NCBI GenBank assembly: GCA_023137125.1 | Contig: JAGLPW010000057.1 | Span: 1-51,554 of the forward strand | From: Candidatus Cloacimonadota bacterium | GTDB lineage: Bacteria; Cloacimonadota; Cloacimonadia; Cloacimonadales; TCS61 | Direction of reading: 5' to 3' | Length of the DNA: 51,554 nt | Part shown: positions 1 to 51,554 of the stretch, one piece after another | Numbering within the stretch: the first letter of the stretch is position 1 | How the letters are laid out: each line of letters starts with the position of its first letter | The notes under the pieces: generated by a model | What the model saw: only the letters and a program-made list of their open reading frames with translations | What the model was told of the DNA's origin: nothing | Databases searched by the model: none | Position numbers and translations under genes: made by a program

Positions 1-76
1 GGGCGTGTAGCTCAGTTGGGAGAGCGCCTGCCTTACAAGCAGGTGGTCGGGGGTTCAAGTCCCTCCGCGCCCACCA
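1..76 (+). tRNA. tRNA-Val (anticodon TAC), CCA encoded
   Basis: Cloverleaf readable: acceptor GGGCGTG/CGCGCCC, anticodon stem CCTGC-CTTACAA-GCAGG, T-arm GGGTTCAAGTCCC, encoded CCA. Confidence 0.95.
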
Positions 77-86
77 TATATTTTTT

Positions 87-117
87 AGCTGTTCGATTAA
101 TCGAACAGCTTTTTTTA
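87..117 (+). terminator. Rho-independent terminator after tRNA-Val
   Basis: AGCTGTTCGA-TTAA-TCGAACAGCT followed by a T run. Confidence 0.9.
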
Positions 118-217
118 TTCCTATTTTAGTATATTTTATGCATTAATTTTACCACAATAATTATTTTCTTGACTCAAATTCCTTTGCGAAATAGACAACA
201 TAGTGAGAAGGAGAATA

Positions 218-1390
218 ATGGGAAAGAGAAAGAGCATTAAAAACAGTAGAATTGATAGAAATTATTATTACATTCTTTTATTCATTGGATTCATATTGTT
301 ATTATTCTTATTTAATTATGACAAAATAAAAAATCTTGTAAATGGTCCTCAACAGAAGAAAGACAAAGTCTCCATTAAGCAAAAACGTGAAGAAATTACT
401 GTTCTTGATGTAATAGTCCATGCAAAATTATTGCTGGGGGTAACTGAAGAGAACTATAAAAACCATATTGGTGAAGATGCAATTTATATTTCCATTGGAG
501 TTGATCGTTCGGAGATGGACCTTAATTATGCAAATATTATTATCACTGGGCAAGTAGAATTAATTGGTGGGAAAATAATAAAAGGTGAAGAAAAGAACAA
601 TGGCAATAAACAGGTTCTGGAAATAGAAGATCCACATGATTCTCAAATTTATTTTGTTACATTGTATTATACTAAATCTCGAAATGTAGTCAGAGATAAA
701 ACACTACTTGCCATAGTCGTAGATGATTTTGGAATTCGAAATAATAAACTATTGGATGATTTCTGCAGCTTAAACAGCAATGTTACATTTGCAATCCTTC
801 CAGATCAGAAGTATTCAAAGCATGTGATGAACAAAGCTACTGAAACTGGTCATGAGACAATGATCCACATCCCTATGGAACCAATTAGCTATCCGCGAGA
901 TAATCCTGGGGCTAATGCAATTTACGTACATCTTTCAGCGAATGAGATAAAACGTCGAATGGAAAATTACATAAAACAATTTCCATTATGTGTGGGTGCT
1001 AATAATCATATGGGGTCATTTGCCACTACTGATGAGTCAGTGATGAGAAACGTTTTGCAAGTTTTAAAAGATCATAATCTGTATTTTGTGGACAGCCGTA
1101 CATCTCAATCCTCAATAGCTTATGATGTTGCGAAAAAGATGATGATCCCAACTTGTGAAAATCAAATTTTTCTGGATACTCCAAGAATAACTGAGAAAAC
1201 ACTTGCTAATAAAATTAGACAGTTAAAGTATTTAGCTAAAGATCGAGAAAAGATTTTAGTTATAACGCATTGTGCAACGCAAGACAGATATGAATTTTTA
1301 AAAGAATTCATTAAGGAGATAGAAAAGCTCGATTTTGAATTGGTCCCGGTATCTGAATTATTCAAATCAAAGCTACCGGAAATAATTTAG
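218..1390 (+). CDS. Divergent polysaccharide deacetylase family protein (YibQ-like), N-terminal TM anchor
   Basis: LLAIVVDDFGIRNNK...VTFAILPDQKYS...HETMIHIPMEP...GANNHMGS motifs; start moved to ATG 218 after GAAGGAG. Confidence 0.85.
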   Translation: MGKRKSIKNSRIDRNYYYILLFIGFILLLFLFNYDKIKNLVNGPQQKKDKVSIKQKREEITVLDVIVHAKLLLGVTEENYKNHIGEDAIYISIGVDRSEMDLNYANIIITGQVELIGGKIIKGEEKNNGNKQVLEIEDPHDSQIYFVTLYYTKSRNVVRDKTLLAIVVDDFGIRNNKLLDDFCSLNSNVTFAILPDQKYSKHVMNKATETGHETMIHIPMEPISYPRDNPGANAIYVHLSANEIKRRMENYIKQFPLCVGANNHMGSFATTDESVMRNVLQVLKDHNLYFVDSRTSQSSIAYDVAKKMMIPTCENQIFLDTPRITEKTLANKIRQLKYLAKDREKILVITHCATQDRYEFLKEFIKEIEKLDFELVPVSELFKSKLPEII

Positions 1391-1400
1391 GAGTTACGTC

Positions 1401-2204
1401 ATGGAAATTTTCAAAGCAATTATTTTGGGAATAATTCAAGGATTGACCGAATTTTTACCTGTGTCGAGTTCTGGGCATCTTGTTCTTGCTGAGCATTACC
1501 TGAAATTCAATAATCCTGAAATAAGCTTTGAAATAATACTACATCTAGGTTCATTATTTGCAGTATTGCTTTATTTTCGTAAAGATATTCTTTCTTTGCT
1601 AAAATCACTTATTTTATTCAAGAATAAGGAATCCATACATACTAGAAACAGAAATACCGTATTCTACATTATTGTTGCCACAACAGTTACCGGCATATTA
1701 GGATTTTACTTTGAAGACCCTCTTACAAAAGCATTTTCTTCGCTCTACATTCCAAGTTTTATGTTGATCATTACAGGATTTATACTTTATCTTTCAGATA
1801 AGATCGAACCCAAAAGGATCAAAACACACCAACTTGGAATCAGAAAATCCATTCTAATCGGGTTAGCCCAGGCATTTGCAATACTCCCAGGAATATCCCG
1901 TTCAGGAACAACTATCACTGTTGGTATCTTTGCTGGATTAGATAGAGAAGAAGCAGCTAGATTCTCTTTTATTCTTTCAATCCCTGCAATATTGGGAGCA
2001 AATATTCTAAAGCTTTCAAATATTTTAAGCCTTGATAGATCAGTTTGGTTATCTTATCTTCTGGGTACACTTGCAGCATTTATCTCCGGTTATGCTGTAA
2101 TCTCGTTTCTCATTTCGGTTGTAAAAAAACAGAAATTGAAGTACTTTGCATTCTATTGCTGGTTTATAGCTTTCATAACCTTGATTCTATATTTGAAATA
2201 TTAA
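1401..2204 (+). CDS. uppP: Undecaprenyl-diphosphatase (BacA/UppP)
   Basis: GIIQGLTEFLPVSSSGHLVL and LPGISRSGTTI signature motifs. Confidence 0.95.
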   Translation: MEIFKAIILGIIQGLTEFLPVSSSGHLVLAEHYLKFNNPEISFEIILHLGSLFAVLLYFRKDILSLLKSLILFKNKESIHTRNRNTVFYIIVATTVTGILGFYFEDPLTKAFSSLYIPSFMLIITGFILYLSDKIEPKRIKTHQLGIRKSILIGLAQAFAILPGISRSGTTITVGIFAGLDREEAARFSFILSIPAILGANILKLSNILSLDRSVWLSYLLGTLAAFISGYAVISFLISVVKKQKLKYFAFYCWFIAFITLILYLKY

Positions 2205-2205
2205 T

Positions 2206-3225
2206 ATGCCAAAACCACAAAGCATCCCACATTATGAATTCTTAAAGAATTTCCCTGAGCAAAAACCACAATCTGTTTATTACATCTTCGGTCCAGAAAA
2301 TTACCTTAAAGATATAGTTCTTAAAGAAATCTCTGGACGATTCAAATCATCAGGTTCTGAAGATTTTGATTTCATAATTCTTCATGCCGATACAGACTCT
2401 GCAACGAATGCTTTAGAACAACTTGAGATGATGCCCTTCATGGCAAAATTCCGACTTGTTATTTTAAAGAATTTTGATACAATGAAAGCTTCCGACAAAT
2501 TACTTATTGCAGAATATATCCAAAATCCTGTTCCAACTTCAATTCTTGTTTTAACAGCTGCAAAAATAGATGAACGTGCAAAAGCAAATAAAATGATCTC
2601 GGAAAAAGCAATGAAGATCATTTGCCGTTCTCCTTATAGCACAGTTGATATTCTTAAGTGGCTAAATGTTGAAACCAAAGAAAAAAAAATATTTATGGAT
2701 AACGATTCAAAGGAACTTTTTACAAGAAGTATTGAGTTAGATTATCAATTAGCTGCCAATGAATTAGAAAAGTTGATCATTTATACAAAGGGAAAAGGAA
2801 GTATTACAATTGAAGATGTAAGAGAGACAGTCGGAAAATCCAGAACCAATAAGGTATTTGATCTTCAAAACGAAATTGGAAAGCGGAATTTGGAAAAGTC
2901 TTTAACTATATTAGAGAATATGATTGCAAACAATGAATCTGCTGTTTTTGTTATTATCATGCTTTCAACTTTCTTCCGAACATTATGGCGAGTTAAAGCA
3001 TTACAAAGAAGTAATCTAAGCAATTCTGAAATCGAGAATCGCTATCTTCCTGAAATATTTTATAAATTTAGAAAGGATTATGTCAACTATGCTAAAAACT
3101 ACTCAAAAAAAGCAATCCAAGAGATATTCTCATTACTTCTGCAAGCAGATATCGATGCAAAATCATTAAACTTAAAAGATGAGATAATTTTGGAAATTCT
3201 TGTTTATAAAATCTGTAAGAGTTAA
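2206..3225 (+). CDS. holA: DNA polymerase III subunit delta
   Basis: YYIFGPENYLKDIVLKEI N-terminus, HolA-like length and downstream helices. Confidence 0.85.
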   Translation: MPKPQSIPHYEFLKNFPEQKPQSVYYIFGPENYLKDIVLKEISGRFKSSGSEDFDFIILHADTDSATNALEQLEMMPFMAKFRLVILKNFDTMKASDKLLIAEYIQNPVPTSILVLTAAKIDERAKANKMISEKAMKIICRSPYSTVDILKWLNVETKEKKIFMDNDSKELFTRSIELDYQLAANELEKLIIYTKGKGSITIEDVRETVGKSRTNKVFDLQNEIGKRNLEKSLTILENMIANNESAVFVIIMLSTFFRTLWRVKALQRSNLSNSEIENRYLPEIFYKFRKDYVNYAKNYSKKAIQEIFSLLLQADIDAKSLNLKDEIILEILVYKICKS

Positions 3226-3234
3226 AGGTAACTT

Positions 3235-4119
3235 ATGAATAGTCTTTATCGTGCCGGATTTGTCTCAATCGTTGGGAAGCCAAATGTTGGAAAATCGACA
3301 TTAATGAATAAATTATTGGGTGAAAAACTATCGATAACTTCTCCAAAACCACAAACAACAAGGCAGCAGATCAAAGGTATAATTTCTGATGACAACAGAC
3401 AGATCATATTGATGGATACTCCCGGATTTGTGGAAGCCAGATACGAACTTCATAATAAAATGCTTGAATATATCAATAACTCATTAAAAGATTCTGATAT
3501 AATTATCTTTATGACTGATGCAAAAAAATTCCCAACTGATTACGATAAACAAATCTGTGAGAATCTAAAGCGACTTAAGGTCCCAAAAATTGCAATTCTC
3601 AATAAGATCGACCTTTCCGATGAAATTACGGTTGATAAAAAACTTGAATTATTGCAAGAATACGATTTCGAGAAAATTATTCCAATGTCTATTCTTAAAG
3701 CATCAGACTTAAATCTATTCTTAGATGAACTCACAAAATTGCTTCCATTCAATCCTCCTTTTTATTCTACGGATGAAATTTCTGATCTACCAATGAGATT
3801 CTTCGCTCAGGAAATTATTCGTGAGCAAATATTTCTTAATTTTGATGATGAGATCCCATACGCTTCTACTGTTGTCGTGGAACAATACCACGATTTTCCA
3901 AATAAATTGGTTATCGCAGCTAACATCTGGTTAGAAAAAAAATCACAAAAACCGATTGTTATTGGAAAAAATGGAAGAAAGATCAAAGCACTACGAATTG
4001 CAGCGGAAAAGGAAATCCATAAAATCGTTGAGAAAAGAGTAAAAATTGATCTATGGATAAAAATCAAACCAAATTGGCGAAAAAAACAGAACGCTCTGAA
4101 GGAATTTGGATATAGATAA
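3235..4119 (+). CDS. era: GTPase Era
   Basis: AGFVSIVGKPNVGKSTLMN, DTPG, NKID, C-terminal KH domain VIGKNGRKIKALR. Confidence 0.95.
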   Translation: MNSLYRAGFVSIVGKPNVGKSTLMNKLLGEKLSITSPKPQTTRQQIKGIISDDNRQIILMDTPGFVEARYELHNKMLEYINNSLKDSDIIIFMTDAKKFPTDYDKQICENLKRLKVPKIAILNKIDLSDEITVDKKLELLQEYDFEKIIPMSILKASDLNLFLDELTKLLPFNPPFYSTDEISDLPMRFFAQEIIREQIFLNFDDEIPYASTVVVEQYHDFPNKLVIAANIWLEKKSQKPIVIGKNGRKIKALRIAAEKEIHKIVEKRVKIDLWIKIKPNWRKKQNALKEFGYR

Positions 4120-4182
4120 TTTTGTATTTTTCAAAGTTGCAACAATGTGTTAAACTTAGCTAATAAAAAGAATAAAAAATAT

Positions 4183-4211
4183 TTGACATCAATACAACAC
4201 AAAAATTATTT
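4183..4211 (+). promoter_or_regulatory. Putative sigma-70 promoter of the tRNA cluster
   Basis: TTGACA (4183-4188), 17 bp spacer, TTATTT (4206-4211), 15 bp before the first tRNA. Confidence 0.45.
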
Positions 4212-4225
4212 GTAAACTCCATTTA

Positions 4226-4311
4226 GGAGGATTAGCTCTAATTGGTAAGACAGCGGTCTTGAAAACCGCCGGGCTTAGCCCTTGGGGGTTCGAGTCCCTC
4301 ATCCTCCGCCA
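4226..4311 (+). tRNA. tRNA-Ser (anticodon TGA)
   Basis: GCGGT-CTTGAAA-ACCGC anticodon arm, long variable arm, GGGTTCGAGTCCC T-arm, CCA encoded. Confidence 0.93.
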
Positions 4312-4324
4312 GAATTATAGAAGT

Positions 4325-4415
<91 letters not shown>

Positions 4416-4433
4416 GTTTTATATAGATTTTAA

Positions 4434-4508
4434 TGGGCCGTCGACAAGCGGTAAGTCACATGGTTTTGGTCCATGCATTCGGGGGTTCGAATCCTCCCGG
4501 CCCAACCA
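4434..4508 (+). tRNA. tRNA-Gln (anticodon TTG)
   Basis: TGGGCCG/CGGCCCA acceptor, CATGG-TTTTGGT-CCATG anticodon arm, CCA encoded. Confidence 0.93.
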
Positions 4509-4510
4509 TT

Positions 4511-4541
4511 AAAGCCATCCGGTTATGCTGGATGGCTTTTA
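4511..4541 (+). terminator. Rho-independent terminator after tRNA cluster
   Basis: AAAGCCATCC...GGATGGCTTTT hairpin immediately 3' of tRNA-Gln. Confidence 0.85.
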
Positions 4542-4640
4542 CTTTGTTATAAAAAACAAATTGACCACTTTTCCTTTTTTTCTACTTTTTGTTACATGTA
4601 ATTATTTTAGGACATAATTTTAGAGAAATGTAGGTAAATA

Positions 4641-6551
4641 ATGGCACAGAAGAGATTGTTGATAGTTGAAGATGAAAGGATCATTGCTGAAGACATAAAG
4701 AGAACTTTGTTGCAATTTAACTATCATGTTATTGATATTATTTCTCATGGAGAACGTGTTCTCGAACGCTACGAAAAATTAAATCCTGACCTAATTTTGA
4801 TGGATATAATGTTAGCAGGAAAGATCAACGGTATTGAAACTGCTATTAAAATTAAAGAAAAATACAATGTCCCAATAATATATTTAACTGCATATGCCAA
4901 CGAACCAATCTTGGAAAGTGCAAAAGCAACTGAGCCTTTTGGTTATTTAATAAAACCTTTTGAAGAACATGAACTTCATGCCACAATTGAAATGGCGTTT
5001 TATCGCTATAATATGGAGAGCAATCTCCGACAAAGCGAGAAAAAATATCGTCTTCTTTTCAATAGTATTGCGGATCCAATTTTTATATTATCTGAGAATG
5101 GAGAAAATTTTCTGGATTGTAATGATGTTGTATTAAATAAATATGGATATACAAAAGACGAACTTATCTCAACTCCCACTTCTAAATTTTATATTGAAGA
5201 AGAGTTGGAACAATTATCAAATTATCTAAATAAAGAAAGTAATATTGAGTCACCTATTTTTACACACGTTAAAAAGAGTGGTGAAGAAATAATTGTTGAA
5301 CTTCATAAGAGTGAAATAACTTTTAAGGAAGAACAAGTTCTTTTAGTTATTGCCCGTGATATAACTAAACGTAAAGAAGCCGAAGATGAAAGACAAATTG
5401 TCCAAGAACAATTATACCAATCTCAAAAAATGGAAATTGTCGGTAAACTCGCAGGAGGGATAGCGCATGATTTCAATAATTTATTAACAGCTATAAACGG
5501 TTATTCCGATCTTGCTCTAATAAAATTGGATAAGGATAACAATGCTTACAACGATATTAAAGTGATTAAAGATTGCGGTGAAAGAGCAGCAAGATTAACT
5601 AAACAATTACTCGGTTTTTCACGAAAGCAAATTGTTGAAAAAATTAATATCGATCTGAATAAAACAATTACTGAACTTGAAAAAATGTTAAAGAGGTTAA
5701 TTGGAGAAGAAATATCTTTGGAAACGACTTTCCAAAGTCCTTCTTGTATAATCCATGCAGATAAGAGTCAGCTCGAACAGGTGCTTGTTAATCTTGTTGT
5801 AAACGCACGTGATGCAATTGAAGGTCATGGTAAGATCATAATTTCTACAACAAAAGAATCACTTACTAAAGAATTCATTACACGACATGATCTTGGTACA
5901 TCAAATGAATATATCAAGATTTCTGTTGTAGATACTGGAATTGGTATGAGTGAAGAGGTCAGGGAAAGGATATTCGAACCTTTCTTTACAACTAAGGAAG
6001 TAGGCAAGGGTACCGGTCTTGGACTTTCTACAGTATTTGGTATCGTGAAACAGAATGAAGGTGCAATACTTGTTGAATCAGAAGAAGGAAAGGGCTCGAA
6101 ATTCAATATCTATTTTCCACAAATAATTGCAGAGATCAATGATGAAAAATTAACAATTGTAGATTCTGACGATCTTCCAACCGGAAATGAAACTATCTTG
6201 CTTGTTGATGATGAAGACAGTATCAGAGATTTCCTTTCTGAAATTTTAAGGGAACAAGGATACAAAATTATTGAAGCTTCAAACGGTAAGGAAGGTTTGC
6301 ACAAATTTATAGAAAGTAATGAACAAATTCATCTTTTGATCTCCGATATTACAATGCCGGAGATGAGTGGACCAGAATTGATAAAAGAGCTAAGAGAATT
6401 TCAACCCGACATTAAAGCAATCTTCATCTCTGGAAATGTTGAGAATGATTTTATAAAAAAACATACTTCGCATGCAAATGTCAGCTTCCTTCAAAAACCA
6501 TTCACATATGATTCTATAATTTCAAAAGTTAGAGAAATCTTAGATAAGTAA
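4641..6551 (+). CDS. Hybrid sensor kinase: REC-PAS-HisKA-HATPase-REC
   Basis: LLIVEDERIIAEDI, PAS, GGIAHDFNNLLTAI H-box, NLVVNARDAI, DTGIGM, GKGTGLGLS, C-terminal LLVDDEDSIRDF REC. Confidence 0.92.
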   Translation: MAQKRLLIVEDERIIAEDIKRTLLQFNYHVIDIISHGERVLERYEKLNPDLILMDIMLAGKINGIETAIKIKEKYNVPIIYLTAYANEPILESAKATEPFGYLIKPFEEHELHATIEMAFYRYNMESNLRQSEKKYRLLFNSIADPIFILSENGENFLDCNDVVLNKYGYTKDELISTPTSKFYIEEELEQLSNYLNKESNIESPIFTHVKKSGEEIIVELHKSEITFKEEQVLLVIARDITKRKEAEDERQIVQEQLYQSQKMEIVGKLAGGIAHDFNNLLTAINGYSDLALIKLDKDNNAYNDIKVIKDCGERAARLTKQLLGFSRKQIVEKINIDLNKTITELEKMLKRLIGEEISLETTFQSPSCIIHADKSQLEQVLVNLVVNARDAIEGHGKIIISTTKESLTKEFITRHDLGTSNEYIKISVVDTGIGMSEEVRERIFEPFFTTKEVGKGTGLGLSTVFGIVKQNEGAILVESEEGKGSKFNIYFPQIIAEINDEKLTIVDSDDLPTGNETILLVDDEDSIRDFLSEILREQGYKIIEASNGKEGLHKFIESNEQIHLLISDITMPEMSGPELIKELREFQPDIKAIFISGNVENDFIKKHTSHANVSFLQKPFTYDSIISKVREILDK

Positions 6552-6571
6552 ATTTTAAAAAGGAAGATATT

Positions 6572-8671
6572 TTGAAGAGTAGAAAAACAGAACTGGAAAA
6601 AAGGATCTTTGTATTATTTTTTGTGATAACATTTTTTCTTGTACTTACACTCATCTTTATCGAATGGCAATTAGCCAAGTTTGGAATTAATCAATACGAA
6701 GACATGAATATCAGATTAACACTTTCTGAATTGAAGATCGCCCGTAATGAAATGGAAATGGGAAAACAGAATCTACTAACAAATCTTGAAGCCGATAAAG
6801 TAGTAATTGATGCATTGCAGAAAGGAGATAAGAATCTTATTAATAATCATCTTTATCAAAATTATCAGTCCGAGGATATTGATAAGCTTATAATTTGTAA
6901 CAAACAGCGAGAGTATATTTTTGGAGAGCAATGGGAACTTTTGGATAAATATCTTTCGCAGATATATCGAGATATTTCTAAAGAAAACTCTGGGTTTTTT
7001 ATAGGAAATTTCGGTAGTAGATTATTCCAGATAACATATAATCCAATTTTCATTTCAAATGAAATAAAAGAGCTTTTTGGTGTTCTTATTATAATAGAAA
7101 ATTTCGATATTTCTAATTTGAAATTAAGCTCCGAATATGAAGTAAGTTTAATCTCTTATGACAAAACACTTTCTGAAAATGCGATACCAGGTAATCTTAC
7201 TGATTATGTATCAGATATAAATGATTTGATCGAATCTATGACTGAAAAAAAGTTGGAACAGACTATTAAAAAATTTAATATTAATAATGCTGCAGGTATC
7301 AAAATATTTTACGATCTTACAAATGAACCGTCCGGTATTTTCATCATTTCTTATATAAGGTTTGTAAATCAATTTGTGCAGCAGAGTATTCTGATTTTTG
7401 TTTTAATTCTTTTAGCTGTAACGCTTTTCATGATAAGTCTGCTCGGTAATTGGTTCAGTAAAACGATACTGATCCCGGTGAGAGATATCAGCAATAAAAT
7501 GCAGGATATTTCAGAAAATCCTTCTAAATTGGAACCTATAGAAATACGATATTCCGGTGTGCTGGGAGATATGGTTACATCCTTTAATACTATGAACATT
7601 GCCCTTTCGAAACATGGTCAAACCTTACGCGAATACAAAGAGCTTACAGATAACCTGGATACCGGGATATTCTGGTTGAACAATAATTTCGAAATAATCC
7701 TTTATAATCCCAGTTTTGTGAAGATAATGGAAATGAGTGAAAATCAGCTGAACCACCAGAACCTGAGTAAATTATTGGGTTTGAAAGAAGAACAATTTGC
7801 AAAGTTGTATGATGCGCCTCTAACATTCTCTAATCTAAAAGTATTCCCAAACAAGAATCAAAAATATGTAGCTTTAAATATTCGAGCTGTAAAACATGAT
7901 GAAATTACTAAATTTTTTGGTAGTATTATAGATGTTTCAAAAGAGATCAGGGCAACAGAAGCACGAAAATCACTTGAATTGGAACTGATAAAGAGTAACA
8001 AATTGGCTGACATCGGTAAAAAAATTGAGGGAATAGTTCATAATATCAATTCACCCTTGAATACAGTTCTGGGCTATGCCCAACTATTAAAGAAGGACAT
8101 GAAAGATAACGCAGACTTAGATAGAATAATAGAAGCTGGTAAAAATATTGCTCAAACGGTAAAAGGCTTATTAACAAAAGTAAAACAAAGCAATATATCA
8201 ATAGACCGTCCAATTGATATTAATGAGATGATCGCACAAGAATTGGATTTTTGCAAACATAATCTTTTCTTCAAACACTATGTCACGCTTACTACAGATT
8301 TTCAGAAGAACCTTCCAACAGTTACTGCATCTTATGGTGACTTAAGCCTTTGTACTGCAAATATTATTAATAATGCAATTCAAGCAATGAAAGATTGTGT
8401 TCAAAAGGAACTCACGATAAAAACTTATGAGAAAGAAAAGATGGTTTTTATTGAGATTACTGATACTGGAGAAGGAATTCCAGAAAATAATATTGGCAAG
8501 ATCTTCGAAACATATTTCTCAACTAAAATTGGGAAAACAGGAACCGGTTTCGGACTTGGTCTGGCAATAACAAAAAGTATAATTGAAAAATACGAAGGTA
8601 AGATCAAAGTTGAATCCAAACCTGATTACGGATCAACATTCACACTCATCTTACCTCAAACAAAAGGATAA
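6572..8671 (+). CDS. Membrane sensor histidine kinase (two TM, HAMP, PAS, HisKA, HATPase); TTG start
   Basis: TM helices, HAMP-like segment, GIVHNINSPLNTVL H-box, IINNAIQAM, DTGEGIP, GTGFGLGLAI. Confidence 0.88.
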   Translation: MKSRKTELEKRIFVLFFVITFFLVLTLIFIEWQLAKFGINQYEDMNIRLTLSELKIARNEMEMGKQNLLTNLEADKVVIDALQKGDKNLINNHLYQNYQSEDIDKLIICNKQREYIFGEQWELLDKYLSQIYRDISKENSGFFIGNFGSRLFQITYNPIFISNEIKELFGVLIIIENFDISNLKLSSEYEVSLISYDKTLSENAIPGNLTDYVSDINDLIESMTEKKLEQTIKKFNINNAAGIKIFYDLTNEPSGIFIISYIRFVNQFVQQSILIFVLILLAVTLFMISLLGNWFSKTILIPVRDISNKMQDISENPSKLEPIEIRYSGVLGDMVTSFNTMNIALSKHGQTLREYKELTDNLDTGIFWLNNNFEIILYNPSFVKIMEMSENQLNHQNLSKLLGLKEEQFAKLYDAPLTFSNLKVFPNKNQKYVALNIRAVKHDEITKFFGSIIDVSKEIRATEARKSLELELIKSNKLADIGKKIEGIVHNINSPLNTVLGYAQLLKKDMKDNADLDRIIEAGKNIAQTVKGLLTKVKQSNISIDRPIDINEMIAQELDFCKHNLFFKHYVTLTTDFQKNLPTVTASYGDLSLCTANIINNAIQAMKDCVQKELTIKTYEKEKMVFIEITDTGEGIPENNIGKIFETYFSTKIGKTGTGFGLGLAITKSIIEKYEGKIKVESKPDYGSTFTLILPQTKG

Positions 8672-8675
8672 TAAG

Positions 8676-10082
8676 ATGTTCGAAAATAATGGACAAAAAG
8701 CTAAAATCCTGATAGTTGATGATGAAAAAGATACAAGAGATATTTTTAGAAGACACCTGGAAGATGAATACATTATCGATACAGCAGATTCAGCAATTGT
8801 AGCAATTGAAAGATTGAAAAATAATTCTTATCAGGTTGCACTTAGTGATCTTGTAATGCCTGGAGAAGATGGTTTAAGTTTACTTAAGAATATTAAGAAG
8901 AAGTGGCCGGAAATTGCCGTAATGGTAATCAGCGGTAAAGCATCTATTGAGATGGCAGTAGAAGCGATGAAGCTTGGCGCAGATGAGTTTATAGAAAAGC
9001 CTGTAGAAGATCTTGACCTGCTTAAATTGAAAATTGAGAAATTATTAAGAGCAAAATGGCAGACAGATGAGATAAAAAGATTAAGAACGATCTTAGATAA
9101 AGAGTTTGATAGAACCCATATTGTTGGAAATAGCCTAGCTATTCAGAAGATCATGGAAAAAGTAAAAAAAATAGCTCCACTTGATACAACTATTCTAATT
9201 TCAGGAGAAACAGGTGTAGGCAAGGAACTCATTGCCGATCTGATTTATCGAAATAGCAGCAGAAACAAAAGAAAATTTGTTGCTATCAATTGTGGAAGTT
9301 TACCGGAGAGTCTTTTAGAAAGTACTCTTTTTGGTCATAAGAAAGGATCTTTCACAAGTGCTATCAAAGATAAGATCGGATATTTTCAGGAAGCTGACGG
9401 AGGAACACTTTTTCTGGATGAGATCACTGAAACAACACCAGCCTTTCAAGTTAAACTGCTTCGCGTTTTGGAAAAGGGTATTATCCGACAAGTTGGTGGT
9501 GAGAATGATATTACAGTTGACGTGAGGATTATCGCTGCAACTAATAAATCCCTTTCAGTAGAAGTTGAGAATGGAAATTTCCGAGATGATCTCTTCTACA
9601 GATTAAATGTGATAAATTTGCATATTCCACCTTTACGGGAGCGGGTTGAAGACATCAAACTTCTTGTAAGTAAATTCATTTCCGAATTTTCCAATAAATA
9701 CAAAAAGCAAGAGCTTAAAATATCAAATGCAGCTCTTTCAATTCTATTGAACCAGCAATGGAAAGGGAATATACGCGAACTAAAAAACACTATTGAACAT
9801 TCTGTTGCCCTTGCTTCATATGATACTATTATTCCCGAAGATCTACCGGATCACATTTATAATAAAGAATCAAAGAAGCCTGATTCCTCAACGTCTCATT
9901 TTCTTGGGTTACCTTATCCAGAAGCTAAAAGTGGATTTGAAAAAGCTTACATCGAAAATCTTATGAATCAATGCAAAGGTGATGTTACAAAAGTATCTAA
10001 GATATCTGGTATTAAACGTCAGAATTTATACGAAAAATTTAAACGTTATAATCTCAATCCTGATGATTTTAGGAAAAATTAA
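8676..10082 (+). CDS. NtrC-family sigma-54-dependent response regulator (REC-AAA+-Fis HTH)
   Basis: ILIVDDEKDTRDIF; GETGVGKELIADLIY; GSFTSA loop; GGTLFLDEI; C-terminal Fis-like HTH; ATG 8676 chosen over the longer ORF start. Confidence 0.92.
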   Translation: MFENNGQKAKILIVDDEKDTRDIFRRHLEDEYIIDTADSAIVAIERLKNNSYQVALSDLVMPGEDGLSLLKNIKKKWPEIAVMVISGKASIEMAVEAMKLGADEFIEKPVEDLDLLKLKIEKLLRAKWQTDEIKRLRTILDKEFDRTHIVGNSLAIQKIMEKVKKIAPLDTTILISGETGVGKELIADLIYRNSSRNKRKFVAINCGSLPESLLESTLFGHKKGSFTSAIKDKIGYFQEADGGTLFLDEITETTPAFQVKLLRVLEKGIIRQVGGENDITVDVRIIAATNKSLSVEVENGNFRDDLFYRLNVINLHIPPLRERVEDIKLLVSKFISEFSNKYKKQELKISNAALSILLNQQWKGNIRELKNTIEHSVALASYDTIIPEDLPDHIYNKESKKPDSSTSHFLGLPYPEAKSGFEKAYIENLMNQCKGDVTKVSKISGIKRQNLYEKFKRYNLNPDDFRKN

Positions 10083-11347
10083 TATTTGGAATTAGTTATT
10101 CTAAATGTTGTGATCACTAAATATAAAAGTATTAAAAAATCACTTAAAATAACTCCTTTGGGAAATATAAAAAACATAGTGTTCAGAGCTAACCCAACTA
10201 TCACAAAGATCAATTCAGGTTTTAATATCTTCTTGATGTCGTTTGTTTTAATTACAATAAGCGATAATGGAAACAGCCAGTAGATATTCATATATGAAAG
10301 ACGAGCTGCAGGAAGAAAGAAGCTGCTAATAATTATAAATATTATTCCAATATAAAAAAGAAGCTCATTGCTTTTTGTTTTAACTATTCTCCTCCATAAA
10401 AAAATTATCAAAATTAAAATACAAACAATAAAAGATAACTCAAGAATAATCGCTTTAACTTTTATATGAAAAAAGATACGAATCATATCTTGAATGGAAG
10501 AATCTTCTATTTGCAGATTTGCAGAGAATATTGCGTTCTTTATTCCATCTACAACACTCTTATTAAAAAAGCGGTAAGTTGGTCGAATGATGAGTAAATG
10601 AAATTTTTCATGAAACTCCATAGAATTGAAATAACTTTTCCAAATTGATAATGGAGCAATAACCAAAGAAGATACAAAACTTATTAAAATTCCGGCAAGA
10701 CCACTGAAAATGAATTTCCATTTTTTGTTAATAAGAAATGGGATACCCATTAATATTACAGGTGGTCGGAAGGAAGCAGTTAATCCTAAAATGAATCCAC
10801 TGAGAATGTAATTATCTTTTTTCTTTACAAGCCAATAAGATAAGATGATCAGAAAAACAAAAAGGATATAGATCTGCCCTTTATCTATATGCAACCTCCA
10901 GAAAAAACTGGATGCAATAATTAACAATCCCATTATCCAGATAATCTTCTTCTTAATAATAGAATAAGTTGTATTTGAAAGCAGAATAATACTCAAAAGA
11001 AGTAGTAACCATTGTATAAATGCCCACAAAATTTGTTGAGTTTTATATGGTATTGAAGCAAAAGGTAAATGCAACAAAAGCACAGTAGGAGGAACAGTTA
11101 ATCTACTCATGGGGAAATTAGAATAAAAATCCCGAGCATCAACTATCTCTTCAGGTGTATTTTGATCCCATTTAAAGAAATAGGGGTCTTCCCCATCTGA
11201 TAAAACTCTTACTCCAACAACACGGTTACGAAGATCTAAAGCACCATATTTTAATGTATTCACCGTATCAAATGAAATGCAGATCGCTGACATTAAAACG
11301 GAATAGATCAGAAGAAAATTCAGAAGAATTTTCCAATATTTGTTCAT
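10079..11347 (-). CDS. Glycosyltransferase 87/DUF2029-like multi-TM protein
   Basis: Multi-TM; YGALDLRNRVVGVR...DPYFFKWD near the N-terminus; paralogous to the next gene. Confidence 0.65.
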   Translation of the reverse strand: MNKYWKILLNFLLIYSVLMSAICISFDTVNTLKYGALDLRNRVVGVRVLSDGEDPYFFKWDQNTPEEIVDARDFYSNFPMSRLTVPPTVLLLHLPFASIPYKTQQILWAFIQWLLLLLSIILLSNTTYSIIKKKIIWIMGLLIIASSFFWRLHIDKGQIYILFVFLIILSYWLVKKKDNYILSGFILGLTASFRPPVILMGIPFLINKKWKFIFSGLAGILISFVSSLVIAPLSIWKSYFNSMEFHEKFHLLIIRPTYRFFNKSVVDGIKNAIFSANLQIEDSSIQDMIRIFFHIKVKAIILELSFIVCILILIIFLWRRIVKTKSNELLFYIGIIFIIISSFFLPAARLSYMNIYWLFPLSLIVIKTNDIKKILKPELIFVIVGLALNTMFFIFPKGVILSDFLILLYLVITTFRITNSKY

Positions 11348-12483
11348 TTCTTCAGTAGTGATAATACCTCCTCAGAATTAATTATAATCAGCGAAAAGAT
11401 TGGTAATAATATAACATTACTATATGAAAACCTTGCAGCTGGAAGGAAAAGTTCTGACACTAAGATAATTAATATACTACTTAAAAATATAAAATTATAA
11501 TTTTCGTATTGTTTTTTAATTCTCAAAAATAATATTATTAATAACATAATACTTATTATCAAGCTAATCAATAATATATTGGTTGATATCTGAATCCCTA
11601 AGTATTTTTTAACAATTCCTTGAATTGAAGAGTCCGTAATTGGCAATCTTGCCCAAATCCACAAATCTCTCATATCTTCAATATCAATATGCGGATATCT
11701 CATTGTATTGATTTCAATAATTCCCAAGTGAATTTTACTATGGATTGACATCGCCTTAAAATAACCTCTCCATATTTCATAGTCTACGAAAAGGAAAGAG
11801 GTCAAAATCCCTAAAACTACTCCAATAATTTGTCCAATTACGAATTTCCACCGTTTGCATATAAGAAACGGTAGTCCAATTAAAACCATTGGGAAACGTA
11901 AGACAGAACTATAACCAATTATAACTCCGCTTAGTAATCTATTAAATTTAATGTTTAAACCATAAATATAGTAACTCAAAGCAAACAGGAATACATATAA
12001 TATATATATCTGCCCACGTTCAACATGTAATCTGAAGATAAAACTATCTGCTATAAAGAATAAACTAATTATCCAGATTAATTTTATTTTGATTTTATTT
12101 TTAACAGAACGAGTAAAAAAGAAGATACTAAATAAAATCAAAAACCACTGAATGATTGTCCAAAGATATCTTTGTATTTTGTATGGTAAATCGCTAAAAA
12201 GAGAATGAATTAATAGAATTGTAGGTGGTACTGTTACTCTACTTACAGGTAAGTTCGGATAATCTTTTGAATCAAGAAATAATTCTGAATAATTTTCATT
12301 CCATTTAAAAAAATAAGGATCATAATTAGCTTTTATTAATCTTGCACCAACTACTCGGTTACGAAGATCAATTCCACCATAATTAGCACTATTCTCCATA
12401 TCTTGTAGAAAACCAACAACAGCAAAATAAATAGAAGATATTAATAAAACATTTAGCAATAAATTTATTTCACTTTTCTTCAT
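11344..12483 (-). CDS. Glycosyltransferase 87/DUF2029-like multi-TM protein (paralog)
   Basis: YGGIDLRNRVVGARLIKANYDPYFFKWN; ATG 12483 matches the junction position of the duplicated oxidoreductase 3' end. Confidence 0.65.
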   Translation of the reverse strand: MKKSEINLLLNVLLISSIYFAVVGFLQDMENSANYGGIDLRNRVVGARLIKANYDPYFFKWNENYSELFLDSKDYPNLPVSRVTVPPTILLIHSLFSDLPYKIQRYLWTIIQWFLILFSIFFFTRSVKNKIKIKLIWIISLFFIADSFIFRLHVERGQIYILYVFLFALSYYIYGLNIKFNRLLSGVIIGYSSVLRFPMVLIGLPFLICKRWKFVIGQIIGVVLGILTSFLFVDYEIWRGYFKAMSIHSKIHLGIIEINTMRYPHIDIEDMRDLWIWARLPITDSSIQGIVKKYLGIQISTNILLISLIISIMLLIILFLRIKKQYENYNFIFLSSILIILVSELFLPAARFSYSNVILLPIFSLIIINSEEVLSLLKK

Positions 12484-12712
12484 TACACTCCTCTTCATTA
12501 TTCACATTATTAATAATCTTTCTGGTTTTTTTATTATGAATTACATTTTACACTAATTCCATAATTGTAAACATTGAATGTTCCTGTTATTATATCTACG
12601 CATTCCATTTCTTCTATAAGAAAGAGATTCTCAATTATATCTACATAATCTCTGAGATTGTTTAGTTTATAATAACTTCCAAAGTATTTTGTAATTTTCA
12701 TACTCCCACTAA
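12484..12712 (-). pseudogene. Decayed 3' remnant of a second FAD-dependent oxidoreductase gene
   Basis: KYFGSYYKLNNLRDYVDIIENLFLI matches [25 protein letters not shown] of the 14681-16249 product; nucleotide similarity continues after frameshifting indels to the downstream ATG. Confidence 0.85.
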
Positions 12713-14691
12713 TAAATATTTGGTGGATTATATTTAATGAAAAAATTTGGATTTTTGTAATATTCAATCTGAGAATCATGTATAATTTTTACTTGTTGCT
12801 TCATTTTATAAACAATATCCGGGTGTTTATGAATTTGATTCTGTTTTTCCATTGGATCGTTCTCAAGATTATAAAGTTCAACTTTTTTCACAGGATGGTA
12901 AGTAATTAGCATTTTCCATGGCCATAAAACTAAAGCATCCTGCCAAACAAATGAATTATTATGCATGAAAATTTGTCTGTGGGTGTCTGAATCATAAGCA
13001 GAATAACCTTGGAAAGAACCTGGTATAGGAATTCCCATAATATCGAGGAGTGTCGGGAAAATATCAATATGGCTAATTGGTTTCTCTACAATTTGAACAT
13101 CTACACCTTTGGGAGGTTTGATCATTGTGAATGTTCGGGCAATTTCATCGTACATCGATCCGGAATGATTTGCAAATCCATGTTCATAAAATGCTTCACC
13201 ACTATCCCCAATTAATACGAAATAACAGTTATCCCATAAATCTTCTTTTTTTAGATAACCAACAAAATCTTTTATTATGCTGTCCAAATTATGAAAAGCA
13301 TTTAGATACCTGTTCCTCACATGAATTGCTTTAGATTCCGGCCAATCATAATAAACCATTGGAAAATCAATAACACTTGGTTCAAATGGTTGTACACTGT
13401 TTGTTGAAACTATATAATCAAAATGTGTATTCTGTAGATTCATCCCTAAGAAAAACGGAATTTCATGATCTAAGCCGGATATCCAATTCTCAGCGATTTT
13501 AATTGTCTTAGAATCTTCAATTTTTCCAGCAGTAATTAGTTTATTTTTTATCAATAGAGACAACCCTTTCTTATCATCTTCATTATACCACGTCTCTTTA
13601 TCATAATCCTCTGAATGATAAAAATAATCAATTCCTTTTCCTCTTAACCAATTGATCATATCACCCCATTTCTCGTTCTGTGATGAAATATAGCCAGTTT
13701 TATAGCCAAGATTGTTGAAATATTCAAAAATGGATAATCCCCGTGATACAGATTCTTCTGAATATGGCTCACTATAATTCGCTCTTAATGGATAACGTGA
13801 ATACCAAATTGAAAGATCAGAGTAATTAGAATGTGGTGAGGTTATATACGATTTATCGAAAAACAAAGAATTATCTGCCAGTTGCTTCATGAAAGGGATT
13901 GGACAAGGCTGCATGTCTATTAGATCCTTTCTCATTGATTCAATCATAATCACAATTACAGGATTTGCATTTTGTTCATCAATTATAAAATTGTCAGCAT
14001 TATCCTTTAAAGTTAACAACTTAAGCATTGTTTGTTCATCTACGCTTTCATGTATACTGCCAGAAGCTAATAATGATAAAAAAGGATGAAAATTCTTTTT
14101 CTCAATATGAAAATTTAACGTAAGAATTACTATTAAACCACAATAAATAGCGATAAGAATTTTTTTATATTTAAATTTTTCTCTTATGTTTATTATTACA
14201 TTTAATAAAAATGCAATTATCAACGCTGAAAGAACTGATAATGTAATAAGTATCGAAATTGTTTTGGGACTTGTCTGCATAAAATGAAATATTAGCAATT
14301 TGAAATTTAAAAAAGTAAATACAATCGCATTTTGGATTAGAAATATTCCATTACGAAAATAGAATTTCCAGCTAGACATATTAATAATGAATAAAGCTGT
14401 TAGAGTAATAAAGGAACTCAAATTTATAATAATTCTGAATAATACTTTCAATTTTGAACCAAAATAAAGTATAAATGAAAATATTATCAGGATTGTTAAC
14501 CACATATAAGTTGATATAGATATCATTGTTAATAGATGTTTATAATTCCAATAAACGCGTGATATCGAAATGTCATTAGTCGCAATATATGCTATTGCGG
14601 ATTCTAAAAAACCCATTACTAAAGAAATAAGCATGATAAAAAACAAAACAGAAAACTTGTTACTTATTTTACCATTTGTATTATGCTTCAT
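12709..14691 (-). CDS. Membrane-anchored sulfatase-like (LTA synthase-type) hydrolase/transferase
   Basis: Several N-terminal TM, then [43 protein letters not shown]. Confidence 0.82.
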
Positions 14692-16249
14692 GATATTCCT
14701 CTTCCGTATTCACATTCCAGATGTTATCTTTTGTTTTTACGTTATGAATTACATTCTCCACAGCTTCAATAGCTGTCAACATAGAATGATCCTGGTTATT
14801 ATATCTATGCATCCCGTTTCTTCCGATCAAAAACAGATTCTCAATTTTATCTACATGATCTCGAATATCATTAAATTTATCATAACTTCCAAAATATGCC
14901 GGATATGTTTTAGGCATCCTGATAACTGTACTGTCTAATACATCATTCTTGTTAATGATCTCAATTTTTTCTAGTTCACTAATTGCAAATTCTGTAAATT
15001 CTTCATCAGGCATACCCCACAGCTCGTCACCTTCATTACAAAAATACTCCAATCCGATCCATACAGTATCATCGTCTTCAACCATATACGGGCTCCAGTT
15101 GTTAAAGATTTGAAGCCTTCCTACTTTTACATCACGTTCCTGAATATATATCCAGTTATCGGGTACAATGTTATTTATTGTTTTTTGCTTGGTTTGATTT
15201 TTTATCCTCAATTTCTTCAATAACAATCCAACTGTTATAAAATCACGATAAATAAGTCCATTTGCAATTTCTATAACCTTAGTTGGAACATCATTCATTG
15301 AGTTGATAAGGTCTTTTACGGGCATTGTTGAAAAAAAGTAATCAGCTTTCTCCTCTTTGCTCTTACCTCTTTTACTATCCCTTACTGTAACTGAGGTAAT
15401 CTCATTTTGGCTGGAAGCGAATCCTGTTACTTCACAATTAAGATGGATTCTGCCACCTTTAGCTTTTATCTTCCGTGCAAGTTCTTCCCATAATTGGCCT
15501 GGTCCGAATTTAGGATACATGAATTGCTCTATAAGACTTGTTTCCGTCTTCATCTGATGGATTGAGTCATCCTTTTTAAAGATACTCTTTATTGCATGGA
15601 AGACTGCTTTGGAGATTGAAAGCCCCTTTATTCTCTGTGCTCCCCATTCCGGTTTAATTTCTGAACAAGGTCTTCCCCACACTTTATGGGTATAATCTTT
15701 GAAGAAAGTGTTATACAGCTCTTTCCCAAACCTATTAATAAAGAAATCTTCCAGAGTTTTTTCTTCTTTTATTTTGAAAATCCGTGACCATATATAACTT
15801 AAACCAATTCTAACTATTCTAATAAATCCCAGATTCTTAAAAGTATCAATATTTAATGAAATTGGATAATCAAAGAAATTACGTAGAAAAAATATTCTGG
15901 AAAGCCGACCTCTAACCAGCATTACATTATCATCTTTTTCAGGATCCGGAGCATTTGCTTCGTTTGATAAAAGCGTTTTCCTCCCAAGAGCAATATCATC
16001 TTTTGAGCGTTTACCCTGCACGGGAAGGACATTTTGCCAAAAATCCATCACCCTTTTTGATTTGGAAAAAAAACGATGACCACCAAGATCAATACGATTT
16101 CCTTTATATTTTACTGTTTTTGAGATACCACCAATATCACTGGACATTTCATATATTATTGGAATAATATTTGTTTTTTCTAATAGTTCATAGGTCGCAG
16201 TTAAACCTGCTGGTCCTGCTCCTATAATGATAGCTGTTTTATTATTCAC
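14681..16249 (-). CDS. NAD(P)/FAD-dependent oxidoreductase (UDP-galactopyranose mutase/amine-oxidase-like)
   Basis: [18 protein letters not shown] Rossmann motif, [48 protein letters not shown]-terminal motif. Confidence 0.88.
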
Positions 16250-16667
16250 TTACCTTTCCTTTATATAGTATATATTTTCTTGCTAGAAAATTCCAGAAAT
16301 AAACAATAGCTGTAGATATTAATTTAGAATGAAGGTAATAAAGGTTTATTCGTTCAGTTGAAAACCAGATTATTAATTCATTCAAACCTAAACCAACAAT
16401 TCCAATAATTGCAAAAATTATAAATTCAATAATCTTTTTATTAACTGCTCTGGATTTAAATACCCATAATATACTTAGAATATAATTTATTATTAATCCT
16501 AGTATAAAAGCAATAGCAGCTGAATGAAGATAATGAAATCCTGCGAAGTCAGTTAGAAGATAGAGGCTACTAAAATCTACTGCAAATGCTATTCCACCTA
16601 CAAATGTATAGCGGAACAACTGTATTAAAGTATTATCTGTTTTTTCTATAAATAACTTATTCAACAT
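16242..16667 (-). CDS. GtrA family membrane protein
   Basis: [24 protein letters not shown] and four TM helices. Confidence 0.85.
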
Positions 16668-16925
16668 ATTTAATCCATTTTAAGCAAGTTCGTATATCTT
16701 CTTTTTTTTAATTTGTTTATCAATAAGCTACCTTTATTTGTCAAGATTTGTATTATCTGACATGATATAATTACATGATGATTTTATTTGAAATATTTCT
16801 ATGACACTTTAGTGTTTCAATAATTTTTTTTTGCTTTAATTAATTTTTTCCTTGCATGTTTTAAAACAGCTTCATAAAGTCGTTTGCGAATGAGTTACTT
16901 GAGTATTTCATAAAAATTATTGCAT

Positions 16926-16941
16926 TGGCACGCTATTTGCA
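16926..16941 (+). promoter_or_regulatory. Sigma-54 (-24/-12) promoter
   Basis: TGGCACG-CTAT-TTGCA with GG-N10-GC spacing, 55 bp upstream of the pilin-like start codon. Confidence 0.92.
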
Positions 16942-16996
16942 GTGTAGGGGATTGTGAATTAATGAAGTGAACTTAAAACCAAACTAGGAGGTTATA

Positions 16997-17413
16997 ATGG
17001 GAACACAGCAAATTCTTTTGATCGTATTAAGTGTAATTATCGTGGGTATCGCTGTTGCAGTTGGTATCACAATGTTCAATGCTCAGGCAACGAACTCTAA
17101 CCGTCAGGCAATCATGGGAGACATGAACAACCTGGCATCTTCAGCACTTGCATTCTACAAAACACCAACTACACATGGTGGTGGTGGAAACACATGGGGA
17201 GCGCTAGATAATCTTGGAAATTGGCTTGGTTATGAATGGGATGGTTCTATTTGTACAACTGGCAATGGTACATTTACGATTACAACTAATCTTGACGTCA
17301 TGACAATTGTTGGGCTTGGAACAGAACTTGGCAATGACGGTTCAACCAATGTTAGTGGACAACTTCTTGTTACTGGTGCAACAAGTGGTATCGTAGCATC
17401 TGTGCTTAACTAA
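16997..17413 (+). CDS. Pilin-like protein with N-terminal hydrophobic helix (MGTQQILLIVLSVIIVGIAVAVGITMF)
   Basis: First gene of the T4P-like locus, single N-terminal TM and Gly/Thr-rich C-terminus; lacks canonical G|FxxxE. Confidence 0.72.
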   Translation: MGTQQILLIVLSVIIVGIAVAVGITMFNAQATNSNRQAIMGDMNNLASSALAFYKTPTTHGGGGNTWGALDNLGNWLGYEWDGSICTTGNGTFTITTNLDVMTIVGLGTELGNDGSTNVSGQLLVTGATSGIVASVLN

Positions 17414-17441
17414 TATTATTTAAACGATCAAGTAAACTGAT

Positions 17442-17473
17442 GTAATATGGGAAGACTTGTCTTCCCATATTAC
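17442..17473 (+). terminator. 15-bp perfect hairpin between the pilin-like gene and the assembly genes (attenuator/processing/terminator)
   Basis: GTAATATGGGAAGAC-TT-GTCTTCCCATATTAC followed by TGTATTTTCAAATATTTTTTTATT. Confidence 0.75.
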
Positions 17474-17509
17474 TGTATTTTCAAATATTTTTTTATTCAA
17501 GGATAAAAA

Positions 17510-18853
17510 ATGCAATACGAATTTAGATATCAAGGCATAACTGTTCAAGGTAAAGGTGTTCAAGGAATTGTTTTAGCTTCAAATAAAAGAAAGGCAAAAC
17601 AATTAATCGATGATTTTGCACAGAAGCGTAGGATAAAAATTAATTCCATTCTTAAACGAAGCTTATTTTTATACCGCCTCAGATTACCTAACGGGAAGAG
17701 AGTAAAGGGAAGACAATACGCTTATAAAAAGGGTGAAGTGAGCCGTGCGCTGGCTAATATGGGTCATAAGAATGTCAAGATAGAAAAAGCTTTGATCGAT
17801 ATAAAAATAAAGCCACCATTCGCCAGTATTTTAATGTTTGTAAATTTGAGTTCCTTTCTTCTAAAAGAAAAAATGAGTTATGATAAGATTTTGCGTATGC
17901 TCGCAGATGAAGAAACAAACTTAACTTTAAAAGAATCTTTAAAGAAAATTGAAAGTGATTTAAAAAAAGGAAAGGAAGGAACTGAGGTTTTCGCAAAACA
18001 TCAGGATGTATTTGGGAAATTTCCTGCATATATGCTGGGCTTAGCTACAAAATCTGGTAATATGGCAGAAGTTTATGATGCAACAGCTAAATTTATGGAA
18101 CGTGAAATGGAATACAAGAAAAGTTTGCGACAGGCTATGTTGATGCCGGCTTTTACTGTGCTAGCTATGTTTGGAGCTGTATTGTATTATGTTATTAAAG
18201 TATTTCCAGACACTGCTAAAATGTTCCTAAGATTTGGTATCGACCTTCCACCAATGACTGCTGCAACACTTGATATTAGTGATTTCTTAGCTGTAAACTG
18301 GTGGTGGATAGTTTTAATGGTTGTTATTCCTATAGTTGTAGCTGTACTTTGGTGGCGCACCCCCAAAGGAATGATCTGGCGTGATAAGAATATGATAAAA
18401 TTACCAATTATTGGACATCTTATCCATAAATCCAGTATTGAAATTTTCTTTAGAGTGTTTTCAGCAATCTATGCAGGAGCGGAAAATAATATTGAAACTC
18501 TCACAGCTTCAGCTGAAGCTTGCAGAAATAAATATATGGAAATAGGTGTAAAAGAAATCGCAATCCCCTTAATGCTGAAAGATGGAATGTCACTTGTTCC
18601 TGCGTTAGAAAAAGCTGACGTCTTCAATCAGAGTACATTGAGTCGCTTAAAAACCGGTACTGAATCAGGTAACATTCTTCAATCTGCACAGCAGATAGCT
18701 ACATTTTATGAAAAAGAGACAACTTATAAAATGGAGACGATTATTCAATCCATTCAAGTATTTATTGGTATGTTCATTGCAATAGTTATCACACTTCTTA
18801 CTGTAGTTTCTTCTGAAGTTGCAATGATCTCACCGAATACACCAGGCTTATAA
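17510..18853 (+). CDS. Type II secretion/type IV pilus inner-membrane platform protein (GspF/PilC)
   Basis: LRQAMLMPAFTVLAMFGAVLYYVIKVFP, T2SSF architecture, adjacent ATPase. Confidence 0.9.
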   Translation: MQYEFRYQGITVQGKGVQGIVLASNKRKAKQLIDDFAQKRRIKINSILKRSLFLYRLRLPNGKRVKGRQYAYKKGEVSRALANMGHKNVKIEKALIDIKIKPPFASILMFVNLSSFLLKEKMSYDKILRMLADEETNLTLKESLKKIESDLKKGKEGTEVFAKHQDVFGKFPAYMLGLATKSGNMAEVYDATAKFMEREMEYKKSLRQAMLMPAFTVLAMFGAVLYYVIKVFPDTAKMFLRFGIDLPPMTAATLDISDFLAVNWWWIVLMVVIPIVVAVLWWRTPKGMIWRDKNMIKLPIIGHLIHKSSIEIFFRVFSAIYAGAENNIETLTASAEACRNKYMEIGVKEIAIPLMLKDGMSLVPALEKADVFNQSTLSRLKTGTESGNILQSAQQIATFYEKETTYKMETIIQSIQVFIGMFIAIVITLLTVVSSEVAMISPNTPGL

Positions 18854-18865
18854 TAAGGAGTTATT

Positions 18866-20650
18866 TTGATAAGGAAATCCAGATTTGGTCAGTTATTACT
18901 AAGAAAAGAAATAATTGACCAAAAAACAATGGATAAAGCACTTATCATTCAAGCTGAAGAAGATCCTTCTAGCCCTAGAGGATTGGGTGAAATACTGGTC
19001 GATGATTTTAAGATAAACCATCATGCTATTTATGGTTTGCTTGCAGAACTTTATGCTTTTCGTTCAATTGAAATTAATGTAAATGAACTTGATAGTAATC
19101 AAACTAAACATACAAAAGAAATTTTGTCAAAGTTTACCGACGAATTTAAAAAAGAATTAATTTATAAAAAAATCCTTCCATATCAGGTTACTTATGGAAG
19201 GCGCAATACGCTCATAGTTCTGGCAGCTGACCCTACCGATAAAATTACTGAGCGAATTCCAGTTTATTCTGAATATAAAAAATATGAAGTTGTATATTGT
19301 AAATTAGAGACATTAGATGAATTAATTGAACTTGTAGCACCGCAGAAAAACGAATTTCTAGATTTACTTCAAGAAGCTGAAGAACAAATAGAAGAGATGG
19401 ATGAATCAAAATCCGAAACGGATGTTGATGAATATGCACTTGATGAAGAGATAAATAAAAGTCTTCTTGTAAGCTTATTTGAAGGTTCGTTAATAGAAGC
19501 TGTACGTAAAGGTGCCAGTGATATTCATATAATACCATTCCGTAGAGCATCTGTCGATTTTTATTTCAGAATTGATGGAAAGCTTATCCATTGGCACAGA
19601 CAAGAGAGAACATCTCCTGAGGCGATATCTGCTGTTGTGAAAGATAGAGCTGTGGGTGTAGACCGTTTTGAAAGAGATACTGCTCAAGACGGATTTATGC
19701 AAAGAGTGATCGACGACCATCTTATCCGTTTCAGAGTTTCAATTATCCCAATTACTTCATCTGAATATGAAAGAAGATTTGAAAGTATTGTTATTAGAAC
19801 AATTGATGACAGGAATGTTATAACAAACCTCAGAAAACTTGGTTTTCAGACTAAAGCCGAAAATGACTTCCTAAAATCTATCAGCAAATCCAAAGGTATC
19901 ATTCTGGTAACTGGACCTACAGGTAGTGGTAAATCTACAACTTTAATGGCAGCTCTCTATCATATTATTAATCCTGCTATCAATGTTCTAACAGTTGAAG
20001 ATCCGGTCGAGTACCATATTAAGGGTGCAAGACAACTAAAGATCGGAAATAGGTTTACCTTTGATTCTGCCATCCGTTCTATACTCCGGCATGACCCTGA
20101 CGTTGTTATGGTTGGCGAGATCCGTGACAAGATCACAGCTGAAATTGCTATCAAGCTGGCAAACACCGGACATCTTACATTTTCTACATTGCATACAAAC
20201 GATGCACCCAGTGCAATTTCTCGTATGTACAAAATGGGAGTAGAAACATTCCTACTTGCATACGCAATAAATATTATTATTGCACAACGTTTGATAAGAA
20301 AACTATGCCCTGAATGTAAAAAACCAATCTCTAAAGAAAGATGGTCGGCAGCCCTCGAAATGGGAATTACAGAAGAAGAACTTAAATCCGGTAAAATATT
20401 CGAAGCTGGAGAGGGTTGTAAGAAATGTAATGTTGGATATAAAGGTAGAACCAATATTTGTGAAGCATTATATTTTACACCTGAAATAAGAAAAGCTATT
20501 GTTGAATCGGGTGAAGAAATAGATGAAGATGAGATTCGTGAAATTGCCGAAGGTCAGGGAATGCTGTCATTGATGGATTCCGGATTAGATAGGATCCGAT
20601 CAGGAATGACTTCAATTGCCGAAATAACTTACGCAACATCGGAGGATTAG
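18866..20650 (+). CDS. GspE/PilB-family assembly ATPase; TTG start
   Basis: GPTGSGKSTTLMAAL Walker A, LTVEDPVEYHI Asp box, HDPDVVMVGEIRD Walker B, STLHTNDA, zinc motif CPEC...CKKC. Confidence 0.95.
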   Translation: MIRKSRFGQLLLRKEIIDQKTMDKALIIQAEEDPSSPRGLGEILVDDFKINHHAIYGLLAELYAFRSIEINVNELDSNQTKHTKEILSKFTDEFKKELIYKKILPYQVTYGRRNTLIVLAADPTDKITERIPVYSEYKKYEVVYCKLETLDELIELVAPQKNEFLDLLQEAEEQIEEMDESKSETDVDEYALDEEINKSLLVSLFEGSLIEAVRKGASDIHIIPFRRASVDFYFRIDGKLIHWHRQERTSPEAISAVVKDRAVGVDRFERDTAQDGFMQRVIDDHLIRFRVSIIPITSSEYERRFESIVIRTIDDRNVITNLRKLGFQTKAENDFLKSISKSKGIILVTGPTGSGKSTTLMAALYHIINPAINVLTVEDPVEYHIKGARQLKIGNRFTFDSAIRSILRHDPDVVMVGEIRDKITAEIAIKLANTGHLTFSTLHTNDAPSAISRMYKMGVETFLLAYAINIIIAQRLIRKLCPECKKPISKERWSAALEMGITEEELKSGKIFEAGEGCKKCNVGYKGRTNICEALYFTPEIRKAIVESGEEIDEDEIREIAEGQGMLSLMDSGLDRIRSGMTSIAEITYATSED

Positions 20651-20653
20651 ATC

Positions 20654-21088
20654 ATGAATATCCAAATGTTATTAGTCTTATTAGCTTTAGCGATTTTCTC
20701 AACAATGCTATTAAATACTTATAGTATTGTACTTGATCAATCAGGTTTGGTTTATGATAATATACTTTTTCTGCAGGGACAAAAAATTGCTGACCAATAT
20801 TTTCAGCGAATCGAAGCAGAATTATTGGGAGATCCTCCTATTTTTAGTTTTTCAGCAATCAATTCAATTTATTCAAATATTAATGAAACCATTACAGTGA
20901 ATAATGTTATTTATAATGTTCAAATTATTACAACTTATTGTGACAGTTTGGGAAATGTGCCTTATGCTGATACTTTATTCCAAAAAGTAGATATACAGAT
21001 GAACTGTTTATCAACATCATTGGATACACTACATATTGGAACATTAACTTCTCCATTTAGTAAAGTTTTCATTTATAGAGGATTTTGA
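20654..21088 (+). CDS. Pseudopilin-like protein
   Basis: N-terminal TM MNIQMLLVLLALAIFSTMLLNTYSIVLDQ, position in operon. Confidence 0.55.
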   Translation: MNIQMLLVLLALAIFSTMLLNTYSIVLDQSGLVYDNILFLQGQKIADQYFQRIEAELLGDPPIFSFSAINSIYSNINETITVNNVIYNVQIITTYCDSLGNVPYADTLFQKVDIQMNCLSTSLDTLHIGTLTSPFSKVFIYRGF

Positions 21089-21687
21089 TTATGGCAAGTT
21101 TATTAGATGTATTAGGGGCAACAATTGCAGGAAGCTTGGTTCTACTGATGATATTCACTTCACTTTTCAACATACAAGTAATAAGTTATAATACTCAGCT
21201 ACAGATAGGTTTAACTAAGATGTCTGAAGATTTGATTACAGGACGAAGAGTAGGCGGCATAGACCAGCCCGGGATAGAAAGCATTTTATCAAAGGTTGGT
21301 GCAGGAGTTTCACCATCAACCGATCCGATCATAGAAGCCACTTCTACAAGCTTTAAATTTCTAGGACAAATTAATCCGACTTCCGTTATCAGCACTTTCT
21401 ATTTTGTGCAGGAAAGCGAAACTAGCGATGGCTTCCCTTTATATGTCTATCAAAACGATATGTCCAATCCGTTCTTAGGTCCTTTCTGGCTGGCAGACAC
21501 ATTGGAAATTACGTATAATGACTTTAATAATAATGTAATTAATACTCCAGATTCAAATCATGATATGATTCGTTCAATTGAGGTCAATCTTACTTTCTTC
21601 TATAATACTTACCAACCAGATATAGATAAAAGGTTAATTAGGCATAATGTCGTATTTTGGAAATATTTCAAAAATTTGTATTTGTAA
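21085..21687 (+). CDS. Pseudopilin-like protein
   Basis: MASLLDVLGATIAGSLVLLMIFTSLFNIQVISYNTQLQ N-terminal TM; overlaps preceding stop. Confidence 0.55.
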   Translation: MIMASLLDVLGATIAGSLVLLMIFTSLFNIQVISYNTQLQIGLTKMSEDLITGRRVGGIDQPGIESILSKVGAGVSPSTDPIIEATSTSFKFLGQINPTSVISTFYFVQESETSDGFPLYVYQNDMSNPFLGPFWLADTLEITYNDFNNNVINTPDSNHDMIRSIEVNLTFFYNTYQPDIDKRLIRHNVVFWKYFKNLYL

Positions 21688-21710
21688 ATAAATTATTAAA
21701 GGAATTTATT

Positions 21711-22607
21711 ATGGGAAAATTATTAATCATTATTGTATTAATGTTCACAGTTGTTTTTGCGACTATTATTGTTGCGGTTCAAGACAAAAGTGCTGATATC
21801 CCTGAACTAATATCTTCTAATATGGCAGAGATAAAAGCTAAATCCTTAAGCAATGAAGCTCTTATGTATAGTATTAAGAAACTGATTGAGGGTAGTTTAT
21901 CGGTAGCTGGATCTGATTTAAGCCAACCATTTACGGGATTTAACGTTCTAGATGGAACAATAGACAGTATTAAATATGTGATGGTTGGTACTGGTGATAC
22001 TCTGCAAATAACTTCTTATGTAACTGCTAATGTAAATGGTAAAGATTCCAAATATCAGGGATCCGCTAAAATTATTTATTCTTCTGGAAATTTTAACAAC
22101 GTCTTGACCTGTTCAAATGAACTTAGCGTTACAGGAAACTCTACAGTAATTGGAAATGTTGAGGATGAAGTTGATGATCTAGATTTTGAAACTGTTTTCG
22201 GCATGACAATGGCGCAAATGAGAGCAATAGCAGACAATGATTATACGAATCCACCAAATAATGTAGATCCTGTGAATGGTATTACTTTCATTGAAACTAC
22301 AGGTAATAATAAAGTACACTTCACTAACCATCATTGGAGTGGAAGCGGTATATTGATAGTTGATGGAGAATTTGACATGACAGGTGGAACTTTTGATGGT
22401 ATAATCTGGGTAGAAGGCGGGAGATTTATGATAACGGGTAATGGACTTGTACGAGGATCAATTTTTATTAACAGTGAGCCTGAAGAACAAAACAAAGTTA
22501 CCGGAAATTGTGATATTTATTATGATGAAACTATTGTACAAACCTTCTTGAGTACATACAATATAACCTCAGGTCCTACAATCAATATTATAAATTGGAA
22601 TAATTAA
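21711..22607 (+). CDS. PilX-like/beta-helix-type pilus-locus protein, copy 1
   Basis: MGKLLIIIVLMFTVVFATIIVAVQDKS...GSGILIVDGEFDMTGGTFDGIIWVEGG; SD AGGA before ATG 21711. Confidence 0.62.
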   Translation: MGKLLIIIVLMFTVVFATIIVAVQDKSADIPELISSNMAEIKAKSLSNEALMYSIKKLIEGSLSVAGSDLSQPFTGFNVLDGTIDSIKYVMVGTGDTLQITSYVTANVNGKDSKYQGSAKIIYSSGNFNNVLTCSNELSVTGNSTVIGNVEDEVDDLDFETVFGMTMAQMRAIADNDYTNPPNNVDPVNGITFIETTGNNKVHFTNHHWSGSGILIVDGEFDMTGGTFDGIIWVEGGRFMITGNGLVRGSIFINSEPEEQNKVTGNCDIYYDETIVQTFLSTYNITSGPTINIINWNN

Positions 22608-22640
22608 ATAATAAGAAAAAATGTTATATGGAGGTAGTTT

Positions 22641-23543
22641 ATGGGTAAGATGTTAATCGTCGCATTATTAGTAATTGGTTCCATTTTCGTGCTGATTATT
22701 CTTTCAGTTCAAGATAGAACCGAGGAAGTTCCTGAGCTTTTATCCAGTAATCTGGCAGAATTACAAGCTAAAGCACTGTGTCGTGAAGCATTGGTATATG
22801 GCATGAATAAAGTCAATGACGGGTCTGTAATAACCTCTCCGGGAACTAATACTCGAACGTACCCAAATTTGGAAGTTTTGGATAGCACAATAGACAGTAT
22901 TCAATATATATCGAACGCCACAAATGATACTATAGAAATTAGTTCATACGCATCTTATCAAGTAGGTGAAGATATCTTTCAACACAAAAGTACAGCGGTT
23001 GTATATTGGGCTCCTATTGGTGCTCAAGGTGCAATGTATGCAAATGGAGATATTACGGTAAGCGGTAGTGCTGTTGTTGAAGGTAATCTTTTTAAAAATA
23101 GTAATCCTCGATTAGATTTTGAAGAGTTATTCGGAATGACAAAAGCAGAAATGGAAGCTATTGCCGATACAGTTCTAGTAGACCCCGGACCTAATCCTAC
23201 GGGAATTGAAGATATTACCTGGGTTAATGGAAATTTGCAGGTAACATCAACTGGTTGGGCTGGAAGTGGAATACTTGTCGTCGATGGTAATGCCCATTTT
23301 ACAGGTGGTACATTCACAGGGATTATGTGGATCACTGGAAATCTAATCATCAATGGTAATAATGGTTTTTATGGTGCTGTTTATATTGAGGGTGGATTAA
23401 TGCTTGAGGATATTGAGGACGTTAATGTACTCGGTGACTGCCTAATCGTTTATGATGTTGAGGCAATAATTGCTGCATTTGCAGATGTATCTTTAGTATT
23501 AGAATATGAAATCAAAATTTTTAGTATGTTTGAAGATGATTAA
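22641..23543 (+). CDS. PilX-like/beta-helix-type pilus-locus protein, copy 2
   Basis: MGKMLIVALLVIGSIFVLIILSVQDRTEEVPELLSSNLAELQAKAL, GSGILVVDGNAHFTGGTFTGIMWITGN; paralog of the previous CDS. Confidence 0.62.
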   Translation: MGKMLIVALLVIGSIFVLIILSVQDRTEEVPELLSSNLAELQAKALCREALVYGMNKVNDGSVITSPGTNTRTYPNLEVLDSTIDSIQYISNATNDTIEISSYASYQVGEDIFQHKSTAVVYWAPIGAQGAMYANGDITVSGSAVVEGNLFKNSNPRLDFEELFGMTKAEMEAIADTVLVDPGPNPTGIEDITWVNGNLQVTSTGWAGSGILVVDGNAHFTGGTFTGIMWITGNLIINGNNGFYGAVYIEGGLMLEDIEDVNVLGDCLIVYDVEAIIAAFADVSLVLEYEIKIFSMFEDD

Positions 23544-23560
23544 ATCAATTTGGAGAAAAT

Positions 23561-24469
23561 ATGAATGAAAATGATCTTTCCAATCATGAGATTGAGACCT
23601 ATAAATGGTGGTCTAAAGTACGCTGGTTTATTGTCCTTATCCTATTTGCTATTGGAATCTTGCGTGTAACTCAAATTAATCAAACTTATCCGATTGTAAT
23701 ATTTGTAGCAACATTTCTGGGAATATGTATTCTTAATGTCCTGTTTCATCTCCAGATCATAAGAACAAACACTCTCTTTAGTTCATTGCAAATAGTACTA
23801 GATATTGTTTTTGCTACAGTTATAGTTCATCTTACCGGAGGGTTGGAAAGCTCTTTTGTTTGGATATATCTAATAGCTGTTATTACAGCAAGTCTAGCTA
23901 TAGAAAATTCTGGTGGAGTCCTTGCTGCAATGATTGGCAGTATGTGTCTATTGGTGTTAATCTTGATGTATAACTTTGGTTGGCTGAATCCTATTGATGG
24001 TGCAGAATTTAAAGCTGATATCCCTACACAAACAATTTTCCTCATCTCTTATACTGGTCTCTTCAGTGGTATTGCTTTCATATCAAGTTATACAAGTAGC
24101 ATAATGAAAAAATATTCTACTTCTTCAAAAAAAAGCACTAAGTTTGTAAATGAGCAGAAAATCGAGCTTTCCGTAAAAGAAGAGGAACTAATAAACAATA
24201 AAAAGCTTCTTGAAAAATATCGAGAAGTTGTTCGGGAATCTGCTATAATTTCCAATTTAGACCACGATCTTAACAATCCTCTTACTATCATCTCTCTATC
24301 GATTCGAAGAATTATTAAAGCCGCATATGAATATAATGATGATAAATTAGAGAAATCTGGTAACCAAATGACTGAATCAGTTAATAAGATTAATGAGTTA
24401 CTAATAAAATTCCAAAAATTAAAACAGCTGGATTTGATTCAAGAAGAACGAAATAAACAACAAGGATAA
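23561..24469 (+). CDS. Membrane protein with DHp-like histidine motif and no HATPase domain
   Basis: Multi-TM N-terminus; SNLDHDLNNPLTIISLSIRRI H-box; ends about 70 aa after the H-box. Confidence 0.72.
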   Translation: MNENDLSNHEIETYKWWSKVRWFIVLILFAIGILRVTQINQTYPIVIFVATFLGICILNVLFHLQIIRTNTLFSSLQIVLDIVFATVIVHLTGGLESSFVWIYLIAVITASLAIENSGGVLAAMIGSMCLLVLILMYNFGWLNPIDGAEFKADIPTQTIFLISYTGLFSGIAFISSYTSSIMKKYSTSSKKSTKFVNEQKIELSVKEEELINNKKLLEKYREVVRESAIISNLDHDLNNPLTIISLSIRRIIKAAYEYNDDKLEKSGNQMTESVNKINELLIKFQKLKQLDLIQEERNKQQG

Positions 24470-24472
24470 ATT

Positions 24473-25324
24473 ATGAAAAAACATATATTGATTGTTGATG
24501 ATGAACAAACAATTCGAGAATTATGTAAAGAGCTTCTTGTAGAAGAGGGCTATGAAGTAACTCTGGCTGTAGATGGACAGGATGCTCTTGATAAGATGGA
24601 TTATGAAATATTCGACCTGTTCCTGATAGATATGGCAATGCCGCGCATAGGTGGATTGGAACTAATGAAGATGATCAAACGAAAGCAACCACTTGCTGTA
24701 ATTGTGATCCTCACGGGTTTTTCTAGTATCGAAGGAGCGGTAAAAGCTGTACATGCTGGTGCATTCCAATACCTCTCTAAACCTATTAATTCTGAAGAAC
24801 TTTTTGAAGTTGTAAAAGTAGGAGTCCAACATTCAAAAGACCTTTATGGACCATTGCAAAAAGCATTTGAACCGGGAGCGGATACAGTTCAAAAAGGTGA
24901 GCCTATTATACTACATGGATTCTCTCCTGAAGATAAAGTAGATTTTATGGCTTTAGGAAGAGTCAGAAAATATGAGATCGGTGATGATATCCCTATTAGT
25001 AATGAAAAATCCGGATCTATTATTATTATTGAAAACGGTGAAGTTTCTGTTTGGCTTAATAATACAACTATCGATTATTTGCAAAAGTGGGATTCTTCTG
25101 GTGAAGAGAGCTTTATTCTCACTGGATCTACATTTGTTACATTGCGTGCAGAAACAGCTGTAAAAGTAAGACACTTCGATAGAAAGAAGATACTGGATTT
25201 CTTTGCATATAAAGGTGAGAAATTACTTAAACGTTTCATGATTAATCTTGTGAATAGCACTTTCTTTAAGTGGCGTAAAGCAGTACAAAGAATTGTAATG
25301 TTGAAGCTGGTTACAGGAGAATAA
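24473..25324 (+). CDS. Response regulator: REC plus CRP/cNMP-binding-like C-terminal domain
   Basis: ILIVDDEQTIRELCKELL...LIDMAMP...ILTGFSS...YLSKPI; C-terminal beta-rich IIIIENGEVSVWLNNTTIDYL; no recognisable HTH. Confidence 0.8.
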   Translation: MKKHILIVDDEQTIRELCKELLVEEGYEVTLAVDGQDALDKMDYEIFDLFLIDMAMPRIGGLELMKMIKRKQPLAVIVILTGFSSIEGAVKAVHAGAFQYLSKPINSEELFEVVKVGVQHSKDLYGPLQKAFEPGADTVQKGEPIILHGFSPEDKVDFMALGRVRKYEIGDDIPISNEKSGSIIIIENGEVSVWLNNTTIDYLQKWDSSGEESFILTGSTFVTLRAETAVKVRHFDRKKILDFFAYKGEKLLKRFMINLVNSTFFKWRKAVQRIVMLKLVTGE

Positions 25325-25351
25325 CTTTAATTAATTAGAGTTACAAATTCT

Positions 25352-25379
25352 AGCTTCCTATTATATAGGAAGCTTTTTT
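25352..25379 (+). terminator. Rho-independent terminator of the first pilus-locus operon
   Basis: AGCTTCCTAT-TAT-ATAGGAAGCT followed by TTTTT. Confidence 0.9.
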
Positions 25380-25526
25380 GTTATATAATGCTAGTTTTAT
25401 CTAGTTCTATATCCATCTTCAATTATTTTCTTTTATATCATGTAGTTATGAAATTTATTCGATTTCTTTAATACCTACATATAATTTCTATATCTCTCTA
25501 AAACTTAGTGAGTTAACAAAATGTAC

Positions 25527-25554
25527 TTGACACTATTATGAAAAAACTTATTCA
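25527..25554 (+). promoter_or_regulatory. Putative sigma-70 promoter for the pilT-like operon
   Basis: TTGACA (25527-25532), 16 bp, TATTCA (25549-25554); consistent with start at ATG 25595. Confidence 0.4.
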
Positions 25555-25594
25555 TTGTTACAGAAAGAATTTTTTTATATTTATCGGAGATCGT

Positions 25595-26812
25595 ATGGGT
25601 TTGTCGTTTTTAGCTGAGATGCAAGTTGCATTAAGTGAATATCTCACAGGTACGTCAAGATTCCAGAATATAAACAAAATGATTACATTCAACGCAGCCT
25701 GGAAGGAAGAAGCGTATGAATGCTTGCGTACATTAATGGTTCACATGAGAGATATTGAAGCTTCAGATATAGATTTCGGCGGACCAGGATCTAATGGTAA
25801 AATATGGTATAGAGTTTATGGCACAAAAGCACCTTCTGATAAAGTCCCCAGTTTTACACAGGATGAAATCACTGCAATTTTATTAAGTATATTAAGTGAT
25901 GATCAAAAAGTAATGTTATTTAATAATAAAAATGTTGATATTTCCTTGGGGTTAATTCTCAAAGAAGGTGAGCGACCAAATCGTTTCCGTGGTGACATTT
26001 ATTATGAGAGCAATACATTAGTTGCAAATTTCCGTAGAGTTAACCAAGAACTTTTTAAACTTGAACAATTAGATTTTCCTGATATAATCAACAAACGATT
26101 CAATCTTAATTTTGAGAAATCAGGATTGTTTCTTGTTACAGGAATTACAGGTTCTGGTAAAAGTAGCACTTTAGACTCAATTATAGATATGAACAACAAG
26201 AAAAATCATGCTCATATCATAATAATTGGAAATCCAATTGAATATGTTCATAAATCTATTAAGTCAATTGTTAGACATAGAGAAATCGGTGAAGATGTGT
26301 TAAGTTTTCAAGAAGGTACTATTCAAGCATTGAGACAGGATCCGGACATCATTGTTGTTGGAGAAATGCGAGATCCAGGAACAATAGCAACAGTGTTAGA
26401 AGCAACTGATAGTGGTCATAAAGTTTTTTCTACATTACACACAAGTTCTGCTGTAGATAGCCTTCACAGAATTGTTGCCGAGTTCCCACCTATTGAACAG
26501 GAACGCGTTAGATTCCGTCTTGCTGATACTTTAAAAATAATTATTTCACAGAAACTCGTTCCAGATAAACATGGTAAACTTGTTATGGTTAAAGAAATTC
26601 TTTCGGTAGACTCGTCTGTTCAGGCTGCAATAAGGAACAAAAATATTGGTGAAATATACCAGATGATTACTGAAGGTAAGAGAAAGGGGATGATATCAAT
26701 GGAACAAGAACTTTTTACAAATTTTAAAAAAGGTATTATCGCGAAGGACGTAACTATGAATTATGCAAATAATAAAAAGCGAATGAAACACTTGCTAACG
26801 TATTCAGCATGA
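25595..26812 (+). CDS. PilT/PilU-like retraction ATPase
   Basis: GITGSGKSSTLDSII, LRQDPDIIVVGEMRD, STLHTSSAVDSLHRIV; Asp box altered to IIGNPIEYVH. Confidence 0.88.
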   Translation: MGLSFLAEMQVALSEYLTGTSRFQNINKMITFNAAWKEEAYECLRTLMVHMRDIEASDIDFGGPGSNGKIWYRVYGTKAPSDKVPSFTQDEITAILLSILSDDQKVMLFNNKNVDISLGLILKEGERPNRFRGDIYYESNTLVANFRRVNQELFKLEQLDFPDIINKRFNLNFEKSGLFLVTGITGSGKSSTLDSIIDMNNKKNHAHIIIIGNPIEYVHKSIKSIVRHREIGEDVLSFQEGTIQALRQDPDIIVVGEMRDPGTIATVLEATDSGHKVFSTLHTSSAVDSLHRIVAEFPPIEQERVRFRLADTLKIIISQKLVPDKHGKLVMVKEILSVDSSVQAAIRNKNIGEIYQMITEGKRKGMISMEQELFTNFKKGIIAKDVTMNYANNKKRMKHLLTYSA

Positions 26813-26822
26813 GAGATAAATA

Positions 26823-28937
26823 ATGGCAAAAAATAAAGAAAAACTTGCATTCGGAATTTTTAAAGACGGGCTGAAAGTAAAGATAGCACAGCTTGCTCTT
26901 AGTAATGGTATTGTTATTGTTCAAAGTCTTGAAGAATCTATCTTATCTTCTGCACTCTTCCGTCAAGAAGTGGAAAATAAAGAAGATGCTTTTGTTCCCG
27001 ATGAGACCGGTGAAGATGAGATCGAAATTCCAGAATTAACTGAAATTGAAGATGATGCTTTCTCATTACCAGAGATGTCTGAGTTTGAAGATACTGAGGA
27101 TTTTGATAGTTCAGAAAAAGATGATATGCTACCTGGTCTGCGTGATTTGCAGAATTTTCTTCAGCAATTCCCACTTGAAAAAGGACGAATATCTTTTAAT
27201 GCAAATAATGAGCAAATCTCATATTTTCAATTTGATTCTTCTTACGGCACAAGAAATCTACATAAACGCCTTCTAGAAGAGTTGTTGTCAAAAGATGAGA
27301 TCAAGGCTAAGAACTATTCTTTCGATTATATTCTAAATTCTGATAAATCTGGGCTTGCCTTTATTCATACCGGCAAATTCAGACTTTTTCATGCATTGAG
27401 AGACATCAATCTGATACTATCAAAAGAAAAATATTTTTATAGTTGTATTGATACAAATGATATATGCTTAATAAATGTTGTTAATCACAATTATGTTTTC
27501 TCTGAAGATGATTATGTTCTAATATTATACATCGGATTTGATTACAAAGTTGGTATCGTTTTGAAAAACGGTATGCATATCAAAACATTCCCTATTATTG
27601 TTCCTGACAGTGATGAAATAACTATGAGGGAGACAATCTACTCTAAAGTACTACTGGAACAAGATATTTCTAATATTCCTATAACAAGAAATATTCTTTT
27701 AGTTGGTGATAGCACTTCCGATGAGGATTTGGAATATTTCCGTTCCGCTTCTCAAGAAGGCGATAACATAGCAAGGATCGATCTTGGTCATCTATCTGTT
27801 CAAGAAGGAATGGAAGAGAAGATAACACCTGAAAAAATTGCCCGGTATGCCATTCCAATTGCTTTAGCATGGAAAACCTTAGTACCAAAGAGTAAAAAGT
27901 TCAGCTCCACAAACTTACTACCTAACAGAGTAATAGAGAATCAGAAGTATTTTAAAATTGCCTGGCACGGTTTTTTAGTTCTGGCCGCTATCTTCTATTT
28001 TGCTTTTGCTGGAACTATTAAAAATTTGGAACTGAAACAGGATATAATTGATTATGGGAAAAAGAATTATACAATTGAACGAGAACTTTCAAGAAACCGT
28101 GAACTAATAAAACGACTCAATGAGATTAAGGCTAGATTAAATGAACTTCAAGCAAATCTGCTCAAAGTAGAAAATATTACAGGAAATAAAAATCAATGGA
28201 ACCATATTCTCGATGTGTACTCTAGATCTCTTAATAAAAACAGGTTGAGCTGGCTCAGGGATATCTCAAGTAATAACGATGGATTTACTGTTGATGGTTA
28301 TACTATGAATAGACGTGCTGTGATTGCTTTCTCTCACCTCTTTCCTGAGAGTAAGATTGCAAGTGTAGCAAAACATGAAGAACAGGAGCATACGATCTGG
28401 AAATTCAAAATTTCCAGTAATTACCCTGATCCAGAATCTTGGAAAAGTGTTGGAAAGGAAAAAATAGAAATTGAAAAACCTGTTCAACAGGAAGAAACGG
28501 AAAAACCAATTGTCGATGAAATAGAGAAAGAATCTGAAACGGAAGTAATTACCGAAACTCCTGAAGAAATTAACGAAAAATATCATTCCATACTTACATT
28601 ATATTTTTCTGGAAATATTAATAATGCATTTGATAAATTCAGTGAATTCATAAAAAGTTATCCACAACATAAAAAGGCATATAATGCCAAATATTTCAAG
28701 GGTGAATGTTTATACTTAATGAATAGATTCCCTGAAGCAAGAGAAACTTTAACAATGGTTTATAACCTTAACGGCAGCAAATCTCCAGATGCACTCATTA
28801 TGTTGGGTAATTGTAGTGAGAAAGAAAATGATCTGAAATCAGCAATACAATATTGGAACACACTAATTGAAAAATATCCTGATAATGATCTATCAAAAGC
28901 AGCACATTATAAGATAGATAAAATAGAAGGTAAATAA
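26823..28937 (+). CDS. Fused PilM-PilN-TPR pilus alignment protein
   Basis: PilM-like N-terminal half, internal NLLPNR motif then TM and coiled coil (PilN-like), Glu/Pro linker, C-terminal TPR/YbgF-like repeats. Confidence 0.75.
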   Translation: MAKNKEKLAFGIFKDGLKVKIAQLALSNGIVIVQSLEESILSSALFRQEVENKEDAFVPDETGEDEIEIPELTEIEDDAFSLPEMSEFEDTEDFDSSEKDDMLPGLRDLQNFLQQFPLEKGRISFNANNEQISYFQFDSSYGTRNLHKRLLEELLSKDEIKAKNYSFDYILNSDKSGLAFIHTGKFRLFHALRDINLILSKEKYFYSCIDTNDICLINVVNHNYVFSEDDYVLILYIGFDYKVGIVLKNGMHIKTFPIIVPDSDEITMRETIYSKVLLEQDISNIPITRNILLVGDSTSDEDLEYFRSASQEGDNIARIDLGHLSVQEGMEEKITPEKIARYAIPIALAWKTLVPKSKKFSSTNLLPNRVIENQKYFKIAWHGFLVLAAIFYFAFAGTIKNLELKQDIIDYGKKNYTIERELSRNRELIKRLNEIKARLNELQANLLKVENITGNKNQWNHILDVYSRSLNKNRLSWLRDISSNNDGFTVDGYTMNRRAVIAFSHLFPESKIASVAKHEEQEHTIWKFKISSNYPDPESWKSVGKEKIEIEKPVQQEETEKPIVDEIEKESETEVITETPEEINEKYHSILTLYFSGNINNAFDKFSEFIKSYPQHKKAYNAKYFKGECLYLMNRFPEARETLTMVYNLNGSKSPDALIMLGNCSEKENDLKSAIQYWNTLIEKYPDNDLSKAAHYKIDKIEGK

Positions 28938-28939
28938 AA

Positions 28940-29821
28940 ATGAATTATGCTTTAAGAAATACTTTGATACTTTCAATCTTATTGGTCCTAGTTATTCTGG
29001 GTTTTCTGCTTGGAAATACATCTTCAGTAAAAAAAGTCAAAGTGATTAAAACTGCTTATGAGAATAACCTAAAACAACTAAATGATCTAAAGGCAGCACA
29101 TCCTGATATGAAAAATCAAGACCTTTTTATTCAATCTTTAAAGGATCTTGAAGAAAAAGTTCGAAGAGAAAGCAAGCTCATTCCTCAGAAAAATGATCCA
29201 ACGATAACTTATAAATATCTGCTGGATATTTGTGATAATTTCTGCCCTGATTTAAAATTCAATTTTGTATATAATAAATTAAGCAAAACCGAGGAAACTA
29301 GTTTTTATTCATTTACAATTCAGGGTGTTGCACCAATACGCTCTTTTTATACTTTTATTTATCAAATCGAAAGCCAGTATATGCTCTATATTATCGAATC
29401 ATTAAAGATCAATGAAGAAATAAAAGACGATGTTTCAACGGGTGACGTTAAATTCGTCATTGTTCTCAATGCATATTTTGATGAAGCCACAATTGAAATT
29501 GGTGATATTCCATTTAGAACATTAAAATACAAGAATGTAGCATATGATCCTTTCTATTCTAGAATTCATGCACCTTTAATCGATGAAAAAGAGCAAGAAT
29601 TCTTAGATCTGAATTTTTCTGGAATGATTGGATTAACACCCAATAAAGTATTTATGAAAGATGAAATTGGCAGGATACATATACTCGAAATTGGTGATAG
29701 AGTAGCGTATGGAACTCTCAAATCTATTAATTGGAAAGGACAATTTGCAACATTCCAATTGAATGAAATTGGTATAAATAAAGATAAAAAGATTTATTTG
29801 AATGAATTAAAAGAGGAATAA
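28940..29821 (+). CDS. PilO-PilP-like fusion
   Basis: N-terminal TM and coiled coil (PilO-like), C-terminal RIHILEIGDRVAYGTLKSINWKGQFATFQLNEIG (PilP/GspC-like). Confidence 0.68.
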   Translation: MNYALRNTLILSILLVLVILGFLLGNTSSVKKVKVIKTAYENNLKQLNDLKAAHPDMKNQDLFIQSLKDLEEKVRRESKLIPQKNDPTITYKYLLDICDNFCPDLKFNFVYNKLSKTEETSFYSFTIQGVAPIRSFYTFIYQIESQYMLYIIESLKINEEIKDDVSTGDVKFVIVLNAYFDEATIEIGDIPFRTLKYKNVAYDPFYSRIHAPLIDEKEQEFLDLNFSGMIGLTPNKVFMKDEIGRIHILEIGDRVAYGTLKSINWKGQFATFQLNEIGINKDKKIYLNELKEE

Positions 29822-29823
29822 AA

Positions 29824-31005
29824 ATGAAGAAATTAATTAGCTTTCTTATTCTCCTGTGTTTTGTCCTAACCTTATTTGGTCAGGAAGAGAACATTAAAAT
29901 CATCCCCGAGGAAGAGTTGATCACGATCTCCCGTGAAACAAATTTTGCTGCCGCCCTTAGGGCCATCGAATATCTTTCTTTGGATTTTGCAGGAAAGAAT
30001 ATTTTGAATACAAGTATCTTCAATAACCCAATTGGGATCCCGATCAAAGAACTTCAATGGAGAGATGCACTGAATCTGATCATAAAATTTCATAATCTTG
30101 TTCTGGAAGAACGTCCTGCTACATTTGTTGTGAAAGATGTTGATGTTATTATAGATGAATCAGGGGAAGAAGTTGGGATTAAAGAAAAAGTAACAGTATC
30201 TACCAACCAGGTTCGGATAAGTTCAATCTTCTTTAAGGCAGATAAAACTCTAATCAATGAAGTAGGAATTGACTGGACTACTCTTATAGGTGGAGAGGTT
30301 AATGCTGAAGTAAATTTAAATACCACAAGTAATTTAACAACTGATATTCTTAGTGCAAGTTTAAATAGAAATTTTCAGACAGGTAATGTCACAATAGATC
30401 TGAATACATTGTTGAAAATTATTGAAGCTAATCAAAAAGGTACAATAATTGCCAGACCAAGTATAACTGTGATATCCAAAAAGAAAGGTTTTATTCAAGT
30501 TGGACAGGACTTCTCTGTAAAAACACTTGATCAAGCCGGAAATACAACCGAGAAATTCTTTGAAACCGGTATTATCATGGAAGTAACTCCTGAAGTGTTA
30601 GTTGAAGATGATAGAAAAGCAATATATCTTTCCGTGGAAGTTGAAAAAAGTACTGCTTTACCCGGTGATCTTTCAACAGTCATTGATAAAAGCAAATCTA
30701 ATACAGAAGTTTTGTTATTTGACGGTGAGGAAACAGTAATTGGCGGACTTTACGATAAAGAGATTCAAGTTGGTCGTGGTGGAATCCCAATACTAAAAGA
30801 TCTTCCATGGTGGTTCTTTGGTCTAAAATATCTTTTTGGATATGAGACTAAAATGGTAGTTACTAGAGAAATGATAGTAATTGTTAAAGTTGAAATAATT
30901 GATTCTGTAGATGATCGAAGAAAACTTGATAAACCTACAGAAGAACAAATAGATCAAGAAAGAAAAGATATGAAGAGAGCTGAAAAACTATTTATGAAAG
31001 AATAA
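29824..31005 (+). CDS. Short secretin (PilQ/GspD-like)
   Basis: Signal peptide, STN-like N domain, ARPSITVISKKKGFIQVGQDF...TGIIMEVTPEV...NTEVLLFDGEETVIGGLY...GGIPILKDLPWWF. Confidence 0.88.
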   Translation: MKKLISFLILLCFVLTLFGQEENIKIIPEEELITISRETNFAAALRAIEYLSLDFAGKNILNTSIFNNPIGIPIKELQWRDALNLIIKFHNLVLEERPATFVVKDVDVIIDESGEEVGIKEKVTVSTNQVRISSIFFKADKTLINEVGIDWTTLIGGEVNAEVNLNTTSNLTTDILSASLNRNFQTGNVTIDLNTLLKIIEANQKGTIIARPSITVISKKKGFIQVGQDFSVKTLDQAGNTTEKFFETGIIMEVTPEVLVEDDRKAIYLSVEVEKSTALPGDLSTVIDKSKSNTEVLLFDGEETVIGGLYDKEIQVGRGGIPILKDLPWWFFGLKYLFGYETKMVVTREMIVIVKVEIIDSVDDRRKLDKPTEEQIDQERKDMKRAEKLFMKE

Positions 31006-31024
31006 TTTATAAGATAAAAAAAAA

Positions 31025-31054
31025 GACCGATTCTCTCGAATCGGTCTTTTTTTT
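31025..31054. terminator. Bidirectional terminator between convergent secretin and threonine aldolase genes
   Basis: A-run GACCGATTC-TCTC-GAATCGGTC T-run. Confidence 0.92.
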
Positions 31055-32090
31055 ATTTCAGTAATTTTTTCAATCGTAATACAAACTTTTCAATATCTTC
31101 AAGTTGAGTATCAAATGATGTCATCCATCTAACTTCAGATTTATGTTCATCCCACATATAAAAGAAGAATTCTTCCTGCAATCTTGGAATAATATTGGAT
31201 GGAACAATTGCAAAAATACCATTTGCTTGAACTTCCTGAGTTATCCGTATTTGTGGAAATTCTGCAACGCTCTTTGCCAAGATCTTTGCCATTTTATTCG
31301 CATGTTCAGCGTTCTTCTTCCAAAGATCATTAGAAAGAAGTGTTTCAAATTGTACTGCCATGAATCTCATTTTAGAAGCCAACTGCATTCCCTGCTTTCG
31401 GTAATATTTAAAATCATCTGACATTTTCTGATTAAAAAATATTATTGCTTCAGCATTCATAGCACCATTCTTGGTCAAGCCCAAAGAAAGAACATCAACA
31501 CCAACATCAGCAGTAATCTCACGTAGACTAATATCTAAACTTACAGCCGCATTACAAAGTCTGGCCCCATCCATATGAATGAACATTCCATTCTCATGTG
31601 CATAATCAGTAATTTCTTTTATTTCGTTTTGAGTATAAACTGTGCCCATCTCTGTAACTTGTGCAATTGAAATCACTTTTGGTTGAGAATGATGTTCAAA
31701 CCCAAAATCATGCATGTGATATTTTATCTTTTCAATTGTAAGTTTACCATTTTTGGTTGGAACAGAAAGCAGTTTACATCCAGTGAACTTTTCCGGGGCT
31801 CCGCATTCATCAACATTTATGTGAGCAGTCTCTGCACAGATAATTGAATTATATGATTCAGTTAGCATCTTTAAAGCCAGAACATTTGAACCGGTACCAT
31901 TAAACATAAAGTAGACATCAATATCTTCTCCAAAATGTTCTTTGATCTTTGCAATTGCGTTTTGTGTGTAAATATCATCTCCATATGCAATACAATGACC
32001 AATATTTGCATCTTGCATTGCTTTTAGCACTTCCGGATGAATTCCAGCATTATTATCACTGGCAAAACCACGCTTCAGCTCATCTTTCAT
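31053..32090 (-). CDS. Threonine aldolase family PLP enzyme
   Basis: FNGTGSNVLALKML, ETAHINVDECGAPE, IHMDGARLCNAAVSL, SLGLTKNGAMNAEAIIF. Confidence 0.9.
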   Translation of the reverse strand: MKDELKRGFASDNNAGIHPEVLKAMQDANIGHCIAYGDDIYTQNAIAKIKEHFGEDIDVYFMFNGTGSNVLALKMLTESYNSIICAETAHINVDECGAPEKFTGCKLLSVPTKNGKLTIEKIKYHMHDFGFEHHSQPKVISIAQVTEMGTVYTQNEIKEITDYAHENGMFIHMDGARLCNAAVSLDISLREITADVGVDVLSLGLTKNGAMNAEAIIFFNQKMSDDFKYYRKQGMQLASKMRFMAVQFETLLSNDLWKKNAEHANKMAKILAKSVAEFPQIRITQEVQANGIFAIVPSNIIPRLQEEFFFYMWDEHKSEVRWMTSFDTQLEDIEKFVLRLKKLLK

Positions 32091-32154
32091 AACTTTCCTT
32101 CTTTTGTGTATTTGAACTTTTATTACTATGCTCTATATTTTTGTCAAATCACAA

Positions 32155-32183
32155 ATAAAAAAGCACCGCTAAGTTGCGGTGCT
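32155..32183 (-). terminator. Terminator of the DUF5684-like gene
   Basis: AGCACCGC-AACTTA-GCGGTGCT then T run on minus strand. Confidence 0.85.
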
Positions 32184-32207
32184 CTAAATTATTATAATTT
32201 CAAAATT

Positions 32208-32591
32208 CTAATTATTTCCTATATATTGCGCATCTCCAAATGCTAATATTGGAAAGAACACAATTGGTAATAATACCAGTCCTACAGTAAAACCTACACC
32301 TTTACCAAAGTTTGCAGCAAAACTATAATAGATTAATATCATTACTACTAATACAAGTATATAACCCACAATTGGAATAGCACCTAAAAGGAAAACAAAT
32401 ATCCACCACCACGGCTTTCCTGCTATATCCAATAAGACTAAAGTATTGTAAATTGGAATGATAGCTGCCCATCCTGGCTTTCCAGCTTTTTCAAATACTC
32501 TCCACATTACAAACAACATAAAAACTACGATAACTAACCAAATAATAATTAAACCACCAGAAAATAATGAAGCAATACTTTCTTCATACAT
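32208..32591 (-). CDS. DUF5684-like small membrane protein
   Basis: VFEKAGKPGWAAIIPIYNTLVLLDIAGKPWWWI motif. Confidence 0.75.
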   Translation of the reverse strand: MYEESIASLFSGGLIIIWLVIVVFMLFVMWRVFEKAGKPGWAAIIPIYNTLVLLDIAGKPWWWIFVFLLGAIPIVGYILVLVVMILIYYSFAANFGKGVGFTVGLVLLPIVFFPILAFGDAQYIGNN

Positions 32592-32719
32592 AATGATCTC
32601 CTCCTTTTTTATGAAACAATTAGTAAATTCTTATTTTGCAGTGTCAAGAGTTTTACTCAAGTTAAATATTTTTTATAAGTAAATGCTTTTATACCTAAAT
32701 TTATTATTTTATCGATAAA

Positions 32720-32757
32720 GTTAATATATCTATTGACACATTAACCAATGAGTTAAT
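32720..32757. promoter_or_regulatory. Candidate SOS operator/promoter upstream of umuD
   Basis: Three half-sites GTTAAT (32720-25), ATTAAC (32740-45), GTTAAT (32752-57); the last two form ATTAAC-N6-GTTAAT; TTGACA -35-like at 32733-38. Confidence 0.55.
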
Positions 32758-32796
32758 TTTGTGAATTGTAGTGTATGGAAATTAAGGACGGCGACC

Positions 32797-33258
32797 ATGA
32801 AAAACAACATATTAAAACACAGAACAGATGATACTATCTCAGATCTTTTTCATTGTAAAATTTCCATCTCCTTGCCAAGACCTCTTCTTGGAAATGAAGT
32901 ACCTGTGGGCTTTCCTTCTCCCGCACAAGATTACATCGAAGAAAATCTTGATCTAAATGAGCATCTCATTTCTCACCCTTCGGCAACATATTTTGTAAAA
33001 GTTGAGGGATATTCCATGGTAGATGCAGGAATTTATCCGGGTGATATTCTCATTGTTGATAGAGCCGTAGAACCAGCTCACAAAAAGATTGTGATTGCTA
33101 TAGTTGACGGCGAACTTACGGTAAAACGTCTTTATAAAAAAAGTGGGAAATGGTTTCTTGCTCCTGAGAATCCCGAATTTGAGCCTCTAGAAATTACTCG
33201 CGATATAAATTTCCATATTTGGGGAGTAGTCATCTATTCCATTCATAAGATGAGATAA
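32797..33258 (+). CDS. umuD: UmuD-like S24 peptidase/DNA pol V subunit
   Basis: GFPSPAQDYIEENLDLNEHLISHPSATYFVKVEGYSMVDAG...DGELTVKRL; Ser and Lys of the dyad present. Confidence 0.92.
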   Translation: MKNNILKHRTDDTISDLFHCKISISLPRPLLGNEVPVGFPSPAQDYIEENLDLNEHLISHPSATYFVKVEGYSMVDAGIYPGDILIVDRAVEPAHKKIVIAIVDGELTVKRLYKKSGKWFLAPENPEFEPLEITRDINFHIWGVVIYSIHKMR

Positions 33259-33260
33259 TA

Positions 33261-34541
33261 ATGGTAAAAAATACCGTCGCGTTAGTTGATTGCAACAGCT
33301 TTTATGCTTCCTGTGAAAAAGTATTCAATCCGGATATTGCAGATAAACCGGTGGGGATATTATCTAATAATGACGGTATCATTGTAGCGCTTTCCAGCGA
33401 ATTGAAAAAACTGGGAATTTCCCGTGGTGCTGCTGCTTTCAAAATCGATAAGCGTTTTATAAGAAAACATGGCATTAGGTTACTCTCCTCAAATTATACA
33501 TTATACGGTGATATGTCTACCAGAGTTATGGATACATTATCAATGTTTACACCAGATCTTGAAATATATTCTATTGATGAAGCATTTTTGTCGTTGAGAG
33601 GATTTGAGCATCTGAACCTGACTGACTATGGCAGGCAGATGAAGAAAACTGTGCGGCAACATACGGGATTACCGGTTTCTGTTGGTATTGGTTCCACTAA
33701 AACTCTGGCAAAAATTGCAAATCGTTTTGCTAAAAAGCATAATTTTACAGAAGGTGTTTTTGACATTACCAATCACCCAGATAGAGATAAAATATTACGC
33801 TGGGTTGATGTAGAACATATCTGGGGAGTGGGAAGACAATATGCCAAAATGCTGCGTCGCAATGGGATCATAAATGCGTATGAACTCACTCAAGTTCCGG
33901 ATAATTGGGTGCAAAAGAAAATGACTATCGTTGGTCTACGTTTAGTAAAAGAGCTACGTGGAATATCCTGTATTGACTTAGAAATGGATATAAAACCAAA
34001 GAAAGAGATCGTGTCATCCAAATCATTCGGTAATCCAGTAACCGAACTGCAAGACTTAATGGAAGCAACTTCCGATTACTGCAGTGTAGCTGTGAAGAAA
34101 CTGCGTTCCGAAAACCAGGTAGCTTCGCTTATTATTGTATTTCTTTCCACAAACCGATTTAAGAATGAACCGCAATATGCAAATTATGCCAAAGCACGTC
34201 TTCCTCTCCCCTCTGGCTACACACCGGATTTTATACATGCTGCTAATAGAATCTTGAAGAAGATCTACCGCCCCGGATACAAATATAAGAAAGTTGGCGT
34301 GATGCTTGCAGATATCATGCATCAAAGCAAAGCCCCGCTCGATTTCTTCCAACCTACATATCTGGATGACCACCGAAAAATTATTATGGACTGTATGGAT
34401 AGTATTAATGAGAAAATGGGATTACATAAACTTACCTATGCTTCTGCCGGAATAAAAAAGCCGTGGCAGATGAAGAGAGAACAACTTACTCCCAGCTATA
34501 CGACAAGTTGGAAACACATCCCGGTGGTAAAAGCAATATGA
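33261..34541 (+). CDS. umuC: Y-family DNA polymerase V subunit UmuC
   Basis: VALVDCNSFYASCEKVF, YSIDEAFLSL, GIGSTKTLAKIANRFAK. Confidence 0.95.
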   Translation: MVKNTVALVDCNSFYASCEKVFNPDIADKPVGILSNNDGIIVALSSELKKLGISRGAAAFKIDKRFIRKHGIRLLSSNYTLYGDMSTRVMDTLSMFTPDLEIYSIDEAFLSLRGFEHLNLTDYGRQMKKTVRQHTGLPVSVGIGSTKTLAKIANRFAKKHNFTEGVFDITNHPDRDKILRWVDVEHIWGVGRQYAKMLRRNGIINAYELTQVPDNWVQKKMTIVGLRLVKELRGISCIDLEMDIKPKKEIVSSKSFGNPVTELQDLMEATSDYCSVAVKKLRSENQVASLIIVFLSTNRFKNEPQYANYAKARLPLPSGYTPDFIHAANRILKKIYRPGYKYKKVGVMLADIMHQSKAPLDFFQPTYLDDHRKIIMDCMDSINEKMGLHKLTYASAGIKKPWQMKREQLTPSYTTSWKHIPVVKAI

Positions 34542-35638
34542 CAAAAATAAGAAATATCATTCACGTAGACATGGACGCATTCTTTGCTGCTGTATACATT
34601 CGAGATCATCCGGAAGTTAAAGGCAAACCAGTAATCTGCGGAGGACCGGCAAACAGCAGGGGTGTAGTTTCTACCTGCAGTTATGAAGCTCGAAAATATG
34701 GTATCCACTCTGCCATGCCCAGTTTCAAAGCCCATAAATTGTGCCCACATGGCATCTTTGTAAAACCAGATTTTGATGCAATCCGAGAAGTTTCTGAAAT
34801 CGTACGAAAGATCTTTTATGAGTATTCTGATTTAGTAGAACCAGTTTCAATTGACGAAGCATATATTGATGTAACAGATAATAAAAAGGACATTGCATCA
34901 GCTACTCAAATTGCGATTGAGATAAGGAGAAAGATCTTCAACAAAACCAGGCTCACAGCCTCAGCAGGAGTTTCCTATAATAAATTCCTGGCAAAAATAG
35001 CTTCCGATATGAACAAACCTGATGGGTTGATGGTAGTTACCCCTTTGAAGGCAAGACAAGTGCTGGAGGAACTTCCTATTGGAAAATTTCACGGAATTGG
35101 AAAGGTGAGCGAAAAGAAAATGATTATGCTGGGAATAATAACTGGTAAAGATCTGAAAGAGCGGACATTGAAAGAATTGATGAAGCATTTTGGGAAGGTT
35201 GGAAGTTATTATTACAATATTGTACGTGGAATTGATGACAGAGAAGTGACTACAGAGAGAATTAGAAAATCTTTGGGACATGAACGCACATTTGCAAAGG
35301 ATATAAGTGATGTAAATAAAATGGTGGAGATCCTTATTAAGCTCGCTGATAAAATAAGTAAACAGATGCAGGAAAGAAAATTCAAAGCAAAAACTTTGAC
35401 ATTGAAAATTAAATATGCAAATTTCGATCTTGTGAGCAGAAGTAAAACCCTTGATATCTCGTTTGATAAAGAAAATGTGATCAATCATCTGGGAAGAAAA
35501 ATGCTCCTGGAAACTTTGGGACCTAAATGTAAAATTAGGCTTTTGGGTTTGAGTGTTTCTAATCTTGTGTGGGAGAATGATAAAAGTGATGAACAAGAGC
35601 TTTTTACGTTTTTTAGATCAGAGATGCCGATAATTTGA
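34538..35638 (+). CDS. dinB: DNA polymerase IV (DinB)
   Basis: IIHVDMDAFFAAVYIRD, VSIDEAYIDVT, SAGVSYNKFLAKIASDMNKPDG; ATGA overlap with umuC stop. Confidence 0.95.
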   Translation: MTKIRNIIHVDMDAFFAAVYIRDHPEVKGKPVICGGPANSRGVVSTCSYEARKYGIHSAMPSFKAHKLCPHGIFVKPDFDAIREVSEIVRKIFYEYSDLVEPVSIDEAYIDVTDNKKDIASATQIAIEIRRKIFNKTRLTASAGVSYNKFLAKIASDMNKPDGLMVVTPLKARQVLEELPIGKFHGIGKVSEKKMIMLGIITGKDLKERTLKELMKHFGKVGSYYYNIVRGIDDREVTTERIRKSLGHERTFAKDISDVNKMVEILIKLADKISKQMQERKFKAKTLTLKIKYANFDLVSRSKTLDISFDKENVINHLGRKMLLETLGPKCKIRLLGLSVSNLVWENDKSDEQELFTFFRSEMPII

Positions 35639-35660
35639 TATATCGCATATAGGAGGATAT

Positions 35661-36314
35661 ATGTGTGGAAGATTTGCACTCTACAGCAGTTTTCAGGCAA
35701 TTAAAGATTATGCAGACCTATTAAATGAAATAGGCGAAATAGATGCTAATTACAACGTTGCACCAGGACAAGAAATTCCTATAATAATAATTGAAAACCA
35801 GCAGAACATTCTGAAATTGTGTAAATGGGGATTTATCCCTTTCTGGGCAAAAGATGAGACAATTGGTAATAAACTCATCAATACTCGAGGTGAAACAATT
35901 GCGGAAAAACCAAGTTTTAAATTTGCTTTCCAGCAGAGACGATGTCTCATTCCTGCAAATGGATTTTATGAATGGAGAAAAAATGACAAACAACCATTTT
36001 ACATTAACCTGAAAGATAGAGAATTATTCTCATTTGCAGGTATTTGGGAGATTTGGAAATCTCCCGCTGGAAAGCAAATATTCTCATGTTCTATTATCAC
36101 AACATCTTCCAACGAGATGCTAAATGATATTCATCATCGCATGCCGGTAATTCTTCATAAAGAGCAAGAAAAAACATGGTTAACCGAGAATAATAGCAAT
36201 ATTTTGCAAAAACTTCTAACCTCTTATCCGAGTGATGAAATACTTTTTCATCCTGTCTCATTTGAAGTTAACTCTGGAAAAAATAATTATCCTGAGTTGA
36301 CCAAAGCAATGTAA
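35661..36314 (+). CDS. SRAP-family (HMCES/YedK-like) protein
   Basis: MCGRFALYSS catalytic Cys2, NTRGETIAEKPSFK, RRCLIPANGFYEWRK, HHRMPVIL. Confidence 0.95.
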   Translation: MCGRFALYSSFQAIKDYADLLNEIGEIDANYNVAPGQEIPIIIIENQQNILKLCKWGFIPFWAKDETIGNKLINTRGETIAEKPSFKFAFQQRRCLIPANGFYEWRKNDKQPFYINLKDRELFSFAGIWEIWKSPAGKQIFSCSIITTSSNEMLNDIHHRMPVILHKEQEKTWLTENNSNILQKLLTSYPSDEILFHPVSFEVNSGKNNYPELTKAM

Positions 36315-36371
36315 ATTATCCTCCATTTAATTAAGAGAGAATTAAGGGTTCTACAAAATTGGAAAATTTAT

Positions 36372-36417
36372 GTCTTTCTGAGGACGAACTTACAAAGGCA
36401 TTCGACGAAGAATCTCA
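36372..36417. repeat. Dispersed 46-bp intergenic repeat, copy 1
   Basis: 43/46 identical to 44806-44851 by eye. Confidence 0.9.
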
Positions 36418-36579
36418 TTATAAGCTGAGATCCTTCCTAAGAGAAACGTGCAAGATTCGTCAGGATGACAAAGACACTATATTATGCAGAATTCATTTAG
36501 AAAGAACTTTTAATAAAACAACTTGCATAATTGAATTCACAAAATATTTTTGCTAAAGAAATAAGATAAGGGAATTGAT

Positions 36580-36870
36580 ATGAATTTTCTGGAAAAACTT
36601 TTAAAAAATATACTAAAGAAAAATCTATTTCTTTATAATTTTCTGGTAACACTTATTACTCTTCTGATCTTCTTTGGGGTATTTTTTCTGGGAAGTTTAT
36701 TGGTTTTGGCAATTGGTTACTATATCGCATTTTCTGCTAATACTGATGCCGCTTCACTTGGTGCTATCTTACTCACAGTTGTTATCCCGCTTGTTATTGG
36801 CATCTTAGATCTTGCACTTTGCCTTTTTATTCTAATCGTAAATTTGAAGTTTAATAATCCAAAGGAATAA
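36580..36870 (+). CDS. Small membrane protein, unknown function
   Basis: ORF with two TM helices and RBS, directly followed by the next gene. Confidence 0.55.
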   Translation: MNFLEKLLKNILKKNLFLYNFLVTLITLLIFFGVFFLGSLLVLAIGYYIAFSANTDAASLGAILLTVVIPLVIGILDLALCLFILIVNLKFNNPKE

Positions 36871-36872
36871 TA

Positions 36873-38003
36873 ATGAATAATTCAACGGAAGAAAATATCT
36901 ATCGTAAATTACAGCAGCATCTCGATAATTTTCCGATTGGTTTTCCAGCTACAAAGTCTGGAGTGGAAATTGAAATCCTTAAATTTCTCTTCAATCCTTT
37001 GCAGGCAGAAATTGCTTCCTGCCTGAATCTGGCACCTAAAATCCCTGCCAAAGCCAGACAAAGGTTAATAGATCGTTTCCAAATTGAGATGACAGAACAG
37101 GAAATGGCTGATCATTTGCATCAAATGTTCATGAGTGGCTGTCTGGAACGCTCCGGTAAAGTAGGATCTTTCCGCTATTCCAACGCTATGCTGGCAATTG
37201 GGATGTTTGAATACCATGTAGATCATCTTACCAAAGAATTTGTGGAAAATATGAACAAATATTTTGATGAAGCATTTGCTGAAGAATTCCATAGAACAGC
37301 AATTCCACAATTGCGTACAAGTCCACATGTCAAAGCTCTTGTACCAGAACACAAAATAGCCACTTTTGACGATATGCGTTTGTATGTGCAAAATGTAGAA
37401 AAATCGATCCAGGTAGCAAACTGCATTTGTAAACAGGGAGAAGCTCTGCTTGGAAATCCCTGTATACAGACTGATGATATTGAAGTATGTTTGATGTTCG
37501 GCAGTAAAAGTTATGCGGAACGTGAACAGGCTAGAGAGATTTCCAAAGAGGAGTGTTTGGCAATTTTGGATAGAGCTGAAAAAGAAGGAATGGTGCTACA
37601 ACCGGGAAACACCATGGAGCCCTTTTGTATCTGCATTTGTTGCGGTTGCTGTTGTGGAGTATTAAAAGCTGCTAAACAATTTCCTAATCCTGCCCGATTA
37701 TTTGCCACAAACTACTATGTAGAAGTAGATATTGATAATTGTACTGGCTGTGGGATCTGCATAAAGCGCTGCCAGATGGAAGCAATAACAATTGATAACA
37801 AGAAAGCTATTATTGATCTAGGACGTTGTATCGGTTGCGGATTGTGCGTTACTACTTGTCCTGCCATAGCAATGAGACTGATCAAAAAAGAAAAAGAAAC
37901 TATTCCTCCTAAAAACATGGCAGCTCTTTATATGAAGATACTCAAAGAAAAATTCGGCAAACGTAAAATGATGATGAAAATGTTGAAATTATTGTTGGGA
38001 TAA
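36873..38003 (+). CDS. 4Fe-4S dicluster domain protein with HTH-like N-terminus
   Basis: CTGCGICIKRC and CIGCGLCVTTCP ferredoxin motifs; additional CICICCGCCCG cluster. Confidence 0.85.
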   Translation: MNNSTEENIYRKLQQHLDNFPIGFPATKSGVEIEILKFLFNPLQAEIASCLNLAPKIPAKARQRLIDRFQIEMTEQEMADHLHQMFMSGCLERSGKVGSFRYSNAMLAIGMFEYHVDHLTKEFVENMNKYFDEAFAEEFHRTAIPQLRTSPHVKALVPEHKIATFDDMRLYVQNVEKSIQVANCICKQGEALLGNPCIQTDDIEVCLMFGSKSYAEREQAREISKEECLAILDRAEKEGMVLQPGNTMEPFCICICCGCCCGVLKAAKQFPNPARLFATNYYVEVDIDNCTGCGICIKRCQMEAITIDNKKAIIDLGRCIGCGLCVTTCPAIAMRLIKKEKETIPPKNMAALYMKILKEKFGKRKMMMKMLKLLLG

Positions 38004-38010
38004 AATGTAG

Positions 38011-38086
38011 CATGGACACTCCTGTCCGTGTGCGTAAGCAGCAAAAGCTGCTTGAGTTAATGTATTACGAAGCAGAAGCTTCGTAA
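38011..38086. repeat. Intergenic hairpin array A (three consecutive stem-loops)
   Basis: CATGGACA-CTCC-TGTCCGTG; AAGCAGC-AAAA-GCTGCTT; TTACGAAGC-AGAA-GCTTCGTAA. Confidence 0.85.
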
Positions 38087-38120
38087 ATAGATAGTGTGAG
38101 AGATTTATCAAGAGAGGAAT

Positions 38121-38804
38121 ATGATAGGAACACTTGTTAACGTAGGCACAATTATTATTGGCAGTATTATTGGTTTGATCTTACATACTCGACTTTCTAA
38201 ACGTTTTACCAAAGTTGCCTTTCAAGGGATTGGTATTTTCACTATCTTTTTGGGAATTGCGATGGCTCTTAAATCAGATGCCTACTTGCTTATCGTACTC
38301 AGCTTGATCTCAGGTTCTCTCATTGGAGAAGCACTCAATATCGAATTAGGGATGAGCAATTTGAGTGATAAATTGAAAGCTAAATTGAAATCTAAAAATA
38401 ACAAATTCTCAGAAGGATTAGTAACTGCTTTCCTGCTTTTCTGTATGGGCTCAATGACTATCCTGGGAGCGATCGAAGAAGGTCTGGGCGGTAAACCAAA
38501 TCTGCTGCTCACCAAAGCGATCATGGATGGATTTGGTTCTATTGCTCTCTCTTCTGCTCTGGGAATCGGTGTAATGTTCTCGGTAATTCCACTGTTTATT
38601 TATCAGGGTGGACTCACTCTACTCACTTCTGTTTTTGGAGATTATTTCAGTGAAATTTACATCAACAATCTCACTTCGGTTGGTGGCATTCTACTAATTG
38701 GATTAGGTTTACGTATTTTGGAGATCAAGCAGATCAGAGTACTGAACATGCTGCCGGCTCTAATGATTATTTTACTTCTAACCTGGATTAAAAACTTGTT
38801 ATGA
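38121..38804 (+). CDS. DUF554 family membrane protein
   Basis: MIGTLVNVGTIIIGSIIGLILH, FCMGSMTILGAIEEGL, family-typical pattern. Confidence 0.88.
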   Translation: MIGTLVNVGTIIIGSIIGLILHTRLSKRFTKVAFQGIGIFTIFLGIAMALKSDAYLLIVLSLISGSLIGEALNIELGMSNLSDKLKAKLKSKNNKFSEGLVTAFLLFCMGSMTILGAIEEGLGGKPNLLLTKAIMDGFGSIALSSALGIGVMFSVIPLFIYQGGLTLLTSVFGDYFSEIYINNLTSVGGILLIGLGLRILEIKQIRVLNMLPALMIILLLTWIKNLL

Positions 38805-41521
38805 TCAAACATATTCCACTAGATCAAAACATTTTACAGGTGGCTCTGAAGGAACTTGATTCCGGCAAATGTTTACTTCTCTTCCCCACCCGGAAAAGCA
38901 AACAGGAAGCACAGAGAATGTATCAGTCCAGTTGGGATTTCAGTAAGCATAAATTCCTGACAATGGACGAATGGAAGGATGAGATTTTCCATTCTAAACT
39001 ACCAATATTAAAAGAAGAAAAACGAACTTTAATGTTCTATAGAGCGCTCACAAAAGATAACAAAGATTCTTTTAGGATCAAAACTTATTTTCAATCTATT
39101 GAGTTAGCAAATAATTTTTTTAATTTCTGGGAAGAAATTGCTGAGGAGATGATATCCAAAGATGATATCGAGGAGGTACTTTTTTCCAAGAATACTGCAA
39201 ATGATTGGCAGCTTAATACATTTCAGCAGCTTTTAAAGATCAAAAAACAATATTTTGAACTTTTGCGCAAAGAGCAGTTTTCTGATACTATATTAGTTCG
39301 AGAAATAGAAGAATTGAAACTAGATTTGAATTATGATAAGATCATCGTTGTGAATCAATTTTATTTTACAGAACTTGAGAAAAAGATTTTGCATAAGTTT
39401 GATGATAAAGTACTGATATATTTACAGATCCCGCCGAAATTCTACAATGAAGAAGAGTTGACTTTCAAAGAGAATTTTGATGCGAGTGTCTTACAATCAG
39501 TTTTAAAGCAAAAGGTGAAAGTTATCAAATCATTAGGACAATTTCAAATGCTTGGAGATTTAGTTTCTATTATTGATCTACAACAGAATAATACGATCAT
39601 CGATTTCAGATTTAATTCTCGCTCTTACGCATCATTTCTATCACGAGAGCATTATTCCATCTCCAACTCTCTACCATTTTCTGGAACAAGTTTATTCAGA
39701 TTCTTCCAAACTTTGCAAGCTCTTCTTCATTCAATTGTTTGGGAAGGAACTCCCTATTTATTATCTCTTCAAGAATTGTTAAATGCTGCACTTTCAGATG
39801 ATTTTTTAGAAGTTTTTGAGGAAGATAAAACCAAACATGAGCAAATAAAAACTTTTCTCTTCAGCTGTATTGATAATGATATTCAATATCTCGATCTTGA
39901 CTTTTTTACAAAACATGGAAAGGAATTCAGAGATGTATTTGAAAAGATATTTAATTTATTAGTTAAACTTAGAGAAATTGATAGTATAGCATCTCTCATT
40001 GAGTTCATCGAGAATTGCATTAACGTTGAAAAACTGACTAAAAAAGAAAATAGTAAAACCGATATTATAAAAGTTTTTTATGAGCTTCTTTCTGATTTTG
40101 CTTCTATCGAGCAAATCGATCTTATAACGAATTGGAATCAGATTTTTTCACATAATATTTCAGCAAATTTATGGCAGCTATTCTTGGATTATATGAAACC
40201 TAAGCAAATCAAATACTCATCGGAAAATCAATCTAATAATCGTGTTCAGATCACATCATTGCAGGACACCAGGAACCTGCAGTTTAAAAATATTTATATT
40301 CTTAATGCAATTGAAGGAATTCTTCCTGCAGCCAAACATACTCAATTCCTCTTTTCTGAAAACCAGAGAAAAAAACTGTCACTTAAAACCTATGAAGACA
40401 TCAAACTTCGTGATAAATATTATTTCTACCGTCTTCTTGCAACTTCTAACAATGTTACCGTTTTCTCGCGCAGTAATTTAGAAGAGAATATTGAAGTGAG
40501 TTCGTTTATTGAAGAATTGAAATTATTTGATCTGATCGATGAAGTTGAGTTTTCTAAAATCGATTTGTATAAGCAGTTTTTTGCTTCAATTCTAAAAAAT
40601 AATGATCATTCTCTTCCCAATCAAACCAAAATCTCTGATGATTTCTTTTCAATACCGTTTGATAAATCCGATTTGAAAAATAATGAGCTTATCCTCAGTT
40701 TTTACAAATGGGAGAAATTGAAAAAAGATCCATTTGCATTTTATCTTGAATTTATTGCAGATTTGAAAAAACGAGATTATATCCTCTCTCAAGATTTCAG
40801 TAATAAACTTATAGGAACGATCTCACACAGCGTGTTTACAATGATCTGGGAGCGATTGATCGAGGTTTATCACGGGAACAAACTGCATCATAATTTTGTA
40901 TTTAACACCAAACAATACGTAGATCAGGCAATTGAACATTTTATTAAATATAAAATGAAATACATCTCTCCTCATAATTATTCTGAGAACTATTTCCGAA
41001 ATATTTTTATCCCGATCTTAAAAGATGGAATTGCTAATTTCTTCTATCGACTTCATAATAACCTTAAATTTAGTGATGAATATATCACGGTATTTCCAGA
41101 GACAGGTAAAACTGAACAAAAGAAATTTTTTCAACTTGATAATATTGATATTTCTCTTCGTGGAAGAGCTGATCTTAGCATCCATTCTGCTGATGATATT
41201 CCTCATATCTTCGATTATAAAACCGGAAGTATGAATGCTGGTAAGGTCAAACGTTATAATGAACAATTACAGTTTTATGAATTCATCAGTTATCTAATTG
41301 ATTCTCCTGAAATCGAACAGAAAATTAAATCACATCTCTTCTTTATTGAACAAAAGATAATGACCGATATTTCTAAAAAGATCGATTTAAAAAATTCGAT
41401 AAAAGAAGCTCTTCTAAATATCATTAATAATGGCTTTACGCTTGCAGATAAAAAAGATACTTATGAAAATATTGAGATCACACGGCGTGATTTGAAAATG
41501 AAAACGGGGGTTCACGTATGA
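38801..41521 (+). CDS. AddB-like protein (helicase-like scaffold, PD-(D/E)XK nuclease)
   Basis: C-terminal LRGRADLSIHSADDIPHIFDYKTGS nuclease motif; pairs with downstream AddA-like gene; ATGA overlap. Confidence 0.8.
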   Translation: MIKHIPLDQNILQVALKELDSGKCLLLFPTRKSKQEAQRMYQSSWDFSKHKFLTMDEWKDEIFHSKLPILKEEKRTLMFYRALTKDNKDSFRIKTYFQSIELANNFFNFWEEIAEEMISKDDIEEVLFSKNTANDWQLNTFQQLLKIKKQYFELLRKEQFSDTILVREIEELKLDLNYDKIIVVNQFYFTELEKKILHKFDDKVLIYLQIPPKFYNEEELTFKENFDASVLQSVLKQKVKVIKSLGQFQMLGDLVSIIDLQQNNTIIDFRFNSRSYASFLSREHYSISNSLPFSGTSLFRFFQTLQALLHSIVWEGTPYLLSLQELLNAALSDDFLEVFEEDKTKHEQIKTFLFSCIDNDIQYLDLDFFTKHGKEFRDVFEKIFNLLVKLREIDSIASLIEFIENCINVEKLTKKENSKTDIIKVFYELLSDFASIEQIDLITNWNQIFSHNISANLWQLFLDYMKPKQIKYSSENQSNNRVQITSLQDTRNLQFKNIYILNAIEGILPAAKHTQFLFSENQRKKLSLKTYEDIKLRDKYYFYRLLATSNNVTVFSRSNLEENIEVSSFIEELKLFDLIDEVEFSKIDLYKQFFASILKNNDHSLPNQTKISDDFFSIPFDKSDLKNNELILSFYKWEKLKKDPFAFYLEFIADLKKRDYILSQDFSNKLIGTISHSVFTMIWERLIEVYHGNKLHHNFVFNTKQYVDQAIEHFIKYKMKYISPHNYSENYFRNIFIPILKDGIANFFYRLHNNLKFSDEYITVFPETGKTEQKKFFQLDNIDISLRGRADLSIHSADDIPHIFDYKTGSMNAGKVKRYNEQLQFYEFISYLIDSPEIEQKIKSHLFFIEQKIMTDISKKIDLKNSIKEALLNIINNGFTLADKKDTYENIEITRRDLKMKTGVHV

Positions 41522-44500
41522 AACCTCTGATGATACGAGCTAGCGCCGGAACCGGAAAGACATATCGTCTTTCTTTGGAATTTATTAATCTACTTCTGAA
41601 ATATAGAATTGATTTCGAAGAAATTTTGGTGATCACATTCACTCGAAAAGCAACTGCTGAAATAAGGGAAAGGATCTTCGAACATCTTAATAATATTGTT
41701 AATAACACAAAAGAAGGAAAAGAAATTATTCGCAGTTTGCAGAAGGATATCAATCCGGATCTTCAATTCAATTCTGAAGATATTGAATTTCTAAAAAACA
41801 CTTACAAAAAAATGCTGACTAATAAATCAAATGTGAGTGTCAGTACTATCGATTCCTTTATTAATGCTGTTTTCAGTGGAGTTATCGCACCTTATCATAA
41901 TTTTGTAGATTTCAAACTTGATAATAATATCAATGATGAATACTTGCCTGAGATCTTTGAATATATTCTTAAAGATGACAAATTGGATTATTATAAAAAT
42001 ATTTTCCTGAATGCAAAACAACGAAATCTTGAATCATTTGATCAATTCATCAAAGATATAATAAATTACAGATGGTTGTTCGAGTTTATTGATCAATCAA
42101 AATATTCAGGATTTGATATTGAGGAAGTTACTCAAAATTGTTTAAATCAATACACATCACAGCTCAAACAATTCCTTTTCAGTTTGCAAGATGCAATTGC
42201 TTCCTATCTGGTCACAAAACAAGCGGATCTGCAACAGCTTCTGCAAAAAGATCACTTCGAAATATTAGATAAAATTACAAATATAAATACTATCAACATT
42301 AATGAAATTGCAGATGAGTTTTATAAAATTTTAGCCGAACCGGAATTCATAAGTGAGAATTATGATCTGCTTCTTAGTAATAAAAACATCTGGAATGGAA
42401 CAAGAATTCGCAAGTTAGAATTGAAATCTGAATTTGAAAAAGTACAACATCATCTGGCAAATTATCTTTATTATGAAAAGGCATTAATAGAAGAGCTCAA
42501 CATCATTTCACTCGCTGGTGAAATCCTCAAAATTTATGATGAAATCAAATTCAGGGATAGAATATTTACTCATTCCGACATAAGTTATTACACCTTTAGA
42601 TATTTGTATGATAAAGAGCTGTCGATTATCGAGAACAACAATGTTCTCAACATTTTTTATGAGCAGCTTTCTTATAATACACGTTTTATTCTCATCGATG
42701 AATTCCAGGATACAAGCATTTTGCAATGGAGTATTTTCCAACCGCTTATTACTGAAACACTAAGTGGTTTTGGGCAAAAAGATTACGGTGGTCTTATTGT
42801 AGTGGGTGATGAGAAACAAGCGATCTATGGCTGGCGAGGTGGTGAACGTAAATTACTCACGGATTTTCCACAATTGCTTGGAATTGGGATTTTACAGGAC
42901 TCACTCACAACTTCTTATCGAAGCAAACCAATACTCATAAATTGGATTAATAACCTATTCGGTTCTGAACATCTCACATTTGATGAAGCCTGGGAATATT
43001 CGGAAATTATGAGTGCAAAGGAAAAGGATGGTTTTGTTCAAGTTAGTTTCAGAAATCTGGCAGAATTAGATGGAATTCAAAAAAAGCAAGACCTTAATCT
43101 AGTATATACAGAATTCGTAAATGAAACACTCACCCATCTAATAAAGGATGAGAAAATAAACCAGAGCAATACAGCAATTTTGATGCGTAAAAACAAAGAA
43201 ATTGAGATGATGGCTTCGATTTTAGATGAGAAAGGAATAGATTATTTATTAGAATCTTCCGGTTCTCTTTTTGAACATAAAGCTATCAAACCAATTCTAC
43301 ATATTTTGAGATTCCTTGTTTATGAAGATCCAATAGAATTGGTTAAGATTCTCCGCTCTGATTTTGTGTTAATGCATCCTAAAAAGATGAAAAGTATTTT
43401 GAATCTCTACAAAACTGCTGAAGACATCGATACTTTCTTCCAGTTAACATCCGAAGAACATTCTCTATCTGTTTTACAAAATATCAGAAATAAGAAGAGA
43501 TCAATATTGAATATCATTAAAACAATTTTGGAAGAATTCAATATTACGAAGTTATTCTCTACAGAGATCGAATTAAAAAATATTCATCGCTTTATGGAAG
43601 TTGCTATTGAGTTTGAGAACAACGACCAAAAACATAAAATCGATCTATCAGGCTTCCTTTCATACTGCAGATCATTAGGAGAAAAAGACGAATATTCCCA
43701 GCTTGGACAAACGGTTTCCGATTCTATTAAACTGCTCACTATCCATAAGTCTAAAGGATTGCAATTTGAAACAGTTTTCTCATTCATGAATATCCCAAAA
43801 AATCCGGGACAGCATAATCTCGGATTGAAATTATATTACGATTTCGAAGATGATTTCCATTCTCTGAAAGATCATGCTCTTACATATAATTTCGATAAGA
43901 TCATTAAAAAATCTGATAAGCAGCTATTGATAGATGTTGTTGATAAACGCAATAATGGTGAAGAGTTGAATAATATTTATGTAGCTCTCACCCGTGCAAA
44001 GAACAATCTGTTTTTCTTTATAACATATGATAAAAAAGGTGATCTAGAGAAATTTGTAAGCAGTATTAAAGATGACAGTTCCGTTCCTAAAAACATTGCG
44101 AAAGTAGTTTATAACGAGTTTCTTGAGGATATGAAGCAATTATCACAGGTTCATCAGATTATTGAATTTGGAACTATCACTATCGATCAACCAGAGACTG
44201 AAAAAGTATCTCTTAAAAATGCTGCTTCATTTTCCAAGCATTTGAAATTTCTTAATTGGGATGAGATTGCAGAGCGTGAACCGGAAAATATTCATTTACT
44301 TAAAACTGAGATTCTGGATAATCAGAGTATTCAGATCGGTAATATCGTGCATGAATATCTATCTTACATTGATTATGATAATCCAAAGATTAGGCAAACT
44401 GCATTCGAGAAGACATTATCGAAATATGGTAGTTTATTTCATAGAGATAGTATAAGTGAGATTGTTTTGAAAGTTAATCAATTCATAAATGAGAACAGTA

Positions 44501-44754
44501 ATTTCTTCAATAAAGATCATTGGGATAAAGTTTTCAATGAATATACAATATTCGATAAATACGGCAAAGAATCCCGCATTGACCGGTTATTGATAAACAC
44601 AAAAGATAAAAAAATACTTATTTTAGATTATAAGACCGGCAGCTATTATGAGCAAGAGCAACTTGACAGATATAAAGAAATAATTGAGAAGTTGCCAATA
44701 GTTGAAAGAGATAATTATAGAGTGGAAACAGAGTTTTTGGAAGTGGAGGTGTAA
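41518..44754 (+). CDS. AddA-like UvrD/RecB family helicase-nuclease
   Basis: RASAGTGKTYRLSLEF, VITFTRKATAEIRERI, FILIDEFQDTSILQW, VGDEKQAIYGWRGG, YVALTRAKNNLFF, C-terminal ILDYKTGSYYEQEQ. Confidence 0.92.
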   Translation: MKPLMIRASAGTGKTYRLSLEFINLLLKYRIDFEEILVITFTRKATAEIRERIFEHLNNIVNNTKEGKEIIRSLQKDINPDLQFNSEDIEFLKNTYKKMLTNKSNVSVSTIDSFINAVFSGVIAPYHNFVDFKLDNNINDEYLPEIFEYILKDDKLDYYKNIFLNAKQRNLESFDQFIKDIINYRWLFEFIDQSKYSGFDIEEVTQNCLNQYTSQLKQFLFSLQDAIASYLVTKQADLQQLLQKDHFEILDKITNINTININEIADEFYKILAEPEFISENYDLLLSNKNIWNGTRIRKLELKSEFEKVQHHLANYLYYEKALIEELNIISLAGEILKIYDEIKFRDRIFTHSDISYYTFRYLYDKELSIIENNNVLNIFYEQLSYNTRFILIDEFQDTSILQWSIFQPLITETLSGFGQKDYGGLIVVGDEKQAIYGWRGGERKLLTDFPQLLGIGILQDSLTTSYRSKPILINWINNLFGSEHLTFDEAWEYSEIMSAKEKDGFVQVSFRNLAELDGIQKKQDLNLVYTEFVNETLTHLIKDEKINQSNTAILMRKNKEIEMMASILDEKGIDYLLESSGSLFEHKAIKPILHILRFLVYEDPIELVKILRSDFVLMHPKKMKSILNLYKTAEDIDTFFQLTSEEHSLSVLQNIRNKKRSILNIIKTILEEFNITKLFSTEIELKNIHRFMEVAIEFENNDQKHKIDLSGFLSYCRSLGEKDEYSQLGQTVSDSIKLLTIHKSKGLQFETVFSFMNIPKNPGQHNLGLKLYYDFEDDFHSLKDHALTYNFDKIIKKSDKQLLIDVVDKRNNGEELNNIYVALTRAKNNLFFFITYDKKGDLEKFVSSIKDDSSVPKNIAKVVYNEFLEDMKQLSQVHQIIEFGTITIDQPETEKVSLKNAASFSKHLKFLNWDEIAEREPENIHLLKTEILDNQSIQIGNIVHEYLSYIDYDNPKIRQTAFEKTLSKYGSLFHRDSISEIVLKVNQFINENSNFFNKDHWDKVFNEYTIFDKYGKESRIDRLLINTKDKKILILDYKTGSYYEQEQLDRYKEIIEKLPIVERDNYRVETEFLEVEV

Positions 44755-44766
44755 CCCCATCCCCAA

Positions 44767-44920
44767 CCCTTCCCCTTAAACTAATGGGAAGGGAGCGAAA
44801 AATCTGTCTTTCTGAGAATGATCTTACAAAGGCATTCGACGAAGAATCTCAGATTTATTAATTCTCGTTACGAAGTTAAACTTCGCTTTCAATTATGTTC
44901 ACAAGTTCAACTTGTGAACA
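44767..44920. repeat. Intergenic hairpin array B
   Basis: CCCTTCCC...GGGAAGGG; TCTGAGA...TCTCAGA bounding the 46-bp repeat; CGAAGT-TAA-ACTTCG; TGTTCACAAGT-TCA-ACTTGTGAACA. Confidence 0.85.
44806..44851. repeat. Dispersed 46-bp intergenic repeat, copy 2
   Basis: gtctttctgagaatgatcttacaaaggcattcgacgaagaatctca; matches 36372-36417. Confidence 0.9.
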
Positions 44921-44972
44921 GGAATGAAATGCTGGATCGGATGAAGTAGAATAAAAAACAGGAGAAATAAAT

Positions 44973-46316
44973 ATGAGTAAATTAATGGTGAGTGTCTCAG
45001 GAATACGAGGAATTTATGGCGAAAGCTTAACAGCTGAGATCGCAATGAAATATGCTGCACATTTTGGCATATTCTCAGGTCGAGGAAAAATTGTAGTTGG
45101 TAGAGATTCACGTACAACCGGACCAGCAATGTTCAATGCAGTTACTTCTGGTTTGATGTCAGTTGGGTGCGATGTTGTTGATATTGGTGTTGTTTCTACG
45201 CCAACCGTCTTACTTGCAGTGGAAGAAAGTGATGCGATGGGTGGAATTTCCATCACTGCGTCACACAATTCAGCTGAATGGAACGCTATGAAATTCGTAG
45301 CAGAAAACGGTATGTTCCTCTTCCCGGAAAATGCATCAGCCTTAGTTTCATCTTTCGATAACAAGGTTGATTATATTTGTTGGGACAAAATTGGAAAATT
45401 AACTCAAGACGATAATGCAATCGAACGACATATTAATAAAATCATGAATATTTCATATCTGAATCTTAATGAGATCAAAGCAAAGAAATTTAAGGTTGTT
45501 ATCGATTCAGTGAATGGAGCCGGTGGTCTGATCTCACCACAATTACTTAAGGATCTTGGATGTGAGGTGATTGAAATAAACAGTGAACCAACAGGCATTT
45601 TTGCACACACACCTGAGCCGCTAAATAAAAACCTGAAGCAATTAGAAGAAGCAGTTAAGGAACATAAAGCTGATGTTGGTTTTGCTACCGACCCAGACGT
45701 AGACAGACTGGCAATTGTAGATGAAAATGGAAATTGCATTGGAGAAGAATTTTCTCTTTTACTTTCTGAGAAATTCATCCTTTCTAAAGTTAAAGGAGAC
45801 ATTGTAACTAATCTTTCATCTTCTATGGCTTCGGAAGATATTGCTGCATATTTTGGTGTGAAAGTGCATCGAACTAAAGTTGGTGAAATCAATGTTGGTA
45901 AGAAAATGATGGAAATAAATAGTCCTGTCGGTGGAGAGGGGAATGGTGGAGTTATCTGCCCGGAAGTCCATTTTACAAGAGATGCTCCAGCTGGGATGGC
46001 TGTGATCCTGGGTTATTTAGCAGAAAGCGGAAAAACCGTTTCTGAACTTGCTGATCAGATTCCAAAATACTACTTTGCCAAAAATAAAATTAAAGTTGAT
46101 CCCTCATTACTTGATGCGATTATGCAGAAAGTTCCGGATATCTTCTCGGACTACAAGCTTGATACAACTGATGGTATTAAAATCCTGGGAGATAAATTTT
46201 GGATCCATATTCGTAAAAGTGGAACTGAACCGATCATTCGTGTTTATGTGGAAAGTGAAACTACCGAGAGATCAGAGACGATTTGTAAAGAGACGATTGA
46301 GAAGTTGGTGGGATGA
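44973..46316 (+). CDS. glmM: Phosphoglucosamine mutase/phosphomannomutase family
   Basis: VSGIRGIYGESLT, ITASHNSAEWNAMKF, DPDVDRLAIVDENG, GTEPIIRVYVE. Confidence 0.88.
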   Translation: MSKLMVSVSGIRGIYGESLTAEIAMKYAAHFGIFSGRGKIVVGRDSRTTGPAMFNAVTSGLMSVGCDVVDIGVVSTPTVLLAVEESDAMGGISITASHNSAEWNAMKFVAENGMFLFPENASALVSSFDNKVDYICWDKIGKLTQDDNAIERHINKIMNISYLNLNEIKAKKFKVVIDSVNGAGGLISPQLLKDLGCEVIEINSEPTGIFAHTPEPLNKNLKQLEEAVKEHKADVGFATDPDVDRLAIVDENGNCIGEEFSLLLSEKFILSKVKGDIVTNLSSSMASEDIAAYFGVKVHRTKVGEINVGKKMMEINSPVGGEGNGGVICPEVHFTRDAPAGMAVILGYLAESGKTVSELADQIPKYYFAKNKIKVDPSLLDAIMQKVPDIFSDYKLDTTDGIKILGDKFWIHIRKSGTEPIIRVYVESETTERSETICKETIEKLVG

Positions 46317-46382
46317 AAGAAATAGCAACGAACAAAAACGAACAAGACAAACAAAAAAGGGAGTGAATTGGTGGGATAAAAT

Positions 46383-46608
46383 CCCCTCTTGAGAGGGGTG
46401 CGGCTTTAGCCGTGGGGTGTGTAACCTTACCCCTGCTGCTTGCACCGCCATAGTTTTACGAAGGTGTGTCCCTCTCCTGCTCCTTTGTTACAGGCGAGGG
46501 AACATAAGAAAAGCAAGAAGATTTTCTTCTCGTTCCCAAAGCCCTCTTTGGGAACGCAATGAAGAAGCAAAATCCCAGTTTTGCAAAAGCGAGCAAGCTG
46601 CTCGTTTT
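46383..46608. repeat. Intergenic hairpin array C (seven stem-loops)
   Basis: CCCCTC-TTGA-GAGGGG; CGGC-TTTA-GCCG; CCCTC-t-CCTG..CAGG-c-GAGGG; AGAAGA-TTT-TCTTCT; CGTTCCCAAAG-CCCT-CTTTGGGAACG; GCAAAA-TCCCAG-TTTTGC; CGAGCA-AGC-TGCTCG. Confidence 0.88.
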
Positions 46609-46629
46609 ACATAAACCATAGGAGCATGC

Positions 46630-47175
46630 ATGAACGATAAAGGAATAAATAATCTCAGCATACAAACCAGAGTAGATGAGTTGAATGATTTTGCTCTTTT
46701 ACACCAAAATTTCGGTAATCTGGCATTCAGAGCTATCCAGAAAAACAACTTCTATTCAGGTTTTGCAATTGGAATGGAAAGATTAACGAAACTCATTAAG
46801 AAAAATAAATTCAACATTACAGGATTCCGTAGTAACCCAATAGAAGGAGTTCGTGAATTCTTGCATGGTTACTTTGTTGACCGTGGTGGAAATATGCCGG
46901 ACATTTGGGTAGAGGGCAACACTGTATTCCTGGAAACGAAAATATGTGTAAACTGCCTGACCATTGAAGCAGAAAAACTGGCAGCACAATGTCATGAAGA
47001 TGTATGTGCTATCTATTGCCGCACTTTTGCTAAAGGGATTGTTTCAGTTCTGGAAGATTTCTTTCCAGAGATCGTAATCAATTTCTATAATGTAAGTTCA
47101 CGACGAGATGGCAAAGAGAGTGACTGCCGAGAAGCATTTCAGATCCTCTCACCTCTTCGTACAGAGAATCCGTAA
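46630..47175 (+). CDS. Conserved-looking hypothetical protein with C-terminal Cys-rich region
   Basis: 181-aa ORF, KICVNCLTIEAEKLAAQCHEDVCAIYCRTFAKGI. Confidence 0.65.
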   Translation: MNDKGINNLSIQTRVDELNDFALLHQNFGNLAFRAIQKNNFYSGFAIGMERLTKLIKKNKFNITGFRSNPIEGVREFLHGYFVDRGGNMPDIWVEGNTVFLETKICVNCLTIEAEKLAAQCHEDVCAIYCRTFAKGIVSVLEDFFPEIVINFYNVSSRRDGKESDCREAFQILSPLRTENP

Positions 47176-47199
47176 CATTTTTTAAAATGAGGATACTTC

Positions 47200-48255
47200 A
47201 TGAGTGATCAAAGAAGAAATAAGCATCAAACAAAAATCAAAATAAATATATTTAACAAATTTCTATTTTTCGCTGTATTATTTTTATTAATAATCGCCTG
47301 TTTTATAAAAATTCATTCTATAATTTCATTTCCTAAAATAGATAAGTGGAACTACCAGCAACTGCAAAAAATTGATAAAACAAAAAATGAATTTGAATTT
47401 ATAGTATTCGGTGACAATAAAAATTCTGTAACAACATTTGAAAATTTAATGAAAAAAGCTAATGATGATGAAGCATTATTTGCAATCGCTCTAGGAGATT
47501 TAGTTTATGATGGAGAAAAAGAAAAATTCAGATTCTTTATTAATCAAATAAAAGACTTCAATAAGCCACTGTTAACCGCTATTGGCAATCATGAGATCAC
47601 AGATCTGGGTAGAGCAAATTATTATGAACTTTTTGGAAAATTCTACTATTCTTTTGCAACTGCTAACAGCTATTTTATCATTTTGGATAATGCTAATGAA
47701 ACTAATCTTGATGCATGGCAATTGGACTGGTTAGAAAATGAGCTACAGATAAGTCAAAATTATAAATATCGTTTTGTTTTTATGCACGTACCTCTTTATG
47801 ATCCGCAAGATAGTAGAACCATAATAGATCATTGTTTGAAAGATCCTATATTTGCTAATAAGTTAAATAATCTTTTTGATATTAATAATGTAACTATGCT
47901 TTTTTGCTCTCATATACATGGATATTATAGCGGTATCTGGGGAAAAACTCCATACATCATTACCGGTGGAGCAGGTGCCGAGCTGCATGGATCTGATCCT
48001 CAACATCATTTTTACCATTTTATTAAAGCAAATGTATCTGATAATGATGTTAAATACGAAGTTGTTACAATTAGAAGTCCTAAATTTGAATTTATACATA
48101 GATTAATTCATATTGCAAGAATATATATTTATGCTTTTTTTGCCATTAAGTTTTGGGATTCAATAATAATACTTACTTTAATTTATTTAGTATTTTATAT
48201 TATTTTCATAAAAAAAGAATGGCTTATTCTGAACTTTAGAAAGAAAAGGAAATAG
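47200..48255 (+). CDS. Calcineurin-like metallophosphoesterase with TM helices at both ends
   Basis: FGDNKNS, ALGDLVYDG, AIGNHEI, FMHVPLYDP, CSHIHGYYSG. Confidence 0.88.
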   Translation: MSDQRRNKHQTKIKINIFNKFLFFAVLFLLIIACFIKIHSIISFPKIDKWNYQQLQKIDKTKNEFEFIVFGDNKNSVTTFENLMKKANDDEALFAIALGDLVYDGEKEKFRFFINQIKDFNKPLLTAIGNHEITDLGRANYYELFGKFYYSFATANSYFIILDNANETNLDAWQLDWLENELQISQNYKYRFVFMHVPLYDPQDSRTIIDHCLKDPIFANKLNNLFDINNVTMLFCSHIHGYYSGIWGKTPYIITGGAGAELHGSDPQHHFYHFIKANVSDNDVKYEVVTIRSPKFEFIHRLIHIARIYIYAFFAIKFWDSIIILTLIYLVFYIIFIKKEWLILNFRKKRK

Positions 48256-48324
48256 AATACTAATCAATCTTTACGATGCTACTTGAACTACCTTAGTTAA
48301 TAATGAAGCGAACGCAAGGTTAAG

Positions 48325-51300
48325 CTAAAAATCCGGAGTTAAACTTATATAATATGCCGGTTTACTAAAATTCTCAAGATCGGTATTCCAGGCAATATCA
48401 AATTTTAACACAAAATAACCCAAGTTCAATCTGGGACCAAATCCTATTGCCAGTTTCAGGTCTTCTAATTTTCCATTATCTGTTAATTTAAGCTCTTCAT
48501 TTTCATCCCAAATACTTCCGGCATCAACAAAAGCGCTACCGCGTATCTGATAGAAATAAAGTGGTAAAGGAAATGACATTTGCAGGTTATCGATGAACGG
48601 ATATCTAAGTTCGGCAGAAAACAAGAATTTATTACTTCCTATATAATCTTCGCTCAAACCACGCACACCATTGTAATAATCCATTGAGAATTTCTGGTTA
48701 GTATCTCCTTGTATTGTACCTCCGCTAAATCTAAAAGCAAAAGCATATTTCTTTGCAAAGAAAAAATATTTCCTTAAATCAGTATAAACAATCGTATAAT
48801 CTTCTTCTGTAGAAAAACTGTGATTCAAAAGAAGTGCTTTACGTGAACCTGAAACAGGTCCAACACTTCCGTAGATGGCATTATCATGAACCAATGTAAG
48901 CTGAGGTGAGTAAATATATTCTGTTTCTTCTGTTTCCAAACCATAATATTCAGCGAATTCTGGTCTCAGATATTCTATTATCCAGTCATTTCCATCCCAC
49001 CAATCACGCTTAATAATTTTAGAGGATATAATATTTTCAAAATCGAGTCTCCAAAATTTATTGAATGGATAACGTAGAATGGAGTATACACCAAAATGAT
49101 ATTCTCGTTCCCGCATGAAATCATCTCCATTATAGAAATTTGTCCAATATACCCATTCATCACTCAGATAAAATCCACCATAACCATGATCTATCCGTTT
49201 TTTCAAATTCATATAAGTTAGCACAACATCAGAAGCGCTTAAGTCTCCTGTAATTCCCAACTGAACTCCAATTGCATGATTCCCCATTAGATCGGAGAGA
49301 CCAAACTGCAATTGGGCGTATGTCCCACTGGAAGGGGAATAAGCAGCTCCACCCCAAAGGTAATCCAGCGCAAATTTTGGTTTGTATGCAGAGCTCAATG
49401 GTTCATTCGGTTCTGTGGGTTTCTTATCCAGATCTAAATTATAAGCTTTATTCAAACTATCTATATGCGTAAAATTCCCAATATCTATCTTTGTTACCTT
49501 ATGGGAATATTCGGGTAATTCCTTTTTGAACTTCTTTTCCTGCTTACCAAAAACATTATATCTATCTAACCTGAATCTCTCATAGAAATCATCCACGAAT
49601 TTAAATTCAACCGGTTTGGAATACTCAGAATATTCTAAATTATCAAGTGGATTGGATAGAGAATATATATCCCAACCACCATTGAAAAAAGCAGAGAATA
49701 TAAGTTCATTATTATCTATAGAAATATCCGGTGCAAATATCCCTCCGTGAACATTAGTTATTTTAGCTCTCATACCACTCGCAATTTCAATTACATCGCA
49801 ATTCGAAGTGGTCTTGCTTTCACTTACAAATATAATGCTCTCACCTGTCTTATCCCAAATTGGAAAACTGTTTTTTTGCGGATCGTGCGTTACTCTATAG
49901 AACTTGTCCTCATTTAAATCATAATAAAAAACATCGGAAGTAAGTTTACTGAAGATCTGCTCTGCATAAGCATCTTCATTGAATGTTCTTTCTGAAGTAA
50001 AAGTAATTTTGGAATCATCCGGTGACCAATGCGGCTGGCTGTCAAAATACTGATCATCAGTGATCGCAGTAATTTCTTCAGTGACAAGATCATAAATGTA
50101 AATATCGGATTTCAAATTTTTCTGCCCGGCAAATACAATTTTATTCCCATCGTTAGAAATATCGATCTCGAAGATCGCATCAAATTCCGGAAATTCTAAT
50201 TCCTGAGATGCTTTTCCAGTTTCATTATCCACTATATAGATCTTATCTGCGAATGAAGTTTTAGAAACAAAAGCAAATTTATTCCCATCCGGTAACCATG
50301 CTAAATTATTTTGTAAGTAATGAAATTCCTCATAATCCCCGGTAGATTCACCGCTTAAGATCTTTTTATTCTTACTCAGTCCCAGAATTGATCCCTTCCA
50401 AATATCAGTTTTGAGATTTCTATTTGAAAAATAAATATAGCTGTTTCCATCGGGAGAAAATCTGGGAGCATAATTAAGTGACGATCCATCTTTACTATGA
50501 TCTGTTATTCTGGAAAACACTTCATGAGGAATATCATATTCGGCAAATTGAGGATAATACTTTCTTTTAAGAAAATTCTTCCATCGCAGTTGTATCTGTT
50601 CAAAATCTTTCCCAAAGACCTTCTTAAAGGCAATATCAGTATTTCTATTAAATCGGATCGCATAGAATAATTCCATAACCTTATTCCGGTCATATTCTTC
50701 TTCAATAAAAACCAGAAAAGATTCTCCTAATCTATATGCGTAATACCCACCTATCATACCCAAATTTCCAATTCTGTCGTTTAGCAGCAGATCTATCACG
50801 AACATATTATTGAAAACAGATTCACCGTGAACAGCTTCAAATTCCGGCAAGCCCTCCTGGAACCAGAATGGCAGGTTATTCATCGTGAGTAACCTGCTTC
50901 TATTATTATTCATTTCATTAACATAAGCATGCGTAAGCTCATGCGTAAGGACTTCTTCCATTTTTTTGTAATCACCATCGAATGGAACTGCAACCTTATT
51001 ATGAGCAGTTTCTGTAAAACCGCCAACACCTTCACCCAGCAGAGCACCAATAACATTTGTAGCTTCAAAATCATCGTGTGATTTATATAATATTACAGGG
51101 ATCCTGTTCATAATAGGACGTTGAAAATCTTTTTTCAACTGATAATATGCTTCCTCTGCTATAAGAACCGCAAGTTTACCAAACTCTTTATTTTGGCTCG
51201 GGTAATAAATATCAAAATGAAGAGATTCTATCTTTTCCCATTCCATCTTGGAATTTTGGATTTTATTCTTACCAAAACTGTATGCAAAGAGTTGAAAGGA

Positions 51301-51339
51301 AACAAGTATCAGTAAAATAATAATTACGAATTTTCTCAT
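48325..51339 (-). CDS. Peptidase MA-like gluzincin + TolB-like beta-propeller + outer-membrane beta-barrel fusion
   Basis: Signal peptide; THELTHAYVNEM zinc motif; repeated YAPRFSPDGNSYIYFSNR/PHWSPDDSKITFTSER; C-terminal barrel ending in Phe. Confidence 0.85.
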   Translation of the reverse strand: MRKFVIIILLILVSFQLFAYSFGKNKIQNSKMEWEKIESLHFDIYYPSQNKEFGKLAVLIAEEAYYQLKKDFQRPIMNRIPVILYKSHDDFEATNVIGALLGEGVGGFTETAHNKVAVPFDGDYKKMEEVLTHELTHAYVNEMNNNRSRLLTMNNLPFWFQEGLPEFEAVHGESVFNNMFVIDLLLNDRIGNLGMIGGYYAYRLGESFLVFIEEEYDRNKVMELFYAIRFNRNTDIAFKKVFGKDFEQIQLRWKNFLKRKYYPQFAEYDIPHEVFSRITDHSKDGSSLNYAPRFSPDGNSYIYFSNRNLKTDIWKGSILGLSKNKKILSGESTGDYEEFHYLQNNLAWLPDGNKFAFVSKTSFADKIYIVDNETGKASQELEFPEFDAIFEIDISNDGNKIVFAGQKNLKSDIYIYDLVTEEITAITDDQYFDSQPHWSPDDSKITFTSERTFNEDAYAEQIFSKLTSDVFYYDLNEDKFYRVTHDPQKNSFPIWDKTGESIIFVSESKTTSNCDVIEIASGMRAKITNVHGGIFAPDISIDNNELIFSAFFNGGWDIYSLSNPLDNLEYSEYSKPVEFKFVDDFYERFRLDRYNVFGKQEKKFKKELPEYSHKVTKIDIGNFTHIDSLNKAYNLDLDKKPTEPNEPLSSAYKPKFALDYLWGGAAYSPSSGTYAQLQFGLSDLMGNHAIGVQLGITGDLSASDVVLTYMNLKKRIDHGYGGFYLSDEWVYWTNFYNGDDFMREREYHFGVYSILRYPFNKFWRLDFENIISSKIIKRDWWDGNDWIIEYLRPEFAEYYGLETEETEYIYSPQLTLVHDNAIYGSVGPVSGSRKALLLNHSFSTEEDYTIVYTDLRKYFFFAKKYAFAFRFSGGTIQGDTNQKFSMDYYNGVRGLSEDYIGSNKFLFSAELRYPFIDNLQMSFPLPLYFYQIRGSAFVDAGSIWDENEELKLTDNGKLEDLKLAIGFGPRLNLGYFVLKFDIAWNTDLENFSKPAYYISLTPDF

Positions 51340-51347
51340 TTATTCTC

Positions 51348-51554
51348 CTAAAGGATCTTTATGTTGAAATATCTCTTGGGATTATCTTTAATATCTTTGA
51401 GTAAGGAATCCAATCTGGCTGATGAGCGCATCAAATTTTCGTATAAAACATCTTCGGTCATGAGTTTATTAATACTGCTTTTCTCACTTTGCATTTTCTC
51501 GGTAATATTGCGAATACTTTTAGATGTTTCTTTTATATCATCCAAAGTTGAATT
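51348..51554 (-). CDS. C-terminus of an MCE/MlaD-family protein, truncated by window edge
   Basis: Frame open to the edge; ARLDSLLKDIKDNPKRYFNIKIL C-terminal signature. Confidence 0.65.
   Translation of the reverse strand, partial: NSTLDDIKETSKSIRNITEKMQSEKSSINKLMTEDVLYENLMRSSARLDSLLKDIKDNPKRYFNIKIL

Follow-up and report, generated by a model that had tools for sequence, protein, structure and literature searches.

Removal of the pilin leader by a prepilin peptidase is called essential in textbooks, and a glutamate at position 5 of the mature pilin is almost invariant in bacteria. The locus described here has much in common with type IVa pili (T4aP) such as those of Pseudomonas, Myxococcus and Geobacter, namely PilB, PilC, PilT, a PilMNOP-type alignment complex, PilQ, a minor pilin set, the pilin fold, and a sigma-54 promoter ahead of the pilin gene. 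Unlike T4aP, however, it lacks a class III signal peptide, its major pilin is without Glu5, and PilD is not encoded in the locus; its PilM and PilN, and its PilO and PilP, are fused, and HisKA-only and REC-cNMP proteins are encoded inside the operon. In carriers of the Ignavibacteria class, moreover, PilD is usually missing genome-wide. The locus fails the textbook signal-peptide, Glu5 and prepilin-peptidase criteria, and is T4aP-like by homology and layout. In reviews, the class III signal peptide is the defining feature of type IV filaments, and a dedicated prepilin peptidase belongs to the conserved set (PMC4471445, PMC6668835). MSHA pili (MSH) also have no peptidase gene at their locus, and are thought to use the PilD of another system in the same genome (PMC6668835); the new system differs from MSH in having no leader and, often, no PilD in the genome to borrow. 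Leaderless pilins, or this cluster, were not described in the open-access literature searched, a search that left most subscription papers and preprints out of scope, and the machine is apparently a widespread type IV pilus variant that has so far gone undescribed.

The window, i.e. the whole 51,554-nt stretch of DNA that was analysed, is one entire contig (G000:C153) of a Cloacimonadota genome of 2.93 Mb that is 86% complete. It contains one 13-gene type IV pilus-type locus at positions 16926-31005, with all genes on the plus strand in the order pilin1, pilC, pilB, four more pilin-like genes, a PilS-like gene, a REC-cNMP gene, pilT, pilM-pilN-TPR, pilO-pilP and pilQ. Identical gene order recurs in relatives at the family, order and class level. 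As far as the stretches examined reach, the core order pilin-pilC-pilB-...-pilT-pilMN-pilOP-pilQ is also found in Ignavibacteriota (Stygiobacter electus, L136; Melioribacter, L134), Kryptoniota (L137), Calditrichota (L133) and Neomarinimicrobiota (L114), and a leaderless pilin is the first gene, ahead of pilC-pilB, in five phyla. The original prediction, made from the window alone, had proposed an undescribed variant machine with the core parts PilB, PilC, PilT and a secretin, to be followed up by a synteny search. Domain E-values bear out the core parts, the fused open reading frames and the gene order were found again in related genomes, and the literature searched does not contradict its novelty. 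Its emphasis needs to shift, however: what is unusual is the absent prepilin site and leader, together with the peptidase-free genomes, rather than the fusions. Searches with PilMN and the pilin gave no plasmid match, and hence no sign of a plasmid-borne system. Two contigs labelled Deltaproteobacteria (L097 and L120) also carry this pilus locus; the PilB of L097 groups with Calditrichota, pointing to mis-binning or horizontal transfer.

The first gene (16997..17413, plus strand) encodes the major pilin (MGTQQILLIVLSVIIVGIAVAVGITMF...), which reads MGTQQILLIVL... from its initiator Met, and has the Shine-Dalgarno (S-D) sequence AGGAGG just upstream. Among 113 relatives, M1 is conserved in all, G2 and Q4 in 109 each and Q5 in 108; an S-D-like motif precedes the start in 108. 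The nearest upstream in-frame stop lies within 5 codons in 61/113 of these genes and within 8 codons in 81/113. Seven pilin paralogs have GTG or TTG exactly at the M1 position, and such a codon yields Met only if it is the initiator. Given the invariant M1, the S-D sequence in front of it, the close upstream stops and the GTG/TTG codons, we conclude, as far as gene sequences can tell, that no leader is encoded in the major pilin genes. An overlooked upstream start with a hidden leader is ruled out by the stop codons, the position of the S-D sequence and the GTG/TTG starts. The major pilin therefore lacks a class III signal peptide. It has no N_methyl match, and it carries Q4/Q5 where T4aP would have Glu5. 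None of the window's pilins is matched by any curated Pfam or NCBIfam pilin model, which is probably why leaderless pilins were overlooked. The A1 profile is unlikely to be catching ordinary pilins, since three Cloacimonadota genomes with canonical N_methyl prepilins (G063, G068 and G072) give no A1 match. Note that G2 is as invariant in the major pilin as Gly-1 is in prepilins, so that cleavage after MG is not excluded in genomes that have PilD. Further leaderless pilin genes lie outside the locus in the window's genome (G000:C3:58-474 and C3:3815-4249, with weaker matches on C196 and C199). Another genome, G083, has nine leaderless major-pilin genes in near-tandem upstream of pilC (L127:215-10423 and L174) and 15 matches genome-wide, an array that looks like an expansion of the pilin repertoire.

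An AlphaFold2 model of the major pilin, built from 75 sequences, has a pLDDT of 92.3, and in it a helix (residues 2-55) precedes a beta-sheet; in this predicted structure, the long N-terminal helix and beta-sheet head of the pilin fold are both present. The best Foldseek match of the model is the full-length mature PAK pilin 1oqw (probability 0.99, TM 0.61/0.59 over 143 columns, E = 0.046), an outcome in keeping with the pilin-like nature that the original prediction had left to structure prediction. In a profile search of PDB sequences, three Geobacter PilA entries came out on top (E = 0.011, 0.047 and 0.11); profile residue 7 aligns with residue 6 of chain 2m7g, which places Gly2 on residue 1 of the mature Geobacter PilA chain. 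Single E-values are weak (0.046, 0.011), and the identification of the major pilin as a pilin rests on the agreement of independent lines. Upstream of the gene, an exact match to a sigma-54 (-24/-12) promoter, TGGCACG-CTAT-TTGCA, is located at 16926..16941 (plus strand), 71 nt ahead of the pilin start; its first base is the start coordinate given for the locus in the original prediction. With one mismatch allowed, 0.17 such matches are expected in the window. A site matching 9 or more of the 10 consensus bases is present in 49 of the 113 pilin upstream regions (43%), compared with 1.2% of control regions. Between the pilin gene and pilC lies a 14-bp hairpin (17442..17473, plus strand), a probable attenuator; the folding z-score of this intergenic region is below -2 in 85% of 60 loci, with a median of -4.35, using shuffles that preserve base content only. 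We conclude that the sigma-54 promoter and the pilin-pilC hairpin are features expected of a pilA gene. Elsewhere in the window, positions 4641-10082 encode a sigma-54 activator with a receiver domain, along with two histidine kinases; these might be regulators of the promoter at 16926.

All four minor pilins appear from their sequences to be leaderless, following the trend of the major pilin. Thus, the five N-terminally anchored pilin-like proteins lack a G|FxxxE prepilin site, as originally predicted, and their starts are conserved. By N-terminal pattern only, the protein encoded at 20654..21088 (plus strand; relatives read MNLLEMVLALFAV or MGTGQMLLVLLA) is PilV/GspI-like, and that at 21091..21687 (plus strand; MASLLDVLGATIAG) is PilW/GspJ-like. 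Next are a pilin-like protein that begins MGKLLIIIVL, with a PilX/GspK-like N-terminus, a beta-rich C-terminal part inferred from sequence and a weak bactofilin match (E = 0.06; 21711..22607, plus strand), and a paralog with a conserved start, MGKMLIVALL (22641..23543, plus strand). Two minor pilins had been predicted to start at 21085 and 21657; their starts are most likely ATG 21091 and ATG 21711, respectively. An acidic residue (D/E) is found at residue 6 in 42 of 43 PilW-like proteins, a place that would become position 5 on removal of the Met. Some PilV-like proteins read MNLLEMVLALFAV, with Glu at position 5 counting the Met, and the acidic residue is kept in 12/42. Residue 2 of the PilW-like proteins is mostly S or N, not G; it is N or Q in 8 of 24 aligned sequences, and such residues should retain the Met. 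The register relative to methionine aminopeptidase (MetAP) removal is therefore mixed in the minor pilins. A Pfam search with the minor pilins gave nothing decisive, and the PilW-like pilin had no useful match among PDB sequences.

No prepilin peptidase is encoded within the window locus, and the criterion of a dedicated peptidase is not met there. Its absence from the window had been part of the original prediction; this is true of the window, but carries little weight alone, because the genome has a PilD elsewhere. The search that was proposed with that prediction found one A24 peptidase, on contig C43, where it adjoins canonical GspE and GspF genes and a secretin-like gene (a T2SS-like locus); the genome's one canonical N_methyl prepilin is on another contig. 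In a relative of the same genus, GspG-type prepilins are on the same contig as GspD/E/F and PilD. Given that PilD shares a contig with canonical GspD/E/F-type genes, it appears to be part of a second, canonical system in Cloacimonadota, where it is present in 56 of 61 genomes. In one Cloacimonadota genome, G026 (99% complete), the machine is present in two different copies (L054 and L055), with leaderless minor pilins; searches of G026 found no prepilin peptidase and no N_methyl prepilin, nor a major pilin with the A1 profile.

The Ignavibacteria class was sampled with 195 genomes that are at least 95% complete. A leaderless pilin was found in 110 of these and a strong PilB/T-type ATPase in 111, with both in 109 (Fisher p = 9e-52). 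The A24 peptidase was found in only 11 genomes and N_methyl prepilins in 13, and all 11 genomes with the peptidase have N_methyl prepilins; conversely, no A24 peptidase was found in 98 of the 109 genomes with leaderless pilin and ATPase. Several PilD-negative genomes are fragmented assemblies, but peptidase-free G227, G251, G254 and G133 are essentially single-contig assemblies of 3.3-5.2 Mb. Since the same search was positive in 12 of 14 controls, a set of genomes that included archaea, the negatives are informative. The explanation that PilD is merely encoded elsewhere is true for most Cloacimonadota, but false for most Ignavibacteria-class genomes. In Calditrichota, the peptidase is absent from three of six genomes with leaderless pilins, and present in 16 of 18 without them. 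GspE-like ATPases lie beside receiver-domain genes in three genomes, G171 (ATPase-positive and pilin-negative), G143 and G264, with no pilus locus in the stretches examined (L168, L175 and L176, respectively).

These distributions bear on whether the pilins might instead be cut after Gly2 (MG|TQQ), by PilD or, in genomes without it, by some peptidase that has escaped recognition; the leader would then be just extremely short. The near-invariance of G2 in pilin1 (109/113) and in the MG[KR] minor pilins would fit such cleavage, as would the presence of PilD in the window's genome and most Cloacimonadota, where the pilins could be processed. However, 98 Ignavibacteria-class genomes have the pilin and the ATPase without an A24 peptidase, and in that class PilD tracks canonical N_methyl prepilins in 11 of 11 cases; the compact Stygiobacter locus has no peptidase gene; the PilW-like minor pilins mostly lack G at residue 2; and the shortest class III leader in a review is 6 aa (PMC4471445). 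We consider cleavage after Gly2 very unlikely. It is also conceivable that leader and peptidase were lost by decay, with the loci surviving as relics, PilB, PilC, PilT and PilQ reused, and the MGxQQ protein being an unrelated membrane protein. The lack of any curated Pfam or NCBIfam pilin match for the window's major pilin is compatible with this, but the near-invariant N-terminus, the operon position kept across phyla, the pilin fold and the sigma-54 promoter speak against it, as does the presence of the ATPase in 109 of 110 Ignavibacteria-class genomes with the leaderless pilin. Judged from sequences, decay is already disfavoured by this conservation, and we regard it as scarcely credible. 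Hence, we favour pilins that are translated without a leader.

The remaining genes encode the machine itself. The inner-membrane platform PilC (GspF; 17510..18853, plus strand; PF00482, E = 4.6e-22) and the assembly ATPase PilB (18866..20650, plus strand; PF00437, E = 3.5e-99) provide the traffic ATPase and polytopic platform. In an ATPase tree, the window's PilB is placed apart from the genome's own canonical GspE; canonical GspE sequences form a supported group (97/91), and forks around the leaderless-system PilB sequences are partly unresolved, so that their monophyly is not established. The PilT-type retraction ATPase (25538..26812, plus strand; PF00437, E = 7e-36) scores 304.5 bits against TIGR01420, slightly under the curated cut-off of 319.1; the PilT criterion for T4aP is met, and a PilT-type ATPase is found in nearly all complete loci. 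The secretin PilQ is short (393 aa; 29824..31005, plus strand; PF00263, E = 1.3e-27), and together with two fusion proteins it satisfies the PilM/PilN/PilO/PilP and PilQ criterion.

The first fusion joins PilM and PilN with C-terminal TPR repeats (26823..28937, plus strand), and has the NLLP motif of PilN followed by a transmembrane helix. In classical systems, the NLLP motif binds PilM. The PilN Pfam model matches 5 of the 29 PilMN proteins, and profile positions 380-499 are matched by the PilN chain of M. xanthus; identification of the N-terminal half as PilM, by comparison, rests on position and the NLLP motif only and remains putative. The PilMN proteins of Ignavibacteria, Kryptoniota and Calditrichota, at ~510-540 aa, have no room for the TPR part; the fusions thus seem to be ancestral to the machine, with the TPR added later. 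The originally predicted three-part protein therefore stands as a PilM-PilN fusion, whose open reading frame is found in ~60 loci, but the TPR part is variable and not general. An assembly artefact as the source of the fused open reading frames is ruled out by the identical ones in ~60 loci. The second fusion, PilO-PilP (28940..29821, plus strand), gave nothing decisive in a Pfam search and no useful match to PDB sequences. Its AlphaFold2 model (pLDDT 84) matches PilO (3jc8_Oa, 5uvr, 2rjz) and PilP (3jc8_Pa, 2y4y), all with Foldseek probability 1.00, in agreement with the single PilO+PilP protein that had been predicted. Both fusions are real, yet only moderately new, as GspL of the type II secretion system (T2SS) is a known PilM+PilN fusion. 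The pilus-associated cluster Amuc_1098-1102 of Akkermansia is a weakly similar system: the PilN part of PilMN is matched by a PilM-like model of the Amuc_1101 family (NF045709, E = 0.002), Amuc_1100 matches the PilO fold of the PilOP model, and Amuc_1101 is possibly a further precedent for the PilM+PilN fusion.

The likeness of PilMN to GspL raises the question of whether the locus encodes a T2SS-like pseudopilus or protein secretion system with no surface pilus, in which case the leaderless pilins would still hold. A core ATPase, platform and secretin are also common to both, as is the PilM+PilN architecture of GspL. Labels are fluid in this part of the tree, since a Cytophaga system that goes by the name of T2SS groups with T4aP (PMC6668835). 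Type II secretion was suggested by the Melioribacter authors (PMC3534657). However, the T2SS criteria are not met: the locus has PilT, as do nearly all complete loci, no GspG-type prepilin, leaderless pilins, and a PilO-PilP fusion in place of separate GspM and GspC. Some genomes have multiple tandem major pilins (L127), and the window's genome has a separate canonical GspD/E/F/PilD-type locus, the GspE of which is in another branch of the ATPase tree. A secretion system without a pilus is thus unlikely, but cannot be dismissed as readily as the alternatives above, and we prefer a pilus.

Two signalling genes lie inside the operon. One encodes a PilS-type sensor with six transmembrane helices and HisKA, but no ATPase domain (23561..24469, plus strand; PF25323, E = 9e-11; PF00512, E = 1e-4), and its phosphoacceptor H235 is conserved in 39/41; the other encodes a response regulator receiver with a cNMP-binding-like domain (24473..25324, plus strand; PF00072, E = 1e-29; PF00027, E = 1e-5), and D53 of the receiver is conserved in 45/46. 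These domain matches confirm the ATPase-less kinase-like protein and REC-CNB protein of the original prediction. Downstream of the REC-cNMP gene and ahead of pilT, a terminator-like hairpin (25352-25374) suggests that pilT-pilQ may be a separate transcript.

We have no filament, mutant or peptide data; our observations are of gene content, leaderless starts, a predicted pilin fold and peptidase-free genomes. On this basis, we consider it highly probable that the locus encodes a complete, retractable T4aP-like machine whose pilins are translated in mature form, from a start that coincides with the N-terminus of a processed pilin, so that they are made without a leader and require no prepilin peptidase. 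The sigma-54 promoter and attenuating hairpin, which are sequence features, would yield abundant pilin and less machine, an effect that we infer. Pilins would insert N-in/C-out into the inner membrane via the N-terminal helix, and methionine aminopeptidase would remove the initiator Met of the MG... pilins, leaving Gly at the place of Phe1 in classical pilins, as inferred from the Geobacter PilA register. By homology, PilB and PilC would polymerise the pilins, PilMN and PilOP would connect the platform to the PilQ secretin, and PilT would retract the filament. We likewise infer that, in Cloacimonadota, a local phospho-signal for pilus activity is probably provided by the ATPase-less PilS-like protein together with the REC-cNMP protein. 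Surface attachment or twitching is the likeliest role, with DNA uptake as a possibility, and secretion is not excluded. More broadly, and with rather less confidence, we think it probable that a type IV filament clade spanning at least Cloacimonadota, Ignavibacteriota, Kryptoniota, Calditrichota and Neomarinimicrobiota does without class III signal peptide or prepilin peptidase, that its pilins are born mature with Met removal replacing leader cleavage, and that polymerisation depends on neither Glu5 nor N-methylation by PilD.

If this is true, a widespread lineage shows that leader and prepilin peptidase are not needed for filament assembly, and the roles of leader cleavage, N-methylation and Glu5 become testable in natural systems that lack them. 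It would also account for pilus gene sets that have been published as "incomplete". For Melioribacter roseus, for example, the genome paper lists pilT, pilQ, pilB and pilC, with neither pilA nor pilD, and its authors took the set to be probably incomplete (PMC3534657). The leaderless-pilin system is present at Melioribacter loci L128 and L134, and the leaderless pilin is likely the "missing" pilA of M. roseus; the leaderless N-terminal signature is a means of finding missing pilins.

After the secretin gene, a symmetric, intrinsic terminator-like stem of 17 pairs (31017..31054, minus strand) could end transcription from either side. Beyond it, the window encodes an S24 (UmuD-like) peptidase followed by two adjoining Y-family polymerase genes (32761-35638), whose open reading frames overlap at 34463-34541, probably because the second gene starts farther downstream. 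Near the end of the window (48325-51339), a 1004-aa protein combines a peptidase MA domain, PD40 beta-propeller repeats and an Omp85-type barrel.
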